A stretch of DNA of 64,000 nucleotides from Linum tenue (lineage: Eukaryota > Streptophyta > Magnoliopsida > Malpighiales > Linaceae). The DNA lies in assembly GCA_946122785.1 (NCBI GenBank), contig CAMGYJ010000004.1, positions 24,936,188 through 25,000,187 on the forward strand. Reading direction: 5' to 3'. Below are positions 1-64,000 of this stretch, piece by piece. Every line of letters begins with the position of its first letter. Within the stretch, counting starts at the first letter, position 1. Under the pieces are notes generated by a model that worked only from the letters and a program-made list of their open reading frames with translations, had not been told where the DNA came from and ran no database searches. The translations under genes were made by a program, and so were the position numbers.

Positions 1-118
1 CGGACATTGTAGGTAAGCATGATGCTGTCGTTGCTTATCGTTTGGAAATATAAGTTAGACGCATGATTCAGGGAGTTCATGATTTAGAATGAAACCAGTG
101 GGACAGTTTGGAATAATG

Positions 119-165
119 GGGACTAGATAGTGTGACAACACCCCTTGTGTTGTTATTGTAACAAC
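119..165 (+). repeat. MULE left terminal inverted repeat
   Basis: Pairs with 1676-1722 on the opposite strand. Mismatches are concentrated in the outer 16 bases and the inner 30 bases are almost perfect. Confidence 0.8.
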
Positions 166-499
166 ACTAGTCTCCAACCAATAAGAAGCTAGGGTTGTGA
201 TGACTTTTTATTATCTAAATTGACCTAGTGTAAAATCAAAGTAGGGGTATAATTGTCATTGTAAAAAATTTGTTTAAATAATAATAAAAAATAAAAAATT
301 GTAAAAATATTTTTTTTTATTTTCTGCCTAAAATTTTGGTCGTCGGAATCTGGTTGCCTGTCGCCGGAATCCGGTCGTGGTCACCGGAATATGCTTACAA
401 GCGTCGGAATCTAGTCATCGGGGCCGGAATATGTCTATCGGCGCCAGAATATGCTCACTAACGGTCGTCGGAGTTTGGTCAACGATCACCGGATATTGT

Positions 500-990
500 G
501 GTGTGCATTGTGAGATTTATGGTTGGGTATCTCATATTTTTTGTATGCATTTTGTGGTTTGCTTTATCGTGTTTCTGGTTTGCATTAGGAAGTTTCTGGC
601 GTGCTTTCGAAAAAATTTTGGTTTGCTTTGCGGGGTTTCTGGTTTGTTTTTTTGGTTTGCTTTATCGTGTTTCTGGTTTGCATTATGAGGTTTTTGGTGT
701 GCTTTCAAAAATTTTGAGGTTTGCTTTGTGAGGTTTCTGGTTTGTTTTAATAGATTTTTGGTCTGCATTAGGGCGTTTCTGGTTTGTTTTTGGGGTTTGC
801 TTTACCGTGTTTGTGGTTTGTATAATGAGGTTTCTGTTGTGTTTTTGAAAATTCTGTGGTTTGCTTTGTGAGGTTTCTGGGATGTTTAGAGCATCTGCGG
901 TCTGGTTTAGAAGGTTTCTGGTATATTTTTTGTGGTTTGATTTATCGAATTTGTGCTTTGTATTAGGAGATTTCTAGTGTACTTATAAAA
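500..990 (+). repeat. TG-rich diverged minisatellite inside the Pack-MULE
   Basis: Irregular units repeat the phrases ggtttgctttatcgtgtttc and tgaggtttctggtttg. The first phrase recurs at 556, 654 and, mutated, at 794, so spacing varies from about 98 to 140 bases. Short open frames here are by-products of the repeat and are not called as genes. Confidence 0.65.
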
Positions 991-1025
991 TATTTGTGGT
1001 TTTCCTTCTAACTTTCCTTCCCCGC

Positions 1026-1033
1026 TTTTATAT
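1026..1033 (+). promoter_or_regulatory. TATA-like box upstream of the captured oleosin
   Basis: The sequence gcttttatatgac lies about 100 bases before the ORF start at 1133. It is followed by a CT-rich, C/A-rich stretch typical of a plant 5' UTR. This suggests that the capture included the oleosin leader and core promoter. Confidence 0.45.
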
Positions 1034-1132
1034 GACTCCCTCCCTTTCCATCTCTTCCCTTCCACACTGCCATCTCCACTCTTTCTCTAAACTCAAAACA
1101 ACCTCGCCAAACTCCAGTATTCTTCAACCACA

Positions 1133-1648
1133 ATGGACCGTACACACCCCCACCAAGTCCAGGTCCACTCCCAGTTCCCACGCCGCTATGAAGGGGGATT
1201 TAAGGGAGGCGACCGCCCGTACCAGCAAACCGTTCCATCCGCTTCTCCCATTATAGCAATCATGACCGAGCCCCCAGTCAGAGGAACCCTCATTGCGCTT
1301 GCCAGAATAAACCTCATCGGGACACTCATTGGACTGGCGGTGGTGACACCCGTGTTCCTAATCTGCGGCCCTATTATCGTCTGCTGCTCTGACCATCGCG
1401 TTTGTAGTCACCGCTTTCTTGTCGTCCGGGTTGGTCGTTTGACCGGTTTGACCTCGTTTTCTTGGTTCGCTCGGCACCTTTGGCAGCCGACAGAGGAGGT
1501 GCCCAGGCAACTAGAGGAGTTTTTGTCACTGGAGAGAAAGAAACGGTTGCCAGAGAGGATGAAATACAGATCTAGGAGCAATTGTTGTTGGGGAGGGAGA
1601 CAACATGCGCTATTTGATTTAAGTTTTAGTTTATTAGTTTTTCGCTAA
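1133..1648 (+). pseudogene. Oleosin pseudogene captured by the MULE
   Basis: Oleosins coat seed oil bodies through a long hydrophobic hairpin with a central proline knot. The 171-codon frame starts with a polar N-terminus (QVQVHSQFPRRYEGG). It then has GTLIALARINLIGTLIGLAV and TPVFLICGPIIV, which match the first arm of the hairpin and the start of the P-X5-SP-X3-P knot, with S changed to G. After residue ~83 the oleosin-like sequence (LTIAFVVTAFLSSG) continues in another frame from about 1381 to 1436. It returns to the first frame at RLTGLTSFSW, followed by a short amphipathic tail (VPRQLEEF). Small deletions at the two ends add up to a multiple of three, so the ORF stays open although the second hairpin arm and last knot proline are lost. 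It is intronless, as many oleosins are. The parent gene is not in the window. Confidence 0.75.
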
Positions 1649-1675
1649 TTTATCCTTATACCCTTAATGAATGAT

Positions 1676-1722
1676 GTTGTTACTATAACAACACTAAGGG
1701 TGTTGTTATTCTACCCGGCCCC
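1676..1722 (-). repeat. MULE right terminal inverted repeat
   Basis: Inverted partner of 119-165. The target-site copy follows directly at 1723-1731. Confidence 0.8.
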
Positions 1723-2225
1723 AGAATAATGGATGGGGAGATGATTTGGAATTGTGGCAGTGGATTATTGGGGTCGTTAAATTAAAAGGGTAAAAGCTTG
1801 CCGAGAGGTTACTGATGATGGGAAGGAATCAATTAGTGGCCTGAAATTAGAAACAAGGGTTCATGAGTTAATTTGATGCTTGCATCGGTTGACGCAATAT
1901 ACAGTGGCAAGTTGATCACGACACCATTACAGTGACCAAGATATGTGGCACTTCGCCATGTGTAATCTCACGAAATCATGTTACAAGTTCATGTAAGAGA
2001 ATCGGGTTGATTAACAAGGTGAGTGTAAAGAGGGTAAAATCTCCGTCGAGGTCTTTTAGATTTATTCCTTTTATTTCAAGTTATGCTAGTTAATTTTTGA
2101 GTAATGCGCGATATATGTGTGAGACATCCCACCGCCTACTTAAGGTGGAGGCACGCGTTGTGCTATGTATGAATGTATGGATGTATGGTTGTAATAGTTG
2201 GTTAATGGTAAGATGAACCCCCGGG

Positions 2226-2490
2226 CTGTTGGGCCACTACTGGACGCAGTAGATGGTCAGATCTCTGCTGGACGGCAAGACGTAACGCATCAGTTGATTG
2301 TGTTTGTTGGGATCACTACTGGACGACGAGACGTAACGCAGTAGTTGACTGGGCATGGAGTGGACAGCGAGACGTAACGCAGTGCCATTGCCGAGTTGGA
2401 TATGCAACCGGACGATGAGACGTAACGCAGTTGGCATACTAGGGTAGGGACACTGGACGACGATACGTAACGCGGTGGTCCCTATTATTC
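2226..2490 (+). repeat. Hairpin array with co-varying stems (older version)
   Basis: Five or six units share a core like tggacgacgagacgtaacgc and are bracketed by unit-specific inverted flanks. Examples are tatgcaac with gttggcata (near 2402-2438) and tagggacac with gtggtccct (near 2444-2483). The arrangement is that of the Lard1 arrays at 31085-31291 and 34258-34462, but core and stems are diverged. Confidence 0.7.
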
Positions 2491-2641
2491 TGCAGCAACT
2501 TGTTGGGTATTATCATGGTGTTATGGCGAAGGAGAGATTTGATGGATTGAAAGGAATTGATGAATTAACTTAAGTAATGGTGAAGACAAAAGTGCATCGG
2601 TCATATTCATTAGTTTATGTGCTTCTGAGTCTAGTTTTGAC

Positions 2642-2842
2642 TTTATAGAAAGAGCATTTTCAACTTTGAGCTATATCAAGAACAAGCTTCGAAGTCGAAT
2701 TGGTCACCAGTTTGTTAATGATTGTTTAGTTGGATACATTGAAAATTATTTACTTAAGAGTGTTTCCAACGAATGTATTTTGCATTTCTTTAATAATATG
2801 AAAACGCGTTGTAGTTGTTTATCAAAACAATTATTGTATTAG
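2642..2842 (+). pseudogene. hAT transposase C-terminal dimerisation domain fragment
   Basis: An open frame of 66 codons ending in TAG begins FIERAFSTLSYIKNKLRSRI and continues with GHQFVNDCLVGYIENYLL. This is the hAT C-terminal dimerisation motif (xERxFSxxxxIKNxLRxxxG followed by a short acidic helix). Nothing upstream encodes the DDE core or BED finger, so it is a terminal fragment of a transposase or of a domesticated relative. It abuts the LTR relic, which implies insertion or deletion at about 2520-2640. Confidence 0.7.
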
Positions 2843-4016
2843 TTGGTTATTTCTCTATTATCAACTAAATTGTTAGGACATTATTAGTTTTAATTATATT
2901 CATTTATATACTTGTATACTCAAAAGAGGATACAGTCATGCGGGTACTCTTGAATCTTGGCTCCGAGCTGACTGTTTCTTGATTTTGAATTGTTGTGCGT
3001 TTATTGATTCCATCTTTGCTGGTTGGACAAATTATGCACAAGTCCACCCCTACTGCAATCGATAATTTGATATCATACAAGTACAATCAAAACACTGAGG
3101 AGATTGGCATCTACAAATATATTACAGTAGAGTTGGGGGCAGTTTTTCTGCATTTCGAATTTTCTGTAACGAGAGCGAAAATAGAAAGGTAATTGTGTCT
3201 TCACAATCATTATTTACTTTTCATTCATAAGAAAAAAAAACATCAATCTCGTAATTTGAACCATGGTCTTTCCAAACAAAGACAACAACCAATATCAGTT
3301 ACACTATAGAAATATTTTGTATCTTTTTCAATAGAAAATCTGAAAACCTAAAATCTAAAAATTATATGACTTTTTCATTATTGTTAGCTAGCCTACTAAC
3401 TCTCGTGAAGGTGCTTTCTTTGTTATTTGATTTTAATTTTCATATTTTAATTATTTTAATTTGAGTTTAATAGTAAATTTAATTTATGTCCTATTATAAA
3501 TGGAGAATAATTTTAAAATTGCAAAGCAAATATCATTGATTTGAATTTTGCATATTGAATTTCATTATTGAATGTGTAGGTGTGATGTAGAATTTTTAAA
3601 TTGGTATTAGTTTTTAGAACTATTAAAGCAGTGATATTGTTATGAAAACTGTAAGTGACCAATTTTTTGAAAGTTTTAGTTTGGTTAATCATTAAATCCT
3701 AAATTTCCTGATAATATGCATGATTGGAAAAATGAGAGAGTTTAAAAGAAGACAATTTATGAATACCAATTTTTATAGATTATTTCAATATGGTAATTGA
3801 CTAGATGTATCATTCATAGTTACTTAGTTAAATACGAAATAACATAGTACAAGACAAATCATGAAAGTCGGGCTGGAGTTTTCATGGACGCGTTGATGGG
3901 TCATGTGCATTACCAAGGTAGGTACGACAAGTTATCTTTAATTATATGTTGAGTAAATAAGTTGTCCTTCAACTAAATTTAGAGTACCTTGGTTGATAAA
4001 ATTTTTTTCACTGCAT
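2843..4016. other. AT-rich intergenic DNA, no gene recognised
   Basis: Apart from short chance frames I see no coding signal, repeat or RNA gene. Long A/T runs and decayed sequence suggest old repeats. Confidence 0.5.
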
Positions 4017-5455
4017 TGACTCGCACAAAACTACACCACAAATTAATCCCAAATAGAGTCCAAGTTTTTAGACTCTAGCCGGGTGCAGTATAGAGCAAGT
4101 ATTTAAATTGTCAACCCGGGCAGGTCCATGTACCCCTACTTCAATCGCTTAATTTGTTATCTAGCAAAATATTTTTGGGGTTTAGGTCTAATGGAACTAC
4201 AAACTAAACAAGCAAGGAAAAGTAAATGAAGGAAAATCATAACTAAGGGAGCTTCACCTAGGAGTTGCTTCCCCCTAATTTGCTACCAAGACTCGTTGGA
4301 TTGGAACGATTCTATGAGCAAGGTAACCGCGAACCGCAGAGGGATGCATATAGGCCGTGTCACTCAACCCTCGCGGTTTAGGCAATCGGTGGTTGACTTA
4401 CTCCCTCACTCAACTCAAGGGTTGGACAGCTTAACCACGCTTAACCAATTTGCTTAATTCAACATTGACGTTTTCCCTAAATTAACCTAGTTAGGTGGTT
4501 TAAAAATCTAAAGGAAAACCAACTCGATTGAGTCTCCCTTGGAAGGGGGATTTTCCTCTCTAAGCTAGGTTAAAGTGACTAATTAGATTGCTAAGCAAAA
4601 GCATGCACAATCAACATGAATAATACCTTAAGCATTGAATTAAACAATACCCAATGACAATCATTCAATCTAAACAAGTAATTACAAAGTATTAGTTAGG
4701 GATCTACAACAAACAAGAGAAAAGAGTGAGTTTCTAGGGAGAGAGAGAGAGAGGAATTACAAATTTTAGCTCAAGATCTTCTTCTTCTTCTAGGCTTGAA
4801 TATCCACCCAAGCCTCCAATGATGCCCCAAGATCACTCTAGCACTCTCTCTATCTCACTAGAACTCCCCTTTGGTGTTTTTGGGCAAACCCTAGAGAGAG
4901 AAACCAATTCTTCTCCAAAAATCAGCTCCACTTTCTGTCTCCCCACTGTTGTCTTAATATTTACCCGAAAGCGATCAGTTCACGGATGCGTTGGCCAGTT
5001 CACGGCCGTGAACACCGAAACGCGTCCGTGAACTCAGTGGTCTCCAAAAGGCACAGCCTTGCTTCCTGGGTTCACGGTCAATGGCCACAGTTCACGGTCT
5101 TAGAGACCGTAAACTGCCTTGTCGTCAATAACTTCAGGAACCTCGCTGGATGCCTCGGTGTTCATGGTTTGTGGTCGAAGTTCACGATCTTATGAGACCG
5201 TGAACTGCCTCATCCGGCCGTGAACTACGCCTGTTTCCTTGGACGCCTTCACTTCACTTCGGACTTTCCTTCGGTTTTTGTGCTTTTTGACCTCCAATTT
5301 TGCCAAAATTCGACCTCGACCCTTCCACGCGTGCCAGGACCTAAAACGTATCAAAACAAGCATAACCTAGAGTGAAATATGTCGAGGAACGATGAAATTC
5401 TAAGCTAAACGAATAAGAAATGAGGGGTAAAATGTGTACATTTGGGCCCGAATCA
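4017..5455 (-). mobile_element. Solo LTR of the Ath4 family
   Basis: On the minus strand it runs from TGATTCGGGCCCAAATG to GTGCGAGTCA and matches the Ath4 LTRs (44953-45479 joined to 50052-51134, and 55562-56923). A perfect 5-bp duplication TGCAT flanks it (4012-4016 and 5456-5460). No internal domain is present, so it arose by LTR-LTR recombination. It contains the family's TTCACGG...CCGTGAA palindromes at 4976-5222 and a TATA-like TAAATATTAA on the minus strand near 4955-4966. Confidence 0.9.
4976..5222 (-). repeat. Palindrome cluster of the solo LTR
   Basis: Several imperfect inverted repeats occur, including cagttcacggccgtgaac (4996-5013) and gttcacggtct/agaccgtaaac (about 5090-5116). 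The position relative to the LTR start is the same as in Ath4. Confidence 0.75.
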
Positions 5456-6404
5456 TGCATAGAGTATGGATGGAAAATATTATTTTCTTACTAATTTTGT
5501 TATTTTTTTGTGCAGAATACTTTAAGGTTTAAATATTACAATATATGTATTGTTTCTCAAGCAAAAGAAATAAATATTGACAAAATGTTATCATCATGAG
5601 TTTCCTATTTATGCTACGCTTTTTCAGACAAACTCTTTTTTCGTTATGTCAATTTTCTTTTAAACCATAGGCAACTAAGTGACTATGTCATTAAATAGAA
5701 TAGTTATGAATGGTTATTCACAAGTATTATAATCAAGGTTGTGACACATCTGTCGAGCGACTGATTGGACTAGGTCTGGCCAAAGTCGTGCTCCAAAACT
5801 AGCTCTACAAAATTAAGGGTCTAATCGTTAGAGAGGAAGAAGAAGAGAGAGGCAAGGGGGAGGGGGGGGGGGGGGGGGGGAAGAGGCAAGGGGATGGTGG
5901 GTGGATCTTGAGATAGGTATGTTTTTTTTATGGATTTTGACTATTTGAGTTTTTAATAGATATTAATTAATACATTCTATTTCAGTCACTACATTTCTAT
6001 CTTATATGTAAATATATTTGGAAAAGCTGTAAAACGTTTTAAACAAGTTGGACCTCAATCAAACCATTAAACATCAAATCACTTGCTTGACCAGCTCAAT
6101 GACTTAAATCGGTTTTGATAACTTTAGTTATAACCATTAAGATTACAATGTTCACCATTGATGAAAAGTTATAAGAATTTCGGAAATGAAAAATAATTTC
6201 GATGTCACCTTGATGTCATACGAAATTCAGCATTTCAATTAATTTAAAAAATTTAAAAAACACATTAAAAATACATTATGTTCAAATGACATTTAATTGG
6301 TGGGCATTTACAAAGAAAAGGAACTAAGAATGGGATATGCACCTATTCAGAAATCCCTAGTTCGTTCGTATAAAGCTTCAGGGTTATCCGTTCTTGTTCA
6401 ATGA
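5456..6404. other. AT-rich intergenic DNA with a poly-G run
   Basis: No gene recognised. A purine-rich stretch at 5830-5890 contains about 17 consecutive G (near 5863-5880), which may also be prone to assembly error. The rest is AT-rich. Confidence 0.5.
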
Positions 6405-6551
6405 TCAGCTGCAGGGTGCGGAGTGGGGCGGCAGCCTAGCTACCTTGGAAATTCGTTCATCTTCCAGTTCCAGCAGCGCATATGGATCAACGTATTCTGG
6501 AGGTGACAGCGGAGTTGTGCTTCCATCGTGCAAAAAACTTGCTCCAAAATA
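6405..6551 (-). CDS. Terminal exon of a small membrane-protein gene (partial)
   Basis: On the minus strand a splice acceptor (..gcgtcatag) precedes an open frame of 48 codons ending in TGA at 6405. It begins YFGASFLHDGSTTP and continues SPPEYVDPYALLELEDERIS. It joins in phase 0 with the exon at 6781-6856, which encodes one hydrophobic segment. The acidic, proline-rich tail after a single membrane span gives a plausible small membrane protein, perhaps plastid-targeted, but I cannot name the family. A further GT donor after the ISK codons could shorten the exon. The unusually clean splice phase is the main evidence that this is real host coding DNA. Confidence 0.5.
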   Translation of the reverse strand, partial: YFGASFLHDGSTTPLSPPEYVDPYALLELEDERISKVARLPPHSAPCS

Positions 6552-6780
6552 CTATGACGCACAAAAGCAATTAACTTTCAACAAGTAAGCAACTTACTAA
6601 CCAAGATGAACATTCATTACAATGCTAAAGTAGCCGGAATTAAATCCTATCCCTTCCCTCAAAACACAATTGGAGTAACATTCTGGTTAGCATTACTAGG
6701 CCCTATGTGCAAGCTGAAATCAGCTTCATAAACTCAAAACACATGCCATGAAGTGAGAGCAATCGTCCCAAGTAACTCAC

Positions 6781-6856
6781 CAGGTAGAGAGCAGTGAAAA
6801 TACCAACAGATACGAGAATCAATGGACCAAACCCCAAGAAGAACGTTCCTCCAATT
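6781..6856 (-). CDS. Penultimate exon, single membrane span (partial)
   Basis: On the minus strand the exon encodes IGGTFFLGFGPLILVSVGIF followed by TALYL and then a consensus donor gtgagt (6780-6775). The ~20-residue hydrophobic run is a convincing transmembrane helix. The acceptor is inferred at aaag (6857-6860) with one base of a split codon. Upstream exons are not resolved. A possible one is the minus-strand frame around 7661-7780 on the far side of the hAT MITE, which would put the MITE in the intron. Confidence 0.5.
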
Positions 6857-6909
6857 CTTTAAAACATAAAGAGTGGGTACGCTTTATTTCCAAAACCGCT
6901 ATTTACTGT

Positions 6910-7652
6910 TAGGGTTCAAGAAGGCGCGCCTAGGCGCACGCCTAGACTTAATTAGGTGCTAGGCGGTGGAGGATCGCCTTGACTTGGCCATAGGCGTTGA
7001 AAAAGGCGCTGGTAGTGCTTAGTAGGTAGGAATAGCGCTTAGTTTGCGCCTAGTGGAGAGAAGGCCTGCCTGGGCGTGCCTAGGCAAGTTTAGGCAGTTA
7101 AACCCAATACTCTTCGTTTTGTCCTAGAAAATCAGAAACTTGCCTCTTGCCCTAGAAAATAAAAAACACGGGAAGTAACATCTGCTGCCGCCTGCCGCCC
7201 TAGTTCTCGCCCCATCTTCTACCGCATGTCGCCCTAGCTCTCGCCCCATTTGCTGCTCTCTGCCGCCACAGGAGAAAGTCATCGATCACTCTTCTCGCCT
7301 TCACACTGCTCTGCTGCTATATTGGGAAATAAAGTTGAAACTCGTCAATTGCTGCTCCTTCCTTCTCCTCGCTACGTAGCACAAGCTTCTTGTCTCTATA
7401 AGCACCTATTAGCAGATGATGGGTCACTATTTGCTTGTTATTTGTTATGTTAAGTGTTTACTGTTAAGAACTAGGCATTGCTAATTTTATATGCACTTGG
7501 ATTATATGAATTATTCTAGAAAACAGGAAATATTTGAGAATTTTTCCATTTATGCTCTAAACGCCTAGGCGCGCCTAGGCTACGCCTAATCGGGCAAGGC
7601 GCAAGTCAGGAGCCGAGCGCCTGCCTTACGCCTAGAGCCTTTTAGAACCTTG
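6910..7652. mobile_element. hAT-type MITE
   Basis: The ends TAGGGTTCAAGAAGGC and, reversed, CAAGGTTCTAAAAGGC are 16-bp inverted repeats. Perfect 8-bp duplications TTTACTGT flank it (6902-6909, 7653-7660), the hAT signature. Subterminal GCCTAGGCG-type palindromes fill both ends. The middle (about 7130-7450) is less repetitive and could be captured sequence, but I do not recognise it. Confidence 0.85.
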
Positions 7653-7736
7653 TTTACTGTATCATATTTTGGCGTCTTCTGAACGGGCTGAAGAGAACTT
7701 CTGAGAATTCGCCAATTTTGCCCGTCCTCCACCAAG

Positions 7737-7931
7737 ATGGCCTTCACCCTTCCGGCGACCATGCTTTCATACCCTCTCACAATCCCTTCCCTTCACCCCC
7801 ACTCTTTGAAATCCGTTGCCGCACATCATCTCCTGTCATCTCATCACTCTGTGATACCTCGCCGATTTGACGATTCCTTGCGGTTGCTTCCATACTCCAC
7901 CGCCCATGTTTTCTACAGTCCTCGCCAGTAG
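7737..7931 (+). CDS. Short ORF with transit-peptide-like composition
   Basis: Starts MAFTLPATMLSYPLTIPSL with Kozak-like context (aagATGGcc). The 64 residues contain few acidic residues and many Ser, His and Leu, as in plastid transit peptides. The frame stops at TAG with no obvious donor before it. It overlaps antisense sequence that might be an exon of the minus-strand membrane-protein gene, so only one of the two readings may be right. Confidence 0.3.
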   Translation: MAFTLPATMLSYPLTIPSLHPHSLKSVAAHHLLSSHHSVIPRRFDDSLRLLPYSTAHVFYSPRQ

Positions 7932-9795
7932 CCTTATTCCTATGGAAGGAGAGGCATTTTTCTTCTCTGCCTCCACTGTCTTGATCTTGGATGCAGCTCA
8001 TTTTGGAACCCTTTATCTATGTACTCCCCATTTCCAAACCCTCTTCTCCACCCAGCTCTCTCATCCGTTCTCGCATCTTTTCCGTACCTTCGCACCATGG
8101 CTAAGCGGTCCTCTCCAAATTGAAATGGACAGACCAAGCTCCCTCCCTCAAATTGCGTCTCATGCATACATGGATTGTTGGAAGTACTTGGTGTCATGAT
8201 GCGTTCATGGAGTTCTCCTCATTTTTGCCATATGAATTGGTGTGTTCCCTCTCCTCTTCCATCGATTCGTCTTAACCAAAACTGGTATGCTGAAAGAGTC
8301 GACAAGAATGACTCGCTAGAGGAAAGCGAGAGATGCAAAGGAACCATGGCCGGAGAGGAGGGGCCTTACCTTGGAGGAAGAGGCGGACCCGCTGGTTGCT
8401 GGTGAAAACAACAGTGAGTGAATTTTCTCTTTGCTTTCTCCATCCTTTTTTAGTCGTAGAATTGAGATGGGTTATGTCACAAGTTCGAATCTTTGCTCGA
8501 TTTGACAATGTGTGTTTTCTGATTTTTGGGATTATGTTCTTTGGTAGTTTCCTCTCCATTTACCAACGAATTGCTTGCCTCCGTGAATGTTGCATGTAGC
8601 TTGGAAAGGGAAGGTAGAGTGTGAGAGTTTTGCAATTGGAAGGCTCGATTGTCTCCAGGCAGAAGGGAACTAGGGAAGAAGAAGCTCAACTTTAGAGATT
8701 AGGGTTGGGATCGGCTAGGAAGATAAAAAGAAAAGTAGTTGGGGAGTTGAACGAAGTTTAATAAGTACTTCGTTGCCTAAGAGAATTTCGGATGCCTTTG
8801 GATCAACATCTTCTGCATTTCTTGAGTTCAACTGAGAAGCTGGAAAATGGTGAGAAGCATCATCCCTGCCACCCTATTCGAAGTTTAATACGGTTCTAAT
8901 TTGAGATTTACACTTGGTTTGGCACAACAAATATCTCAACACAAAAAGTTATCATTGTTCTGTGTGTTCAACCTTAATTATCTTATTCAATTGTTAGTTT
9001 GCTTATAGGACTCATGCCAGTTTAAAACAATTTTGTTCATGGTTATTATATATGTCAGCTACTTGCTAATGCTTAATACTAACTCACTGGATTGATTTGA
9101 ATGATTATGCAGGAGACGAGCAAGATTATGAAATGGTGAGGGAAGTAGAATTTGCCTTTGATGCAAATCAGATTGTTGTATTCTTGGTTTGTTTCTCAGT
9201 TGATCCGTAAGTCGTTCCCTCCCTTTTTCATTGTTAGTGCCCTCCAAGTCTGTTTGCTTACTGGACATTTCCTCCATTCTTTTCACCCACAGAGTTGAAG
9301 CTTCTAAAACGTGCTCTTACCTAATAATGCTTTTGCGATTTTGCCGGTTGAGCTCAAAATTAGAGCATTGAGAAAGTAGTGGGAGTTGGAGACCTGTATG
9401 TCCCTTTTTATCAGCTGTTTTTAGAGTACCATGCAGCTACATGCTCCACTTGAAATCTGGACTTAATTGCCATGGCAGGCAACCATCTGTTTTGCTACTG
9501 TTTATCTGACGTTGCCTCTAGATTTTGTGCAGCCTTCCAACCCGTATCTCTGAGAAGAATGAATCTCTCTGACAAGTGAGATATTACTGAAATCTTTTTC
9601 TGTTTCTAGAAGCACTGCATCGTTGCTGGGAATGAGAGCAATCAGTGGCCTATGATTTTAGAATTATTTTTATTTTGCATGAACAGTTGTAGGATGTGTT
9701 TTGCATTTTATATGTAATTGATGCTTTACTCCATGTTTGTACCTTAGAGTGTTTCAGTATCCAACTTTACATGTATGTGTCCCTTTATAAAGTAG

Positions 9796-9858
9796 GTTCA
9801 TGACTCTGTTGCGAGAGGAAAGGTCCCGATTCCAACATTTTCACTTGGAAGAGCTCAG
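9796..9858 (+). pseudogene. Exon resembling CPSF73/INTS11-type beta-CASP nuclease
   Basis: A 21-codon exon between an AG acceptor (..aaagtag) and a GT donor (gtactaat) encodes VHDSVARGKVPIPTFSLGRAQ less the last residue. The VH..V..GKV.IP.F.LGRAQ pattern is the conserved motif of the metallo-beta-lactamase/beta-CASP RNA nucleases of the CPSF73/INTS11 group, which cleave pre-mRNA 3' ends. The exons that should encode the histidine metal-binding motifs before it and the beta-CASP motifs after it are not seen nearby. It is therefore a fragment, or a match limited to this exon. Confidence 0.4.
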
Positions 9859-11798
9859 GTACTAATGAACTTGGAACTCTCAATGATCTTATGTTCTTTC
9901 GATATTTGAAGTTTACTCGATATTTTGTGATTTGTGGAAATTTCAAATTTGTGTAAGATATTGAAGCAGTCTTTGCAGAACGTTTGTGCTGAACCATCTA
10001 CACCAAATGTGACTCCTGTTGCTGGATGCTGATTACTTTATGAGAATGGAAGAATGAAACAAATATGGAAAGGAGATACGAACACATTTGGAATGAAAGA
10101 ATGAAACAAATCTCTGGCTAAAGTTCTTTCGCCTAATTGATTGTGAGTCATAGTTTCAACAGATGAGAATTAACTAGCTTTTCTTCTTTGTGTCTTTGGG
10201 TTGGTTTATGGGGAAGCCCAGTGTCGTACGATAAAAGTTCTGCAAACTTAAGTTTCAAATGAATGGTCACATTAACTGGTGGAACGCTACATTAAGTTTA
10301 AACATGATGGTAGTCATAAAGAAAAAGATGTAGTAACATGTTTGTGTTTGTAGGTTTGGGTGCAGTATAGTCAATTTGTTATTGTGTTGCAGTAAGCATT
10401 CCAATTTGACAAGAGATAGATGAGTCAAAATATCAGTTTTTTCTTCTAATTGATTAATGTATAACATTGTCTGCAGTTGAAGTATTAGTATTTGACAGTG
10501 AAAAGTGTGGCCTGTTATGAGAATTCATACCTCACTTATTGATAGTAGGCCACATTGTCCTTGATTTGGGTTTCCTCTCCTTTCGTTTCCTTTAAGTTCT
10601 GATGAAAATCTATGTTTTCCTTACCTGCAGGACATTCTGGACATTCAAGAAGCAGATGATGTATGTATAGTTTATGTGTTTGGTATTTGAATGATGACTG
10701 ACAACTATGCTTTCTCATTTTTTATCCTCCCATTAAATACACTATGACGTCTATGAATGTACCCCAGCCTGTAATGTCCTTAGCTGTTCAATCAGTTTCA
10801 AAAGATTATGCGGGACAAGTGAGTGATTCCTGATGGAATTGGGTTCATGTTCTCTGAATCTGCTCTGGGAATTAGGCTTAAATGCTTCCTTTTTCTTTTT
10901 CCATTCTACGGGTTTTGATGGCTTTGAACCCCCTTCCAGAGAGAGGATTCCATTTTGCGTGTTGGATTGGGTCAGGTTTGTGTCATAAGTCATAACGCTT
11001 GCTTGATTCATGATTTTAGGAGAGTAGTACTTAGAATGTACTTGAATGAATTCAGAGAGAATACAAGGTTTCACATTCAATTGTTTTCTCCTTATTTCCT
11101 TCTTTAGATGGTATTCAGAAGTATGCTTCTTTCCAATATGTGTTTCTTGAAGCTTGCTCATGCTCGACCCCACTAAGCTCGAGGCAGGAAGGACACAAAA
11201 TTACTCCCAATCGAAAGCCATTGAGACAGCAATTACTCCCAATCGAAGGCCATTGAGACAGCCACCACGATGAATCTCTGTCAATTTCTTCAACAAAGAA
11301 GGCAATCTGAAACTACAGATACATATCGAGTTCGATCGATCCCTTTATGTCCAAAATGCCTTCGGAAGGTCGTATTGATTCTTTTTTATTTACTTTGCAG
11401 CCACTACCTCGCTCTTTTCCTCAAGCGGCAGATTCTGCACATATCAGAAGTAGCAGTAGCAACACAGCAACAAATGTAGAAAATACAGCATCAACCGAGT
11501 ATGAGCAAGCTACCACAAGTAGAGAAATCACTTATATTCATGTTTTTCACTATGATAAGTGAGATAAGTACATCACATGCTTAGTAGAAATTTCCTAGAG
11601 GAGTTGGTTTGGCGAAGTATGTTATATGGTAAGAGTTTTTCGGATGGCAAAGCTCATGAGTTTAGACTTTAGATTTCTAGATTATTTATGTTAATTTGCT
11701 TTCGAGTGTCTCTTTTGGCAAACAACTATAAAGAGAGTTGAAACTGAAAGCTGCAGATGATGTTGTTGCTGATGTCGTGTGAGAAGACAAAGTAAGGT

Positions 11799-12969
11799 TG
11801 ATGACTTGATATATACACATGTTTTTGTCCACCATTCTTACACCGTTTGAGTCTTATTTCTTGTGTTTTAGGCCGATTTCACGCTAGGTTGTTCTTGTTT
11901 GTGACACGGCCGTGTGGTTTTGGCCGTGCAGCGGACCCGAAGCCGCTTAAGTGACACGCGGCGTTTTGCACACTTGCACGGGCAGCTGGGAAAGTCACAC
12001 GGCCGTGTGGCCTGGCCGTGTGGTCGGGAATTTATGGGTTTTAACCCAATTTCAAGACAAAGGAGAGATGATTGAGTTTTTGGAACAAAAATAGAGCCAT
12101 GGAGAGAGAAAGTGCGAAGAATACCCCCTAAGAGTGGTTTTGGAGCTGGGTTTCATCAATCAAGCTTGAAAATCATCCTTGGAGTGAAGATCATCATCCC
12201 AGAGCATATTCTTCCCATTGTTATGAGTATGACTGCTTTGTATTTTGTTTCCCTCTCTCTCTCTCTCTATGGAGTAGAATTTTCTCTCACTTGGGTATGA
12301 AGAACCCTAGTTCCATGTGTTAGGGATCTTGATTGTAATGACTTGGGATTGTTATACTGTTTGGTTTTAATCGAATGATGCATGATTCATTGAATCAATT
12401 GAAGTCTGATAATCTTTTCTTGATTTCTGCTGCAACCTGAGATAGATAGAATCTGATTAGGTTGTTAGAGCTTTATCATTCGGTAGTGGTAGATTGGTTA
12501 TACGAGAGTTAGTCAATCTACTGCTTTGTACTGGAATCCAATTCCAGTAGTGGAGTTCTGTGTTCATAGCAGCCTCAGCTTTCTATCCCGGTAAAGACTA
12601 GTCGTCTGCCGGGTAGTTGGACTGAGAGGGCTTGGTCAGCTTAAGAGATTCCAAGCTATGGTCGGATCTTCCACAGTTTAATCAACAGTAAATCAACCCA
12701 GGGTAATTACAACTGAGACCTAACTAAGGAGCTAGGGGGACTCATTCCCGAGTGACTCTTCCTTTGCTTTAGAAAACCGAACCATTTCCTGCTTTCTTAC
12801 TGCTTTTAGTTAAAACCACAATCAATCGACTTAGTTTGCTAGATAACAAATATACACGGAGTAGGCAGTAGATCTAGACCCCGGGTTGATAATTAGAGCT
12901 TGCCTGTTACTGCATTTCTGGATTGCGATTACACTTGGTCGTAGTTTGGTGTTGTGTTTTAGCCTGTCA
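11799..12969 (+). repeat. Ath1 5' LTR (internally deleted)
   Basis: 1171 bp against 1390 bp for the 3' LTR. The missing ~219 bp correspond to about 27930-28168 of the 3' copy and remove most of the CACGGCCGTG palindrome cluster. The junction is near 11902-11908. A CT microsatellite lies near 12250. Confidence 0.92.
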
Positions 12970-12975
12970 AGTTTT

Positions 12976-12993
12976 TGGCGCCGTTGCCGGGGA
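12976..12993 (+). other. Ath1 primer-binding site (tRNA-Asp)
   Basis: TGGCGCCGTTGCCGGGGA, 6 bases after the LTR, is the tRNA-Asp 3'-end complement used by Athila-type elements to prime minus-strand DNA. Confidence 0.92.
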
Positions 12994-13254
12994 CCCTCTA
13001 GGTTATTGGGGAAACGTGAACGTTTGTTACTCTAGTTTTTTCTTTACTGCATTTTCTCTCTTCCACCTGTGTGCCTTCATGGGCTGCTTTTGTTGATTGT
13101 GTGCAGGTAGTGCATGACCCGTAGCCAGTCGGGAGATTTACTACCATTAGACTAGGAGCTTGAACAGACCTGTAGGAACTTCAAGCGGGCTCTAAAGGCG
13201 CGACTGGCTGCGGAGGAGGCACTAGCATAGCTGCAAATCGCTGACGAAGAAGAG

Positions 13255-13992
13255 ATGGGTGACCCACAAGACCATGATGTGGTCCTCCCTGAGGAGCAGA
13301 CCATGGGATACTACTGGATCGCCAGAGCCGCGGACATGAGGTTGCCCATTCAGCACCCTCATGTACCAGCCAACAACTTTGAGGTGAGCACCTCGGTCAT
13401 CACTATGTTGCGCGGCTCGGTAGTATTCCGTGGCAAAGAGGGGGAGTGCCCCCGATCACATCTGAGGCGATTCCACGAGCTCATCGATGGAATCTAGATA
13501 AATGGGATCCCAGACGATGCCATCCAGCTGAGGTACTTCCCATTTATGCTGGAGGGGCAGGCCAAGGAGTGGCTAGACACTCGACCTCCAAGCTCGATCA
13601 CCATGTTCGCCAACCTGGCGGACAAGTTCCTCACTCGCTACCATCCCCGGTCCAAGACGGCGGACCTGCAGAAGCAAATCACCCACTTTGCTCAGGATGA
13701 CGATGAGACCATCCGGGATGCTTGGGAGCGATACACCAGTCTCTTCCTCAAGTTTCCCAACCATGGTTTTACCGACGCCTTCAAGGTGGGCACATTCTAC
13801 CATGCCCTCTTCCCAGAAGACAAACAACTGATTGAATCAGTCTGTGGCGGGAATATGCTCACCAAAACACCGCCACAGCTGAATCAACTTTTTGAAGAGA
13901 TTGCAGAGCAGGGCTATGATTGGGGAACTGCGAGGAGATCGAGACGAGCACCAGGGCGGGGTGTGCATGCTGTAGCCAACCCAGTTATCTGA
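13255..13992 (+). pseudogene. Ath1 gag (capsid region), one in-frame stop
   Basis: Gag forms the virus-like particle that packages element RNA. The frame from 13546 has the retrotransposon gag signature: LEGQAKEWLDTRPP, then LADKFLTRYHPRSKTADLQK, DETIRDAWERYTSLF and CPNHG-like FPNHGF. The N-terminal part (13255-13497) is in the same frame but cut by a TAG at 13495. Further stops and shifts follow 13992, and a zinc-knuckle-like CQWCESSHHTVEDG lies at 14078-14120. The same capsid region occurs in Mos1 on the other strand. The polyprotein start could be upstream of 13255. Confidence 0.85.
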
Positions 13993-14322
13993 TTTGGTGC
14001 AGGTGGTATCGAAGCTGGTTTTAGCTATCGATCGCTCTGGGATGATTGCAGGTACAGGACATCAGCAGGCGATGCACTGCCAGTGGTGTGAGAGCTCCCA
14101 TCACACCGTGGAGGACGGTCAGGCTATGAGGGATTCTTCTACTCCCCAGGAGCAGGTGGTAAGAGAAACACGCAGGCTGTGCTGTGGGACATCCAGACCC
14201 AGCTTGGGAGTGTGGCCCAGGCTGTAGCTTAGAGGACTCTTGGTAATCTACCCGGTCAGACCATCCCTCATCCGTAGGACCCAAATGAGCACTGCAAGGG
14301 CATTACTACCAGGAGTGGCAAG

Positions 14323-14732
14323 ATGACTGCTGATCCACCTGTGCGGGCACAGGAGGGAGAGACCCCTGCTTCAGCACTTCCAACTAATGAGGAGGAAATG
14401 GAGAAGGAGGTTGAGGTGCCTGCTCCTAAACCGCAACTAGTGGTGAAGGAGTATGTACCGCAGCTTCCCTTTCCTACTCGGGTGCACAAAGACCGACTAG
14501 AGACTGAGTTTGCCAAATTCATGGAATGTTGAAGCAGGTAAACATAAGTATGCCCTTCATGGAGGCATTATCGAAGATGCCCAAGTATGCCAAGTTCATG
14601 AAGGATCTCCTCACCAACAAGAGGAAGATTGGGGAGCTGTCAACGGTGATGCTCAAAGAGTAGTGTTCTGCTATCCTGCAGAACAAACTACCAGAGAAGC
14701 GAAAAGACCCAGGGAGTTTTACTATCCCTTGC
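14323..14732 (+). pseudogene. Ath1 gag-protease linker, frameshifted
   Basis: It begins with an acidic, proline-rich linker and the lineage motif PQLPFPTRVHKDRLETEFAK. After 14526 the frame shifts. The continuation (QVNISMPFMEALSKMPKYAK, then FMKDLLTNKRK) is readable in another frame and is followed by a TAG near 14660. The homologous stretch of Ath2 is at 20940-21213 on the minus strand. Confidence 0.75.
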
Positions 14733-17022
14733 ATGATTGGTAGTTTGCATATAGGGAATTCTTTGGAGGATTTAAGCGCTAGCATAAATGTCATGCCATA
14801 TAAACTATTTAAAAAGCTAGGCCTAGGTGAACCCATTGATACTAGGATGAGCATTCAACTTGTTGATAGATCCATTGTGCATCCTAGGGGTATTGCAAAG
14901 GACTTGATAGTCGCAGTAGGGCCATTCTCATATCTTGTTGATTTTGTCATTTTGGACATAAATGAGGATGTGGATGTGCCATTAATATTGGGTAGACCTT
15001 TTCTCGCAACCGCCAAGGTGCTCATTGATGTGAATGATGGGAAATTGATTTTGCGAGCTGGGGGTGAACAAATCACCTTCTCTGTTTATGATAATATGAA
15101 ACACCCCCATCTCCATGATGATCTAGACTACTGTGATGTTGTTGTTGATTTTGAGACCGCACTCGCCATCACGAGTGTGGGTACTGACGATTTCCTCGAG
15201 CGTTGTCTTTTGCTAGGGGAACAGGCATCACAGGATGTGCAGCTGGAGGAGCAGCTCACGGAGCTAGACGAGGCCGCGATCGAGGGGCGAGAGATACCAT
15301 TCAAGCCGATCCCTATCTCCCCCCGGATCGCTACATCATTGGAGGAGCCGCCAGAGCTGGAGCTTAAGCCCCTCCCCTCTCACCTGGAGTATGCATTTCT
15401 CCGGGAGGGGAATAAGCTCCCGGTCATTATCAGCTTGGATCTGACACCCGAGCAGAAGAGCAGGCTGGTGGCTCTGCTGCAGAAGTATGCCCGGGCCATG
15501 GCTTGGAAGATCACAGATATCAGAGGCATTAGCCCATCCTTCTGCTCCCACAAAATTCTGATGGAGGATGATGTTAAGGCAGTCAAGCAGCCACAGCGGA
15601 GATTGTCCCCCAACTTGGAGGCAGTGGTCCGGGCAGAGATTGTGAAGCTCATGGATGCAGGGATCATCTTTGCTATATCTGATAGCAAGTGGGTCAGCCC
15701 CACTCAGGTGGTCCCGAAGAAAGGCAGGATGACTGTGGTCCCGAATGAGAAGAAAGAGTTGATCCCCATGCGGACCGTGACCGGCTGGAGAGTTTGCATC
15801 GATTACCGGCGCCTGAACGATGCCACCAGGAAAGATAATTTTCCCCGACCTTTCATTGATCAGATGCTGGAGAGGTTGGCTGGCCATGAGTTCTATTTCT
15901 TCCTGGATGGCATGTTTGGTTATTTCTAGATTCCTATCGCACCGGAGGATCAGGCGAAGACCACATTCACTTGCTCCTTCGGTACCTTTGCTTACCGGAG
16001 GATTCCATTCGGGCTGTGTAATGCACCGGCGACATTCCAGAGATGCATGCTGGCGATCTTCAACCGCCTGGTTGGAGAGAGCATGGAAGTCTTCATGGAT
16101 GACTTCTCGGTTTATGGAGACTCCTTCACTCATTGTCTCCATAACCTGGAACTCGTTCTGAAGAGGTGCGAGGAGACTAATCTGGCACTCAGCTGGGAGA
16201 AGTGCCATTTTATGGTCCGTGAGGGGATTGTGCTCGGGCACAAGATCTCCAAGCAGGGGATTGAGGTGGATCGCACGAAAATTGAGACGATCAGTAAGCT
16301 ACCTCCTCCCATTTCTGTGAAGGGGATTCACAGCTTTCTGGGTCATGCAGGCTTCTACCGACGCTTCATTAAAGATTTCTCGAAGATTGCCCTGCCTCTG
16401 ACCAAGCTGCTGGAGAAGGATGCACCATTCCAGTTCACTCCTAAGTGCACATCTGCATTCGAGACACTGAATGAGAAACTTACCCATGCACCTATCATGG
16501 TGACTCCTAACTGGTCTCTTCCTTTTGAGCTGATGTGCGATGCGAGTGACTATGCGGTCGGGGCCGTTCTGGGTCAGAGACGCGGGAAGCACTTCCAGCC
16601 CATCTATTACGCGTCGAAGACCTTAAACAACGCATAAGAGAATTACACCACCACTAAGAAGGAGCTCCTTGCTGTGGTGTATGCATTTGATAAGTTCCGA
16701 CCATATCTGGTGCTCTCCCATGTGGTGGTCTACATAGATCACTCGGCAATTCGCTATCTGATGAGCAAGGCAGATGCAAAGCCTAGGCTCATCCGCTGGA
16801 ACCTGCTTTTGCAGGAATTCGATATAGAGATCCGAGACAAGAAGGGAGCCGAGAATGTTGCTGCAGATCACCTTTCACGGTTGGAAGCCCCTCCGGTGGA
16901 CAACTTCGTGGAAGAGATCGATGACTACTTCCCTGGTGAGCGATTGCTGGCGATGACATTGGTGGACAGCGTGGCCCTTGGTATTCTGACTTTGCCAATT
17001 ATCTGGTGGGTGGGGAGGCAAC
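14733..17022 (+). pseudogene. Ath1 pol: protease, reverse transcriptase and RNase H; integrase deleted
   Basis: One frame covers three domains. The aspartic protease (14760-15080) has DLSASINVMPYKLFKKLGL (usual DLGAS changed to DLSAS) and [19 protein letters not shown]. The RT (about 15450-16240) has WRVCIDYRRLNDATRK and the catalytic box FMDDFSVYG. The RNase H (about 16500-16880) has MCDASDYAVGAVLGQ and TDHSA-like IDHSAIRYL. TAG at 15927-15929 replaces the codon before IPIAPEDQ, and TAA at 16635-16637 replaces the codon before ENYTT; both fit C-to-T change of CAG or CAA. A shift near 16975 precedes WYSDFANYLVGG, the start of the integrase linker. Sequence then jumps to the post-pol motif GGGGAGGCAACC (17024), so the whole integrase is missing. 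Confidence 0.9.
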
Positions 17023-17127
17023 CGCACCTAGGTTTGCATTTCGTTTCCTTTTCCCTTTTGATTTTTTGTGTTTTTGAGTCTTGAGGTGTTGTCCAAGAGT
17101 CGAATGCCGATTTTGCGCGAAAACAGG

Positions 17128-17409
17128 TCAAATTCGGGGCTCTGGAATTCCACATGGCCGTGTGGAATTGGCCTGTGGACGTGTGAACCCCTGGAAGTTC
17201 CACACGGGCAGCAGGGGCCCCATACACAGCCGTGTGGAAATCCTCGGCCAGCCCGTGTGAAGGCTCGGTGATTTCCACACGGCCAGAATTGCTCTTTCAC
17301 GCGGCCGTGTGAAATCCCTCGGCCAGGCCGTGTGATTTTCTCGGCCACACACGGCCGTGTGGGCTTGCCCGTGTGGCCGAGCCATCGTCTATAAATTCGA
17401 ACCACACGG
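17128..17409 (+). repeat. Internal palindrome cluster of Ath1
   Basis: About ten copies or half-copies of cacacggccgtgtgg occur in 280 bases, the same motif as in the Ath1 LTRs (28020-28275), but surrounding sequence is unrelated to the LTR. It lies between the end of pol and the late ORF and directly upstream of a TATA box. The open frames here come from the repeat. Confidence 0.8.
17390..17397 (+). promoter_or_regulatory. Candidate internal TATA box for the Ath1 late ORF
   Basis: TATAAATT immediately follows the palindrome cluster. The leader beyond it is CT-rich and continues, after the Ath2 insertion, at 24088. A possible intron there (donor ccag/gtttg near 24147, acceptor tattgcag at 24643) would join it to the ORF start at 24649. 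Confidence 0.45.
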
Positions 17410-17670
17410 CCGCCAGAAAATCCAACTCCCCTCGCCGGAATCCTTTCCCCCTCACCGGGAAACCGCGACTTTTCACCTCTTTGGGGATTTTCTGGCCATT
17501 TTTGGTTGATTTTTCACCAAACCAACACCACACCCAACTTTTCCTCCCCATTTTTGGCCTATCCCACGATTTTGAGGCGATTTAATCCGATTTTGAGTCG
17601 CCGGAGGCGATTTCCGGTGAGACTCCGGCGAGGCTCCGACGAGCATTTCCTGGCGGATTTTGGGGTTTTC

Positions 17671-18514
17671 TGATAGGGCAAAAGCGTATGCCTTAATCCT
17701 ATCTTGTAGTAAACCGGAAAGTCCGGGTATCGTCTCTCAGGGACTAGTACAACCTTAAGATTTACCGATTAAATAGAGAAAACTATAGGTGAAAATGGTT
17801 TAATGAGATTATTAACTACTAGCAAAATCAACTAAACAAGCAAATTAAAGTGTCGGGTTTAAATCAATGGGAGAAAAACTGATTGCCAATTGCATCAATG
17901 GGAGAAAAGAATCATGAATCAATCCATCAAATCAAGAACTAGTTACATCCTATGGTGTTTCGCAGAAATCGGGGTTTAGTTCATGACGAAATTAAGATAA
18001 AAAATAGGGTTTTGATCATCATGTTCTAAATGAACAATAAACAACTAGTTCAGTTCAGAAAATCCAACAACTAATCGCTCTCGTTGAACTCAACTCAAGT
18101 CTTAGAAAAACTGATTGCCAATTGCCCTGCGCTCGCGTCCCAAGCCTTGCTGCGCTGCTCTTTTTTTCTCCAGAGATTCTCACCACCAGAATAATTCCCC
18201 ATCCCAGCTGCCTCTCGTTTCTTTTAACCAAAAATCATGGCCCAATAATTCTCCTCCTCCACCAAATTACCTGACCCAAATCATTAATCCCCATCCAGCT
18301 GGGCTTTAAGCCCAGCTTTCGAGAATTGTTTGCCGGTGCAACTTCTTTTTCGTGTTTTCTTCACCTGTAATACATCAAACTCATGGCACTAGGTAGTAAT
18401 GGGTTTTGAACCATTCTCGGGTTAGGGAGCCCTAAAATAGCACGAATTGGCTTAAACATATCATGAGATAATCATATAAAGTCCAAGAATTCCATATGTT
18501 AAAGCCGACTATCA
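17671..18514 (-). repeat. Ath2 3' LTR (internally deleted)
   Basis: 844 bp against 1206 bp for the 5' LTR. About 360 bp are missing at 17874-17905, and the junction carries filler that copies nearby LTR sequence. The polypurine tract gtgtggggttg (minus strand) adjoins at 18515-18526. Confidence 0.9.
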
Positions 18515-19976
18515 CAACCCCACACTCAATTGTTGCTTGTCCCTAAGCAACGACTCAAAAGACACAAACACATAACCATCCAAAACAATGACACACCACA
18601 GACTCAACACTCAAACAAAACAAAAAATTTCCTTGTACTCTTGTTGTAATCAGTAGTTTCTTTCTCAACGGACAAGATGTGCTTTAATGGTCATACCTTT
18701 CACCCCACAATCAAGTTCTTTGCAACCATTACCATTGACTGACTCAAATCCATCAAAAACTCAAATAGCAACACTCAATTTCGATCGTCAGTAGTGGGTG
18801 GTTAACAACTTATGGTGCAACAATTATTAGGAGAATCTAACCACACCAGTGAGGTGCATATCTCGTGAGGACAGTCTGGCTTACTCACACCAATCATAAG
18901 CAATTAATTAAGCATGAGTCTCAAAAACTAATGGGGGAAGCATTTCGCAAACATGATTTTACTTTAAGCACATCACTACCTTTTATGACAAGGAGAGGCT
19001 TTCTCTCTTTCTGCTTTTGCTTGCCGAGAAGTCGTATTTAGTACAAGTGGGATTTGTTTCTTACTACCGGTGACCGATCAAGAGCAATTTCTGCTTCTTA
19101 GCACTCGCATAAGGGCTTCTTTTAACTCCTTTTCCTCGGTCCGTGTGGAGGGTCATTGCATCCTCAAATGGCACTTCACTCAACTTGGGATCGTACTTGA
19201 TAAGCAACATCGTACGGTCGCGAACCGATTCTCAATTGAATCTTTCTTCATCCCCATGTGCAATGAGTGATTGCCTCACACGATTTTGGCATTTTTTACT
19301 CACACTTTAATTGTTATGGCAACTTTCTTATATTTTACTTGTCAGGTAGTGTTTTCTTTTATAAAGATACAGTTCACCCCATCATAAAACCATCAAAATA
19401 GAGAGACTCGTTGCAAAATCAAAAGCTCACAACTGATGCAAGTAAGCACGGTATCCAAACATGTCGAATGGTCAATGTTCCCCACCTAACTACTTCACCA
19501 AAAGTCATTACACTATCCTCACAAAAGAGCATGTTGCTAAAAGAGTAGCTCATTCCAAGCATATCAAGTCAGTCAAAACATTTAAGCTCATTGTGAAGAA
19601 CTTTGCAATTCAACACTAGTGGAGTGATTTCGATGATTTCATTCAAGCACAAACTCATTTTCAAAGCATCACTGTCATTTACATCATGTTACCACAAGAG
19701 TACAAGGTTTTGTTTTTAATTTTTCTGATTTTTAGGTGTTTTTTAGCCATTAGCTTTGCACAGGCAGACTGCATTTTTTGCACAGGCAAACTGCATGCAG
19801 TTTGGCTGTGCTCAACCTAATGGCAATTTTTTTTTTGGTTTTTTTACCACATGCAATAGGGACAAACAAACACTAAGACTCACCACCCCACACTCAGGAT
19901 GGAACATTGTCCCTAATGTTCAACTCCTACTCTAAACATGCACGGGTTTGACACAACAAAAAAGAAAAAATAAAGA
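18515..19976 (-). other. Ath2 3' untranslated region
   Basis: Non-coding. It contains the family landmark tagggacaatgttccatcc (minus strand, near 19897) and pyrimidine/purine tracts typical of the long Athila 3' UTR. No gene is supported. Confidence 0.7.
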
Positions 19977-19989
19977 AAAGAAAACTCAC

Positions 19990-20232
19990 CTTGGGTTGCC
20001 TCCCAAGAAGCGCTTGTTTAACGTCCTCAGCCTGACGTTCATGGAGCTTTCAACCAATGGGTATGGAAAGGTATCCAGAATACCCTCCCGAGCTATGATA
20101 GAATGCATAACCTCCATCCAACATATGAGTCACCTCTGCAGGGCCAAGTGTGCGAAAATTTGGTGTGACCTTCTTAGTTGGCATGTTGGATCCTTTAGTG
20201 AGGCGTAGGTGGTACTGCAGCGCCTCAAGCAA
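19990..20232 (-). pseudogene. Ath2 pol remnant joined to post-pol motif
   Basis: The 60-codon frame (20050-20232) ends GGYSGYLSIPIG, which resembles the RT motif LDGYSGYxQIPI. The next sequence is the post-integrase landmark aagcgcttcttgggaggcaa (minus strand, near 20013-19990). RT motifs after this point, RNase H and integrase are therefore deleted. The N-terminal part of the frame does not match RT well, so the junction is complex. Confidence 0.45.
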
Positions 20233-20302
20233 GTAGTCTTCCTATTCCAATGTCAGTGAAGAAGGAATAATAACAAGAAGATTGAAATCCTTACCCAAAT
20301 AT

Positions 20303-20962
20303 CTATACTTGAGGTGATCTGAAAAAGGATTTCTGTCCTTGCTTTGATTTCAGAATCTGAGTTGATAGGACATGTGATCGGTCTTCTGGTGGTCTGCTAT
20401 CACAAGAGGAGGAATTTTTCCTTTCTCGACCTCCTCTTTCAAAGTCATCAAATGCATCGTGATTATGATCAACTTGAAAGACATTAAAAATTTCCTCCTC
20501 CTTACCTACTCGGAATGTCAGCTTGCCTCTCCCAACATCGATGAGTGCATCACCAGTGGCTAGAAAAGGTCTACCAAGAATGAGAGGCACTCCCTGATCT
20601 TCTTCCATCTCCAGAATTACAAAATCTTTTGGGAGAATAAACTTTCCCACCTTCACCAATACATTCTCCACCACTCCTTTTGGAATTTTTACTGATCGAT
20701 CAGCCAATTGGAGAGTGATCCGAGTAGGCTTAAGAACATCTCCCAATCCCAATTTCTTGTAGACTGAGTATGGCATTATATTTATTCCTGCTCCAAGATC
20801 ACAAAGTGATTTATCGAACTCTCTACCTCCAACGACACATGGAATGGTGAAGCTTCCTGGATCATCCCTCTTTTCTGGTAATTTATTCTGAATCACAGCA
20901 CTACATTCAGAAGTAAGGGTTACCTTCTCTAGATCAGCCCATTTACGCTTCTTTGTCAGCAA
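20303..20962 (-). CDS. Ath2 aspartic protease region
   Basis: Pepsin-like retroviral protease that would mature the gag polyprotein. A lead-in SAVIQNKLPEKRDDPGSFTI precedes the active site DLGAGINIMPYSVYKKLGL, and [19 protein letters not shown] completes the fold. The frame is open for 219 codons and ends shortly after the domain, where pol is lost. The linker to gag is frameshifted near 20965. Confidence 0.88.
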   Translation of the reverse strand: MLTKKRKWADLEKVTLTSECSAVIQNKLPEKRDDPGSFTIPCVVGGREFDKSLCDLGAGINIMPYSVYKKLGLGDVLKPTRITLQLADRSVKIPKGVVENVLVKVGKFILPKDFVILEMEEDQGVPLILGRPFLATGDALIDVGRGKLTFRVGKEEEIFNVFQVDHNHDAFDDFERGGRERKNSSSCDSRPPEDRSHVLSTQILKSKQGQKSFFRSPQV

Positions 20963-20967
20963 CTCCT

Positions 20968-22826
20968 TTAAAAATTTAGCATATGTAGCATCTGTTCAAG
21001 TGCCTCTGCCAACGGTATGTTGATATGAAGTTGCTTGAAGATATTCACAAATTTCTTGAAGTTTGGGTCTTGCAAGGGCTTCATTAACCTTTGAGGGAAT
21101 GGTGCGGGTGGGTCATAAGGTTTTAGCTCCTCCCTCTTCTCATTTTCCCCTGCTGGTTTTGCACGGGCAGCATGCTTTTGCACATGCAAACTGCTTTCAT
21201 TTTGCATGTGCAAGGCTGATTCCTCATTTTCTGCACAAGACCCTTCTCCCGGTGCTTCCTCTTCTGCCTCTGGTGCCTTTTCGAGCTGCTAGGGTCTTCC
21301 AAGGCCTTGCCACTCCTCAATGTCACTGCCACAACTTTGGCATCTTTTGGATTCCTCTCGGTATTAGCAAGTAATGTCCCAGGAATCCTGCCTTGCATAT
21401 CCGCCAATGTTTGAGCCATTTGTCCCATCTGCCTCTCCATAGCTAGCATAGAAGATTGTAAATTATTGTTGATGGCTAGCTGTTGAGTGACAAATTGATC
21501 CAGCCCCTTCAGATTATTGTCGGTTTTCTGCATGTGAGCCAGAAGCAATTCTTCAAGTTGTAGTTTCTTCTCTTGTTGAGATTGTTGTTGCTGCAGGCCT
21601 GGAGGTGGAATGTTGCGAGCACCAGCTGGGTTGTTGTTTTCCCTGGTGAAGTTGGGATGCTTCCTCCATTGCGGGTTGTAGGTATTTGAATACATACCTC
21701 CCTGGCCTTGACTTCGCTGATTGTTGATATAGTGCACATCTTCCAACTGATCAGCTACTAGTGGACATAGATCCCTATGATGAGCACCTTCACATAATTC
21801 GCAATAAGCAACCTCCTCCTGTCTACCAAAATCCAACTTAGCATCAATCTTTGCTTCTAGACTTGCATCTATCTCATGCAAGCCTCCTCTTCTTCGAATG
21901 CTGGTCTCACTACCCCATTCAGTATCTTCAGAGCATATCTTCTCCACCAGTTCATATGCTTCTGGTGCTTCCATTCTTGTGAAACCATTTCGGGAAGCAT
22001 TATTTAGAGCATCTCGGAATTGTCTTCTGATTCCGTTGAAGAAGATGGAGATCACGTTCCAATCTTCAAGACCGTGGCTCGGACATCTCATTAAAAGCTC
22101 CTTATAGCGCTCCCATGCCTCGGTCAAACTTTCGTCTTCAGCTTGTTTAAAAGTGACAATTTCCTCTTGCCTCTTCATTGCCTTGGCAGGAGGAAAGTAC
22201 TTATCCAAAAAGGTCTTCTCAAGCTGACCCCATGTTGTGATGGAACGGGGTGTTAAGTTCTGGAACCAGTGTGATGCATTCCCTAGCAGAGAAAAGGAGA
22301 ACATCCGAAGGCGGATGGCATCATCAGACACAGCCGGGCTCTTCATTGTGTCACAAATGCTTGCAAACCGGCAAAGATGTTCATGAGGATCCTCGGTGCT
22401 GGCCCCTGAGAAGGTGTACCCATTAGTGATCATATTGATGAAGGCTGGGGTAATCTCCATGTTTGCATCCCCAGCCGGAATGTCAACACATGAAGCTCGG
22501 GCTCCAGTCCTTCTATTCAAGCGAGCCCTGATCGAACGATCTTGTTCTGCCATGATGATAGGCTCAACCTCACGAGGTGGTGGTGTCGGTGGTGTAGAGA
22601 TGACAGGTGGTGAAGCCTGCCCTCTCGGTTGGTTCTGGGTTATGGAAGGCCTAGGAGTTGTGGTTGGCTGCTTCCCTAACTTGACCTGCTTCCTGTTCTG
22701 TCGGCGGGTCCTCTCGATCTCGGGATCTAGTGGCAGTAAATTGCCAGTCGTCCTCCTTGGCATGCACGAGGAGGATAAACTTGAAAAATTCACCTGCACA
22801 CTAACACCCAGATCAAAATAGTTCAC
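20968..22826 (-). CDS. Ath2 gag polyprotein, frameshifted near its end
   Basis: The long frame 21123-22826 encodes a basic, proline-rich N-terminus, then the capsid (ASHWFQNLTPRSITTWGQLE, FLDKYFPPAKAMKRQEEI, ESLTEAWERYKELLMRCP). A single zinc knuckle follows (CELCEGAHHRDLC, C-X2-C-X4-H-X4-C) and then a glutamine-rich coiled stretch. After residue ~530 a frameshift moves the expected continuation (KPYDPPAPFPQRLMKPLQD) to 20968-21213. The capsid is largely intact and could still make protein. An ATG internal to the frame (22550, MAEQDRSIRARLNRR) may be the true start. Confidence 0.88.
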
Positions 22827-22858
22827 TCACAAAAATCAACAAAAATAAGGTATGGCAG

Positions 22859-22876
22859 TCCCCGGCAACGGCGCCA
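22859..22876 (-). other. Ath2 primer-binding site (tRNA-Asp)
   Basis: On the minus strand TGGCGCCGTTGCCGGGGA follows the 5' LTR after five bases, identical to the Ath1 site. Confidence 0.92.
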
Positions 22877-22881
22877 AAACT

Positions 22882-24087
22882 TGATAGGGCAAAAGCGTAT
22901 GCCTTAATCCTATCTTGTAGTAAACCGGAATGTCCGGGTATCGTCTCTCAGGGACTGGTACAACCTTAAGATTTACCGATTTAATAGAGCAAACTATAGG
23001 TGAAAATGGTTTAATGAGATTATTAACTACTAGCAAAATCAACTAAACAAGCAAATTAAAGTGTCGGGTTTAAATCAATGGGAGAAAGCTCTGGGAGAAA
23101 CACCGGGATTCACTACCTATCCTATCCAGATTAATTCACACATTCTAATCAATTTAATCCAACTCTCTACAGTCAGGATATCACGAATGTGTTAGCTATC
23201 CCTGTCGGGAATTACTACATACTAAACAATTAAATCAAATCCTACTGTCGTAGCTCAATGAGTTAATTATTTAGCCTGAAGACCGATATCCCAATTAATA
23301 CCGCATAGAACCTTATTTAATCCACTGTCGCTTCGATAAGTTACTATGTCACATGAAATATGTTCAGTTATTAGGGTTTCACTGTCGCTAATAACCTAAT
23401 TAACTACAAATCGTTGTATTGGTGGCCAGTCAACACAAAGCATTAAGAAATTTCATGCAATAGAGAATGGAAGAAAAGAATCATGAATCAATCCATCAAA
23501 TCAAGAACTAGCTACATCCTATGGTGTTTCCCCCAGAAATCGGGGTTTAGTTCATGACGAAATTAAGATAAAACAATAGGGTTTTGATCATCATGTTCTA
23601 AATCAACAATAAACAACTAGTTCAGTTCAGAAAATCCAACCAACTAATCGCTCTCGTTGAACTCAACTCAAGCCTTGGAAAAACTGATCGCCAATTACCC
23701 TGCGCTCGCGTCCCAAGCCTTGCTGCGCTGCTCTATTTTTCTCCAGAGATTCTCGCCGCCAGAATAATTCCCCATCCCAGCTGTCTCTCGTTTCTTTTAA
23801 CCAAAAATCATGGCCCAATAATTCTCCTCCTCCACCAAATTACCTGACCCAAATCATTAATCCCCATCCAGCTGGGCTTTAAGCCCAGCTTTCGAGAATT
23901 GTTTGCCGGTGCAACTTCTTTTTCGTGTTTTCTTCACCTGTAATACATCAAACTAATGGCACTAGGTAGTAATGGGTTTTCAACCATTCTCGGGTTAGGG
24001 AGCCCTAAAATAGCACGAATTGGCTTAAACATATCATGAGATAATCATATAAAGTCCAAGAATTCCATATGTTAAAGCCGATTATCA
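22882..24087 (-). repeat. Ath2 5' LTR (full length)
   Basis: 1206 bp. Full counterpart of 17671-18514 with scattered substitutions. The extra segment 23087-23470 is the part deleted from the 3' LTR. Confidence 0.92.
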
Positions 24088-24648
24088 TTTTCGTCGCTTC
24101 CATTGCCTTCCCCTCATCATCCCCTACACCTCTAATTGTTTCTCCAGGTTTGATTTTGCCCTTTACCTTATGTTTTGTGGAGAATTGGGTGTTAGGGTGT
24201 ACTTTTAGAGAACCACTTTGAATTGTGTGAATTGATTGAAATTGATTGAGGGGAAGGCCTGGTTTATGTGTGGATTGTGTTAGGCAATGATCTCCTTGCT
24301 TGATTGAGCCCTTGTGTGCTATGAATCTGCCAATTCTATGCTTACCTTAACCTTGCACACAAGGTGTTCGATGAAATGTCAGTTTTTCATACCAGTTTCT
24401 GGGAGCCGGTTGGGGCCCTTAATGATGTGCTATGATGGTGTATTTGCTATGAATGTGAACCTTAAGTTGCCTACTTGATTTTGGATGTGCACCCCCACCC
24501 AAATAATGCTTGTTTGCTCGAGTTTTTGACCCCCTAACTATGGATGAAACCATGGTTCGACTGTTTTCTGTTATCAAGTGTGGGGGTGTGATTAACCTTT
24601 TCTTTGGCTCTTTTGGCTCCACGATGGTTTGCTCTATTGCAGGACCAT
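24088..24648 (+). promoter_or_regulatory. Leader of the Ath1 late ORF, with a possible intron
   Basis: Resumes Ath1 after the Ath2 insertion. It is CT-rich at first, then AT-rich, ending in a strong acceptor-like tract (gctctattgcag) five bases before ATG 24649. No coding signal within. Confidence 0.5.
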
Positions 24649-25970
24649 GCCGAAACCCGACCTCAATCACCCGTTCATCTGGGATTTGAAGCGGGGCCCC
24701 AACAAGGACCGCTTCAAGCGCGTCCTGGCTTCCCCCTTTGGGAAGCATCACTACTGGTCCAGGAGGGAGTTTGAGGAAGCTGCATTGCTACGACCATTTC
24801 CTCGCCATTGCCACCAACCGCCCTTGGCGCTGTCTGCTGTCCATTCAAGAGAAGGTTTACCACGAGCTGGTGCTCGAGTTCTATATGACCTTCAAGCACG
24901 AAGATACAGAGGACTGGGCGGACGGCGAATCTGTCAAGTCCAGGCTCGGGGGTGAGCCCCGCTCATTGAGCTACCGCGATTTGGCGGTCGCTCTCGACCT
25001 TGGCCTTGATGATGACGAGGACTACGTCACCGAGCTCGACAGTCCAGCGGGTGTTAATTTCAAGGTGTTGTACACCCGCCTAGCTCAGCCTGGTCAGCCT
25101 GTTTTCCAAGCAGGGCGAACGAAGGCTAGCACCCTGCAGCTGGATAACCGTATTCTTCATCACATCCAAGCGAAGTCGTACACTCCAGCTCAGGACAGTG
25201 CCAGCACTCTCACCAGGAGGTCCATGTACTTCATCCAGTCGATCCGCACGGTGGACCATCCTCTTCACCTGGATCTGTGGTGGCCAGGACCTTTGACAAG
25301 AGTGCTTCACAACTGCGGAGCTTACACTGCACTCACTTCATCACCCGCCTGGCCACCTACTTCCAGATTCCTCTGCAGGGTTGCACAGAACAGGGGACAC
25401 TCATGTCTTCGAGGAAGAAACGATCCAGCATATGCACCTGTTGCGAGTCGAGTGCGGCATCAAGTGGATCGAGGGGTTCCCTGCTGCTCAAATCCCAGCG
25501 GAGGGCCAGCCCGATGTTCCTGAGGATGATGCCGCTGAGGATGCTCACCCCGAGGATGTGGATGATGCTGATGCCCCCCGCCCGACCACCTTCGAGTACG
25601 GGGGCAGCAGTTCCACTTTCCTTGGCCTGGACTACATCACTCACCAGTTCCAGCAGTTGATTCTCCAAAATCAGCAACTCCTCGACCATCATCTCCAGTT
25701 CCAGCAGCAGTACTCGGCTCACCAGGCCGAGTATCAGACCCGGATGGCTGCCTATGATGAGCGCCTTAATCGTATGGAGACCTAGCAGGGAGTGACCCTC
25801 GCTCACATCGAGAGGGAGCGGGCCCGATCTCGGCGTATGCAGGAGGTCCAGCAACACCTGCTCCAACTGATACCAGGTGAGCAGCCAGTCTGGAGGACTC
25901 TCCACTTCCACCTCCACCAGCTGATGATGATGATGCCTTCATGAATGACATCAATTTGGACAACCTTGGC
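24649..25970 (+). pseudogene. Ath1 late ORF (ATHILA ORF-1-like, envelope position), frameshifted
   Basis: It begins MPKPDLNHPFIWDLKRGPNK. A shift near 24780 leads to a frame with VYHELVLEFYMTFKHEDTED and LGGEPRSLSYRDLAVALDL, the pattern of the ATHILA ORF-1 family (ELxLEF...FRLGG...LsxxdlaxaLGL). More shifts near 25290 and 25380 lead to a Gln-rich, coiled-coil-like C-terminus (FQQLILQNQQLLDHHLQFQQ) ending at TAG 25783; readable sequence continues to about 25970. The domain's role is unknown. It sits where other Athila elements carry an envelope-like gene, but I see no clear membrane span. It has its own leader and candidate promoter. Confidence 0.7.
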
Positions 25971-27810
25971 GACGAGGAGTCTGTACTCGTTGCCCCTCAA
26001 TGTGTGTTTTTGTTTAAGACTTTTCGTGTTTGCTCCATGTGTGTGTGGAGCTTGAACTGAGTCTGTTGTTTGTTTTTGTTTTTTTTTTCTCTTGTGGATT
26101 GTCTATTTTGTGGCCATCTGGGCTAACTCTGATCCCTAACGCACAGTGTGCTAGTGTGTTCTTTATGTTCCCTTCGTGCAGAACTGTTCAGTCATTCCAA
26201 ATGTTTCGCGCTGACTAGTCCACTTCCAGTCCCCCGGCCGTATTTCCATATGGTAACATCGTTCCCCTTATCTCTCCCTCTGCTCCATTGAGGGCAATGT
26301 CATGCTTTGTAGCAGTTGGAATCTATATCTGGGAGCTTGGAACCTAGTCCGTTGTCCAAATCTCGAGATTTGAGGGCTCCAAGTATCGCTGTTTGCATGA
26401 TCATATTGGCACTGTGATTTGAGTGGTGAATCGATTGGCTTTCGAATTATTGCATGACAGCTTGATTGTAACTAGGACAACCTACGATGATGATTGAGAC
26501 GTGCAGTAGAATTGTGTCGGGGTTCAATTTTTCAACTGTTTGCTTACCAACTGTGACTTGGATTGATCACTTGTTCTTGACAGTCGTTTATGCATCTAGT
26601 TTAGGGAATCAGAATGAGAGATAGAGCATATAGGTAGTCATGTGAGATTTGAGCCGCTCGTTTCTTTCTTGTGTGATAGTTACCTCTTCCATGATGTGTA
26701 GCATTCACGTTGCCATTAGCTAAGATGATGGAGGCATAGGATTAGCCCACGACCAAATTGACTATCCTGATGTGTCATACCCCCTAGTCAGCCCTTTGAG
26801 CCGTGTGTTATCCTTTCTTTCGATCTGCAATGGAAAATCACCTTTTGCATCTCTTAGAAGGTTCCACGGAGTGGTTTTTACATGTTCTCTGCTGTTTCTG
26901 CTAAATATAATGTGAGGGTTGGAGGTAGTTCTTATAATGTTGGGCGTGTGTTTGAAAAATGTGCATAGGTGGTGGTTCTCTCAAGAAACGAAAAAAAAAG
27001 AAAAGAAAAAAAATGAATGAAGCAAACGAGAGCCACCACCAAAAATCTGAATAGTGCCCATTAAGTAGTGTTTCTTAGCAGTCTGGCTTGGAAATACTAA
27101 CATTTATATGACCTCCTTCGCTCTTGTGATCTAGAGAATGTGAGTAATGCAGAATGGCAGAAAGAAAGTAAGTGGTTTGATTGACTGTGATTGTGTTGGG
27201 TTTGGAAATGTGGAACCTTGTGCGACGAGTACTTCCACCAACTAAAAGGCCTTTTCCCCATGTCCAAGACCCTAGCCAGTCATCTGAACCTGTGTCTAAG
27301 ACATCCGGATTAGTTAGTGGTGACACCCCATATGTCAACTCTAACATTTAGAGGATGCCTTCATGGTGAACAGACGTTAGGGATTGAGAGAATAAACATG
27401 CGCATTTTTCGTATCAAATTGTCTTGACCCCACTGGTCGATAGTGAGCGATTCATTTTCTCATATTCTATATACTCTTTTACCCCGGTGAGGACCTAGAT
27501 TGCTCGGTCTGAATTTTGATCTCTTGAGTTTGATGCATGCGATTACTGTATTGGCTATGTGGTTGAGTCGAGTCTATGTTGGTTCATGAACAGAAGGGAG
27601 ACTCTTCCTTTACCCGATTTTGCTGCACTCGAATGTCTTTTGTGGTGGTTATCCAGGTTCTCGTTGAAGTTGTCCATGTGTTAATGACCAAAGCCAGTAT
27701 GATTCACTTGTTTTATGCCGATATGATATGTCCCCAAGGGTTGCATGATTAAGATGTTTTGAGCTTACCTTGTATCTGACTTGGTTTGCTTGGGAATAAG
27801 AAAACGGTTA
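25971..27810 (+). other. Ath1 3' untranslated region
   Basis: Non-coding. It contains the landmark ccattgagggcaatgtc near 26285, shared with Ath4 at 52918, and a purine tract (26988-27015). Sections near 27190-27480 and 26690-26830 align by eye with the Ath4 and Mos1 3' UTRs. No gene is supported. Confidence 0.75.
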
Positions 27811-27824
27811 AGTGTGGGGGAATT
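27811..27824 (+). other. Ath1 polypurine tract
   Basis: agtgtgggggaatt directly abuts the 3' LTR start TGATGAC and would prime plus-strand DNA. Confidence 0.88.
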
Positions 27825-29214
27825 TGATGACTTGATATATACACATGTTTTTGTCCACCATTCTTACACCGTTTGAGTCTTATTTCTAGTGTTTTAGGCT
27901 GATTTCACACTAGGTTGTTCTTGTTTGTGATATTTCAGGTCCTAGTACATGAATGAAGGTTTGGGAACGAGTTAGGGGTCGATTGGACGAAGATTGGACG
28001 TTTGACGAGAGGCTAAGCAAGTCACACGGGCACGCCTAAAAACCCACACCGCCGTGTGACCTGGCCGTGTGGCACCAAATTGCACGAGCAAGTCACACTG
28101 GCCGTGTAAGGGACCCCCTGTGGCCGTGTGGAAAGTCCAGGGAGCTCACATAGGCAGCCTGGAAATCCACACGGCCGTGTGGTTTTGGCCGTGCAGCGTA
28201 CCCGAAGACGCTTAAGTGAAACGCGGCGTTTTGCACACTTGCACAGGTAGCTGGGAAAGTCACACGGCCGTGTGGTCGGGAATTTCTGGGTTTTAACCCA
28301 ATTTCGAGCAAAAGGAGAGAGGATCGACTTTTTGGAACAAAACAGAGCCCTAGAGAGAGAAAGTGCGAAGAACACCCCCTAAGAGTGGTTTTGGAGCTGG
28401 GTTTCATCAATCAAGCTTGGAAATCATCCTTGGAGTGAAGATCATCATCCCAGAGCAGATTCTTCCCATTGTTATGAGTATGACTGCTTTGTATTTTGTT
28501 TCCCTCTCTCTCTCTCCATGGAGTAGAAATTTCTCTCACTTGGGTATGAAGAACCCTAGTTCCATGTGTTAGGGATCTTGATTGTAATGACTTGGGATTG
28601 TTATACTGTTTGGTTTAATCGAATGATGCATGATTCATTGAATCAATTGAAGTCAGATCATCTTTTCTTGATTTATGCTGCAACCCGAGATAGATAGAAT
28701 CTGATTAAGTTGTTAGAGCTTTATCATTCGGTAGTGGTAGATTGGTTATACGAGAGTTAGTCAATCTACTGCTTTGTACTGGAATCCAATTCCAGTAGTG
28801 GAGTTCTGTGTTCATAGCCTCAGCTTTCTATCCCGGTAAAGACTAGTCGTCTGCCGGGTAGTTGGACTGAGAGGGCTTGGTCAGCTTAAGAGATTCCAAG
28901 CTACGGTCGGATCTACCGCAGTTTAATCAACAGTAAATCAACCCAGGGCAATTACAATTGAGACCTAACTAAGGAGCTAGGGGGACTCATTCCCGAGTGA
29001 CTCTTCCTTTGCTTTAGAAAACTGAACCATTTCCTGCTTTCTTACTGCTTTTAGTTAAAACCACAATCAATCGACTTAGTTTGCTAGATAACAAATATAC
29101 ACGAAGTAGGCAGTAGATCTAGACCCCGGGTTGATAATTAGAGCTTGCCTGTTACTGCATTTCTGGATTGCGATTACACTTGGTCGCAGTTTGGTGTTGT
29201 GTTTTAGCCTGTCA
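27825..29214 (+). repeat. Ath1 3' LTR (full length)
   Basis: 1390 bp with the intact palindrome cluster at 28020-28275 (variants of cacacggccgtgtgg). Ends GCCTGTCA and is followed by the target copy AAGGT. Confidence 0.93.
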
Positions 29215-29431
29215 AAGGTGTTCCAAACATATGATGTGTCGTCGTTGATATGCTGTTGTTGCTGCTGTTATATTGCTAACTTTTCTGCAGCTATTGTTGT
29301 ACCATGTCTTCCTTGAATACTTTCAAGGGATGCCACTGTTACATGGAATGCAAACAAAATGAAATGGTTAGATATATAGTTGAACGATACCAATGTCAAG
29401 TGGTTCTATCTGGTGGTAGTATGACTTCCTT
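29215..29431 (+). other. Host segment between Ath1 and Lard1, candidate exon
   Basis: A tract ending ttttctgcag (29290) looks like a splice acceptor. The sequence after it is open in two frames up to the Lard1 insertion, for example MSSLNTFKGCHCYMECKQNE. It may continue the gene broken at 11798. I do not recognise the product. Confidence 0.3.
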
Positions 29432-29755
29432 TGTGATACCTCGATTTCGATTTAAGGTCCAACAACAAGTACTAAGTGAGCCGGACCAATAAATTGAATT
29501 GAAATTTTGTCCCGCGGTGCAAGTTCGAGGATTTAAAAGGACAACTAGCCACTCGAAGCTACTCGACGCTAACGAGTTTGGGAGAATATCTTTTGTGGCC
29601 AAGAGGAAAAGTAAGAACTGAGGTAGACAATGCGAGACAAGCAACGAACATCATTGAGGGTCATATATCAAGAGTGAATTATTGAGCCAAGGAAGCACGA
29701 GAAGGAGAAGTATGGAAGGATGAGTCCGATCAAATTTCGAGGACGAAATTTTTAT

Positions 29756-29769
29756 AAGGGTGGAGGAAA
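29756..29769 (+). other. Fossil inner polypurine tract inside the Lard1 5' LTR
   Basis: aagggtggaggaaa precedes TGTTACACC. The identical second copy is at 32929-32942 in the 3' LTR. Confidence 0.75.
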
Positions 29770-31084
29770 TGTTACACCCCGACTTTAGGTTCAGGTTCTA
29801 CCAAAATACGGGAACAGTTGGGTTAACGGTTACGTATGAAGGGTTACAACCGTGAATTAGTAATAATAATTTATTATATTATTATTACTAATTAATATAT
29901 AGATTAAACCAAAAACTAATCCCAACGAGAGGAGCACAAAGCATCACTCCAAATCCCATCTCTCCTTTATGATGAAACCCTCGGCCTTTCAATATTCTTC
30001 CCCAAACGCCCAGTAACAGCCGACCCAATTAATTCCCCAAGCAAAGGAGAAGCCCTGCCGCCCAAATTTCCCCATCAAACCCTCTCCATTTATTTCCCCA
30101 CCAAGAGGCCCTTTCCTTTCCCAGCAGCCGATTCCACCTAAAGAAAACCAAATTTTCCAAGCAAAGTAAAGAAAACCCCCCGGTCCCAATTGTTCCCCCG
30201 CCGCCGCCGCACAAACCCGCCCTCAATTTCCCCCGGCCCTTCTCTCTCTCACTCGATCCGTTTCCCCAGCGATCAAGCCAAGGAAGAAATTAAATGGAAG
30301 GAGCAACCCGCAAGCATCGATCGGTGGAGTTTGGAGTTTGGACATCAGTGCCAAACAAGTCATCCAAGGCGAGTTGATTGGGGGGATCCGACTACGAACG
30401 TTGGTGGCGAATAAGCCATATGGTATAAGCTCCAAACTTATAGCTACACGTTATGGGTGAATGAAATTAGTTATGGGTGATTGTTCCTGGAGATGATTGG
30501 AAGAAGACAGCAGTTTAAGGGAGGAATTAAATGGACAAAGTCCATTGTCCTCTAGTGAAAGGGAAAAGGACGGGAAAGGTTGGTTGTGGGTTCTAGCGGT
30601 GGCAACGACGGAGACGTGATGGACAGGGGATGAGTTTCGGATAATTGAGAGAGAGCCAGAGTTAGTTCGAGTGATGACGCCATCCGACGAGCCACTATAA
30701 TGGTGTTCCTGAGATAATTTGGCGAAGGAGGAATTTCTTCAAATAAGTAATCGAGTCGTCTTTTCGAGGTGAGTGTAAAGGGGGTAAATTCTACGCCTTA
30801 CGTATTTTCAAGTATTTGCCTTACATGTTTTAAGTATTTGTCTTACGTGAAGTTTATGTGCACTGCTTGATTTATGATTGTGTTGATTATGCATGCTTCG
30901 ACTTGAGTTATTGTTTGAGCGTTTCAATATCTACATTTAAGCATTTAAGTTTCTGTTCATACGACGTTTAAGAAAGAGTATTTTAATACTTCACCGCTTA
31001 ATAAGTCATGGTGATAAGAAAAAGAGAAAGTCATGAGTAAGAATAAGTTAGCCTCGCTTAGCTAGCCACTAGCTAGAAGGATTG

Positions 31085-31291
31085 CTACCGGACGGTGATA
31101 AGTTCCGCGGTAGTTGATCACTACCGGATGGTGATAAGTTCCGCGGTAGTTGGTCAGGCGTGGAGCCGGACGGTGATAAGTTCCGCGGTCTCCATTGCCC
31201 AGGTTTAGGTGTGCTACCGGATGGTGATACGTTCCGCGGTAGTCACACCGTAGTTTGACACCGGATGGTGATTCGTTCCGCGGTGATCAAA
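31085..31291 (+). repeat. Hairpin array, five units, 5' LTR of Lard1
   Basis: Each unit has the core ccggacggtgataagttccg or a near variant, closed by cgg, and is flanked by its own complementary arms: cta/tag, actac/gtagt, tggag/ctcca, ggtgtg/cacacc and gtttga/tcaaac. The arms differ between units while pairing is preserved. The 3' LTR copy is at 34258-34462. Confidence 0.85.
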
Positions 31292-31905
31292 CCCATTTGA
31301 GAGGCACCCCATTGTGAGGGTAGTCATGTTTAAGAAATAAGAAAGGTAGTAAGGCTAGTAGTGGCGCCAGCTAAGTCGAGGTAGGGGCCCCACAATAAGA
31401 GAAAGGAAGAAATAATACGTTTTTAAGAGTTAAAGTTTAATGGCGGAAGTACAAACCATTCCATAAGTTTAAGTAAGTGTTTTAAGCAGAGTGCTCAAGT
31501 GTTTGAGGTTTAAAACGTAAGGGCGTAGACTGACCCCATCTCACTCACCAGTTTTAAAGAGGACTAAGAGGAGTTAGAGAGCAGCGAGTTCGAGTGAAGC
31601 TAGCTAGAGGAGGACGGTACGAGCGGCACAGAGGATGTCTAGTCAGAGTTTTTCGCACAAGCAGCAACACTGGAGACTAGTTAGTTATTATATTTTATGA
31701 TTATGAGTACAGACTGGAGATTATTTTGAGATCAGGTTGAGATTTTAAAGATTGAGTTTTTGCCCAAATGTTGGGGCTTTTTGATTTAAAATTATTAAAT
31801 AAAGTCAGTTTGTTATTTTAAAAGTGGTTAGGGTTGCTCCGGAGTAACCGGTTTTGGGGTTTGAGTTGTGGTTTGGTTTTCGAAAAAGGTCGGGACGTTT
31901 CATTT

Positions 31906-31918
31906 TGGTATCAGAGCC
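31906..31918 (+). other. Lard1 primer-binding site (initiator tRNA-Met)
   Basis: TGGTATCAGAGCC three bases after the 5' LTR is the standard plant Met-i primer site. Confidence 0.93.
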
Positions 31919-32592
31919 GGCACTCCTCTGTTCCTTGGCCTCCAAGGAATACTGGAGTGACGATCTGGATTTTTCAAGGGCTCAGTTTTTTAAAGGAAAG
32001 GAAAACTGGAAGTGTTATTTAAAAGTTTGGCCAAACGAGTCAAAGTCTTTTGAGGATTTTTAGAATCTCCAGTATACTCTAATCATGATAAGGAAATAAC
32101 GTTAGGATGCCCTATGGGGTTATGATACGTCTTGGGAAGGAGAAGTAGCTGGTTCCTAGAGGGATCGTTTAGTGAAACCCGTTGATAAGTGAGAAGAGAA
32201 GAGTCAAGGCGTCTCCGATCCTATGGGGGGGTGTGAGCTTATCATAATAAGGTTCAGGACGGGTCCGAGTATCTAGTACGTCGACAGGAAATGGCCAAGG
32301 AGTTATGACAAATGGCGGACATTGTCGAGAGGAAAGGATGCAAAGAGGATTCGCCAAGATCAAGATGATCGAGCTTAGGGTGTGACCCCAGGGAGAAGTG
32401 GAAAGTTAGATTTTGAGTAACGATGGGAGCATATAAGTAGGAATTAGAATAGGTCTTAAGGAGTCCGACAAGTCTTCAAGGAGCCGGCGACAAGTGTTTG
32501 AAGGGAGGAGCCATTCAACGAGATAGACGATGTTAGGCACGATGCTTGGGAAAGTCGCAAGGGACAAATTTCGAGGTCGAAATTTTTCTTAA
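31919..32592 (+). other. Lard1 non-coding internal domain
   Basis: No frame longer than about 70 codons and no gag, protease or RT motif. It presumably carries the packaging signal. Its last 40 bases repeat the aaatttcgaggtcgaaattt motif of Tekay-type 3' ends. Confidence 0.75.
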
Positions 32593-32604
32593 GAGGGGAG
32601 GAAA
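32593..32604 (+). other. Lard1 polypurine tract
   Basis: gaggggaggaaa abuts the 3' LTR start TGTGATACC. Confidence 0.88.
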
Positions 32605-35073
32605 TGTGATACCTCGATTTCGATTTAAGGTCCAACAACAAGTACTAAGTGAGCCGGACCAATAAATTGAATTGAAATTTTGTCCCGCGGTGCAAGTTCG
32701 AGGATTTAAAAGGACAACTAGCCACTCGAAGCTACTCGACGCTAACGAGTTTGGGAGAATATCTTTTGTGGCCAAGAGGAAAAGTAAGAACTGAGGTAGA
32801 CAATGCGAGACAAGCAACGAACATCATTGAGGGTCATATATCAAGAGTGAATTATTGAGCCAAGGAAGCACGAGAAGGAGAAGTATGGAAGGATGAGTCC
32901 GATCAAATTTCGAGGACGAAATTTTTATAAGGGTGGAGGAAATGTTACACCCCGACTTTAGGTTCAGGTTCTACCAAAATACGGGAACAGTTGGGTTAAC
33001 GGTTACGTATGAAGGGTTACAACCGTGAATTAGTAATAATAATTTATTATATTATTATTACTAATTAATATATAGATTAAACCAAAAACTAATCCCAACG
33101 AGAGGAGCACAAAGCATCACTCCAAATCCCATCTCTCCTTTATGATGAAACCCTCGGCCTTTCAATATTCTTCCCCAAACGCCCAGTAACAGCCGACCCA
33201 ATTAATTCCCCAAGCAAAGGAGAAGCCCTGCCGCCCAAATTTCCCCATCAAACCCTCTCCATTTATTTCCCCACCAAGAGGCCCTTTCCTTTCCCAGCAG
33301 CCGATTCCACCTAAAGAAAACCAAATTTTCCAAGCAAAGTAAAGAAAACCCCCCGGTCCCAATTGTTCCCCCGCCGCCGCCGCACAAACCCGCCCTCAAT
33401 TTCCCCCGGCCCTTCTCTCTCTCACTCGATCCGTTTCCCCAGCGATCAAGCCAAGGAAGAAATTAAATGGAAGGAGCAACCCGCAAGCATCGATCGGTGG
33501 AGTTTGGAGTTTGGACATCAGTGCCAAACAAGTCATCCAAGGCGAGTTGATTGGGGGGATCCGACTACGAACGTTGGTGGCGAATAAGCCATATGGTATA
33601 AGCTCCAAACTTATAGCTACACGTTATGGGTGAATGAAATTAGTTATGGGTGATTGTTCCTGGAGATGATTGGAAGAAGACAGCAGTTTAAGGGAGGAAT
33701 TAAATGGACAAAGTCCATTGTCCTCTAGTGAAAGGGAAAAGGACGGGAAAGGTTGGTTGTGGGTTCTAGCGGTGGCAACGACGGAGACGTGATGGACAGG
33801 GGATGAGTTTCGGATAATTGAGAGAGAGCCAGAGTTAGTTCGAGTGATGACGCCATCCGACGAGCCACTATAATGGTGTTCCTGAGATAATTTGGCGAAG
33901 GAGGAATTTCTTCAAATAAGTAATCGAGTCGTCTTTTCGAGGTGAGTGTAAAGGGGGTAAATTCTACGCCTTACGTATTTTCAAGTATTTGCCTTACATG
34001 TTTTAAGTATTTGTCTTACGTGAAGTTTATGTGCACTGCTTGATTTATGATTGTGTTGATTATGCATGCTTCGACTTGAGTTATTGTTTGAGCGTTTCAA
34101 TATCTACATTTAAGCATTTAAGTTTCTGTTCATACGACGTTTAAGAAAGAGTATTTTAACTTCACCGCTTAATAAGTCATGGTGATAAGAAAAAGAGAAA
34201 GTCATGAGTAAGAATAAGTTAGCCTCGCTTAGCTAGCCACTAGCTAGAAGGATTGCTACCGGACGGTGATAAGTTCCGCGGTAGTTGATCACTACCGGAT
34301 GGTGATAAGTTCCGCGGTAGTTGGTCAGGCGTGGAGCCGGACGGTGATAAGTTCCGCGGTCTCCATTGCCCAGGTTTAGGTGTGCTACCGGATGGTGATA
34401 CGTTCCGCGGTAGTCACACCGTAGTTTGACACCGGATGGTGATTCGTTCCGCGGTGATCAAACCCATTTGAGAGGCACCCCATTGTGAGGGTAGTCATGT
34501 TTAAGAAATAAGAAAGGTAGTAAGGCTAGTAGTGGCGCCAGCTAAGTCGAGGTAGGGGCCCCACAATAAGAGAAAGGAAGAAATAATACGTTTTTAAGAG
34601 TTAAAGTTTAATGGCGGAAGTACAAACCATTCCATAAGTTTAAGTAAGTGTTTTAAGCAGAGTGCTCAAGTGTTTGAGGTTTAAAACGTAAGGGCGTAGA
34701 CTGACCCCATCTCACTCACCAGTTTTAAAGAGGACTAAGAGGAGTTAGAGAGCAGCGAGTTCGAGTGAAGCTAGCTAGAGGAGGACGGTACGAGCGGCAC
34801 AGAGGATGTCTAGTCAGAGTTTTTCGCACAAGCAGCAACACTGGAGACTAGTTAGTTATTATATTTTATGATTATGAGTACAGACTGGAGATTATTTTGA
34901 GATCAGGTTGAGATTTTAAAGATTGAGTTTTTGCCCAAATGTTGGGGCTTTTTGATTTAAAATTATTAAATAAAGTCAGTTTGTTATTTTAAAAGTGGTT
35001 AGGGTTGCTCCGGAGTAACCGGTTTTGGGGTTTGAGTTGTGGTTTGGTTTTCGAAAAAGGTCGGGACGTTTCA
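32605..35073 (+). repeat. Lard1 3' LTR
   Basis: 2469 bp, nearly identical to the 5' LTR. The inner LTR starts at 32943. Followed by TCCTT. Confidence 0.93.
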
Positions 35074-35078
35074 TCCTT

Positions 35079-35447
35079 CTTTGTATTAGCCCAAGTTTTA
35101 GGGTGTCTATCAATCCTTTTTCGTACAATATTAGTATTCTTTTACATATAATAAAGTCTTAACAATTTTTGTTTTTGTTTTTGTTATACCGTTTTAAAAG
35201 ATACTTTTTTATTGGATGTCCCGAAAGGATTAAAAGATACTAAACACAATTGAACATGCAGTTGCAACATCCTCCCTGCGGTGTAGTCGCGGGTATTGTT
35301 TCTAGTTGTAAGTAAAAGTCTAGCACGAGGAATAAGTCCCTGAAAACAGGTTAGGCAACAAGTGTTAGTTGCTTGGGGTAAGCTCAGTTCTACACAGAGA
35401 AAACAACGCCAATCATCCAAGCATATATCTTGTCCTAAAACAGTTCA
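35079..35447. other. Host or old repeat DNA, no gene recognised
   Basis: AT-rich to 35215, then unremarkable unique-looking sequence. It continues the target of Lard1. No coding signal I can support. Confidence 0.4.
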
Positions 35448-36447
35448 CCCTCGAATTGGAGCTAGGAAGGCCACCAACAACCAAACCCTAAGTGCTAATG
35501 CAAATTAGGAGGTTTGCCCTTTAATTAACCTAGAATAAGAGGCATAGAGTGCCCCAGGAAACCCATCTCTAATAGAGCCTCTTAAGTTAAGGAGGGTTCT
35601 CTCTAAACTAGCTTAGGAGGCGTTGAATGCCCAAGGAACACCCAATGAACCTCCTAACCTAAGGAGGTCTCCTCTCTAAGCTAGGTTAGAATGACAATTA
35701 GATTGATAGGCTTTCACACAACACAATCATTTCTGAATAATACCTCCACATTCACATTAAAACATAACCACACACAAATCATTCAATTCATACAAGCATT
35801 CACATAATTGTAGCTAGGGTTTACAAACACCCAAGTGAATAGGTAGGCTAATCCATAGCTAGGCAAAGGAAATCTTCCTCCCTTGTTGCTTGAATCTCCC
35901 TTGAGAACAAGAAATCTTCAATCCCCTAGCTTTAATTGAGCCCAATCTCCTTCTTCCTCCTTTGAGTGTCACTTTCTCTCTCTAGAATGGGAAGGGGAAA
36001 CCCTAATTTCTCACTAGAAACCCTCTTTATTCTGAAAACTAAAACCCTACCTAAAGCTCTCCCCTCTCCTTCAGCTCCCTTCTCCTTTTATACCCAGATC
36101 GGGCTAAGTTCAAGGTCTTAGACCTCAGTTCAAGGATGCGTTGGCTAGTGAAATGACCTGATGCTAGTAACTTCCAAAACCGTTCTGGAAATTGGTCACA
36201 CCATGGTTTGTGATTTCAGTTCACGGTCTTAGAGGTCGTGAACTGAAGCTCCAACACATGAACAGGGCTTATTCACCACTTTTTGGCTCGTTTTGACATC
36301 CAAATGACCCCAAACTCGTCTCGGACCTTCCCACACGTGCTAGGACATGAAATGTACCAAAACAAGCACAACCTAGCGTAAATAGGTCGAGAGACGATGA
36401 AATGCAAAGTCAAACTATCAAGAAATGAGTGGTCAAATGTTTATAAT
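35448..36447 (-). repeat. Truncated Athila-type LTR (probably Ath3 3' LTR)
   Basis: The minus strand reads like the front 1 kb of an Ath4-type LTR, from about TGAATGATTATAAACATTTG to a cut near 35448, so the last ~400 bases are missing. Palindromes gttcaaggtct/acct and gttcacggtct/aggtcgtgaac lie at 36108-36243. A TATAAAA box (minus strand, 36092-36086) lies immediately beyond them. Confidence 0.65.
36086..36092 (-). promoter_or_regulatory. TATA box of the truncated LTR
   Basis: TATAAAA on the minus strand within gggtataaaaggag, about 20 bases downstream of the palindrome cluster. Confidence 0.6.
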
Positions 36448-37279
36448 CATTCATGATTAATACCTCAAATAAGGGGGAACGATGTTACCAGAAAAATAGA
36501 TTGGAACATGACTGGAAAGTGACCAGTCAGGGCGGAGGACACGGCCAAGACAAAAACACACACTCGAACACAAAATCGTTAGGAAGTGTTGTCATCCCAA
36601 TGGGAGTTCGACAAACACACAGACGGACTCAACAAACCCAAAATCTAAAAGAAAATGAAAACAAAAGAGAATGCAAACCATGGTGGGGCTTCCTCCCACA
36701 AACACTTCTTTACCGTCTTCTAGCTAGACACAGACGGTAGTTTCTCAAAGCGGATTAGGCGCAGGTGCCTCCAAGAGCAAATTTATATTGCTTTTGAGGT
36801 ACAGCTTCAAATGGTGTCCGTGCACCCGCAGGGCGCGGGCAACAGCACTAGATAACTCGACCTGACCATCTGGCAGGATGCAAGCAAGTGAATACTCATA
36901 TGGCCAAGGTGGTCGCAGCACAGAAGCTGGTACCAGCTCATACTGGTCTCCAGATTTCTTTTCGCCAAGCTTGGATGCATGCAAATTTGGCTGCCACTCC
37001 CTCTTGAGCTTCTTGTTTATTAATTGGGAGAACGGGAGTGGTGAAGAAGGAATGGGGGCAGAGTCCTACAAAATGGGAGACATAGAAGGATACACGACAG
37101 ACTTGTGCCCCTAGTGAGATAAAGCATGCACAGGCAAGAGAGCAGTCATGTTATTAGCAATAGAAAATGTTATCTGCTCCTCCCCATCTCTCAAAACTAG
37201 GGTCCCATTATGCACATCAATAAGAGCCTTAGCGGTGGCCAGGAAAGGCCTACCTAGTATAAGAGGCACTTCTGATGTC
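36448..37279 (-). pseudogene. Ath3 remnant: integrase C-terminus and protease C-terminus
   Basis: On the minus strand, 37279-37111 encodes [20 protein letters not shown] and EEQITFSI, the second half of an Athila protease. 36984-36745 follows with CILPDGQVELSS and RALRVHGHHLKLYL, matching the integrase C-terminal pattern (..G..FKVNGHRLKxY). RT, RNase H and the integrase core between them are missing. A degenerate post-pol motif (gtttgtgggaggaagcccca) lies near 36682-36701. Mos1 abuts the protease fragment on the right. Confidence 0.65.
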
Positions 37280-38708
37280 TGACTAGTCCCGAATATCACA
37301 ATAAATTCCCACCTAAGGCCCAAGTATAAACCTTAGATGGGTGCAATATAGGGCATATGCTTAAATATCAACTCGGGCCGGTCCGTGTACCCCTACTTCC
37401 ATTGTTCGAAGCATTATCTAGCGAATTGGTTTTGGGTTGAAAACTATGAGAATTAAATCAAAACAAAGCAAAGGTAACTGGTTTGAAAGCACTAGATGAG
37501 AAGGATCACTCGGGTGTCGCTTCCCCATAACTACTACCATGGCACGTGGACTTGAATGGGACGTTATGGGCAAGGCAATCATGAACCGCTAGGAGGTGGA
37601 ACTATGGCCAAGGACCACACTCTCAATTGCCAAACCAAGGGATACATTATAGGCTACAAGAGTAGCCCTCTTGGTTAGGGAAATTAAGGGCTGACTTACC
37701 TTCTCCCTCAAATTGATGGTTGGACGGCTTAATGAAGATTAACCTAGTTTCTTAATTCAAGATAGAGGTTTGCCGTACATTAACCTAGGTAGGTGGCTTG
37801 TCAATCCCAAGGAATCTCAACTCAATTGAGCCTCTTTTGGAAAGGGGGGTTTCCCCTCTAACATAGGTTACAATGGCCAATTAGATTGCTAAGCACACAC
37901 ATGCACAATCATCATGCAAAATTACCTCAATCATTAAATTAAACAACACCCATAAACAATCATTCAAGTCACACTACAACTACATGGCAAATAGTTAGGG
38001 TTTCACAACACCCAAGTGAAAAAGAGTACTACTCCATGCTAGAAAGGGGAAGAACACAATAGGTAGAAACCATCACGGAGATGCCTCCAATCTCCTCTAA
38101 GCTTGTGTTGATCTTCTCTTGGGGAGATTCTTCCCAATTCACCACTTGGAGCAAACCCTAGCCTTTCTTCTTCCTTGGTTCGTCCTTTCTCTCTCTAAAA
38201 CCTAAAGAAGAAGACACTTTCTCACTCTTGGGATCCCTTTCTCTCTTCCTTTCAGCTCACATTTTATACTAGGATCGGGCTTAGTTCATGGTCGTGAACT
38301 CTTCAACGCGTCCGTGAACACAGAGAGCAATATCGAAACACACTACTTCGCTATCAGGAGTTCATGGTTTGGCCTCAATCTTCACGGTATTATTGACCGT
38401 GAATTCTCCTTGCGCCAGTAACTGCAACTTTCTCCCTGGACGCCTTGCGGTTCACGGTTTGGGGCTTCAGTTCACGGCCAAGAGGACCGTGAACTCCAAT
38501 GCTAACCCGTGAGCCTCGTTTGAATCACCCTTTTTGCCCGGTCTTTGCCTCTTTTCGTACTTTTGACTCCGGGGCTGGTTTCAGTTGTTGGATCCTGAAA
38601 CACACTAAGACGCACAAAACCTAGAGTAAAACCACCCTTTTAGGAGTTCAAATACTACAAACGCCCAAGGGAAACGGGGATAAAATGTGTGCCATTAGTC
38701 TCGAATCA
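37280..38708 (-). repeat. Mos1 left LTR (Ath4-like family)
   Basis: On the minus strand it starts TGATTCGAGACTAATGG and ends GGGACTAGTCA. Palindromes of TTCACGG type lie at 38288-38505 and a TATAAAA box at 38268-38262. Confidence 0.8.
38262..38268 (-). promoter_or_regulatory. TATA box of the Mos1 left LTR
   Basis: TATAAAA on the minus strand, about 20 bases beyond the palindrome cluster, in the same relative place as at 36092-36086. Confidence 0.6.
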
Positions 38709-39540
38709 CTCCCCTACACTTAGGCATTTGCTTGTCCCCAAGCAAACCATTTCACACAAGGTAAAAACTCAACCCATAAAAATGCTTTGGGGACAATTCA
38801 AAGGGAACAAAGTGGCCAATCTCAAATGGCTATTGGCAATTAACAGGGGAACCAAATGCAAGCAATACCGACATCCACCACAAACGACATTCGAGGCTAC
38901 TAGAAACAGGCAAATGAAAAGTTCTCACTTTGTTCATGAATCAATGCAAGTTTCAACAAGATCACTTACCAACCATAACTAACCATGCATAGAGTTCAAG
39001 TCCAAGGAACAATCGGATGGGCAACAAAGGTCCTCACCGGGGTATGATATGACATGCAAAACAAGAATGAATCACTCACTCTCTTGACCAGTGGGGTCGG
39101 GACCTCTTGGTGCAATAAATGTGCACAATCATCAACTCTTGGCCCAATCGACTCAACACCATGGCAGCAACCTATAAATGCTAGAGTTCACGGAATGGTT
39201 GTCATCACTAGCTTGTCCGTAGGTCTTAGACACAGGTTCAAATGACTGGCAATTGTCTTGGACATGGGAAAAAGGTTTTTTAAGTGGTGGAAAACACATC
39301 ATGAGGTCCTACATCTCACCCTAAAACCAAAGGTTCTATGGTTTCGACTAAGAACATTCCTCACAAACAACAACCACTAGCATGGGCCAAAAACCTTGCT
39401 TCTCCCTTCCAAACTATCACCCATCATGAGCTTCCCTTAAGTGCTCTTCCTCAGTCACTCTTGCTATCACACTTTGATTTGGTAGTGAAGGAGTTCTAAG
39501 ACAATGTTGAGGTTTCAATTGGCTTGTGTTCCAAGAAATC
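38709..39540 (-). other. Ath4-like 3' UTR part of Mos1
   Basis: Non-coding. It corresponds in order to 54780-55561 of Ath4 (for example gtcccgaccccactggtc and cccatgtccaag). The polypurine tract is at 38709-38721 on the minus strand. Confidence 0.7.
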
Positions 39541-40250
39541 TCAAATCGAGTCGATCAGCTCCTTATCTTTAAGAAAGACAGACCGATAAATGGTACCCAC
39601 TTTGAAGGCATCATTGAAACCATGGTTGGGACACTTCAGGAAAACACCTGTGTATCTCTCCCAAGCGTCCCATATAGTCTCTTCCTCCTCTTGGGGAAAA
39701 TGGGTAATCTCATTCTGCAGGTCCGCTGTTTTAGAAGGAGGATGATAGCGAGTCAGGAATTTGTTGGCCAAGTTGGTGATTGTGGTGATTGATCCCAGAG
39801 GCCGGTTGTCCAGCCACAGCTTGACCTCTCCCTCTAGAGTAAATGGGAAGTAGAGTAGTTAGATGGCATCTTGAGGGACCCCGTTGATCTTGATCCCATC
39901 AATCAGCTCGTGGAATCGCTGCTAGTGTGTGCTGGGATACTCTGTCTTCCCACGGAAAACCACTTCACCCCTCTACATTGTGATAACAGAGGTATTCACG
40001 TCAAAGTTGTTGGCAACAACTTGAGGGTGTTGCATGCTTGACCTCATGTCTCCGACCCTGGCGATCCAGTTTTCTCCCATGGTTCGCTCCTCGACCGGAT
40101 CTTCCGCATCCATAACTCCATTATTGGGTTCACCCATTTCTCCTTCATGTACGATTTTCAGTTAAGCCAAAGCTTCCATCCCATCCAGTCGGGCCTTTAG
40201 TGCTCTCTTAAAATGACGACAAGTCCGTTCAAGCTCGTGGTCTAATGAAT
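39541..40250 (-). pseudogene. Mos1 gag fragment
   Basis: On the minus strand, the open part 39771-39541 reads MANKFLTRYHPPSKTADLQN, EETIWDAWERYTGVFLKCPN and HGFNDAFKVG. It is clearly homologous to Ath1 gag (13600-13850). Upstream gag sequence up to about 40250 is recognisable at nucleotide level but has stops. The gag ends at ELIDS where the mosaic junction lies. Confidence 0.78.
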
Positions 40251-40411
40251 GTAGATCTCCAGACTGGCTACGGGTCATGCACTACTTACACACAGACTGC
40301 ACACACAACCCCTGAAGGCAAACAAGTGGAGGAAAACAACTGCAGAAAATTAAATACTAAAGTAACATACCTTCACATTTCTACAATAACCTAGAAGTTT
40401 CTACAAAAACT

Positions 40412-41768
40412 TGGACTCGCTAAAACACAACACGAAACTACGACCAATTGTAATCGTAGAATGGAAATGCATAATAGTGGTTCAGTTTTACTTGTCAACC
40501 GGGGGCCCAGATGTACTGCCAACTCCGTGATTATCTATTATGTAGCGGGAAAAGTTGAGTGAAGTGTTCGAAAGAAAAATAAACAGAAAGCAGGAAACGC
40601 TTGAACTTAGATTAAGAAGGCTCACTCAGGTATGAATCCCCCTAGATTGCAGTTAGGCCAAGTTATAATTCACACAAGTCAAGTTGATTGATGTTTAAAC
40701 TGTGGAAAGTTCTCCAACAGTCCGAAGTCTCTACTAAAGTGCTCCAGACCCTCTCAGGTTGAATACCCGGCGGGCGACTAACCTCCACCGGCGTAAGCTA
40801 GCCGAGGCAATAAGATTCAAACTTCCTCCACCGGGTTCTATCCCAGTACCGAGCAGTGAATCGACTTATCGACTAAAGTCGCCGATTCACTACTTCCAAT
40901 TCAAGATACCCTATTGACCTATGCAAAGATTATCTTTCTAGGTCAAAGTAGGAATCACTAGAATTTGATCAAGACTCAAGGATTCTTAATAAGTATTTCA
41001 ACTGGATATAAATCAATCAATCATTCATGAAAAAAATTTCATACAACTCTTCCTAGCGTACAATCTAATGTTCATACATACGCAAGTGATAGAGGGGATT
41101 ACTCCATAGAGAGAGAGAGAGAGAGAGAGGAAATCTATGTCGAATGTAGAAATCATCATGTAGACGGAAGAAATCTGCTTCGGTTCATCAATCGTCACTC
41201 CTCGAGGCTTGAATCGAGCTCCAATGATGGAAAAAGTTGATCTAGGGCACTCAAGGGTCTTTGTTTGTCACTTTCTCACTCTAACCTCTGTTTTCATCTT
41301 CAAAACTCAAATGGTAGATCAAAACCAGCGTTTTGCTTGTATCAGCCCGACTTGGGCTTACCCAATCCAAATACCTGGCCAGGTATTTATGATGCAGACC
41401 GAGTATCACTTAAAATGGTGCGCATCAGCTCTCATTGCAGGTGGGAAATACCCAACCTCTGGGTGAAATACCCGGTCGGTTATTTGTGGTTCATGCGGGG
41501 GGCCTTTTGGGTTCTCCTTGATTGTTTACCCGGTCTCGCCTGAATATACCAGGTCAGCTATTTGGGTCACTGACCGAATATTTTGCCTTCCAACTCCACT
41601 TTTCGCCATTTCTTCGCTTTTGACCAGAAACTCGCTTCCAAACCTCCATTTCCACTCTAGGTCTTGAAATACATCATAAAAGCACAACCTAGCGTGAAAT
41701 AGACTTAAAACACGAGAATCGACCCTCAAACGCTGCAGGATCAGTGGCCTGAACATGTGCAAATATCA
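40412..41768 (-). repeat. Mos1 right LTR (distinct Athila-type family)
   Basis: On the minus strand it starts TGATATTTGCACATG and ends TTTTAGCGAGTCCA, followed by agtttttg then a decayed primer site (the tRNA-Asp complement is mostly deleted). It carries a different palindrome set, including a perfect 20-base palindrome aaatacctggccaggtattt at 41370-41389. An AG microsatellite occurs at 41108-41128. Confidence 0.7.
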
Positions 41769-42060
41769 GGTTATCGGTCTGCTAACTTGATCTCGAAGTT
41801 GATATCCACCATGCATTCTAAGCCCATCTCCTCACGGATTTGGAGAGGCGGGATATTGATACTTGCACCAAGATCAATCAATCCCTCCTCCTTTTGTTGA
41901 TCATTGAGAAGAAATTTGATCATACTTTTGTGTGGATTCTTCTAATGTTCTCCCAAATACACGATGTCCTCAGAACCCTTAAAAGTGGATCTGATGGTCA
42001 TTGAGTCTTCTTCTTCTTCTTCAGAAACTTCTCGATATTCTTCATAAGATTCTCCATCTT
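41769..42060 (-). pseudogene. Protease N-terminal fragment (Ath3 or another element)
   Basis: The minus strand encodes KEEGLIDLGASINIPPLQIR followed by EEMGLECMVDINFEIKLADR. This is the first half of a retroelement aspartic protease with an intact DLGAS active-site motif, and an acidic EEEEED run lies upstream. It lies on the opposite side of Mos1 from the C-terminal half, but about 35 residues between them are missing, so the halves may or may not come from one element. Confidence 0.6.
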
Positions 42061-43830
42061 AGCTATGCTTCTCAACAGAGGTAAGGCTACTTATTCTCCT
42101 CCCAATTATTTCACAAAGTCATGCAGATGAAAGTGAAATAACACGAATCTAGGTGTGCGATTTAGGGTTTAAGATTGATATGAGAATCGGGGATTTAGGT
42201 GAGAAATAAATGGAGTTTATGTGAGATAAGCAGAGGTCAGTTCCCGGGGAAGGGGTGGTCGACGGCTAGAGATGAGGAAGAGGGTTTGGCTCAGATCAGA
42301 GAGAGAAGTAGCTTTAGGGAATAATTCTTGTGTTATTCCTTGACCTCCAACTCTCTTCTAACACATAATATATAATCCGACGAATTCCCTATAACTACCC
42401 AATGAATTAACCTAACCGAATAAACTCCAATAGTTCCCGAAATATCCAACATAACATCAAAACATCTTGAATAATAATTAACGACAAATAAACCCAAAAG
42501 AATGAGTTTCTTACGGAATGGGGTGGGTGTAATCTTCCTTTAAGGATGTCATTCTTTCTGGAGTTGTCTCCTCATCTCTCCCTTTACTGCAAGCAACTTT
42601 GAAATACTCCTAATATCATCGAGATGATCTTAAATTCCTACTTCTTTTGATTATTCTATGTATTTTCTGGGAAGATTTCCTTAAGGTTATCATTTAGGAA
42701 TGCAAGTTAATGTTTGATATTCTGATAGCTTGCTTGCAAACAAATGATAGTAATGTTATTCCCATAAGGTTCCCAAATACAAGCAAAACAACCACCGAAG
42801 CCCTACATTTAATTTCTTTTTCTGCAAGAAATACTAAATTCATCCCTATATCTTGAGGAGGAAATGAAGGAGATTTTCTAGCATCTTACAAGATAAGGAG
42901 CCCAAATTCATTAAGGAAAATGTTTACTTAATGACAAAGGTAGGAGAAACTTGTTTTCTAACTATTTTAGAATCTTAACTATTTTATAGCATTTTTTATT
43001 CCTTTGATTCCCTATTTAATAGGAATTCATTTTTATGTTTGAATAATTCTAATTCTTTATATTTTATAACCTCTATAAATTGTTATACTTACGTGTTTAC
43101 CCAACTTTGAACAACTTTTCCAAAAAATTGTTAGTTGTATTGGAGAAATTATGGATTCTTAATAGGGCATAGTGTTTGAGAAATTAAAAAGCACTAAACT
43201 AGTCCAAACAAGAGAAGTCAGTGTATCGACCGAAAAGGATCACCTACTCAGACTAGACCAGCTGCACTACATGCTCGCTATAAAATTTCTAAAGGTACGC
43301 GACAGTGACCACAATGGTATCTTTTAGGCAAGACCCAACTATTGGACCGCACAATATAGTCATCCCAAACCTAGGCACCAAGGGGAAGACTAGTACATTA
43401 GTTGTCACACGACAAGAAAAAATAGTCCGACTCGCATAGGGGATAACAAGGCGTGGTGACAACCAACCGTCCCCTCGACAGTACGCATTCCATGTCAACC
43501 ATCAATCTCCTACCAAGTGACCTTCTATGCTAGAAATCATCTTACAACACCATTTTGTTGGTCACACACCATTTGCTAGGAGATTGCATCATCAAGGTGC
43601 ACATCGCGTGTAATACGTGTATGCAAATCTACCTAGTCCAAAGACCAAGCTAGTATTTCCTAGGGTCTCTCACAACCACTAACTCAGGTGGTGATAGACG
43701 AGTTCTATTTGGTTTAAAATGAGAATGTGGCGGTTGAGGTTCCTCCTTAGTTTTACAAAACGGAAAAGGAAGGCTATAGGGGAAAAGTAAATCTAAGCTA
43801 CTGGCTGGTGAAGGACGCATGAAGGTAAGG
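42061..43830. other. No gene recognised
   Basis: The part at 42110-42420 is GC-balanced and could be an old LTR or leader. 42650-43260 is AT-rich. No frame shows a family I know and there is no RNA gene. Confidence 0.4.
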
Positions 43831-43833
43831 CAT

Positions 43834-44299
43834 TGCATATGCAAGATCCCCATAGAGTTCATTTAACTCATAACCTTAATCTTGGTATCATATGAGCTGC
43901 TTGATCCATGTGAGATATATTTTTCCCATGTGTCGCGGAATTTACCTGATCTACTAGGCAAGGAGAACTTACGAATTTCTCCTTCGATGTATCACCAGCC
44001 TAATCGATTGATGAATGCTTGTGCAGGATGGCTGTGTCTATTCTCACCCAACGCGAAGTCAGATTTTGCATATGCAAGCTCCCCATAGAGTTCATTTGAC
44101 TCACAACCTTAATCTTGGTAGCATATGAGTTGTTTGATTAATGTGAGATCTATTTTACCCATGTGTCGTGGCATTTACCTGATCTACTAGGCAAAAAGAA
44201 CTCACGATTTTCTCCTTTGATGTATCACCAGCCTCATCGATTGATGAATGCTTGTGCAGGATGGCTGTGTCTATTCTCACCCAACGCGAAGTCAGATTT
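43834..44299. repeat. Direct tandem duplication, 233-bp period
   Basis: Two adjacent copies, 43834-44066 and 44067-44299, each start tgcatatgcaag and end in agtcagatttt. They differ by roughly 20 substitutions, so the duplication is not recent. Each contains a short exon-like stretch (gcag then gatggctgtgtctattctca). Confidence 0.85.
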
Positions 44300-44952
44300 T
44301 GAAGTACACATCTCAAAGGGATGTGTGACTTTGCCTCACAATCAATTGATAAGAGACAACACAATAAAATCTAACATAGAAAGAAGATGAATCAAATCTC
44401 ATATATATACAAAAAAAAGAGTTACATGTCAAATAACCTCTAGGGTTTGCAAAGCTACGGAACTAAGGAACTAGCCGATTGAGAGGACGAGTTTATGGGG
44501 GAATATCAATCAAAATGGATCAGTGTTGTCAAAATCGAACAAAACATCGATCCAGATTAGTAAGAGTTTCAAGGTTTGTTGAAGAACCGGTAGTTAAACG
44601 GTATTAAAAACCGATCAAAACCCGGAGATAGCCTACTTGTTGGAGTTAATGGTGCAAAGTGCAAAACAATTATTCTTTACTTTGTTTTTATAATATCTCC
44701 AGTCTAGAAGGAATTACAAAATTCAAAACTGAAAAGGTAGAGGGTAGGAGACTGCTAGTGCTAGATTATGACAGAGAAATGGGAATGGAAATTGTAATTG
44801 TAATTTTATTTCCTTTTCATGTATGTACGTCTTACCTTTTTGGTTTCCTTGTTATTTGTTTTGAATTTTTAATTGAAAAAACATAAAAGGTAGCCATTCA
44901 TTGTTTTTTGGAAGGTTTGATGTGATCCAGCGCACAAATTTTCGTTATTTGA
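44300..44952. other. No gene recognised; target of Ath4
   Basis: Ordinary AT-rich sequence. Phrases such as gtgttgtcaaaatcgaac and aaccggtagttaaacggt resemble a plant hAT MITE end, but no matching end was found. Confidence 0.35.
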
Positions 44953-45479
44953 TGATTCGGACCCAAATGTACACATTTTACCTCTCATTTATTATTCCTT
45001 TTACTCCAAAATGTTTCCTTGTGATTGTTTTGATACTTTTCTGGTCCTAGCACGTGTGGAAGGGTCGAGGTCAAATTTTGGGGTAATTGGAGGTTAAAAA
45101 GCACAAAAACCGAAGAGAAGTCCGAAGTCGTAACAGTGAAGTGTAGGCGTCCAGGAAGCAGCCGTAGTTCACGGTCAAACAAGGGAGTTCACAGTCTCCT
45201 AAGACCGTGAACTGGAGCCACAAACCGTGAACATCGAGCAGTCCAGCGAGGTTTCAGAGGTTACTAACGCAAAGGGAGTTCACGGTCGCTAAGACCGTGA
45301 ACCCAGGAGAGTGAAGCGGTAGGTTTTGGAGACGACTGAGTTCACGGGCGCGTTTAGGTGTTCACGGCCATAGACTGGCCAACGTGTCCGTGAACCGCTC
45401 ACTTTCAGGTAAATACGATGACAACAACGGGGAGAGAGAAAAGGAGAGCTGGTATCTGGAGAGAAATTCAATTCCCTCT
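44953..45479 (+). repeat. Ath4 5' LTR, first part
   Basis: Contains the TTCACGG palindrome cluster (45166-45400). Interrupted at CCTCT (45475-45479) by Chr1. Confidence 0.88.
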
Positions 45480-46476
45480 TGATATGATCGCAATTCATCA
45501 ACATTTCAAGCTATTATGGCCTTTGACGCAATCATTCTCAACCATCTTGAAATGCCCGGGATTTTGGTTAAGTGTTTCTGACGATTCGGGGTGGCTACTT
45601 TGGAGGGTTAGTCCTTCCAAATGGGACGATGAAAATGCGAAAGGAAGCTGTGGAATTCAAGTCAAGGTGTTCCTATACAAGTTCAATGACTTATCTAGGA
45701 CAGAACAAGTTTCTAAGCCTAGTAACTACATCCCTCAAGATGCTATGCTGAATCTGGAAAATGACTTGGTTTGCTGGGATTTGACCAAGGCAGGAGACTG
45801 TTTCGGGTTACCACTTTGGAGCTCGTGCTCGAGCCAATGGAGTCACCTTCGGAGGGAGCTGATGGAGGGGATGAAGAGCCTGAAACATGTTAAAGAGAGG
45901 ACTGGAGTTGGATGATCACGACGGAATGTGGAAGTCCTCGCACGAAAGCCTCCAAGGTGCTGTGGACTCCGTTTGGATCACTTGAGTGGGAAGTTGTTTG
46001 CTTGTACGGAAAGAAAGATTGTTAGCCGAGTTTCATTTACCTTGTTTAACTTGGATTTCCTTCTTTGTTTGTTCTTTGGGTTTATGTTAATTGTCCTTAT
46101 TAGAGTAGTAGTGGGAGTAGGATTCAGTAGTCTATTTAAAGTGCCAAAGTTCCACGTTTGTAAGCAGAGAAGTTTTAATTAAAAACCCAAGTTCATAGAG
46201 TTTGTTCACTCGTGAATTGTCCTTGCTTGCCGGAGATCAATATTGCAATCAAGCGAGCTCAGTATCGAATGAGTAATCCCCTCATTCGTGGTCGAGTTTC
46301 GAACTGAAATTCGAGCAAGCCTCTTCCCCGATTCGTGTGTTGAAGTTGCTTGACGAATACCACCATACAAACACCCTGCTGCTACGTTGGGAACTTTGGT
46401 TAAAGACCACCCAATTTTAGGTTTCACGGAAGCAGCGCTACTCAGTAGTTGAGCAAAGCCGGTTTTTCTCATAACA
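45480..46476 (+). repeat. Chr1 5' LTR
   Basis: TATA-like ctatttaaag lies at 46132-46141. The U3 part before it carries an open frame (45484-45915) that starts at the fifth base of the LTR. Confidence 0.92.
46132..46141 (+). promoter_or_regulatory. Chr1 LTR TATA box
   Basis: ctatttaaag, also at 49702-49711 in the 3' LTR. The solo relative has the same ten bases at 53705-53714 on the minus strand. It places the U3 ORF upstream of transcription start. Confidence 0.6.
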
Positions 46477-46478
46477 AG

Positions 46479-46491
46479 TGGCATCATCACC
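46479..46491 (+). other. Chr1 primer-binding site, non-standard
   Basis: TGGCATCATCACC in the position of the usual Met-i site TGGTATCAGAGCC, with four changes. Located two bases after the LTR. Confidence 0.55.
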
Positions 46492-46647
46492 TCGTTCAAC
46501 ACAGTGGACAAGACTAAGGAAATCGTCGCGGGAACGACGCATTGGACACGATCTAAGGGTCCTGTTTCAAGTGACCCTGCTGTTTGAAGAAGCAAAACAG
46601 AGGCAGTTGCAGAGTCGGACGAAGAGGTACGAATTGACAAGCACGAA

Positions 46648-47286
46648 ATGGCTGGACAGCAAATTAATATGACGGAGCTACTGCAAACCCTCAGAGCCGA
46701 GATGGGTATCCTTTTCCAAGCACAGGTTGACAGGTTAGACCAAAAATTAGAGCAGCAAGCTCGAAGACTTGATGCTCTGACTCTGCCGGAACCGCGACAA
46801 GATAGGGAGCAGGATCACGTCGGCGGAGATAACGCCCTCATCACCAGAATTCAAAACCTGGAGCAGCAACTTGTTGGAACCGAGCCCGATCGAGGAAACC
46901 AAAGGAGGCCACCGGACGAGGAGCAGGGCACCATCTCCGAATTGCGGGGTATTAAGCTCGCAATTCCGCCCTTTCAGGGAACGAACAGCGCGTCGACGTA
47001 CTTGGATTGGGAGCGCAAGATTTCGTTGTTCTTCCCATGCGGAGAATATACCGAACCTCAGAAAGTGACCCTCGCCACTTATGAGTTCTCTGATTACGCC
47101 GCGCAATGGTGGGAAAGAGTTCAAACCCGACGTCGGCAGAATCTCCAACCAGAGGTCACTACTTGGACGGAGCTGCGAGGTCTTATGCGTGAACGATTTG
47201 TACCTGGGTATTATCAACGAGAATTGCACGAGGCGTTGCAAGGATTAAAGCAAGGCTCGCGTTCTGTCGAAGACTACTTCCGTTAG
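46648..47286 (+). CDS. Chr1 gag, N-terminal part up to an amber codon
   Basis: 212 codons of capsid-type gag: a Gln-rich coiled start (FQAQVDRLDQKLEQQARRLD), then KLAIPPFQGTNSASTYLDWE, SDYAAQWWERVQ and LRGLMRERFVPGYYQRELHE. It ends at TAG 47284-47286, after which the same frame continues with the rest of gag. Relatives have a sense codon here, so this is a point mutation or a readthrough site. The ATG at 46648 is the first in frame and fits gag starts of related elements. Confidence 0.85.
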   Translation: MAGQQINMTELLQTLRAEMGILFQAQVDRLDQKLEQQARRLDALTLPEPRQDREQDHVGGDNALITRIQNLEQQLVGTEPDRGNQRRPPDEEQGTISELRGIKLAIPPFQGTNSASTYLDWERKISLFFPCGEYTEPQKVTLATYEFSDYAAQWWERVQTRRRQNLQPEVTTWTELRGLMRERFVPGYYQRELHEALQGLKQGSRSVEDYFR

Positions 47287-48300
47287 CTCGAGCTGCTCAT
47301 GATGCGTGCTGACATCAGGGAGGATCGCGAGGCAACCATTGCTCGCTTTCTCCACGGATTAAACCGAGAAATTCGCCAAGAAGTTGAACTGAGGACGTTT
47401 GTGGACTTAGAGGAAGTCGTCCATATGGCAATCAAGGTAGAAAAGCACTTCAAGTCTATGTCGGGAAGACGATTCCCACCTGCCAACAAGTCGAATGCGG
47501 ATGCTGCTGCAAATTCTGGGTTAACACCACCACGAGTTGAGGCTGAGAAACCAACCTTCTCCCGCAATCAGCAACTAAAGCCCGAAGGATCGAGTGCGAA
47601 CATACAGTGCTTCAAGTGTTTCGGGCGTGGATATAAAGATAATCAATGCCCCAATAAGAAAGCGCTGGTGCTTCGTGACGGTGAGTATTATTCAGAAGAA
47701 GAAGAGGAGAAGCCTAGGGGAGCTTTAATTGACTCCGAAGGCGACGAAATAGATGAGGAGATCCTGATCACCGACCCACCACCAGGCAAGCTCTTCGGTG
47801 TAAACAGGAGGGCCCTTACAACGGCAGCCTATGCTGATAACGATCAACGAGAGAACTTGTTCCAATCTCGCTGCGTCGTTAATGGCCGCGTATTGTCTGT
47901 AATCATCGACGGAGGTAGTTGTGCAAACGTCGTTAGCCTGGATATCGTTAAAAAGCTTGGATTGACAACAAGTAAACACCTGGAACCGTATAATATGCAC
48001 TGGCTCACTGATTCTGGAGCGATCAAAGTGAATAAACAAGCCCGCGTTCCATTCGAAATTGGCGAGTACAGAGATGAATTGGTGTTCGACGTCGCTCCTA
48101 TGCAGGCAACACACCTTCTCTTAGGGAGGCTGTGGCAATTTGACCGCGGAACATGTCATTTCGGTGGCACTAATTGCTACCGGCTAAAACAGGGCAACCG
48201 GAGCTTCCTACTAAAGCCATTATCGCCGGCAGACGGTCGCGCCGATCAACGCCAGATGGAAGCCAATCGAGGACAGGGGAGGGACGAGTCCAACTGCACT
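47287..48300 (+). CDS. Chr1 gag C-terminus and aspartic protease
   Basis: Same frame as gag. LELLMMRADIREDREATIAR and FLHGLNREIRQEVEL complete the capsid. The zinc knuckle reads CFKCFGRGYKDNQC, with Tyr where the zinc-binding His belongs. The protease has the active site IIDGGSCANVVS and HLLLGRLWQFDR, the usual chromovirus pattern. After about 48230 the expected RT lead-in breaks down and the unknown region begins. Gag would package RNA and the protease would mature it. Confidence 0.88.
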
Positions 48301-49485
48301 AGCTTGATGGTGCGAAGAATCATGTTGACGGCGTACAAACGGGAACGAGTTCCACGCCGTCGACGATCCAAGCTGCTCTGCCACTATCCACCGAAGCAGA
48401 GCAGGAGAGAGGGCGAATTGGGTAGCCCTCTAGGGGTCAACACGACGCAACCCGCGGAGACCGTTGCACTCTATACCACCCAAGGAAGCTCTCCTCTTGG
48501 CTCATTGGAGTCGGTTCTCACTGTGTTGCAGGATTGCAATCGAGTCCCAACTCCTCTGCAAAAGCTCGAACATGAGCAAAAGTCTGGTGAATGGGATGGC
48601 ACAGCTGCGAAGGAATTAACGCAAACTAGTGTTGCTGAGTCATTGGAGAAGGGAGTTGGCAGCTGTAGGAAGATTCCCTTGATGCCGAGGTTCCCTGATA
48701 AGGAAATGCCCAAAACGAATTCGCACTTCCTGGGTTCTTCCATTTTGAACCTAGCGGCTGGCGGGAAAAGGGCGGTCGTCGAATGGGCAACGACGGAGCC
48801 AAATCGGATCCTGGGACTGGAGCATAATTTCAATTGGTGGCATGGTGAAGCTCTGGGAAGCAGTGGATTGGAATGGCGATTCCCAAATCAAAAAGCCCCA
48901 ATTCCAATGGTGGTGAACTCTATTGTAAGTTTCCAGAACTGCGAGGTTAGACACCCTGTTTTTTATCCGATTTGGGATCAGTTCTGCGAAAGGTTTGGGC
49001 AACGGAAGGCCAAGGCTTTGAGGGCAAAGCCTTTTTATGGGAAGGGGCCTGATATGATCGCAGTTCATCAACATTTCAAGCTATTATGGCCTTTGACGCA
49101 ATCATTCTCCACCATCTTGAAATGCCCGGGATTTTGGTTAAGTGTTTCTGACGATTCGGGGTGGCTACTTTGGAGGGTTAGTCCTTCCAAATGGGACGAT
49201 GAAAATGCGAAAGGAAGCTGTGGAATTCAAGTCAAGGTGTTCCTATACAAGTTCAATGACTTATCTAGGACAGAACAATTTTCTAAGCCTAGTAACTACA
49301 TCCCTCAAGATGCTATGCTGAATCTGGAAAATGACTTGGTTTGCTGGGATTTGACCAAGGCAGGAGACTGTTTCGGGTTACCACTTTGGAGCTCGTACTC
49401 GAGCCAATGGAGTCACCTTCGGAGGGAGCTGATGGAGGGGATGAAGAGCCTGAAACATGTTAAAGAGAGGACTGGAGTTGGATGA
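48301..49485 (+). CDS. Chr1 unrecognised ORF running through the polypurine tract into the 3' LTR
   Basis: Open and in frame with gag-protease for 394 codons. The first part (to 49049) is basic, then mixed, ending in a Trp/Phe-rich stretch (EVRHPVFYPIWDQFCERFGQ). It crosses the LTR start at 49050, and the last 143 codons (ATG 49054 to TGA 49485) lie in U3, with WLSVSDDSGWLLWRVSPSKW and KVFLYKFNDLS. No RT, RNase H or integrase motif is present and I know no family for it. The 5' LTR holds the same U3 frame (45484-45915), and a diverged solo LTR holds a clear homologue (54007-54288). It could be captured host sequence or an accessory gene. Where translation starts is unknown: it may be made only as a tail of the polyprotein. 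Confidence 0.65.
   Translation, partial: SLMVRRIMLTAYKRERVPRRRRSKLLCHYPPKQSRREGELGSPLGVNTTQPAETVALYTTQGSSPLGSLESVLTVLQDCNRVPTPLQKLEHEQKSGEWDGTAAKELTQTSVAESLEKGVGSCRKIPLMPRFPDKEMPKTNSHFLGSSILNLAAGGKRAVVEWATTEPNRILGLEHNFNWWHGEALGSSGLEWRFPNQKAPIPMVVNSIVSFQNCEVRHPVFYPIWDQFCERFGQRKAKALRAKPFYGKGPDMIAVHQHFKLLWPLTQSFSTILKCPGFWLSVSDDSGWLLWRVSPSKWDDENAKGSCGIQVKVFLYKFNDLSRTEQFSKPSNYIPQDAMLNLENDLVCWDLTKAGDCFGLPLWSSYSSQWSHLRRELMEGMKSLKHVKERTGVG
49031..49049 (+). other. Chr1 polypurine tract, inside the coding frame
   Basis: tttttatgggaaggggcc adjoins the 3' LTR start TGATATG and is read through by the unknown ORF. Confidence 0.75.
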
Positions 49486-50046
49486 TCACGACGGAATGTG
49501 GAAGTCCTCGCACGAAAGCCTCCAAGGTGCCGTGGACTCCGTTTGGATCACTTGAGTGGGAAGTTGTTTGCTTGTACGGAAAGAAAGATTGTTAGCCGAG
49601 TTTCATTTACCTTGTTTAACTTGGATTTCCTTCTTTGTTTGTTCTTTGGGTTTATGTTAATTGTCCTTATTAGAGTAGTAGTGGGAGTAGGATTCAGTAG
49701 TCTATTTAAAGTGCCAAAGTTCCACGTTTGTAAGCAGAGAAGTTTTAATTAAAAACCCAAGTTCATAGAGTTTGTTCACTCGTGAATTGTCCTTGCTTGC
49801 CGGAGATCAATATTGCAATAAAGCGAGCTCAGTATCGAATGAGGAATCCCCTCATTCGTGGTCGAGTTGCGAACTGAAATTCGAGCAAGCGTCTTCCCCG
49901 ATTCGTGTGTTGAAGTTGCTTGACGAATACCATCATACAAACACCCTGCTGCTACGTTGGGAACTTTGGTTAAAGACCACCCAATTTTAGGTTTCACGGA
50001 AGCAGCACTACTATGTAGTTGAGCAAAGCCGGTTTTTCTCATAACA
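49050..50046 (+). repeat. Chr1 3' LTR
   Basis: 997 bp, the same length as the 5' LTR. Four substitutions fall within the U3 frame, three of which change an amino acid. Confidence 0.92.
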
Positions 50047-50051
50047 CCTCT

Positions 50052-50084
50052 CTAGGGTTTGCCCAAAAACACCAAAGGAGAGTT

Positions 50085-50162
<78 letters not shown>

Positions 50163-51134
50163 AGAGTGATCATGGAGCATCATTGGAGGCTTGGGGGGAT
50201 CTTGAAGACAAGGATTCAAGCCTAGAAGAATAAAAAGAAGATCTTGAGCTCAAATTTGTAATCTCTCTCTTCTCTCTCTAGAAACTCACTCTTTTCTCTT
50301 GGTTGTTGTAGATCCCTAACTAATACTTTGTAATTACTTGTTTAGATTGAATGATTTTGTATGGGTTTGCATCAATTTGTGTATTAGAGGTGTTTTCATG
50401 GTGATTGTGCTTAGTTGTGCTTTCCAAATCTTGTGTGCTTGCCTAACCTAGATTAGAGAAAAACCACACCTTTTTAGGTAGGCTTAAAAAGCTTGATTTT
50501 CCTAGGTACTTTGTGCCCCTACTATCTGGGTTAGAGATAAGCATCCCCCTTGACTCAAGTTTGCATCTAGGTTGGTCGTGATAAAGCTGCTCAAACTCCG
50601 GTTTGAGGGAGAGACCTAGGAAACCCTTAGAGACTGAGTGAGAGGATCGATTCCATGACAAATCGATATCTAGTGAATCCATCCCGTGACAAATGGATCA
50701 CTAGTTGCTCCTCCCAGCGGTTCCTCTAGAAATCGTGAGTGGATCAGTCCCATGAGAAATCGATCGCTAGTGAATTGATTCCATGACAAATCGATCGCTA
50801 GTTGCTCACCCTCGCGGTTCACAACCACCTACACCACACGACTACATTCAATCCGGCGAGTCATGGTAGCTAGTTAGGGGGAAGCAACTCTTGGGTGAAG
50901 CTCCCTTAGTTAGAATTTTCCTTTATTTACTTTTCTTTTCTTGTTTAGTTTGTAGTTCCATTAGTTCTAAACCCAAAATTTGCTTGCTAGATAACAACCT
51001 AAATGATTGAAGTAGGGGTACATGGATCGGCCTGGATTGATAATTAAAACTTACTTGCCCTACGCTGCTCCCCTCTAGAGTTTAAAAACTTGGGCTCTAG
51101 AGGGGATTTCTAGTGTGTTGTTTTGTGTGAGTCA
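50052..51134 (+). repeat. Ath4 5' LTR, second part, with microsatellites
   Basis: Resumes at ctagggtttg after the CCTCT copy. A (TG)n run followed by (AG)n at 50090-50160 makes this LTR longer than its partner. Short repeats of aaatcgatcgctagt/aaatcgatatctagtg occur at 50640-50810. It ends GTGTGAGTCA. Confidence 0.88.
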
Positions 51135-51140
51135 AGTTTT

Positions 51141-51157
51141 TGGCACCGTTGAGGGGA
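51141..51157 (+). other. Ath4 primer-binding site (altered tRNA-Asp)
   Basis: TGGCACCGTTGAGGGGA differs from the standard Asp site TGGCGCCGTTGCCGGGG at a few positions. Confidence 0.65.
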
Positions 51158-51337
51158 ACCGCGGTCCATTTTATTGCAAAGGTCGCTTAGTGTTACTCTA
51201 GCATTTCTATCTTGCCTTTTTGTTCGTGTTTTATGTTTTGTGTTGTGTTTTGTTTACCCACTCTTCGTCTCGATGGGTGGTTTGTGTTTGTTTGTTTGAT
51301 TTTTTTTTTGTGTTTTTGTTTGTGTAGGTTATGAATC

Positions 51338-52291
51338 ATGGATCCCAATAGCTTCTGCAATAGGTGGGGGTATCCACAACCACCCGAATGGGGGTACCCC
51401 GGAGCTTCATGGAGTGAACAAGAAGGGGGAAGCCAAGGATCCGGGTTCTATTACCAACCCCCCTTCCAAGAAGAACAACCATAACATTGGGGGTATGAAG
51501 AGGCATCCCCATATCAAGAAGATTTCCATCCACAACCCGAGGAGAAATCCAAGTTGGAGTTGGCCATGGAAGCCTTCATGGGAGAATCATCAAGACCATT
51601 TGCCACTCCACAACCGGAGCTAAAGAGAAACTAGGAGCTCATGGTGGAGAAAATTTCCCGGGGTACCGATGAGGGATGCTCCAATTTGGACCTTCCCATC
51701 GCCGGTCCTATCGACTCAACCTATCTTCGGGAGGCGGAGGAGCTCAGTCAACGCACGAAGAGGCAAAGAGAGCTTGTTGAGCAAGCATGTGCACAACTTG
51801 CTCACAATCGTCTCCCGTCATTTGAAGAAGAGAAAGAGGAGGTCGAAGAGGCAAGCCATGAGACCTTTGGAAGAACGAGCTCCGACATGGATTTCCAACC
51901 CCTCCCTCCTCCCGGTTTGGCACTAGAAGAGAAAGTGGCACGAGCTTGTGAAATCTATCGCCTCTCATTATTGGAGGAGGAGAAGGAGGTTGAAGGAGCG
52001 ATCAATGACAACTGTGTGGAGCAAGAAGAAATCTCCCCGGAGAGCTCCCGTGGTGAGGATGAACAAAAAGGTTGCATTGATGACTCCAGTCACTTTCCCC
52101 TTCCCGTAAGAAACTTTGAAGACCAAGACACGAGTGTGGAGGAGCAAGAGACTTCCTTCGATGACCTTGCATGGCATCTTGCCGTCAAATTCGTGCTTGG
52201 AGGCATGAAGAAGAAGGAGAAAGAAGAGGAGGAAGAAAGCATTGAAGAGGGGAAAGATTTTAAGTGTTCCCAAGGGGAGGAAATTGAATAA
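51338..52291 (+). pseudogene. Ath4 acidic ORF in gag position, two in-frame stops
   Basis: Starts MDPNSFCNRWGYPQPPEWGY, a Trp/Tyr/Pro/Gln-rich segment. TAA (51482-51484) and TAG (51632-51634) interrupt one continuous frame. The open part from 51641 is 216 residues, very Glu/Lys-rich and probably coiled (LEEKVARACEIYRLSLLEEE, KKKEKEEEEESIEEG). There is no capsid, zinc knuckle, protease or RT motif. Its position suggests a shortened gag-related or accessory protein of a non-autonomous Athila group. Function unknown. Confidence 0.6.
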
Positions 52292-52339
52292 GAAGGGAGG
52301 TTGAGTAAGAAGTAGAAGGAGCAAGTGAGGTCCAAGATG

Positions 52340-52698
52340 AAAACGAGGTCGTGGTGGATGAAGCTTCTACAAGTTACAAGTGCGAACAAAGCTTTCCACC
52401 CGACCTCGATGCGCTTTTGGAGAAGGACCCATTTACGGCTCTTTGCCAAGACAAGGCCAAACCATCGGCGATCCCTCTTGGTGGATGCGATGGTGGTAAA
52501 TCGATGATGCATTACATGGTGTGGGGCAAAGAGAAGAAGGAAGAAGAAAAGAAGAAGAGGTCTCGTGGGTGGAGCCCCAAAGCCAATCAAGTTCAAGAGC
52601 CCTCAATCATGGACTCGTTCAATGCTCGTGACTTGAGACATCACCTCACTGACAAGAACCTCAACTTCAAGGAGGTTCTTGGACGGACCAAAACTTGA
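52340..52698 (+). CDS. Ath4 second short ORF (continuation in another frame)
   Basis: 115 codons from ATG 52351: SYKCEQSFPPDLDALLEKDP, GGKSMMHYMVWGKEKKEEEK, then a basic tail ending NFKEVLGRTKT. It probably continues the acidic protein after a frameshift between 52290 and 52340. It stops about 40 bases before the post-pol landmark gcgcttggcgggaggcaacc (52731-52750). No known domain. Confidence 0.5.
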
Positions 52699-53413
52699 AG
52701 AGCAACCGTCCAGCTCACGACGTTAATAAAGCGCTTGGCGGGAGGCAACCCAACCATCAACGGTTTGCATCTCTTTTCCTTTCAATCAGACGACCAATGG
52801 ATATATTTTGGTGGTATGTTGCCGTCTCCTTGCTATTCCGGATCTCACTCTCCCTCCGCTCCCGAACACCAACATTCCCCACTATCCGGTAATATCGATC
52901 TACTTCCCTATTTTACGCCATTGAGGGCAATGTCGAGCTTAAGTGTGTGTGTGTGTGTTGGGGGGGGGGGGGCTAGTCCATTATGCATGTGTGTAAATGT
53001 TTGGTGTGATTTTGAATGCTTGGAGCCTTGATGTATGCCCAAATTTGAAAAAATTTGAGGGCTCCAAGCAATGCTTGTTCAAAGGCCGGTTGGATGATGA
53101 ATCTCGTGCTTATTTGGCATCATTCTTGAATTGTTGCATATAGTCGAGTGCATCCTATTAAGATGACTGAGAGTGCATTAGGATTGTGCGAGGACTTAGT
53201 TCTCATGTGTGCTTAAATGAATGGGATGTCTTGACTTGGTTACTCTTCGATTACAATCGCCATGCATCGAGTTTGTGAATGTGGAATAGACGATTGGGCG
53301 GCTAGTTAGCCTGTGAGTTTTGAGCCAATCGTTTTCTTCTGGTGTGATAGTTCCCTCTCACCATGGTGTGTATCATCACAGTTGTCATTAGCGAGTAGGA
53401 TGGAGGCATAGGA
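52699..53413 (+). other. Ath4 3' UTR, first part
   Basis: Contains the post-pol landmark (52731) and ccattgagggcaatgtc (52918), plus a TG microsatellite and a poly-G run (52944-52973). Non-coding. Confidence 0.75.
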
Positions 53414-54292
53414 TAATACGAGCTCAGTTGTGCTTGTTAGGAATCAATACGTGAAACTCGATTCTCCTTCAATGAAACTTGAATTTCAACAACTTAAAAC
53501 GAAAATAAAACGGACCAAAGGTGCAACTTCACACTTGGGAAGAGGCTCGATTGGTTTAAGTCGAAGCTCGGCCACGATTGATTTGGTTTCAATCGATACG
53601 AAGCAAACTCGCTGCTGGGACGCAACCAACACACAAGTATTTGGTGACAATGGTCACAACTTTTCATTCAATCAAAAACTACCTTTTTACACGAGGTTCT
53701 CAATCTTTAAATAGACAAACACAACCTAATTTGAACTCTAAACAAACAAGGAAATCGAATTCTAATTCTAACATAACAAGGAAACAGAATCCAAGCTTAA
53801 AAAGGTAATAAACTTTAGTTACTTCCTGCCCAAGCTGCTGCCTTCCTGCACAAGTAACAATATCAGCCTTCATAGCATCTTTAGAGCTCTCGATCGGGGC
53901 CTTCTAGGGAGGTTCGATCCAAACCAGCTTCAGTCGTTTGCTCTCCTGCACTTGTAGAATAAGTTCCAACTCCCTCTTTCCTTCGTTGATTCCCCAGTTG
54001 CATTTACTAAGCCTCCAGTTTCACCATAGCAACTTGGAACTCCTGAAAACGACTCCAAATCAATCGATATCGCTTGGACAATGCTTCAAACGTATAGAGG
54101 AACATTTGAAGTTCAATTATACACCATTTTCCCGTGATTCCATCCACCAGTATGTAAGAAATGAACCCGTAAAGTAGGCACCATGAAATGACCCAAACAC
54201 TTAGCCAAATCCTTCCTTTTTTCCTTCCAACGTTGATTGATCTTTTGGCGAGTAATTGGGTCGTAATTAGGGCATATTTGAGGATCATATCA
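53414..54292 (-). mobile_element. Solo LTR related to Chr1, inserted in the Ath4 3' UTR
   Basis: On the minus strand it starts TGATATGATCC (compare TGATATGATCG in Chr1) and ends CTCGTATTA, where CA has become TA. The target duplication TAGGA is exact (53409-53413, 54293-54297). The TATA element ctatttaaag is shared with Chr1. Overall sequence is strongly diverged from the Chr1 LTR, so it is a different family of the same lineage. Confidence 0.82.
54007..54288 (-). CDS. U3 ORF of the solo LTR, homologue of the Chr1 LTR ORF
   Basis: The ATG lies at the fifth base of the LTR, exactly as in Chr1. The frame is 93 codons against 143. Shared positions include WLSV, a following C/W-LL pair, D...G..C.I and FLY.F..LS, in the same order and spacing as in Chr1 (residues ~30-75). 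The product is hydrophobic in the middle (VWVISWCLLYGFISYILV). Conservation of frame and start between diverged LTRs suggests that the ORF is an ancestral part of U3. Function unknown. Confidence 0.6.
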   Translation of the reverse strand: MILKYALITTQLLAKRSINVGRKKGRIWLSVWVISWCLLYGFISYILVDGITGKWCIIELQMFLYTFEALSKRYRLIWSRFQEFQVAMVKLEA

Positions 54293-54297
54293 TAGGA

Positions 54298-55549
54298 TTA
54301 GTCCATGCCCAAATGTTGATTGTCCCGAAATGTGTTATCCCTTAGTCAACCCCTTTGAGCCTTGTGCCTTCGAGGGTTGTTCTTATGTTAGGAGCTTCTT
54401 ACTTGTGAGCTTTATGGTGTTGATAGAAAGAACCCAATCCTTTCTTCGTGTCTTTACATGAGTCTTCATTGTATCCCGGAGCTCCACTCTTGAGTTCCAT
54501 TGAGGTTCTACATAGGAGGATTATGTGTGGTTCTTGCTAGGAATGAAAAATGAACTGTAGTGTTGGAGTGAGTTCTAAAAAAGTGAGCATTGGTCATTAA
54601 ATGTATAGGTGGCAAGTGTTTTACTCTCTAGTAACCCCCACAAAAAGAAAAAAAAAACGAGAAAAGAAAAGAAAAAGGAATCGAAAAAAGAGGTAATAAA
54701 ACGGGGTAGATAAAGTAGAGGGCGCCACAAAAAAATCAAAGTGTATGCTCTAGGAGGGGTTTCTTGGCACTCAAACCATTGAGACCCCCACATTGTTTTA
54801 GAACTCCTTCACTACCAAATCGAAAGGTGATAGCAAGAGAAAACCGAGGAAGAGCGCTTAAATGTAGTTCCTGGTGGGTGATCGTTTGGAAGGGAAAAGT
54901 AAGACTTTTGGCCTATGCTAATGGAATTTGTTTGTAGAGAAGGTTCTTAGTCGAAATGATAGAACCTTCGGGTTTAGGTTGAAGATGTAGAACCTCATGT
55001 TGTGTTTGACACCACCCAAAAGGCCTTTTTTCCCATGTCCAAGGCAATTGCTAGTCGTCTGAACCCGTGTCTAAGACCTCCGGACATGCTAGTGATGACA
55101 AATATCCCATGAACTCTAGCGTTTAGAGGTTTCCGCCGTGGTGGTGAGATGGTAGGGATGAGGGGTGACGATTGTGCACATCTTTTGAACTAAAAAGGTC
55201 CCGACCCCACTGGTCGAGAGTTAGCGATTCATTCTTGTTCTTACATGTTCATATCTATCCTAGTGAGAACCTATGTTGCCCTGTTGTCTGTTCCGTTGAC
55301 TTGATTTCTATGCATTGTCGGTTGTGAATGATTAGTAGCCCCGTTGAAACTTGCATTGATTGTGGATAGAATGAGAACTTTTCATTTGCCCATTGATTGT
55401 GGATTTGTTTGAGACGGTTCGAGTGTCGATGCCCAAATAGTCATTTGAGATTCACAGCCTTGTGCCTTTTGAAATGTCCCCTAGCTATCTTTGTAGGTTG
55501 AAATATTACCTAGGTTGAAAATGGTTTGTATGGGGACAAGCAAACGTCT
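54298..55549 (+). other. Ath4 3' UTR, second part
   Basis: Non-coding, with an A/G-rich tract (54640-54700). Aligns in order with the Mos1 3' UTR and with parts of the Ath1 3' UTR. Confidence 0.75.
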
Positions 55550-55561
55550 AAGTGTGGGGAG
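55550..55561 (+). other. Ath4 polypurine tract
   Basis: aagtgtggggag directly precedes the 3' LTR start. Confidence 0.85.
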
Positions 55562-56923
55562 TGATTCAGGCCCAAATGTACACATTTTACCCCTCATTTC
55601 TTATTCGTTTGGCTTAGTATTTCATCATTCCTCGACATATTTCACGATAGGTTGTGCTTCTTTTTATACGTTTCAGGTCCTAGCACGTGTGGAAGAGTCT
55701 AGGTCGAATTTTGGGATAATTAGAGGTTAAAAAGCGCAAAAACCAAAGAAAAGTTTGAAGTCATAATAGTGAAGTGTAGGCATCCAGGAAGCAGCCGCAG
55801 TTCAAGGTCTCCTAAGACCTTGAACTGGAGCCACAAACCGTGAACATCGAGTAGTCCAGCGAGGTTTCAGAGGTTACTGACGCAAAGGTAGTTCACGGTC
55901 GCTAAGACCGTGAACTGGGGCCATTAACCGTGAACCCAGGAGAGTGAAGCGGTGTGTTTTTGAGACGATTGAGTTCACGGACGCGTTTAGGTACGCACGG
56001 TCGTGAACTGGCCAATGCGTCCGTGAACTGCTCCCTTTCGGGCAAATATGAAGACAGCAGCAGGGAGAGACAAAATGAGAACTGGTCTTTGGAGATAAAT
56101 TCAATTCCCTCTCTAGGGTTTGACCAAAAACATCAAAGGGGAGTTCTAGTGAGAGAGAGAGAGAGAGAGAGAGTGCTAGAGTTATCTTGGAGCATCATTG
56201 GAGGCTTGGGTGGATCTTGAAGACAAGGATTCAAGCCTAGAAGAAGAAGAAGATCTTGAGCTCAAATTTGTAATGCCTCTCTTCTCTCTCTAGAAACTCA
56301 CTCTTTTCTCTTGGGTGTTGTAGATCCCAGCTAATACTTTGTAATTACTTGTTTAGATTGAATGATTTTGTATGGGTTTGCATCAATTTGAGTATTACAG
56401 GTGTTTTACTGGTGATTATGCTTAGTTGTGCTTTCCAAATCTTGTGTGCTTGCCTAACCTAGATTAGGGAAAAACCACACCTTTTTAGGTAGGCTTGACA
56501 AACTTGGTTTTCCTGGGCAATTTGTGCCTACTATCTAGGTTAGAGATGAGCATCCCTCTTTACTCAAGTTTGCATCAAGGTTGGTCATGATTAAGCCGCT
56601 CAAACTCCGGTTTGAGGGAGATACCTAGGCAACCCCTAGAGACTGAGTGAGAGGATCGATTCCGTGACAATCGATCTCTAGTGAATCCATCCTGTGACAA
56701 ATGGATCACTAGTTGCTCCTCCTAGCGGTTCCCCTAGACGTCGTGAGTGGATCTATCACGTGACAAATCGATCGCTAGTGAATTGATTCCTTGACAAATC
56801 GATCACTTGTTGCCCACCCTCGCGGTTGATAATTAAAACTTACTTGCCCTATGCTGCACCCCTCTAGAGTTTAAAAACTTGGGCTCTAGAGGAGATTTCT
56901 TGTGTGGTGTTTTGTGCGAGTCA
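55562..56923 (+). repeat. Ath4 3' LTR
   Basis: 1362 bp. Palindromes at 55798-56030, including gttcacggtc/gaccgtgaac around 55891-55916 and a changed pair gttcaaggtct/agaccttgaac at 55800-55825. The cluster leads to caaatatgaag. Confidence 0.88.
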
Positions 56924-56928
56924 TTTGG

Positions 56929-58215
56929 CTTCCGGGACCGGATTAGTGGCCGGTTCGGGGTTTTCTCGGTCTGACCGCCTGGTCAGGACCAAGTTTAATA
57001 ACAATGAAATGGATCACCAAAAAGTCACCTAAATCGCTAGCAAGAACAGAGACTGGTTTGTCGCGTAGCTTCACCATTTGATTTCGGCTTCACTCTAAGT
57101 AGGGTGAGTCACTCTATCGGCAGAGTAATGACGCTCTAATACCTCCTATTATTAGCTACCAAACTTATATACCCTAGGCATTTGTTTACAGGCCTCTACA
57201 TCAGGTTTTTTGGGAGAAAAAGCACACTCTACGTGTTTTTTTAGTTCCTTCGGGTCTTTCTTGCTTGCCACCACATAGGCATATTATTGAGATTTTGGAC
57301 TTGTTCTAGATACCCTCCAAAATGGCGGCCGAGGTGCAGTTTAAAGTTATGGTTTAATGTTTTCCATACCATTTTCTGGGCTTGATCGAATCTCGGATTT
57401 TGACTCCCAACAACCAGTTCTTGATGTTTCCCTACTTGTATAAGGTGGTCCACTAGCATGCTATGACCCAAAAATATATGAAAATACTATTAAAAGTGCA
57501 TCAAAATAGTATCAGTAGTACTAAAACTATTAAAAGTTTAAAACACACGTTGGGTGATTATTAAACAAATGGAAGCTATTATGGCAATAAAGATGTGGAA
57601 ATCATGCAATTCTAGCCATAATAAATGATTTTTCAATAGTACTTTCTACGTAGTATCAACTCGTAATGACCATGCAAGAAATTGAAACTTAATTTGGGTG
57701 AAGTGGATCACCCGAAGAACTGTGGTTGACTATTCGTTATGTCGTTTATAGCAATTTGGTATGTAATTTGGCTTTCTTCAATACTTAAGAAGAGGTGAAA
57801 ATCTAGTTTAGATTCAAAGAACAACAGAGTACAATGATATGAGAATGCATGAATTGTTTCAGGAATTGTGATGAGATGGACTTATTTGAATGAATTCGAT
57901 TGAGAGAGAGAATTAATTTGCAATGCCTATGGGAAACTGATATGAATAATACATTTACCACCTTGGATCGTCACGCTTGTTAAGTCACTTTGTTGAGTTG
58001 TTGTAGTGCTGTTGTATCCAGTTAATTTGGTTAGTAGAAGAACTTTGTGGAACTCAAACCACACTCTAGTTTTGAACACGAGCTAGTTAGATGTGCTTGT
58101 GTAGTGCATCAAGGAGGCCCTAGGGAATAAATATATGACACCGGAGAGCTTAACATTATGGATTTTGCTTTTTGCATATGCTTTTAGCGAGTCAAATTTT
58201 TTAATTGAGCCTTAG
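56929..58215. other. No gene recognised
   Basis: Begins with CG-richer phrases (ccggattagtggccggttc) like a hAT MITE end, then becomes AT-rich. No coding or RNA signal that I can support. Confidence 0.4.
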
Positions 58216-59440
58216 TTTTTTTTTTATAACCAAAGATAGCTTGCATTACCAAAAAATATAGATCAAATGTTTACGACTCCATACGGAGCCAAGTGTAAAA
58301 ATCAAAACAAAATATATCTCTAATAGACAATTCGAGAGCCTTTTTTGCCACCAGATGGGCAACCCTATTGTTTTCTCAACCAACGAACTGTACTAACATC
58401 CCCGGAAACTCCTGCCCAATGCAGTCAAAATCGCGCTTTAAAACTTAAAAACTTACGATTTTACGCTTTTAGGTCACCAAAACGCTTTCGTTTTCATATA
58501 AAAACTTAAGTGCATAAAATCGGACTAAATTGCGCTTTAAAGCTTAAAAGCTTACGCTTTTACGCTTCTAGTTCACCAAAACGCTTTACGTTTTTACGCT
58601 TTTAGTTCACTAAATGAGTATTCTTTTCATGAAATTAATTATAAAACGTATATTTCAAAAGTAAATCACCAACAATATGATGAATTTGAGATTAAAAGAT
58701 ACATACCAGGTACTTTGATGCATTCTTAACTTCAATAGAGTATCTAATTCACCAGCTAGGTTCTTCCCGAATTCATTAGCATATAGGAAAAGGTGGCTTA
58801 TTGTTAAGATTTATGTTTACGAACTTATTATGTAGATGTTATAAGTTGCTCTACTTTAGGCATGAATTGCATGTATTTATTAACTTATATAAATTCCGAG
58901 CATTCATATTTTACACAGTATATGTCCTACTTAATAGATTTTTAGTTATTTTTTAGTATGCGTCAAAAACTTACCCTTTTACGCTTTGATTCTATGCTTT
59001 ACGATTTTACCCATTTTCCGCTTCTAGGTAAAATCACGCTTTTAACTGCATTGCTCCTGCCGAATAGCTTGAATCTCTTGATGGAGGGCACCACCCTGAG
59101 CTGCAGCCAAACTTTGATCATTGACTCTGTCAATAATCCCATTCGCATCCCCACGGAGCAGCACCGAAGTGAGACCCTTCTCGACATACCAATGAAAGGC
59201 GTCCCGAACAGCTACCAACTCCATCATAGTAGGGTCATACACTCCTTCTAACCGTGCATCCTTCACCATTACCACCGTACCAAACGCATCTTGAATGGTC
59301 AGCCCAATGGCCGCATGCGAATCTCTACACAGAGCCCCATCGAAAGAGCAGACCATTCCGTCGAATGACTCCATGTTGGGAATTTTGGGGACGAGGGTAC
59401 ATTTACGATATATTTTTGGGGACCGGGTGGCCAAGATTAT
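58216..59440 (-). mobile_element. 5'-truncated LINE (L1-type) 3' end with RNase H
   Basis: On the minus strand an RNase H-like frame (59434-59062, resuming 58416-58271) is followed by a short 3' UTR and a 10-base poly-A (58225-58216). The frame has VCSFDGALCRDSHAAIGLTI, MELVAVRDAFHWYVEKGL and VLLRGDANGIIDRVN, and after the MITE ENNRVAHLVAKKAL, in the order of the plant RVT_3-type RNase H domain. A TGA replaces the Trp codon just before ENNRVAH. A free-standing host RNase H-like gene fragment is the alternative. Confidence 0.6.
58417..59053. mobile_element. hAT-type MITE inside the RNase H frame
   Basis: Terminal inverted repeats CAATGCAGTCAAAATCGCG and, reversed, CAATGCAGTTAAAAGCGTG. The 8-bp duplication CTCCTGCC is exact (58409-58416, 59054-59061). 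Subterminal repeats of aaaacttacg-ttttacgctttta occur near 58440-58610 and 58965-59040. No transposase. Confidence 0.85.
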
Positions 59441-59876
59441 GATAGAGTCGTGAACTACGTTCGCTTTCTGTAAAGAATATTTTCACCCTCTATAAAGCCT
59501 TGGGTTACAGAAAATTTCTTCGTAAGATAAAACTATCACCACTTTAGATTCCAGACTTAAGAAACTAACCTAGAAGTTTCATAGGAATAAGAATGAATTT
59601 TTTTTTGTCCTTCCCCATGACGTATCCATATATTTATAGCATACGAAGGGTTACCATTGAAAGATTGCAACCTTTCAATTTTTGGGCCGGTGGAAGGAAT
59701 TACAACCTCCAAAATCTTTTGGACATGCAACATGTTGCCTCATATAGATGTTTACGTTGCATCATTTCTTTCAATTGATCGAACTGCCAAACGTTGCTAA
59801 ATTTCAAACATTGCATTATTTCATTAATTTCAAATAATGAAATGTTGCATTGTTTTGTGGTAACTGTCATGCAACG
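59441..59876. other. AT-rich DNA, target of the palindromic MULE
   Basis: No gene. A minus-strand gctataaatata near 59630-59642 could be an LTR or gene TATA box, and gttgcat motifs recur. Unassigned. Confidence 0.35.
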
Positions 59877-60239
59877 GGGTCCGGATCACCTCAGTAACCA
59901 TCCCATCAGTAACCATCAGTAACCCCTTCCTCTGGCCCCCACGTGTCAGCTTTTTCTTTTTATTTAAAAAAATACGGAGGGGCACTAAGGTAAAATTGCA
60001 CCCCTATTTAATGATGTCTCTGACGCGCTGACGCGCACCAGATCACATCAGCGCCTTCTCTCTCCTCAAACAACCTTTAATTTTCCTTCTCTTAATCTTT
60101 AACGGACGATTTCTCACTCGTTTTAAGTCGGAATTTAATTTTTTTTGCACAGTTAGATCAGATTAATTGTGCTCTTCAAAATGATATCCACTTTGATATT
60201 TTTCAGACATAAAAAAATTTGTCAGTTATTACCAGTCAT

Positions 60240-60520
60240 TACCATATGGTAATGACTGGTATTGACCATACCATATGGTATGAAAAAATTTGGCACATCA
60301 ATATATATTACGTTACCACCCAATACCATATGGTATAGTGTGGTAATATCAATATATATTTCGTTACCACCCAATACCATATGGTATAGTGTGGTAATAT
60401 CAATATATATTTCGTTACCACCCAATACCATATGGTATAGTGTGGTAATATCAATATATATTTCGTTACCACCCAATACCATATGGTATAGTGTGGTAAT
60501 ATCAACATATGGTAAATCTA
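60240..60520. repeat. 51-bp tandem repeat around TACCATATGGTA
   Basis: Four copies of a 51-base unit (cores near 60327, 60378, 60429 and 60480) with taccatatggta at the centre and ttaccac/gtggtaa as outer arms, so each unit can fold into a hairpin. Because 51 is divisible by three, both strands show open repetitive frames, which I do not call as genes. Confidence 0.9.
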
Positions 60521-60689
60521 ACTACCATACTATACCACCATAGTAGAACATGGTTAATCGAATGAACACAAATTAATTGTAATTACCATACAATACCACA
60601 TGGTATGAGAAGGTAAAACCATACAAAAATAATATAAATCTAATTACAATCCTTTACGACCATAGTAAAACACGATATCCATAAAAATA

Positions 60690-60945
60690 CATTTCGTTAC
60701 CACACTTTACCATATGGTATAGACACATTACCATATGGTATAGACACATTACCATATGGTATAGACACATTACCATATGGTATATACACATTACCATATG
60801 GTATATACAAATTACCATATGGTATAGTGTGGTATATACACATTATCATATGGTATATACACAATTACCATATGGTATATACAAATTACCATATGGTATA
60901 TACACATTACCATATGGTATAGTGTGGTAATCTCGGTATATATAT
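60690..60945. repeat. 22-bp tandem repeat around TACCATATGGTA
   Basis: About ten units of attaccatatggtatagacac or the tatacac variant, most about 22 bases apart. The 12-base palindrome is conserved while spacers vary. Confidence 0.9.
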
Positions 60946-61772
60946 ATATACAATTACGACTCTCTTCACTTTCTTCTCCAGCTTCATTGTCTTCTAACTC
61001 TTTTTTCTCAGAACTGGAGTCGATTACCACCCACTACCACCATGATAAAACTCGTGACCATAAAGATACATTTAGTTATCACACATTACCATATGGTATA
61101 GTGTGGTAATACCAATACATATTACCTACAAGGAAGAAAACAGAAGGAGGGAGAGACAAAAAAAACTCGTCTTCTGTCTCCTCTCATTTCTCCTCTGCAA
61201 TCAAGAACACCAAATGCAACAACAAAAAAGAGGAGGAAGATCGGAATTGAAAATTCACAAACAAATACTAAAATATAAAACATGCAAACTTAACTCACAT
61301 AGATCCGTCCCCTCTTTGTCAATATGGAACGTCATCTATTTTGAGGCCGAGAAAAGAAAGAACATAAGGAAGAAGCAGCTGCAAAGAGATTAGATCTAGA
61401 GAAGAAAGAGATTGGCAGAGAGAAAGGAACAAAGAAAGAGGAGATTGCTAGAAAGAAAAATGAAGAACAGAATAAGAGATTAGATCTAGAGAATAAGGAG
61501 AATGAGAGAGAGAAAGGAACAAAAAAAGAGGAAAAAAGAGTTGCAGAGATAAGACACTAACTCTCTCTCCTCCATGCAAAGCAAACTAATAAATGTTGAA
61601 CAAATTAAAAAAAGGAAACAATTAAAAATTCAAAAAGCGGACAGAAATACCCCTCATCACACCGCATCAATCCCAGCCACATGATCGCTCCGTCCTAGAT
61701 CAACGGCTCCGGGTGAGTTACTTACAGATCAGTAACCAGTGGTTACTCACTGTATCCCAAGCCCATGCAACG

Positions 61773-61827
61773 TATCCAAAAAAGGACACAAATTTAAAAG
61801 GCTTGGAATCACTTTTCCATAAACTTA
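61773..61827. other. Spacer between MULE and Harbinger end
   Basis: Short unique sequence ending in TTA, the presumed Harbinger target duplication. Confidence 0.4.
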
Positions 61828-62864
61828 GGGCCCGTTTAGTATTGTTGCTTGTTTTTGTTTCCTGTTGTGTTTTAAGAAATTTGGAAAACCAAGAAAAAAA
61901 ACGTGTTTAGTTGGGTTTTTATTTTTTGTTGTGAATCAGAGTTGCACAACAAGGCCCAAATATGAGAAACAACAATTTATAGCTTTGGATCTGATTCTTA
62001 AACATGTTGCACACGGGATTCCTACTGGTAGGGCGGTTGATTTCATTAAAACAGACCAGTTTTCGAATCCCCACAGAACCAAAAAAATTCTTTTTTTTTA
62101 AACACAGCCCCCCCCCCCAAAACCCTACTTCGACAGCCGCCCCAACTCATTCCATTTTCTTTCTTCTTCTCGAGAGAGACTCGCCCCTCACATCTGCCGC
62201 CTCGCCTCCTCCCGCCTCTTTCTTCTTTTGATATGCTATTTACTTATGTAATAGCAGGATGGGAAGGCACTGCGAATGATGCTAGACTACTAATGGAGAC
62301 AATCGCAAATCCAGATAATGATTTTCCAATGCCACCAAAAGGTATGATATCTACATTTCATTCATTTATTAATACAATATGAGTGATAGTGAGATCTTAT
62401 AAGTTTATTTTCAACATATTCATTTAGGTAAATATTATCTTGTGGACTCTAGATTTCAAAATATCCCTGGATTTCTAGCACCATTTCGAGGAGCTACCCG
62501 TCATTTTCAAGAGATGAGGCGTAGAGGCGGACCAAGAGGGCGTAAAGAATTATTCAACTTCCGGCATTCAAGTCTGTGTAATGTGATTGAGCGTTGCTTC
62601 GGAGTTTTAAAGGCAAGGTTTCCGATTCTAAAGTTCATGCGGTCGTATAGCTTGAGGAAGCAAACAAGTATTGTCATTGCTTGTTGCGCCTTACATAATT
62701 TCATTAAGATTCATGCCGAAGATGATAAACTATTTCATGAATATGAAAATTATGAAGATGAAGAAGGTTCGACTTCTGGGGTTGAACTACCACTCACTGA
62801 GTTCAACGTCAGCTATGCAGCAACACGTGAGATGACCGAGAAGCGTGATGCCATTTCTAACTAG
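61828..62864 (+). mobile_element. PIF/Harbinger element, left end and truncated transposase
   Basis: GGGCCCGTTTAGTATTG preceded by TTA matches PIF/Harbinger ends (3-bp TTA duplication, GGGxCxGTTTxG terminus). The transposase part begins at 62229 without its N-terminal half. The right terminus was not found before 64000, so the element may extend past 62864. Confidence 0.55.
62229..62864 (+). pseudogene. PIF/Harbinger DDE transposase, C-terminal half (two exons)
   Basis: Exon 62229-62341 encodes DMLFTYVIAGWEGTANDARL. An 86-base intron (GTATGA...TTTAG) follows, and exon 62428-62864 continues GKYYLVDSRFQNIPGFLAPF, ELFNFRHSSLCNVIERCFGV and IVIACCALHNFIKIH. These are the second and third catalytic regions of the DDE_Tnp_4 nuclease (AGWEGsahDsR; YyLvDxGy; HssLRnvIERtFGvLK). 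The first Asp region and the DNA-binding part are missing. The catalytic Glu of VIER is present. The frame is intact to its TAG at 62862. Confidence 0.82.
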
Positions 62865-63257
62865 TGATTTCCCTGGTCAGCAACGTGATTCGAACCAATC
62901 TGGTTCGAATAGTTCAAACCAAAATCAAATTCCAACATTAATCCCTCATTTTAGTGTATACAAAAAATTCACTAAAATTATAACATTCTTTCAACAAAAC
63001 TTAAGCATAAATGAAAATGTCATGTGAATTTTCATCTTATTATATTACGCTTGACAAATATTCAAATAATATGGGTGTCGGTAACGATTGAACTCATCTA
63101 CTCAAACGAATATTCGAAGATAATATACACTTTAAGTCTTACCAACTTCTAAGTGCCTTGACACAGCGGCGGATCTAGGACATAAGAGAGCACTAGGCCG
63201 CATTTGAATAGAATATTAGATACCATAAACAAAAATATATAATAATATAGTTTTCAT
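62865..63257. other. No gene recognised
   Basis: AT-rich. A phrase at 63167-63183 (gcggcggatctaggac) resembles sequence often seen beyond hAT transposase tails. No frame is supported. Confidence 0.4.
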
Positions 63258-63590
63258 TACAATGCCAATTGTACAAGAAGATCTTTTAATTTAACAAATT
63301 CATCAATAATATAATCTCCATCCATACTGATAATATACTCTTTTTCAAAGAAAATAGCTAAGTAATCAACGAGAAATTCATTGCTCATTTTTTTGCACAA
63401 ATCAATGTTCATGTTCCATTGCTGAAAATATTCTCTCCATGGTAGTTGTTGAAACGGCTAGGTCAACACTAGATAAATCAACCGACAAATCAATTTGTAT
63501 TGTGTGTCCATTCCTGTTTCCTCCAGCTTCTCTAATAATTTTGCAAGAGAAGAAACTTCATCTTCCTCACATGAGTAGTGCATTCTCCAA
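63258..63590 (-). pseudogene. hAT transposase C-terminal domain fragment, frameshifted
   Basis: The minus strand reads SLAKLLEKLEETGMDTQYKL, then in a second frame VSTTTMERIFSAME, and then KKMSNEFLVDYLAIFFEKEY ending at TAA (63260-63258). The xERxFSAM...KxxxxNEFLxDxLxxxxEKE pattern is the hAT dimerisation domain. At least two frame changes separate the pieces. It is a different subfamily from the fragment at 2642-2842. Confidence 0.65.
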
Positions 63591-64000
63591 AGAATGCATC
63601 TCATAGCCTTCAAAGTCTCGAGGCTAAACTCTTGAGCAAGTTTGTAAATATTTTATTCATCAAAAGAATGGAAAGAAAACCAGCTTAACGGGCTGGCGGA
63701 GAAATCCATTTTGGGTCTGCTCGTCTCCTCGTTCTTGTTTTGTTTTGGGGGGATTGGAAATTTTTTTGAATTTTGCAAGGAAGTGTGTGCTTTAGTTTAG
63801 TGTTTTTATTTTATTTTAATGAAACTTTACACCTTTAGGTTTTCATGTCTTTTTTCAAATAAAATCATTTGAGGAATAGAAAATTTAGTATAAATTTAGA
63901 GTGATGGTTTGGATATGTTCATCTGAAGCATTTTCCTAGGTACACAAAATTCTATTATCAAATAAAATTAGTTAGGATTTTAATTAGCACTGGGCCAAAT
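63591..64000. other. Window end, no gene recognised
   Basis: Possibly further decayed hAT transposase on the minus strand to about 63660, then AT-rich DNA. Confidence 0.35.

Follow-up and report, generated by a model that had tools for sequence, protein, structure and literature searches.

A gag-protease frame that crosses the polypurine tract and ends in U3 in a non-autonomous retrotransposon family of Linum tenue

In a large family of non-autonomous LTR retrotransposons of Linum tenue the frame encoding gag and protease runs on through the polypurine tract (PPT) and ends in U3 of the 3' LTR. This frame-into-LTR layout is a property of the whole family, and the element analysed here is a young, slightly damaged copy of it. 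The element lies in a stretch of 64,000 nucleotides, called the window in the following (assembly GCA_946122785.1, contig CAMGYJ010000004.1, positions 24,936,188 to 25,000,187 of the forward strand). The best explanation overall, to which we assign a probability of about 0.55, is a CRM-derived family that inherited the PPT-crossing frame, in which the translatability of U3 is selected in cis and the C-terminal motif RxGIG is an extra requirement. With this family one can measure, within a repeat that carries a promoter, how selection seemingly keeps a frame open and leaves its residues free.

Structure of the element and its open frame

The LTR element spans window positions 45480-50046 (4.57 kb). 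Comparison of its two LTRs, the 5' LTR at 45480-46476 (TGATATGATC...CTCATAACA) and the 3' LTR at 49050-50046, gave a length of 997 bp each and 13 differences between the two, corresponding to about 0.5 million years at the rate of 1.3e-8 used in PMC5818461. The ends of the insertion are fixed by a 5-bp target site duplication (TSD), CCTCT, at 45475-45479 and 50047-50051, and by an uninterrupted paralogous site at 56095-56125. The position of the primer binding site (PBS), 46479-46491, reads TGGCATCATCACC.

The element is nested inside another repeat (window 44900-57000), copies of which are also present at 55562-56923 and near 4800-5072 (other strand). A tandem duplication of 233 bp with 92% identity was seen at 43833-44298. 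ORFs of other elements are present elsewhere in the window, at 14733-15929 on the plus strand and at 20303-20962 and 21123-22826 on the minus strand. Matches to RT-bearing Ty3/gypsy proteins were seen at 15414-16880 and a protease-like match at 20513-20839, and a minus-strand ORF of 567 aa looks gag-like by eye.

Within the element a single frame can be followed from 46648 to 49485, on the plus strand like the LTRs and the other element features given here. The N-terminal part of gag (PF03732, E 2e-14) covers 46648-47286 and ends at the sole in-frame stop, a TAG at 47284-47286. The frame is continued at 47287-48300 by the gag C-terminus, a CCHC-like region and an aspartic protease (PF08284), whose Pfam E of 9e-4 falls slightly short of the curated cut-off. 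A tail of 394 residues follows. The internal part of this tail (48301-49049) has 250 codons including the PPT, the last codon being common to the LTR, and the PPT itself (49037-49049) is translated within YGKGP. The U3-coded part (49050-49485) has 144 codons and the stop, and ends in RTGVG, the family's RxGIG-type C-terminus. Position 48301 is an arbitrary point past the protease and no gene start; the stop-free run as a whole, 47287-49485, counts 732 codons and is the longest in the window. Pfam searches found no RT and no integrase in the ORFs of the element, and no match in the window's 394-aa tail.

The original prediction of a gag-protease frame without RT or integrase that crosses the PPT into the 3' LTR is borne out by this structure, with 144 codons in U3 instead of the 143 given before. 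The frame also ends well ahead of the TATA box of the LTR, as had been claimed, since its stop lies 217 nt upstream of the TATA-like TATTTAAAG at 49703-49711; an AATAAA is present at 49817-49822. For the substitutions between the two LTR copies within the frame we obtained the same count as before, four, of which three are non-synonymous (I/V, V/F and C/Y).

The open tail frame is not due to chance. In order-1 Markov sequences of the same composition 16.6 stops are expected over the 394 codons of the tail, as compared with none observed, and none of 20000 simulated sequences was stop-free. For the U3 part alone 7.7 stops are expected, and 7 of 20000 simulated sequences were free of them. The remaining two forward frames of 48301-49485 carry 19 and 22 stops. 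Codon usage trained on gag gave a z of 2.50 for the internal tail, 2.85 for protease as a control and 0.46 for the U3 part, and after training on gag plus protease the values were 1.49 for the internal tail and 0.50 for the U3 part.

The family and its autonomous relatives in the same genome

The tail was searched in the 692-Mb genome, where the best of 2351 candidates were scored, so that the counts are lower bounds. At least 105 tail matches were scored, comprising the two of the window itself, an LTR match with 59% identity and 102 matches of 30-40% identity. No stop is present in 63 of these 105 (counted by eye, among the best of 2351 candidates), and several matches sit within open frames of about 1000 codons. 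For the gag-protease stretch at least 119 other genome matches were scored, with 56-79% identity.

For a closer inspection 20 regions of about 9.5 kb were fetched, which are rows 3-22 of the tail list, in order and whatever their stops, together with 26 shorter regions chosen, for the most part among stop-free rows, from the lists of tail and gag-protease matches. Leaving out L032 and the LTR-only L009, 44 loci were examined for the tail. A tail match was found in 42 of them, and in 31 of these 42 it was stop-free and full length. The 31 accepted tails, for which a filter of 380-395 aa was set, are mostly 387-392 aa long, and most of them end in a motif like QRRGIG. The two loci without a tail match at the threshold are L053, a partial sequence that shows an internal tail by profile, and L049 (G000:C6:60177380-60179800), a short-tailed variant of the same gag-protease kind with an ORF of 777 aa, in which most of the internal tail is missing. 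In L049 the frame still crosses the PPT, and after about 36 codons in the LTR it stops 181 nt upstream of a TATA-like box. The same ORF length of 777 aa occurs in at least 8 rows among the scored gag-protease matches.

Two recognisable LTRs were present in 14 of the fetched copies, all from rows 3-22 of the tail list, and in 10 of these 14 the stop of the tail frame falls 415-432 nt past the start of the 3' LTR. Three of these ten (L014, L026 and L027) have stops further up in the tail, and the other four two-LTR copies are decayed or have truncated LTR alignments. The distance from the stop to a TATA-like box was measured in those non-autonomous relatives with enough sequence (n=23) and is 141-216 nt in 21 of them, the other two having no TATA-like match. 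The LTRs of the relatives mostly have the ends TGAT[AG]...ATCA, and those of the window copy TGATA...AACA. The PBS reads TGG[CT]ATCAGAGC in 6 of 14 relatives (L010-L012, L014, L020 and L026), and among the other forms in the remainder are TGGCATCATCGCC in L017 and L022 and TGG[CT]AATCAGAGC. Both the LTR end (AACA) and the PBS of the window copy depart from the commoner family form.

Some matches are evenly spaced: three lie 3700 bp apart at G000:C2:50254923-50263300 and three 5296 bp apart at G000:C4:29842432-29854691, which suggests tandem arrays, non-autonomous and autonomous, possibly sharing LTRs. A tandem array also surrounds the copy L018, where long direct repeats, offset by about 345 bp, lie on either side of the tail.

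The genome also harbours many autonomous relatives. At least 76 were scored, and frames of about 1570-1620 codons are common among them. From this set we read three 3' ends and two 5' ends, and the LTR start was confirmed from both LTRs in one copy. The autonomous frame passes the end of integrase (NAYKIDLPGEYGVSATFNV...), reaches LRANPFEEGGA or a variant at the PPT and enters the LTR at TGATGAGG. Three such frames run 63, 68 and 91 codons into U3, and the U3 ends contain the stretches GPITRSQAK, GPITRLQAK and GPVTRAKAR, which we call CR-like following the TRARAR/K motif given in PMC11302176. From stop to TATA the distances in the autonomous copies are 144, 163 and 262 nt. With a slash at the LTR start, the junctions read LRANPFEEGGA/DEDI, LRANPFQVEGD/DEDI and LRSNPFQEGGA/DEVI in autonomous elements, and for example LRTKLFEEGGP/DAT (L010), LRATLFQEGGP/DMI (L036) and LRAKPFYGKGP/DMI (window) in the non-autonomous family. 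The position of the junction, the frame and the PPT agree between the two groups; the likeness of the peptides is short, and the tail profile matches the autonomous ends at the junction only at E 0.01-0.05. Two autonomous copies (the fetched stretch of the second begins at the LTR start) share with the family the LTR start TGAT and the LTR end ATCA, and with part of it the PBS, which has the TGG[CT]ATCAGAGC form of the six relatives named above. Apart from the ends, the LTR interiors of partner and family share one 40-bp match only. The two groups probably represent the autonomous and the non-autonomous partner of one CRM-type pair within a single genome, the LTR-coded end having been replaced. 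Three autonomous-type matches at G000:C8:51050282, 51100714 and 51151115 have the same stop pattern and lie about 50.4 kb apart, reflecting either the repetition of a 50-kb segment or a feature of the assembly.

Origin of the tail and selection on its frame

A protein search with gag-protease gave 124 matches, which come from plants wherever the species is named among the 120 listed, and the best named match is Linum trigynum with 63% identity over 65% of the query. The tail gave no match at E<=1 or E<=10 in this type of search, which finds only proteins sharing exact 5-residue words (limited length). None of 29 tail members had a Pfam match at E<=1, and searches against known structures (PDB) with a single tail and with the family profile yielded E values of 1.3 and 0.72, which were taken as noise. 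Scans of viral and prokaryotic contigs found no tail relative, and a single-sequence AlphaFold model of 282 tail residues was uninformative (mean pLDDT 30).

Some likeness to pol is seen towards the ends of the internal tail. In the window the tail start KRERVPRRRRSKLL resembles the autonomous integrase end RKERFPQQRRSKLL (RKERFPxxRRSKLL). RxKLLC is also found in L029, L038 and L040, thus in 4 of 32 tails in all, most tails having RRRRP or other residues there, and 9 of the 32 align to the integrase end of the partner better than 95% of shuffles. No convincing resemblance to pol was seen in the tail's middle, a stretch of about 190 internal residues, or in the U3 part. A profile built from the three autonomous U3 parts gave no better E than 2.3 against the tails, and the CR motif (TRARA[KR] or a loose form of it) is absent from the window's tail. 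A decayed RT within the tail was considered and rejected, as no convincing local alignment was obtained. Both ends of the internal tail may be remnants of pol around a middle without known relatives. The tail is nevertheless more than a decayed pol fragment, the possibility that the original prediction had named against itself, since frame and length are the same in 31 of 42 loci and the middle lacks convincing pol likeness.

To measure selection, omega was determined from 13 pairs of stop-free copies, each copy being used once (8 pairs for gag-protease), and compared to 200 runs of a neutral simulation in which change merely avoids stops. The pairs are not all independent because L010-L012 are nearly identical, and L021 and L028 likewise. 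For gag-protease omega is 0.188, as compared with 0.848 in the neutral simulation, and lies below all 200 runs. The internal tail has an omega of 0.719 versus 0.866, with none of 200 simulations as low. For the U3 part omega is 0.860 versus 0.865 +- 0.051, with 100 of 200 simulations at or below this value. Purifying selection is strong on gag-protease and weak on the internal tail, and the U3 residues drift indistinguishably from neutral, a few conserved positions such as RxGIG excepted. The differences in U3 are spread evenly over codon positions 1, 2 and 3 (427/405/422), indicating that no other frame is under overall constraint there. The autonomous U3 ends, with three sequences, are too few and too saturated for a selection analysis.

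As the omega pairs were chosen stop-free, the absence of stops in them is conditioned, and the unconditioned evidence comes from the 105 scored matches and from an age test with the 14 two-LTR copies. In this test the tail is stop-free in all seven copies with an LTR divergence K<0.01 and in one of seven with K>0.02. The older count rises to two of seven when L027 is taken as open, its stops being located in sequence extrapolated beyond a frameshift. When the near-identical young copies L010-L012 are counted once, five of five young tails are stop-free versus one or two of the seven older ones. Two of the seven young copies, L023 and L028, carry a stop in gag-protease, and the window copy has one in gag too. 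About 16 stops are expected per tail copy after random change of 45% of the sites. The outcome that should have spoken against the gene, dN/dS near 1 together with random stops, is therefore found in its first half only: omega of the U3 part is at the neutral expectation, but the tail is free of stops in all seven young copies and in 63 of the 105 scored matches.

In 36 pairs the mean nucleotide identity is 0.572 for the coding part of U3, 0.570 for non-coding U3 and 0.563 for R-U5. The same pairs contain 39, 97 and 201 gaps in these three regions, of which 23, 32 and 49, respectively, have a length that is a multiple of three; the coding part thus has the fewest gaps and the highest share that preserve the frame. 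Downstream of the tail stop the LTR carries 2-13 stops per frame (12 copies). Selection thus seems to keep the U3 frame open, but not its residues.

At the amino acid level 28 of 400 alignment columns are invariant or at least 90% conserved (29 tails), and the conserved block DPIWxQF...ALRxKLF (DPIWxQF..F) adjoins the PPT on its internal side. The C-terminal glycine is kept in 27 of 27 tails and its codons vary over all four forms; the terminal residues R, G and G are each written with several codons. At tail residues 121, 154, 155, 200, 206, 212, 240 and 241 (window tail numbering, 27 sequences) one codon is used throughout where the commonest residue is kept, and for these residues of the internal tail a constraint at the nucleotide level, on an RNA or DNA motif, is possible.

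Within pairs dS is frequently mismatched between the regions by several fold. In L023-L034 it is 0.012 for the internal tail and 0.287 for U3, in L033-L043 it is 0.12, 0.55 and 0.20 for gag-protease, internal tail and U3, and L042/L052 are mismatched too. Such a pattern suggests that modules, LTRs included, have been exchanged between lineages. A conserved phase of PPT and LTR would allow joining any U3 frame to any internal frame.

Explanations of the open frame and comparison with known systems

The preferred explanation places the family in Ty3/gypsy and derives it from CRM-type chromoviruses, of the TR-GAG or Quinta kind. Gag and protease would have been kept and RT-RNaseH-integrase lost, the latter being presumably supplied by the autonomous CRM-like partner. 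The PPT-crossing frame was most likely inherited from this partner, whose integrase end crosses likewise and in the same frame, and the family would have replaced or enlarged the remainder, so that about 141 U3 codons are translated. Selection is inferred to act on translatability in cis. If ribosomes translate across PPT and U3 up to a point about 200 nt upstream of the TATA box, the 3' UTR of the genomic RNA would stay short, at about 350 nt to the AATAAA; a frame ending after protease would leave about 1.5 kb. The genomic RNA could thereby be shielded from nonsense-mediated decay (NMD). The conserved RxGIG C-terminus is probably an additional requirement at the protein level. Against this explanation stand the short junction likeness to the partner with its marginal profile match, the single 40-bp match between the LTR interiors of partner and family, the deviating LTR end and PBS of the window copy, and the stops in gag-protease of two young copies and in gag of the window copy.

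How the U3 frame is kept open can be read in two main ways. The ORF might be kept for the act of translation itself, in that ribosomes running through PPT and U3 protect the genomic RNA by a short 3' UTR and the removal of UPF1; we regard this reading as tentative. It fits that the stop lies about 140-260 nt before TATA whether about 36, 63-91 or about 141 U3 codons are used. According to a review, long 3' UTRs trigger NMD in plants and translation displaces UPF1, although the same review describes the transcriptome-wide support for NMD by long 3' UTRs as weak or mixed (PMC6173133). Against NMD alone, the weak constraint on the internal tail and the blocks DPIW and RxGIG point to a role of the protein. 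The tail may instead be a fast-evolving functional protein domain for which the frame is kept, for example one that took the place of the CR motif in targeting or in binding a partner, acting on Gag or on the integrase of the partner. The conserved columns, the purifying selection on the internal tail, the nearly constant tail length and the retention of RxGIG through synonymous codon changes all favour such a domain, and so does the CR motif coded at the corresponding place in autonomous CRM group A. This view is made doubtful by a U3 part that at the amino acid level is indistinguishable from neutral, by the variant L049 of the same gag-protease kind, which lost most of the tail, and by the lack of a CR motif, of Pfam matches in the 29 members (E<=1) and of a convincing PDB profile match. 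A variant of it, in which some part of the tail, such as the C-terminal motif, is functional and the stretch between is a free linker, fits the nearly constant length and the weak constraint on the internal tail. Our best guess places selection for translation, with the C-terminal motif as an added demand, somewhat ahead of selection for a protein function.

The remaining explanations have little probability. A fragment captured from a host gene would account for a tail middle without known origin and a U3 part unmatched by the autonomous profile, but the protein search within its scope of exact 5-residue words and limited length found nothing for the tail when gag-protease gave 124 matches, and Pfam found nothing in 29 members, which makes capture improbable. 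Lentiviral nef and MMTV sag are separate genes with coding sequence across PPT and U3, and they are likened to the window frame by position alone. An accessory gene of this kind acting on the host would match the placement and the rapid evolution of the tail, yet it is just as improbable, because the tail is fused in frame to protease, non-synonymous change is not above neutral, and junction place and frame are those of the integrase C-terminus of CRM-like elements. The original prediction of a nef-like gene has to be revised in this point, as the frame is continuous with protease and forms the C-terminus of a fused gag-protease polyprotein. Least probable is a chance ORF or a merely decayed pol fragment. 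The neutral drift of the U3 residues and the possible pol remnants at the tail start and on the PPT side agree with it, but the family data largely refute it: the tail has no stop in place of 16.6, 31 of 42 loci agree in frame and length, and the middle and the U3 part lack convincing pol likeness. Pol remnants may persist at the two ends, but they do not make the tail a mere decayed fragment.

If translation itself is selected, this would explain why ORFs of plant chromoviruses reach into U3 and end about equally far upstream of the TATA box, and would tie the anatomy of retrotransposons to RNA quality control.

The remark in the original prediction that no such gene is known from plant LTR retrotransposons does not hold. 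Gag-pol ORFs that extend into the 3' LTR have been published for CRM group A and some Reina chromoviruses (PMC3059260; PMC3605345), and autonomous examples are present in the same genome. The Reina-type elements Bingo1-4 and 7 share this extension, but they are autonomous and have their chromodomain upstream of the PPT (PMC3605345). The additional ORFs (aORFs) of plant LTR retrotransposons are also extra downstream coding sequence, in sense or antisense; they are placed between pol and the 3' LTR, and the description in PMC7264820 makes, as far as it was available, no mention of an overlap with or a location inside the LTR. TR-GAG elements, including the Coffea CRC derivatives and Arabidopsis AT5TE33540, are likewise LTR elements with GAG and without pol (PMC5818461; PMC8704663), and the window element agrees with this TR-GAG or Quinta type in having LTRs, PPT and gag and in lacking RT and integrase. 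In difference to TR-GAG, the window family has a protease and a 394-aa tail that is kept open across PPT and U3. RLG_Quinta, the non-autonomous partner of wheat RLG_Cereba with the PBS and LTR ends of its partner, is similarly a CRM derivative with one ORF for GAG and a domain of unknown function (PMC11302176). Its DUF1 is not stated to enter the LTR in the available text of that source, and the likeness to the window family is by description only. A frame in U3 that is stop-free yet neutral in its residues was not reported in the literature searched, which was mainly the text of open-access papers.

A close likeness exists to CRM group A (CRM, CRR, Cereba and Beetle). In both, the ORF runs over the PPT without a change of frame and has its stop within the 3' LTR. 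The LTR ends TGAT.../...ATCA of the relatives, the 5-bp TSD and a tRNA-Met-like PBS in part of the family resemble in part the TGATG/CATCA ends, 5-bp TSD and tRNA-Met PBS of group A, the window copy itself having TGATA...AACA and TGGCATCATCACC. The window element differs by the absence of RT, RNaseH, integrase and the CR motif, which CRM group A codes at the corresponding place in the LTR (PMC3059260). With autonomous CRM-like members of this genome it shares the place and frame of the junction; it has 144 U3 codons (about 141 in the family) as compared with their 63-91, and the family's U3 residues drift neutrally. Since the layout is published and autonomous elements with the same PPT frame and an integrase/CR-type end occur here, the frame is to be seen as the C-terminus of a non-autonomous CRM-type polyprotein, and lentiviral nef is not its nearest comparison.
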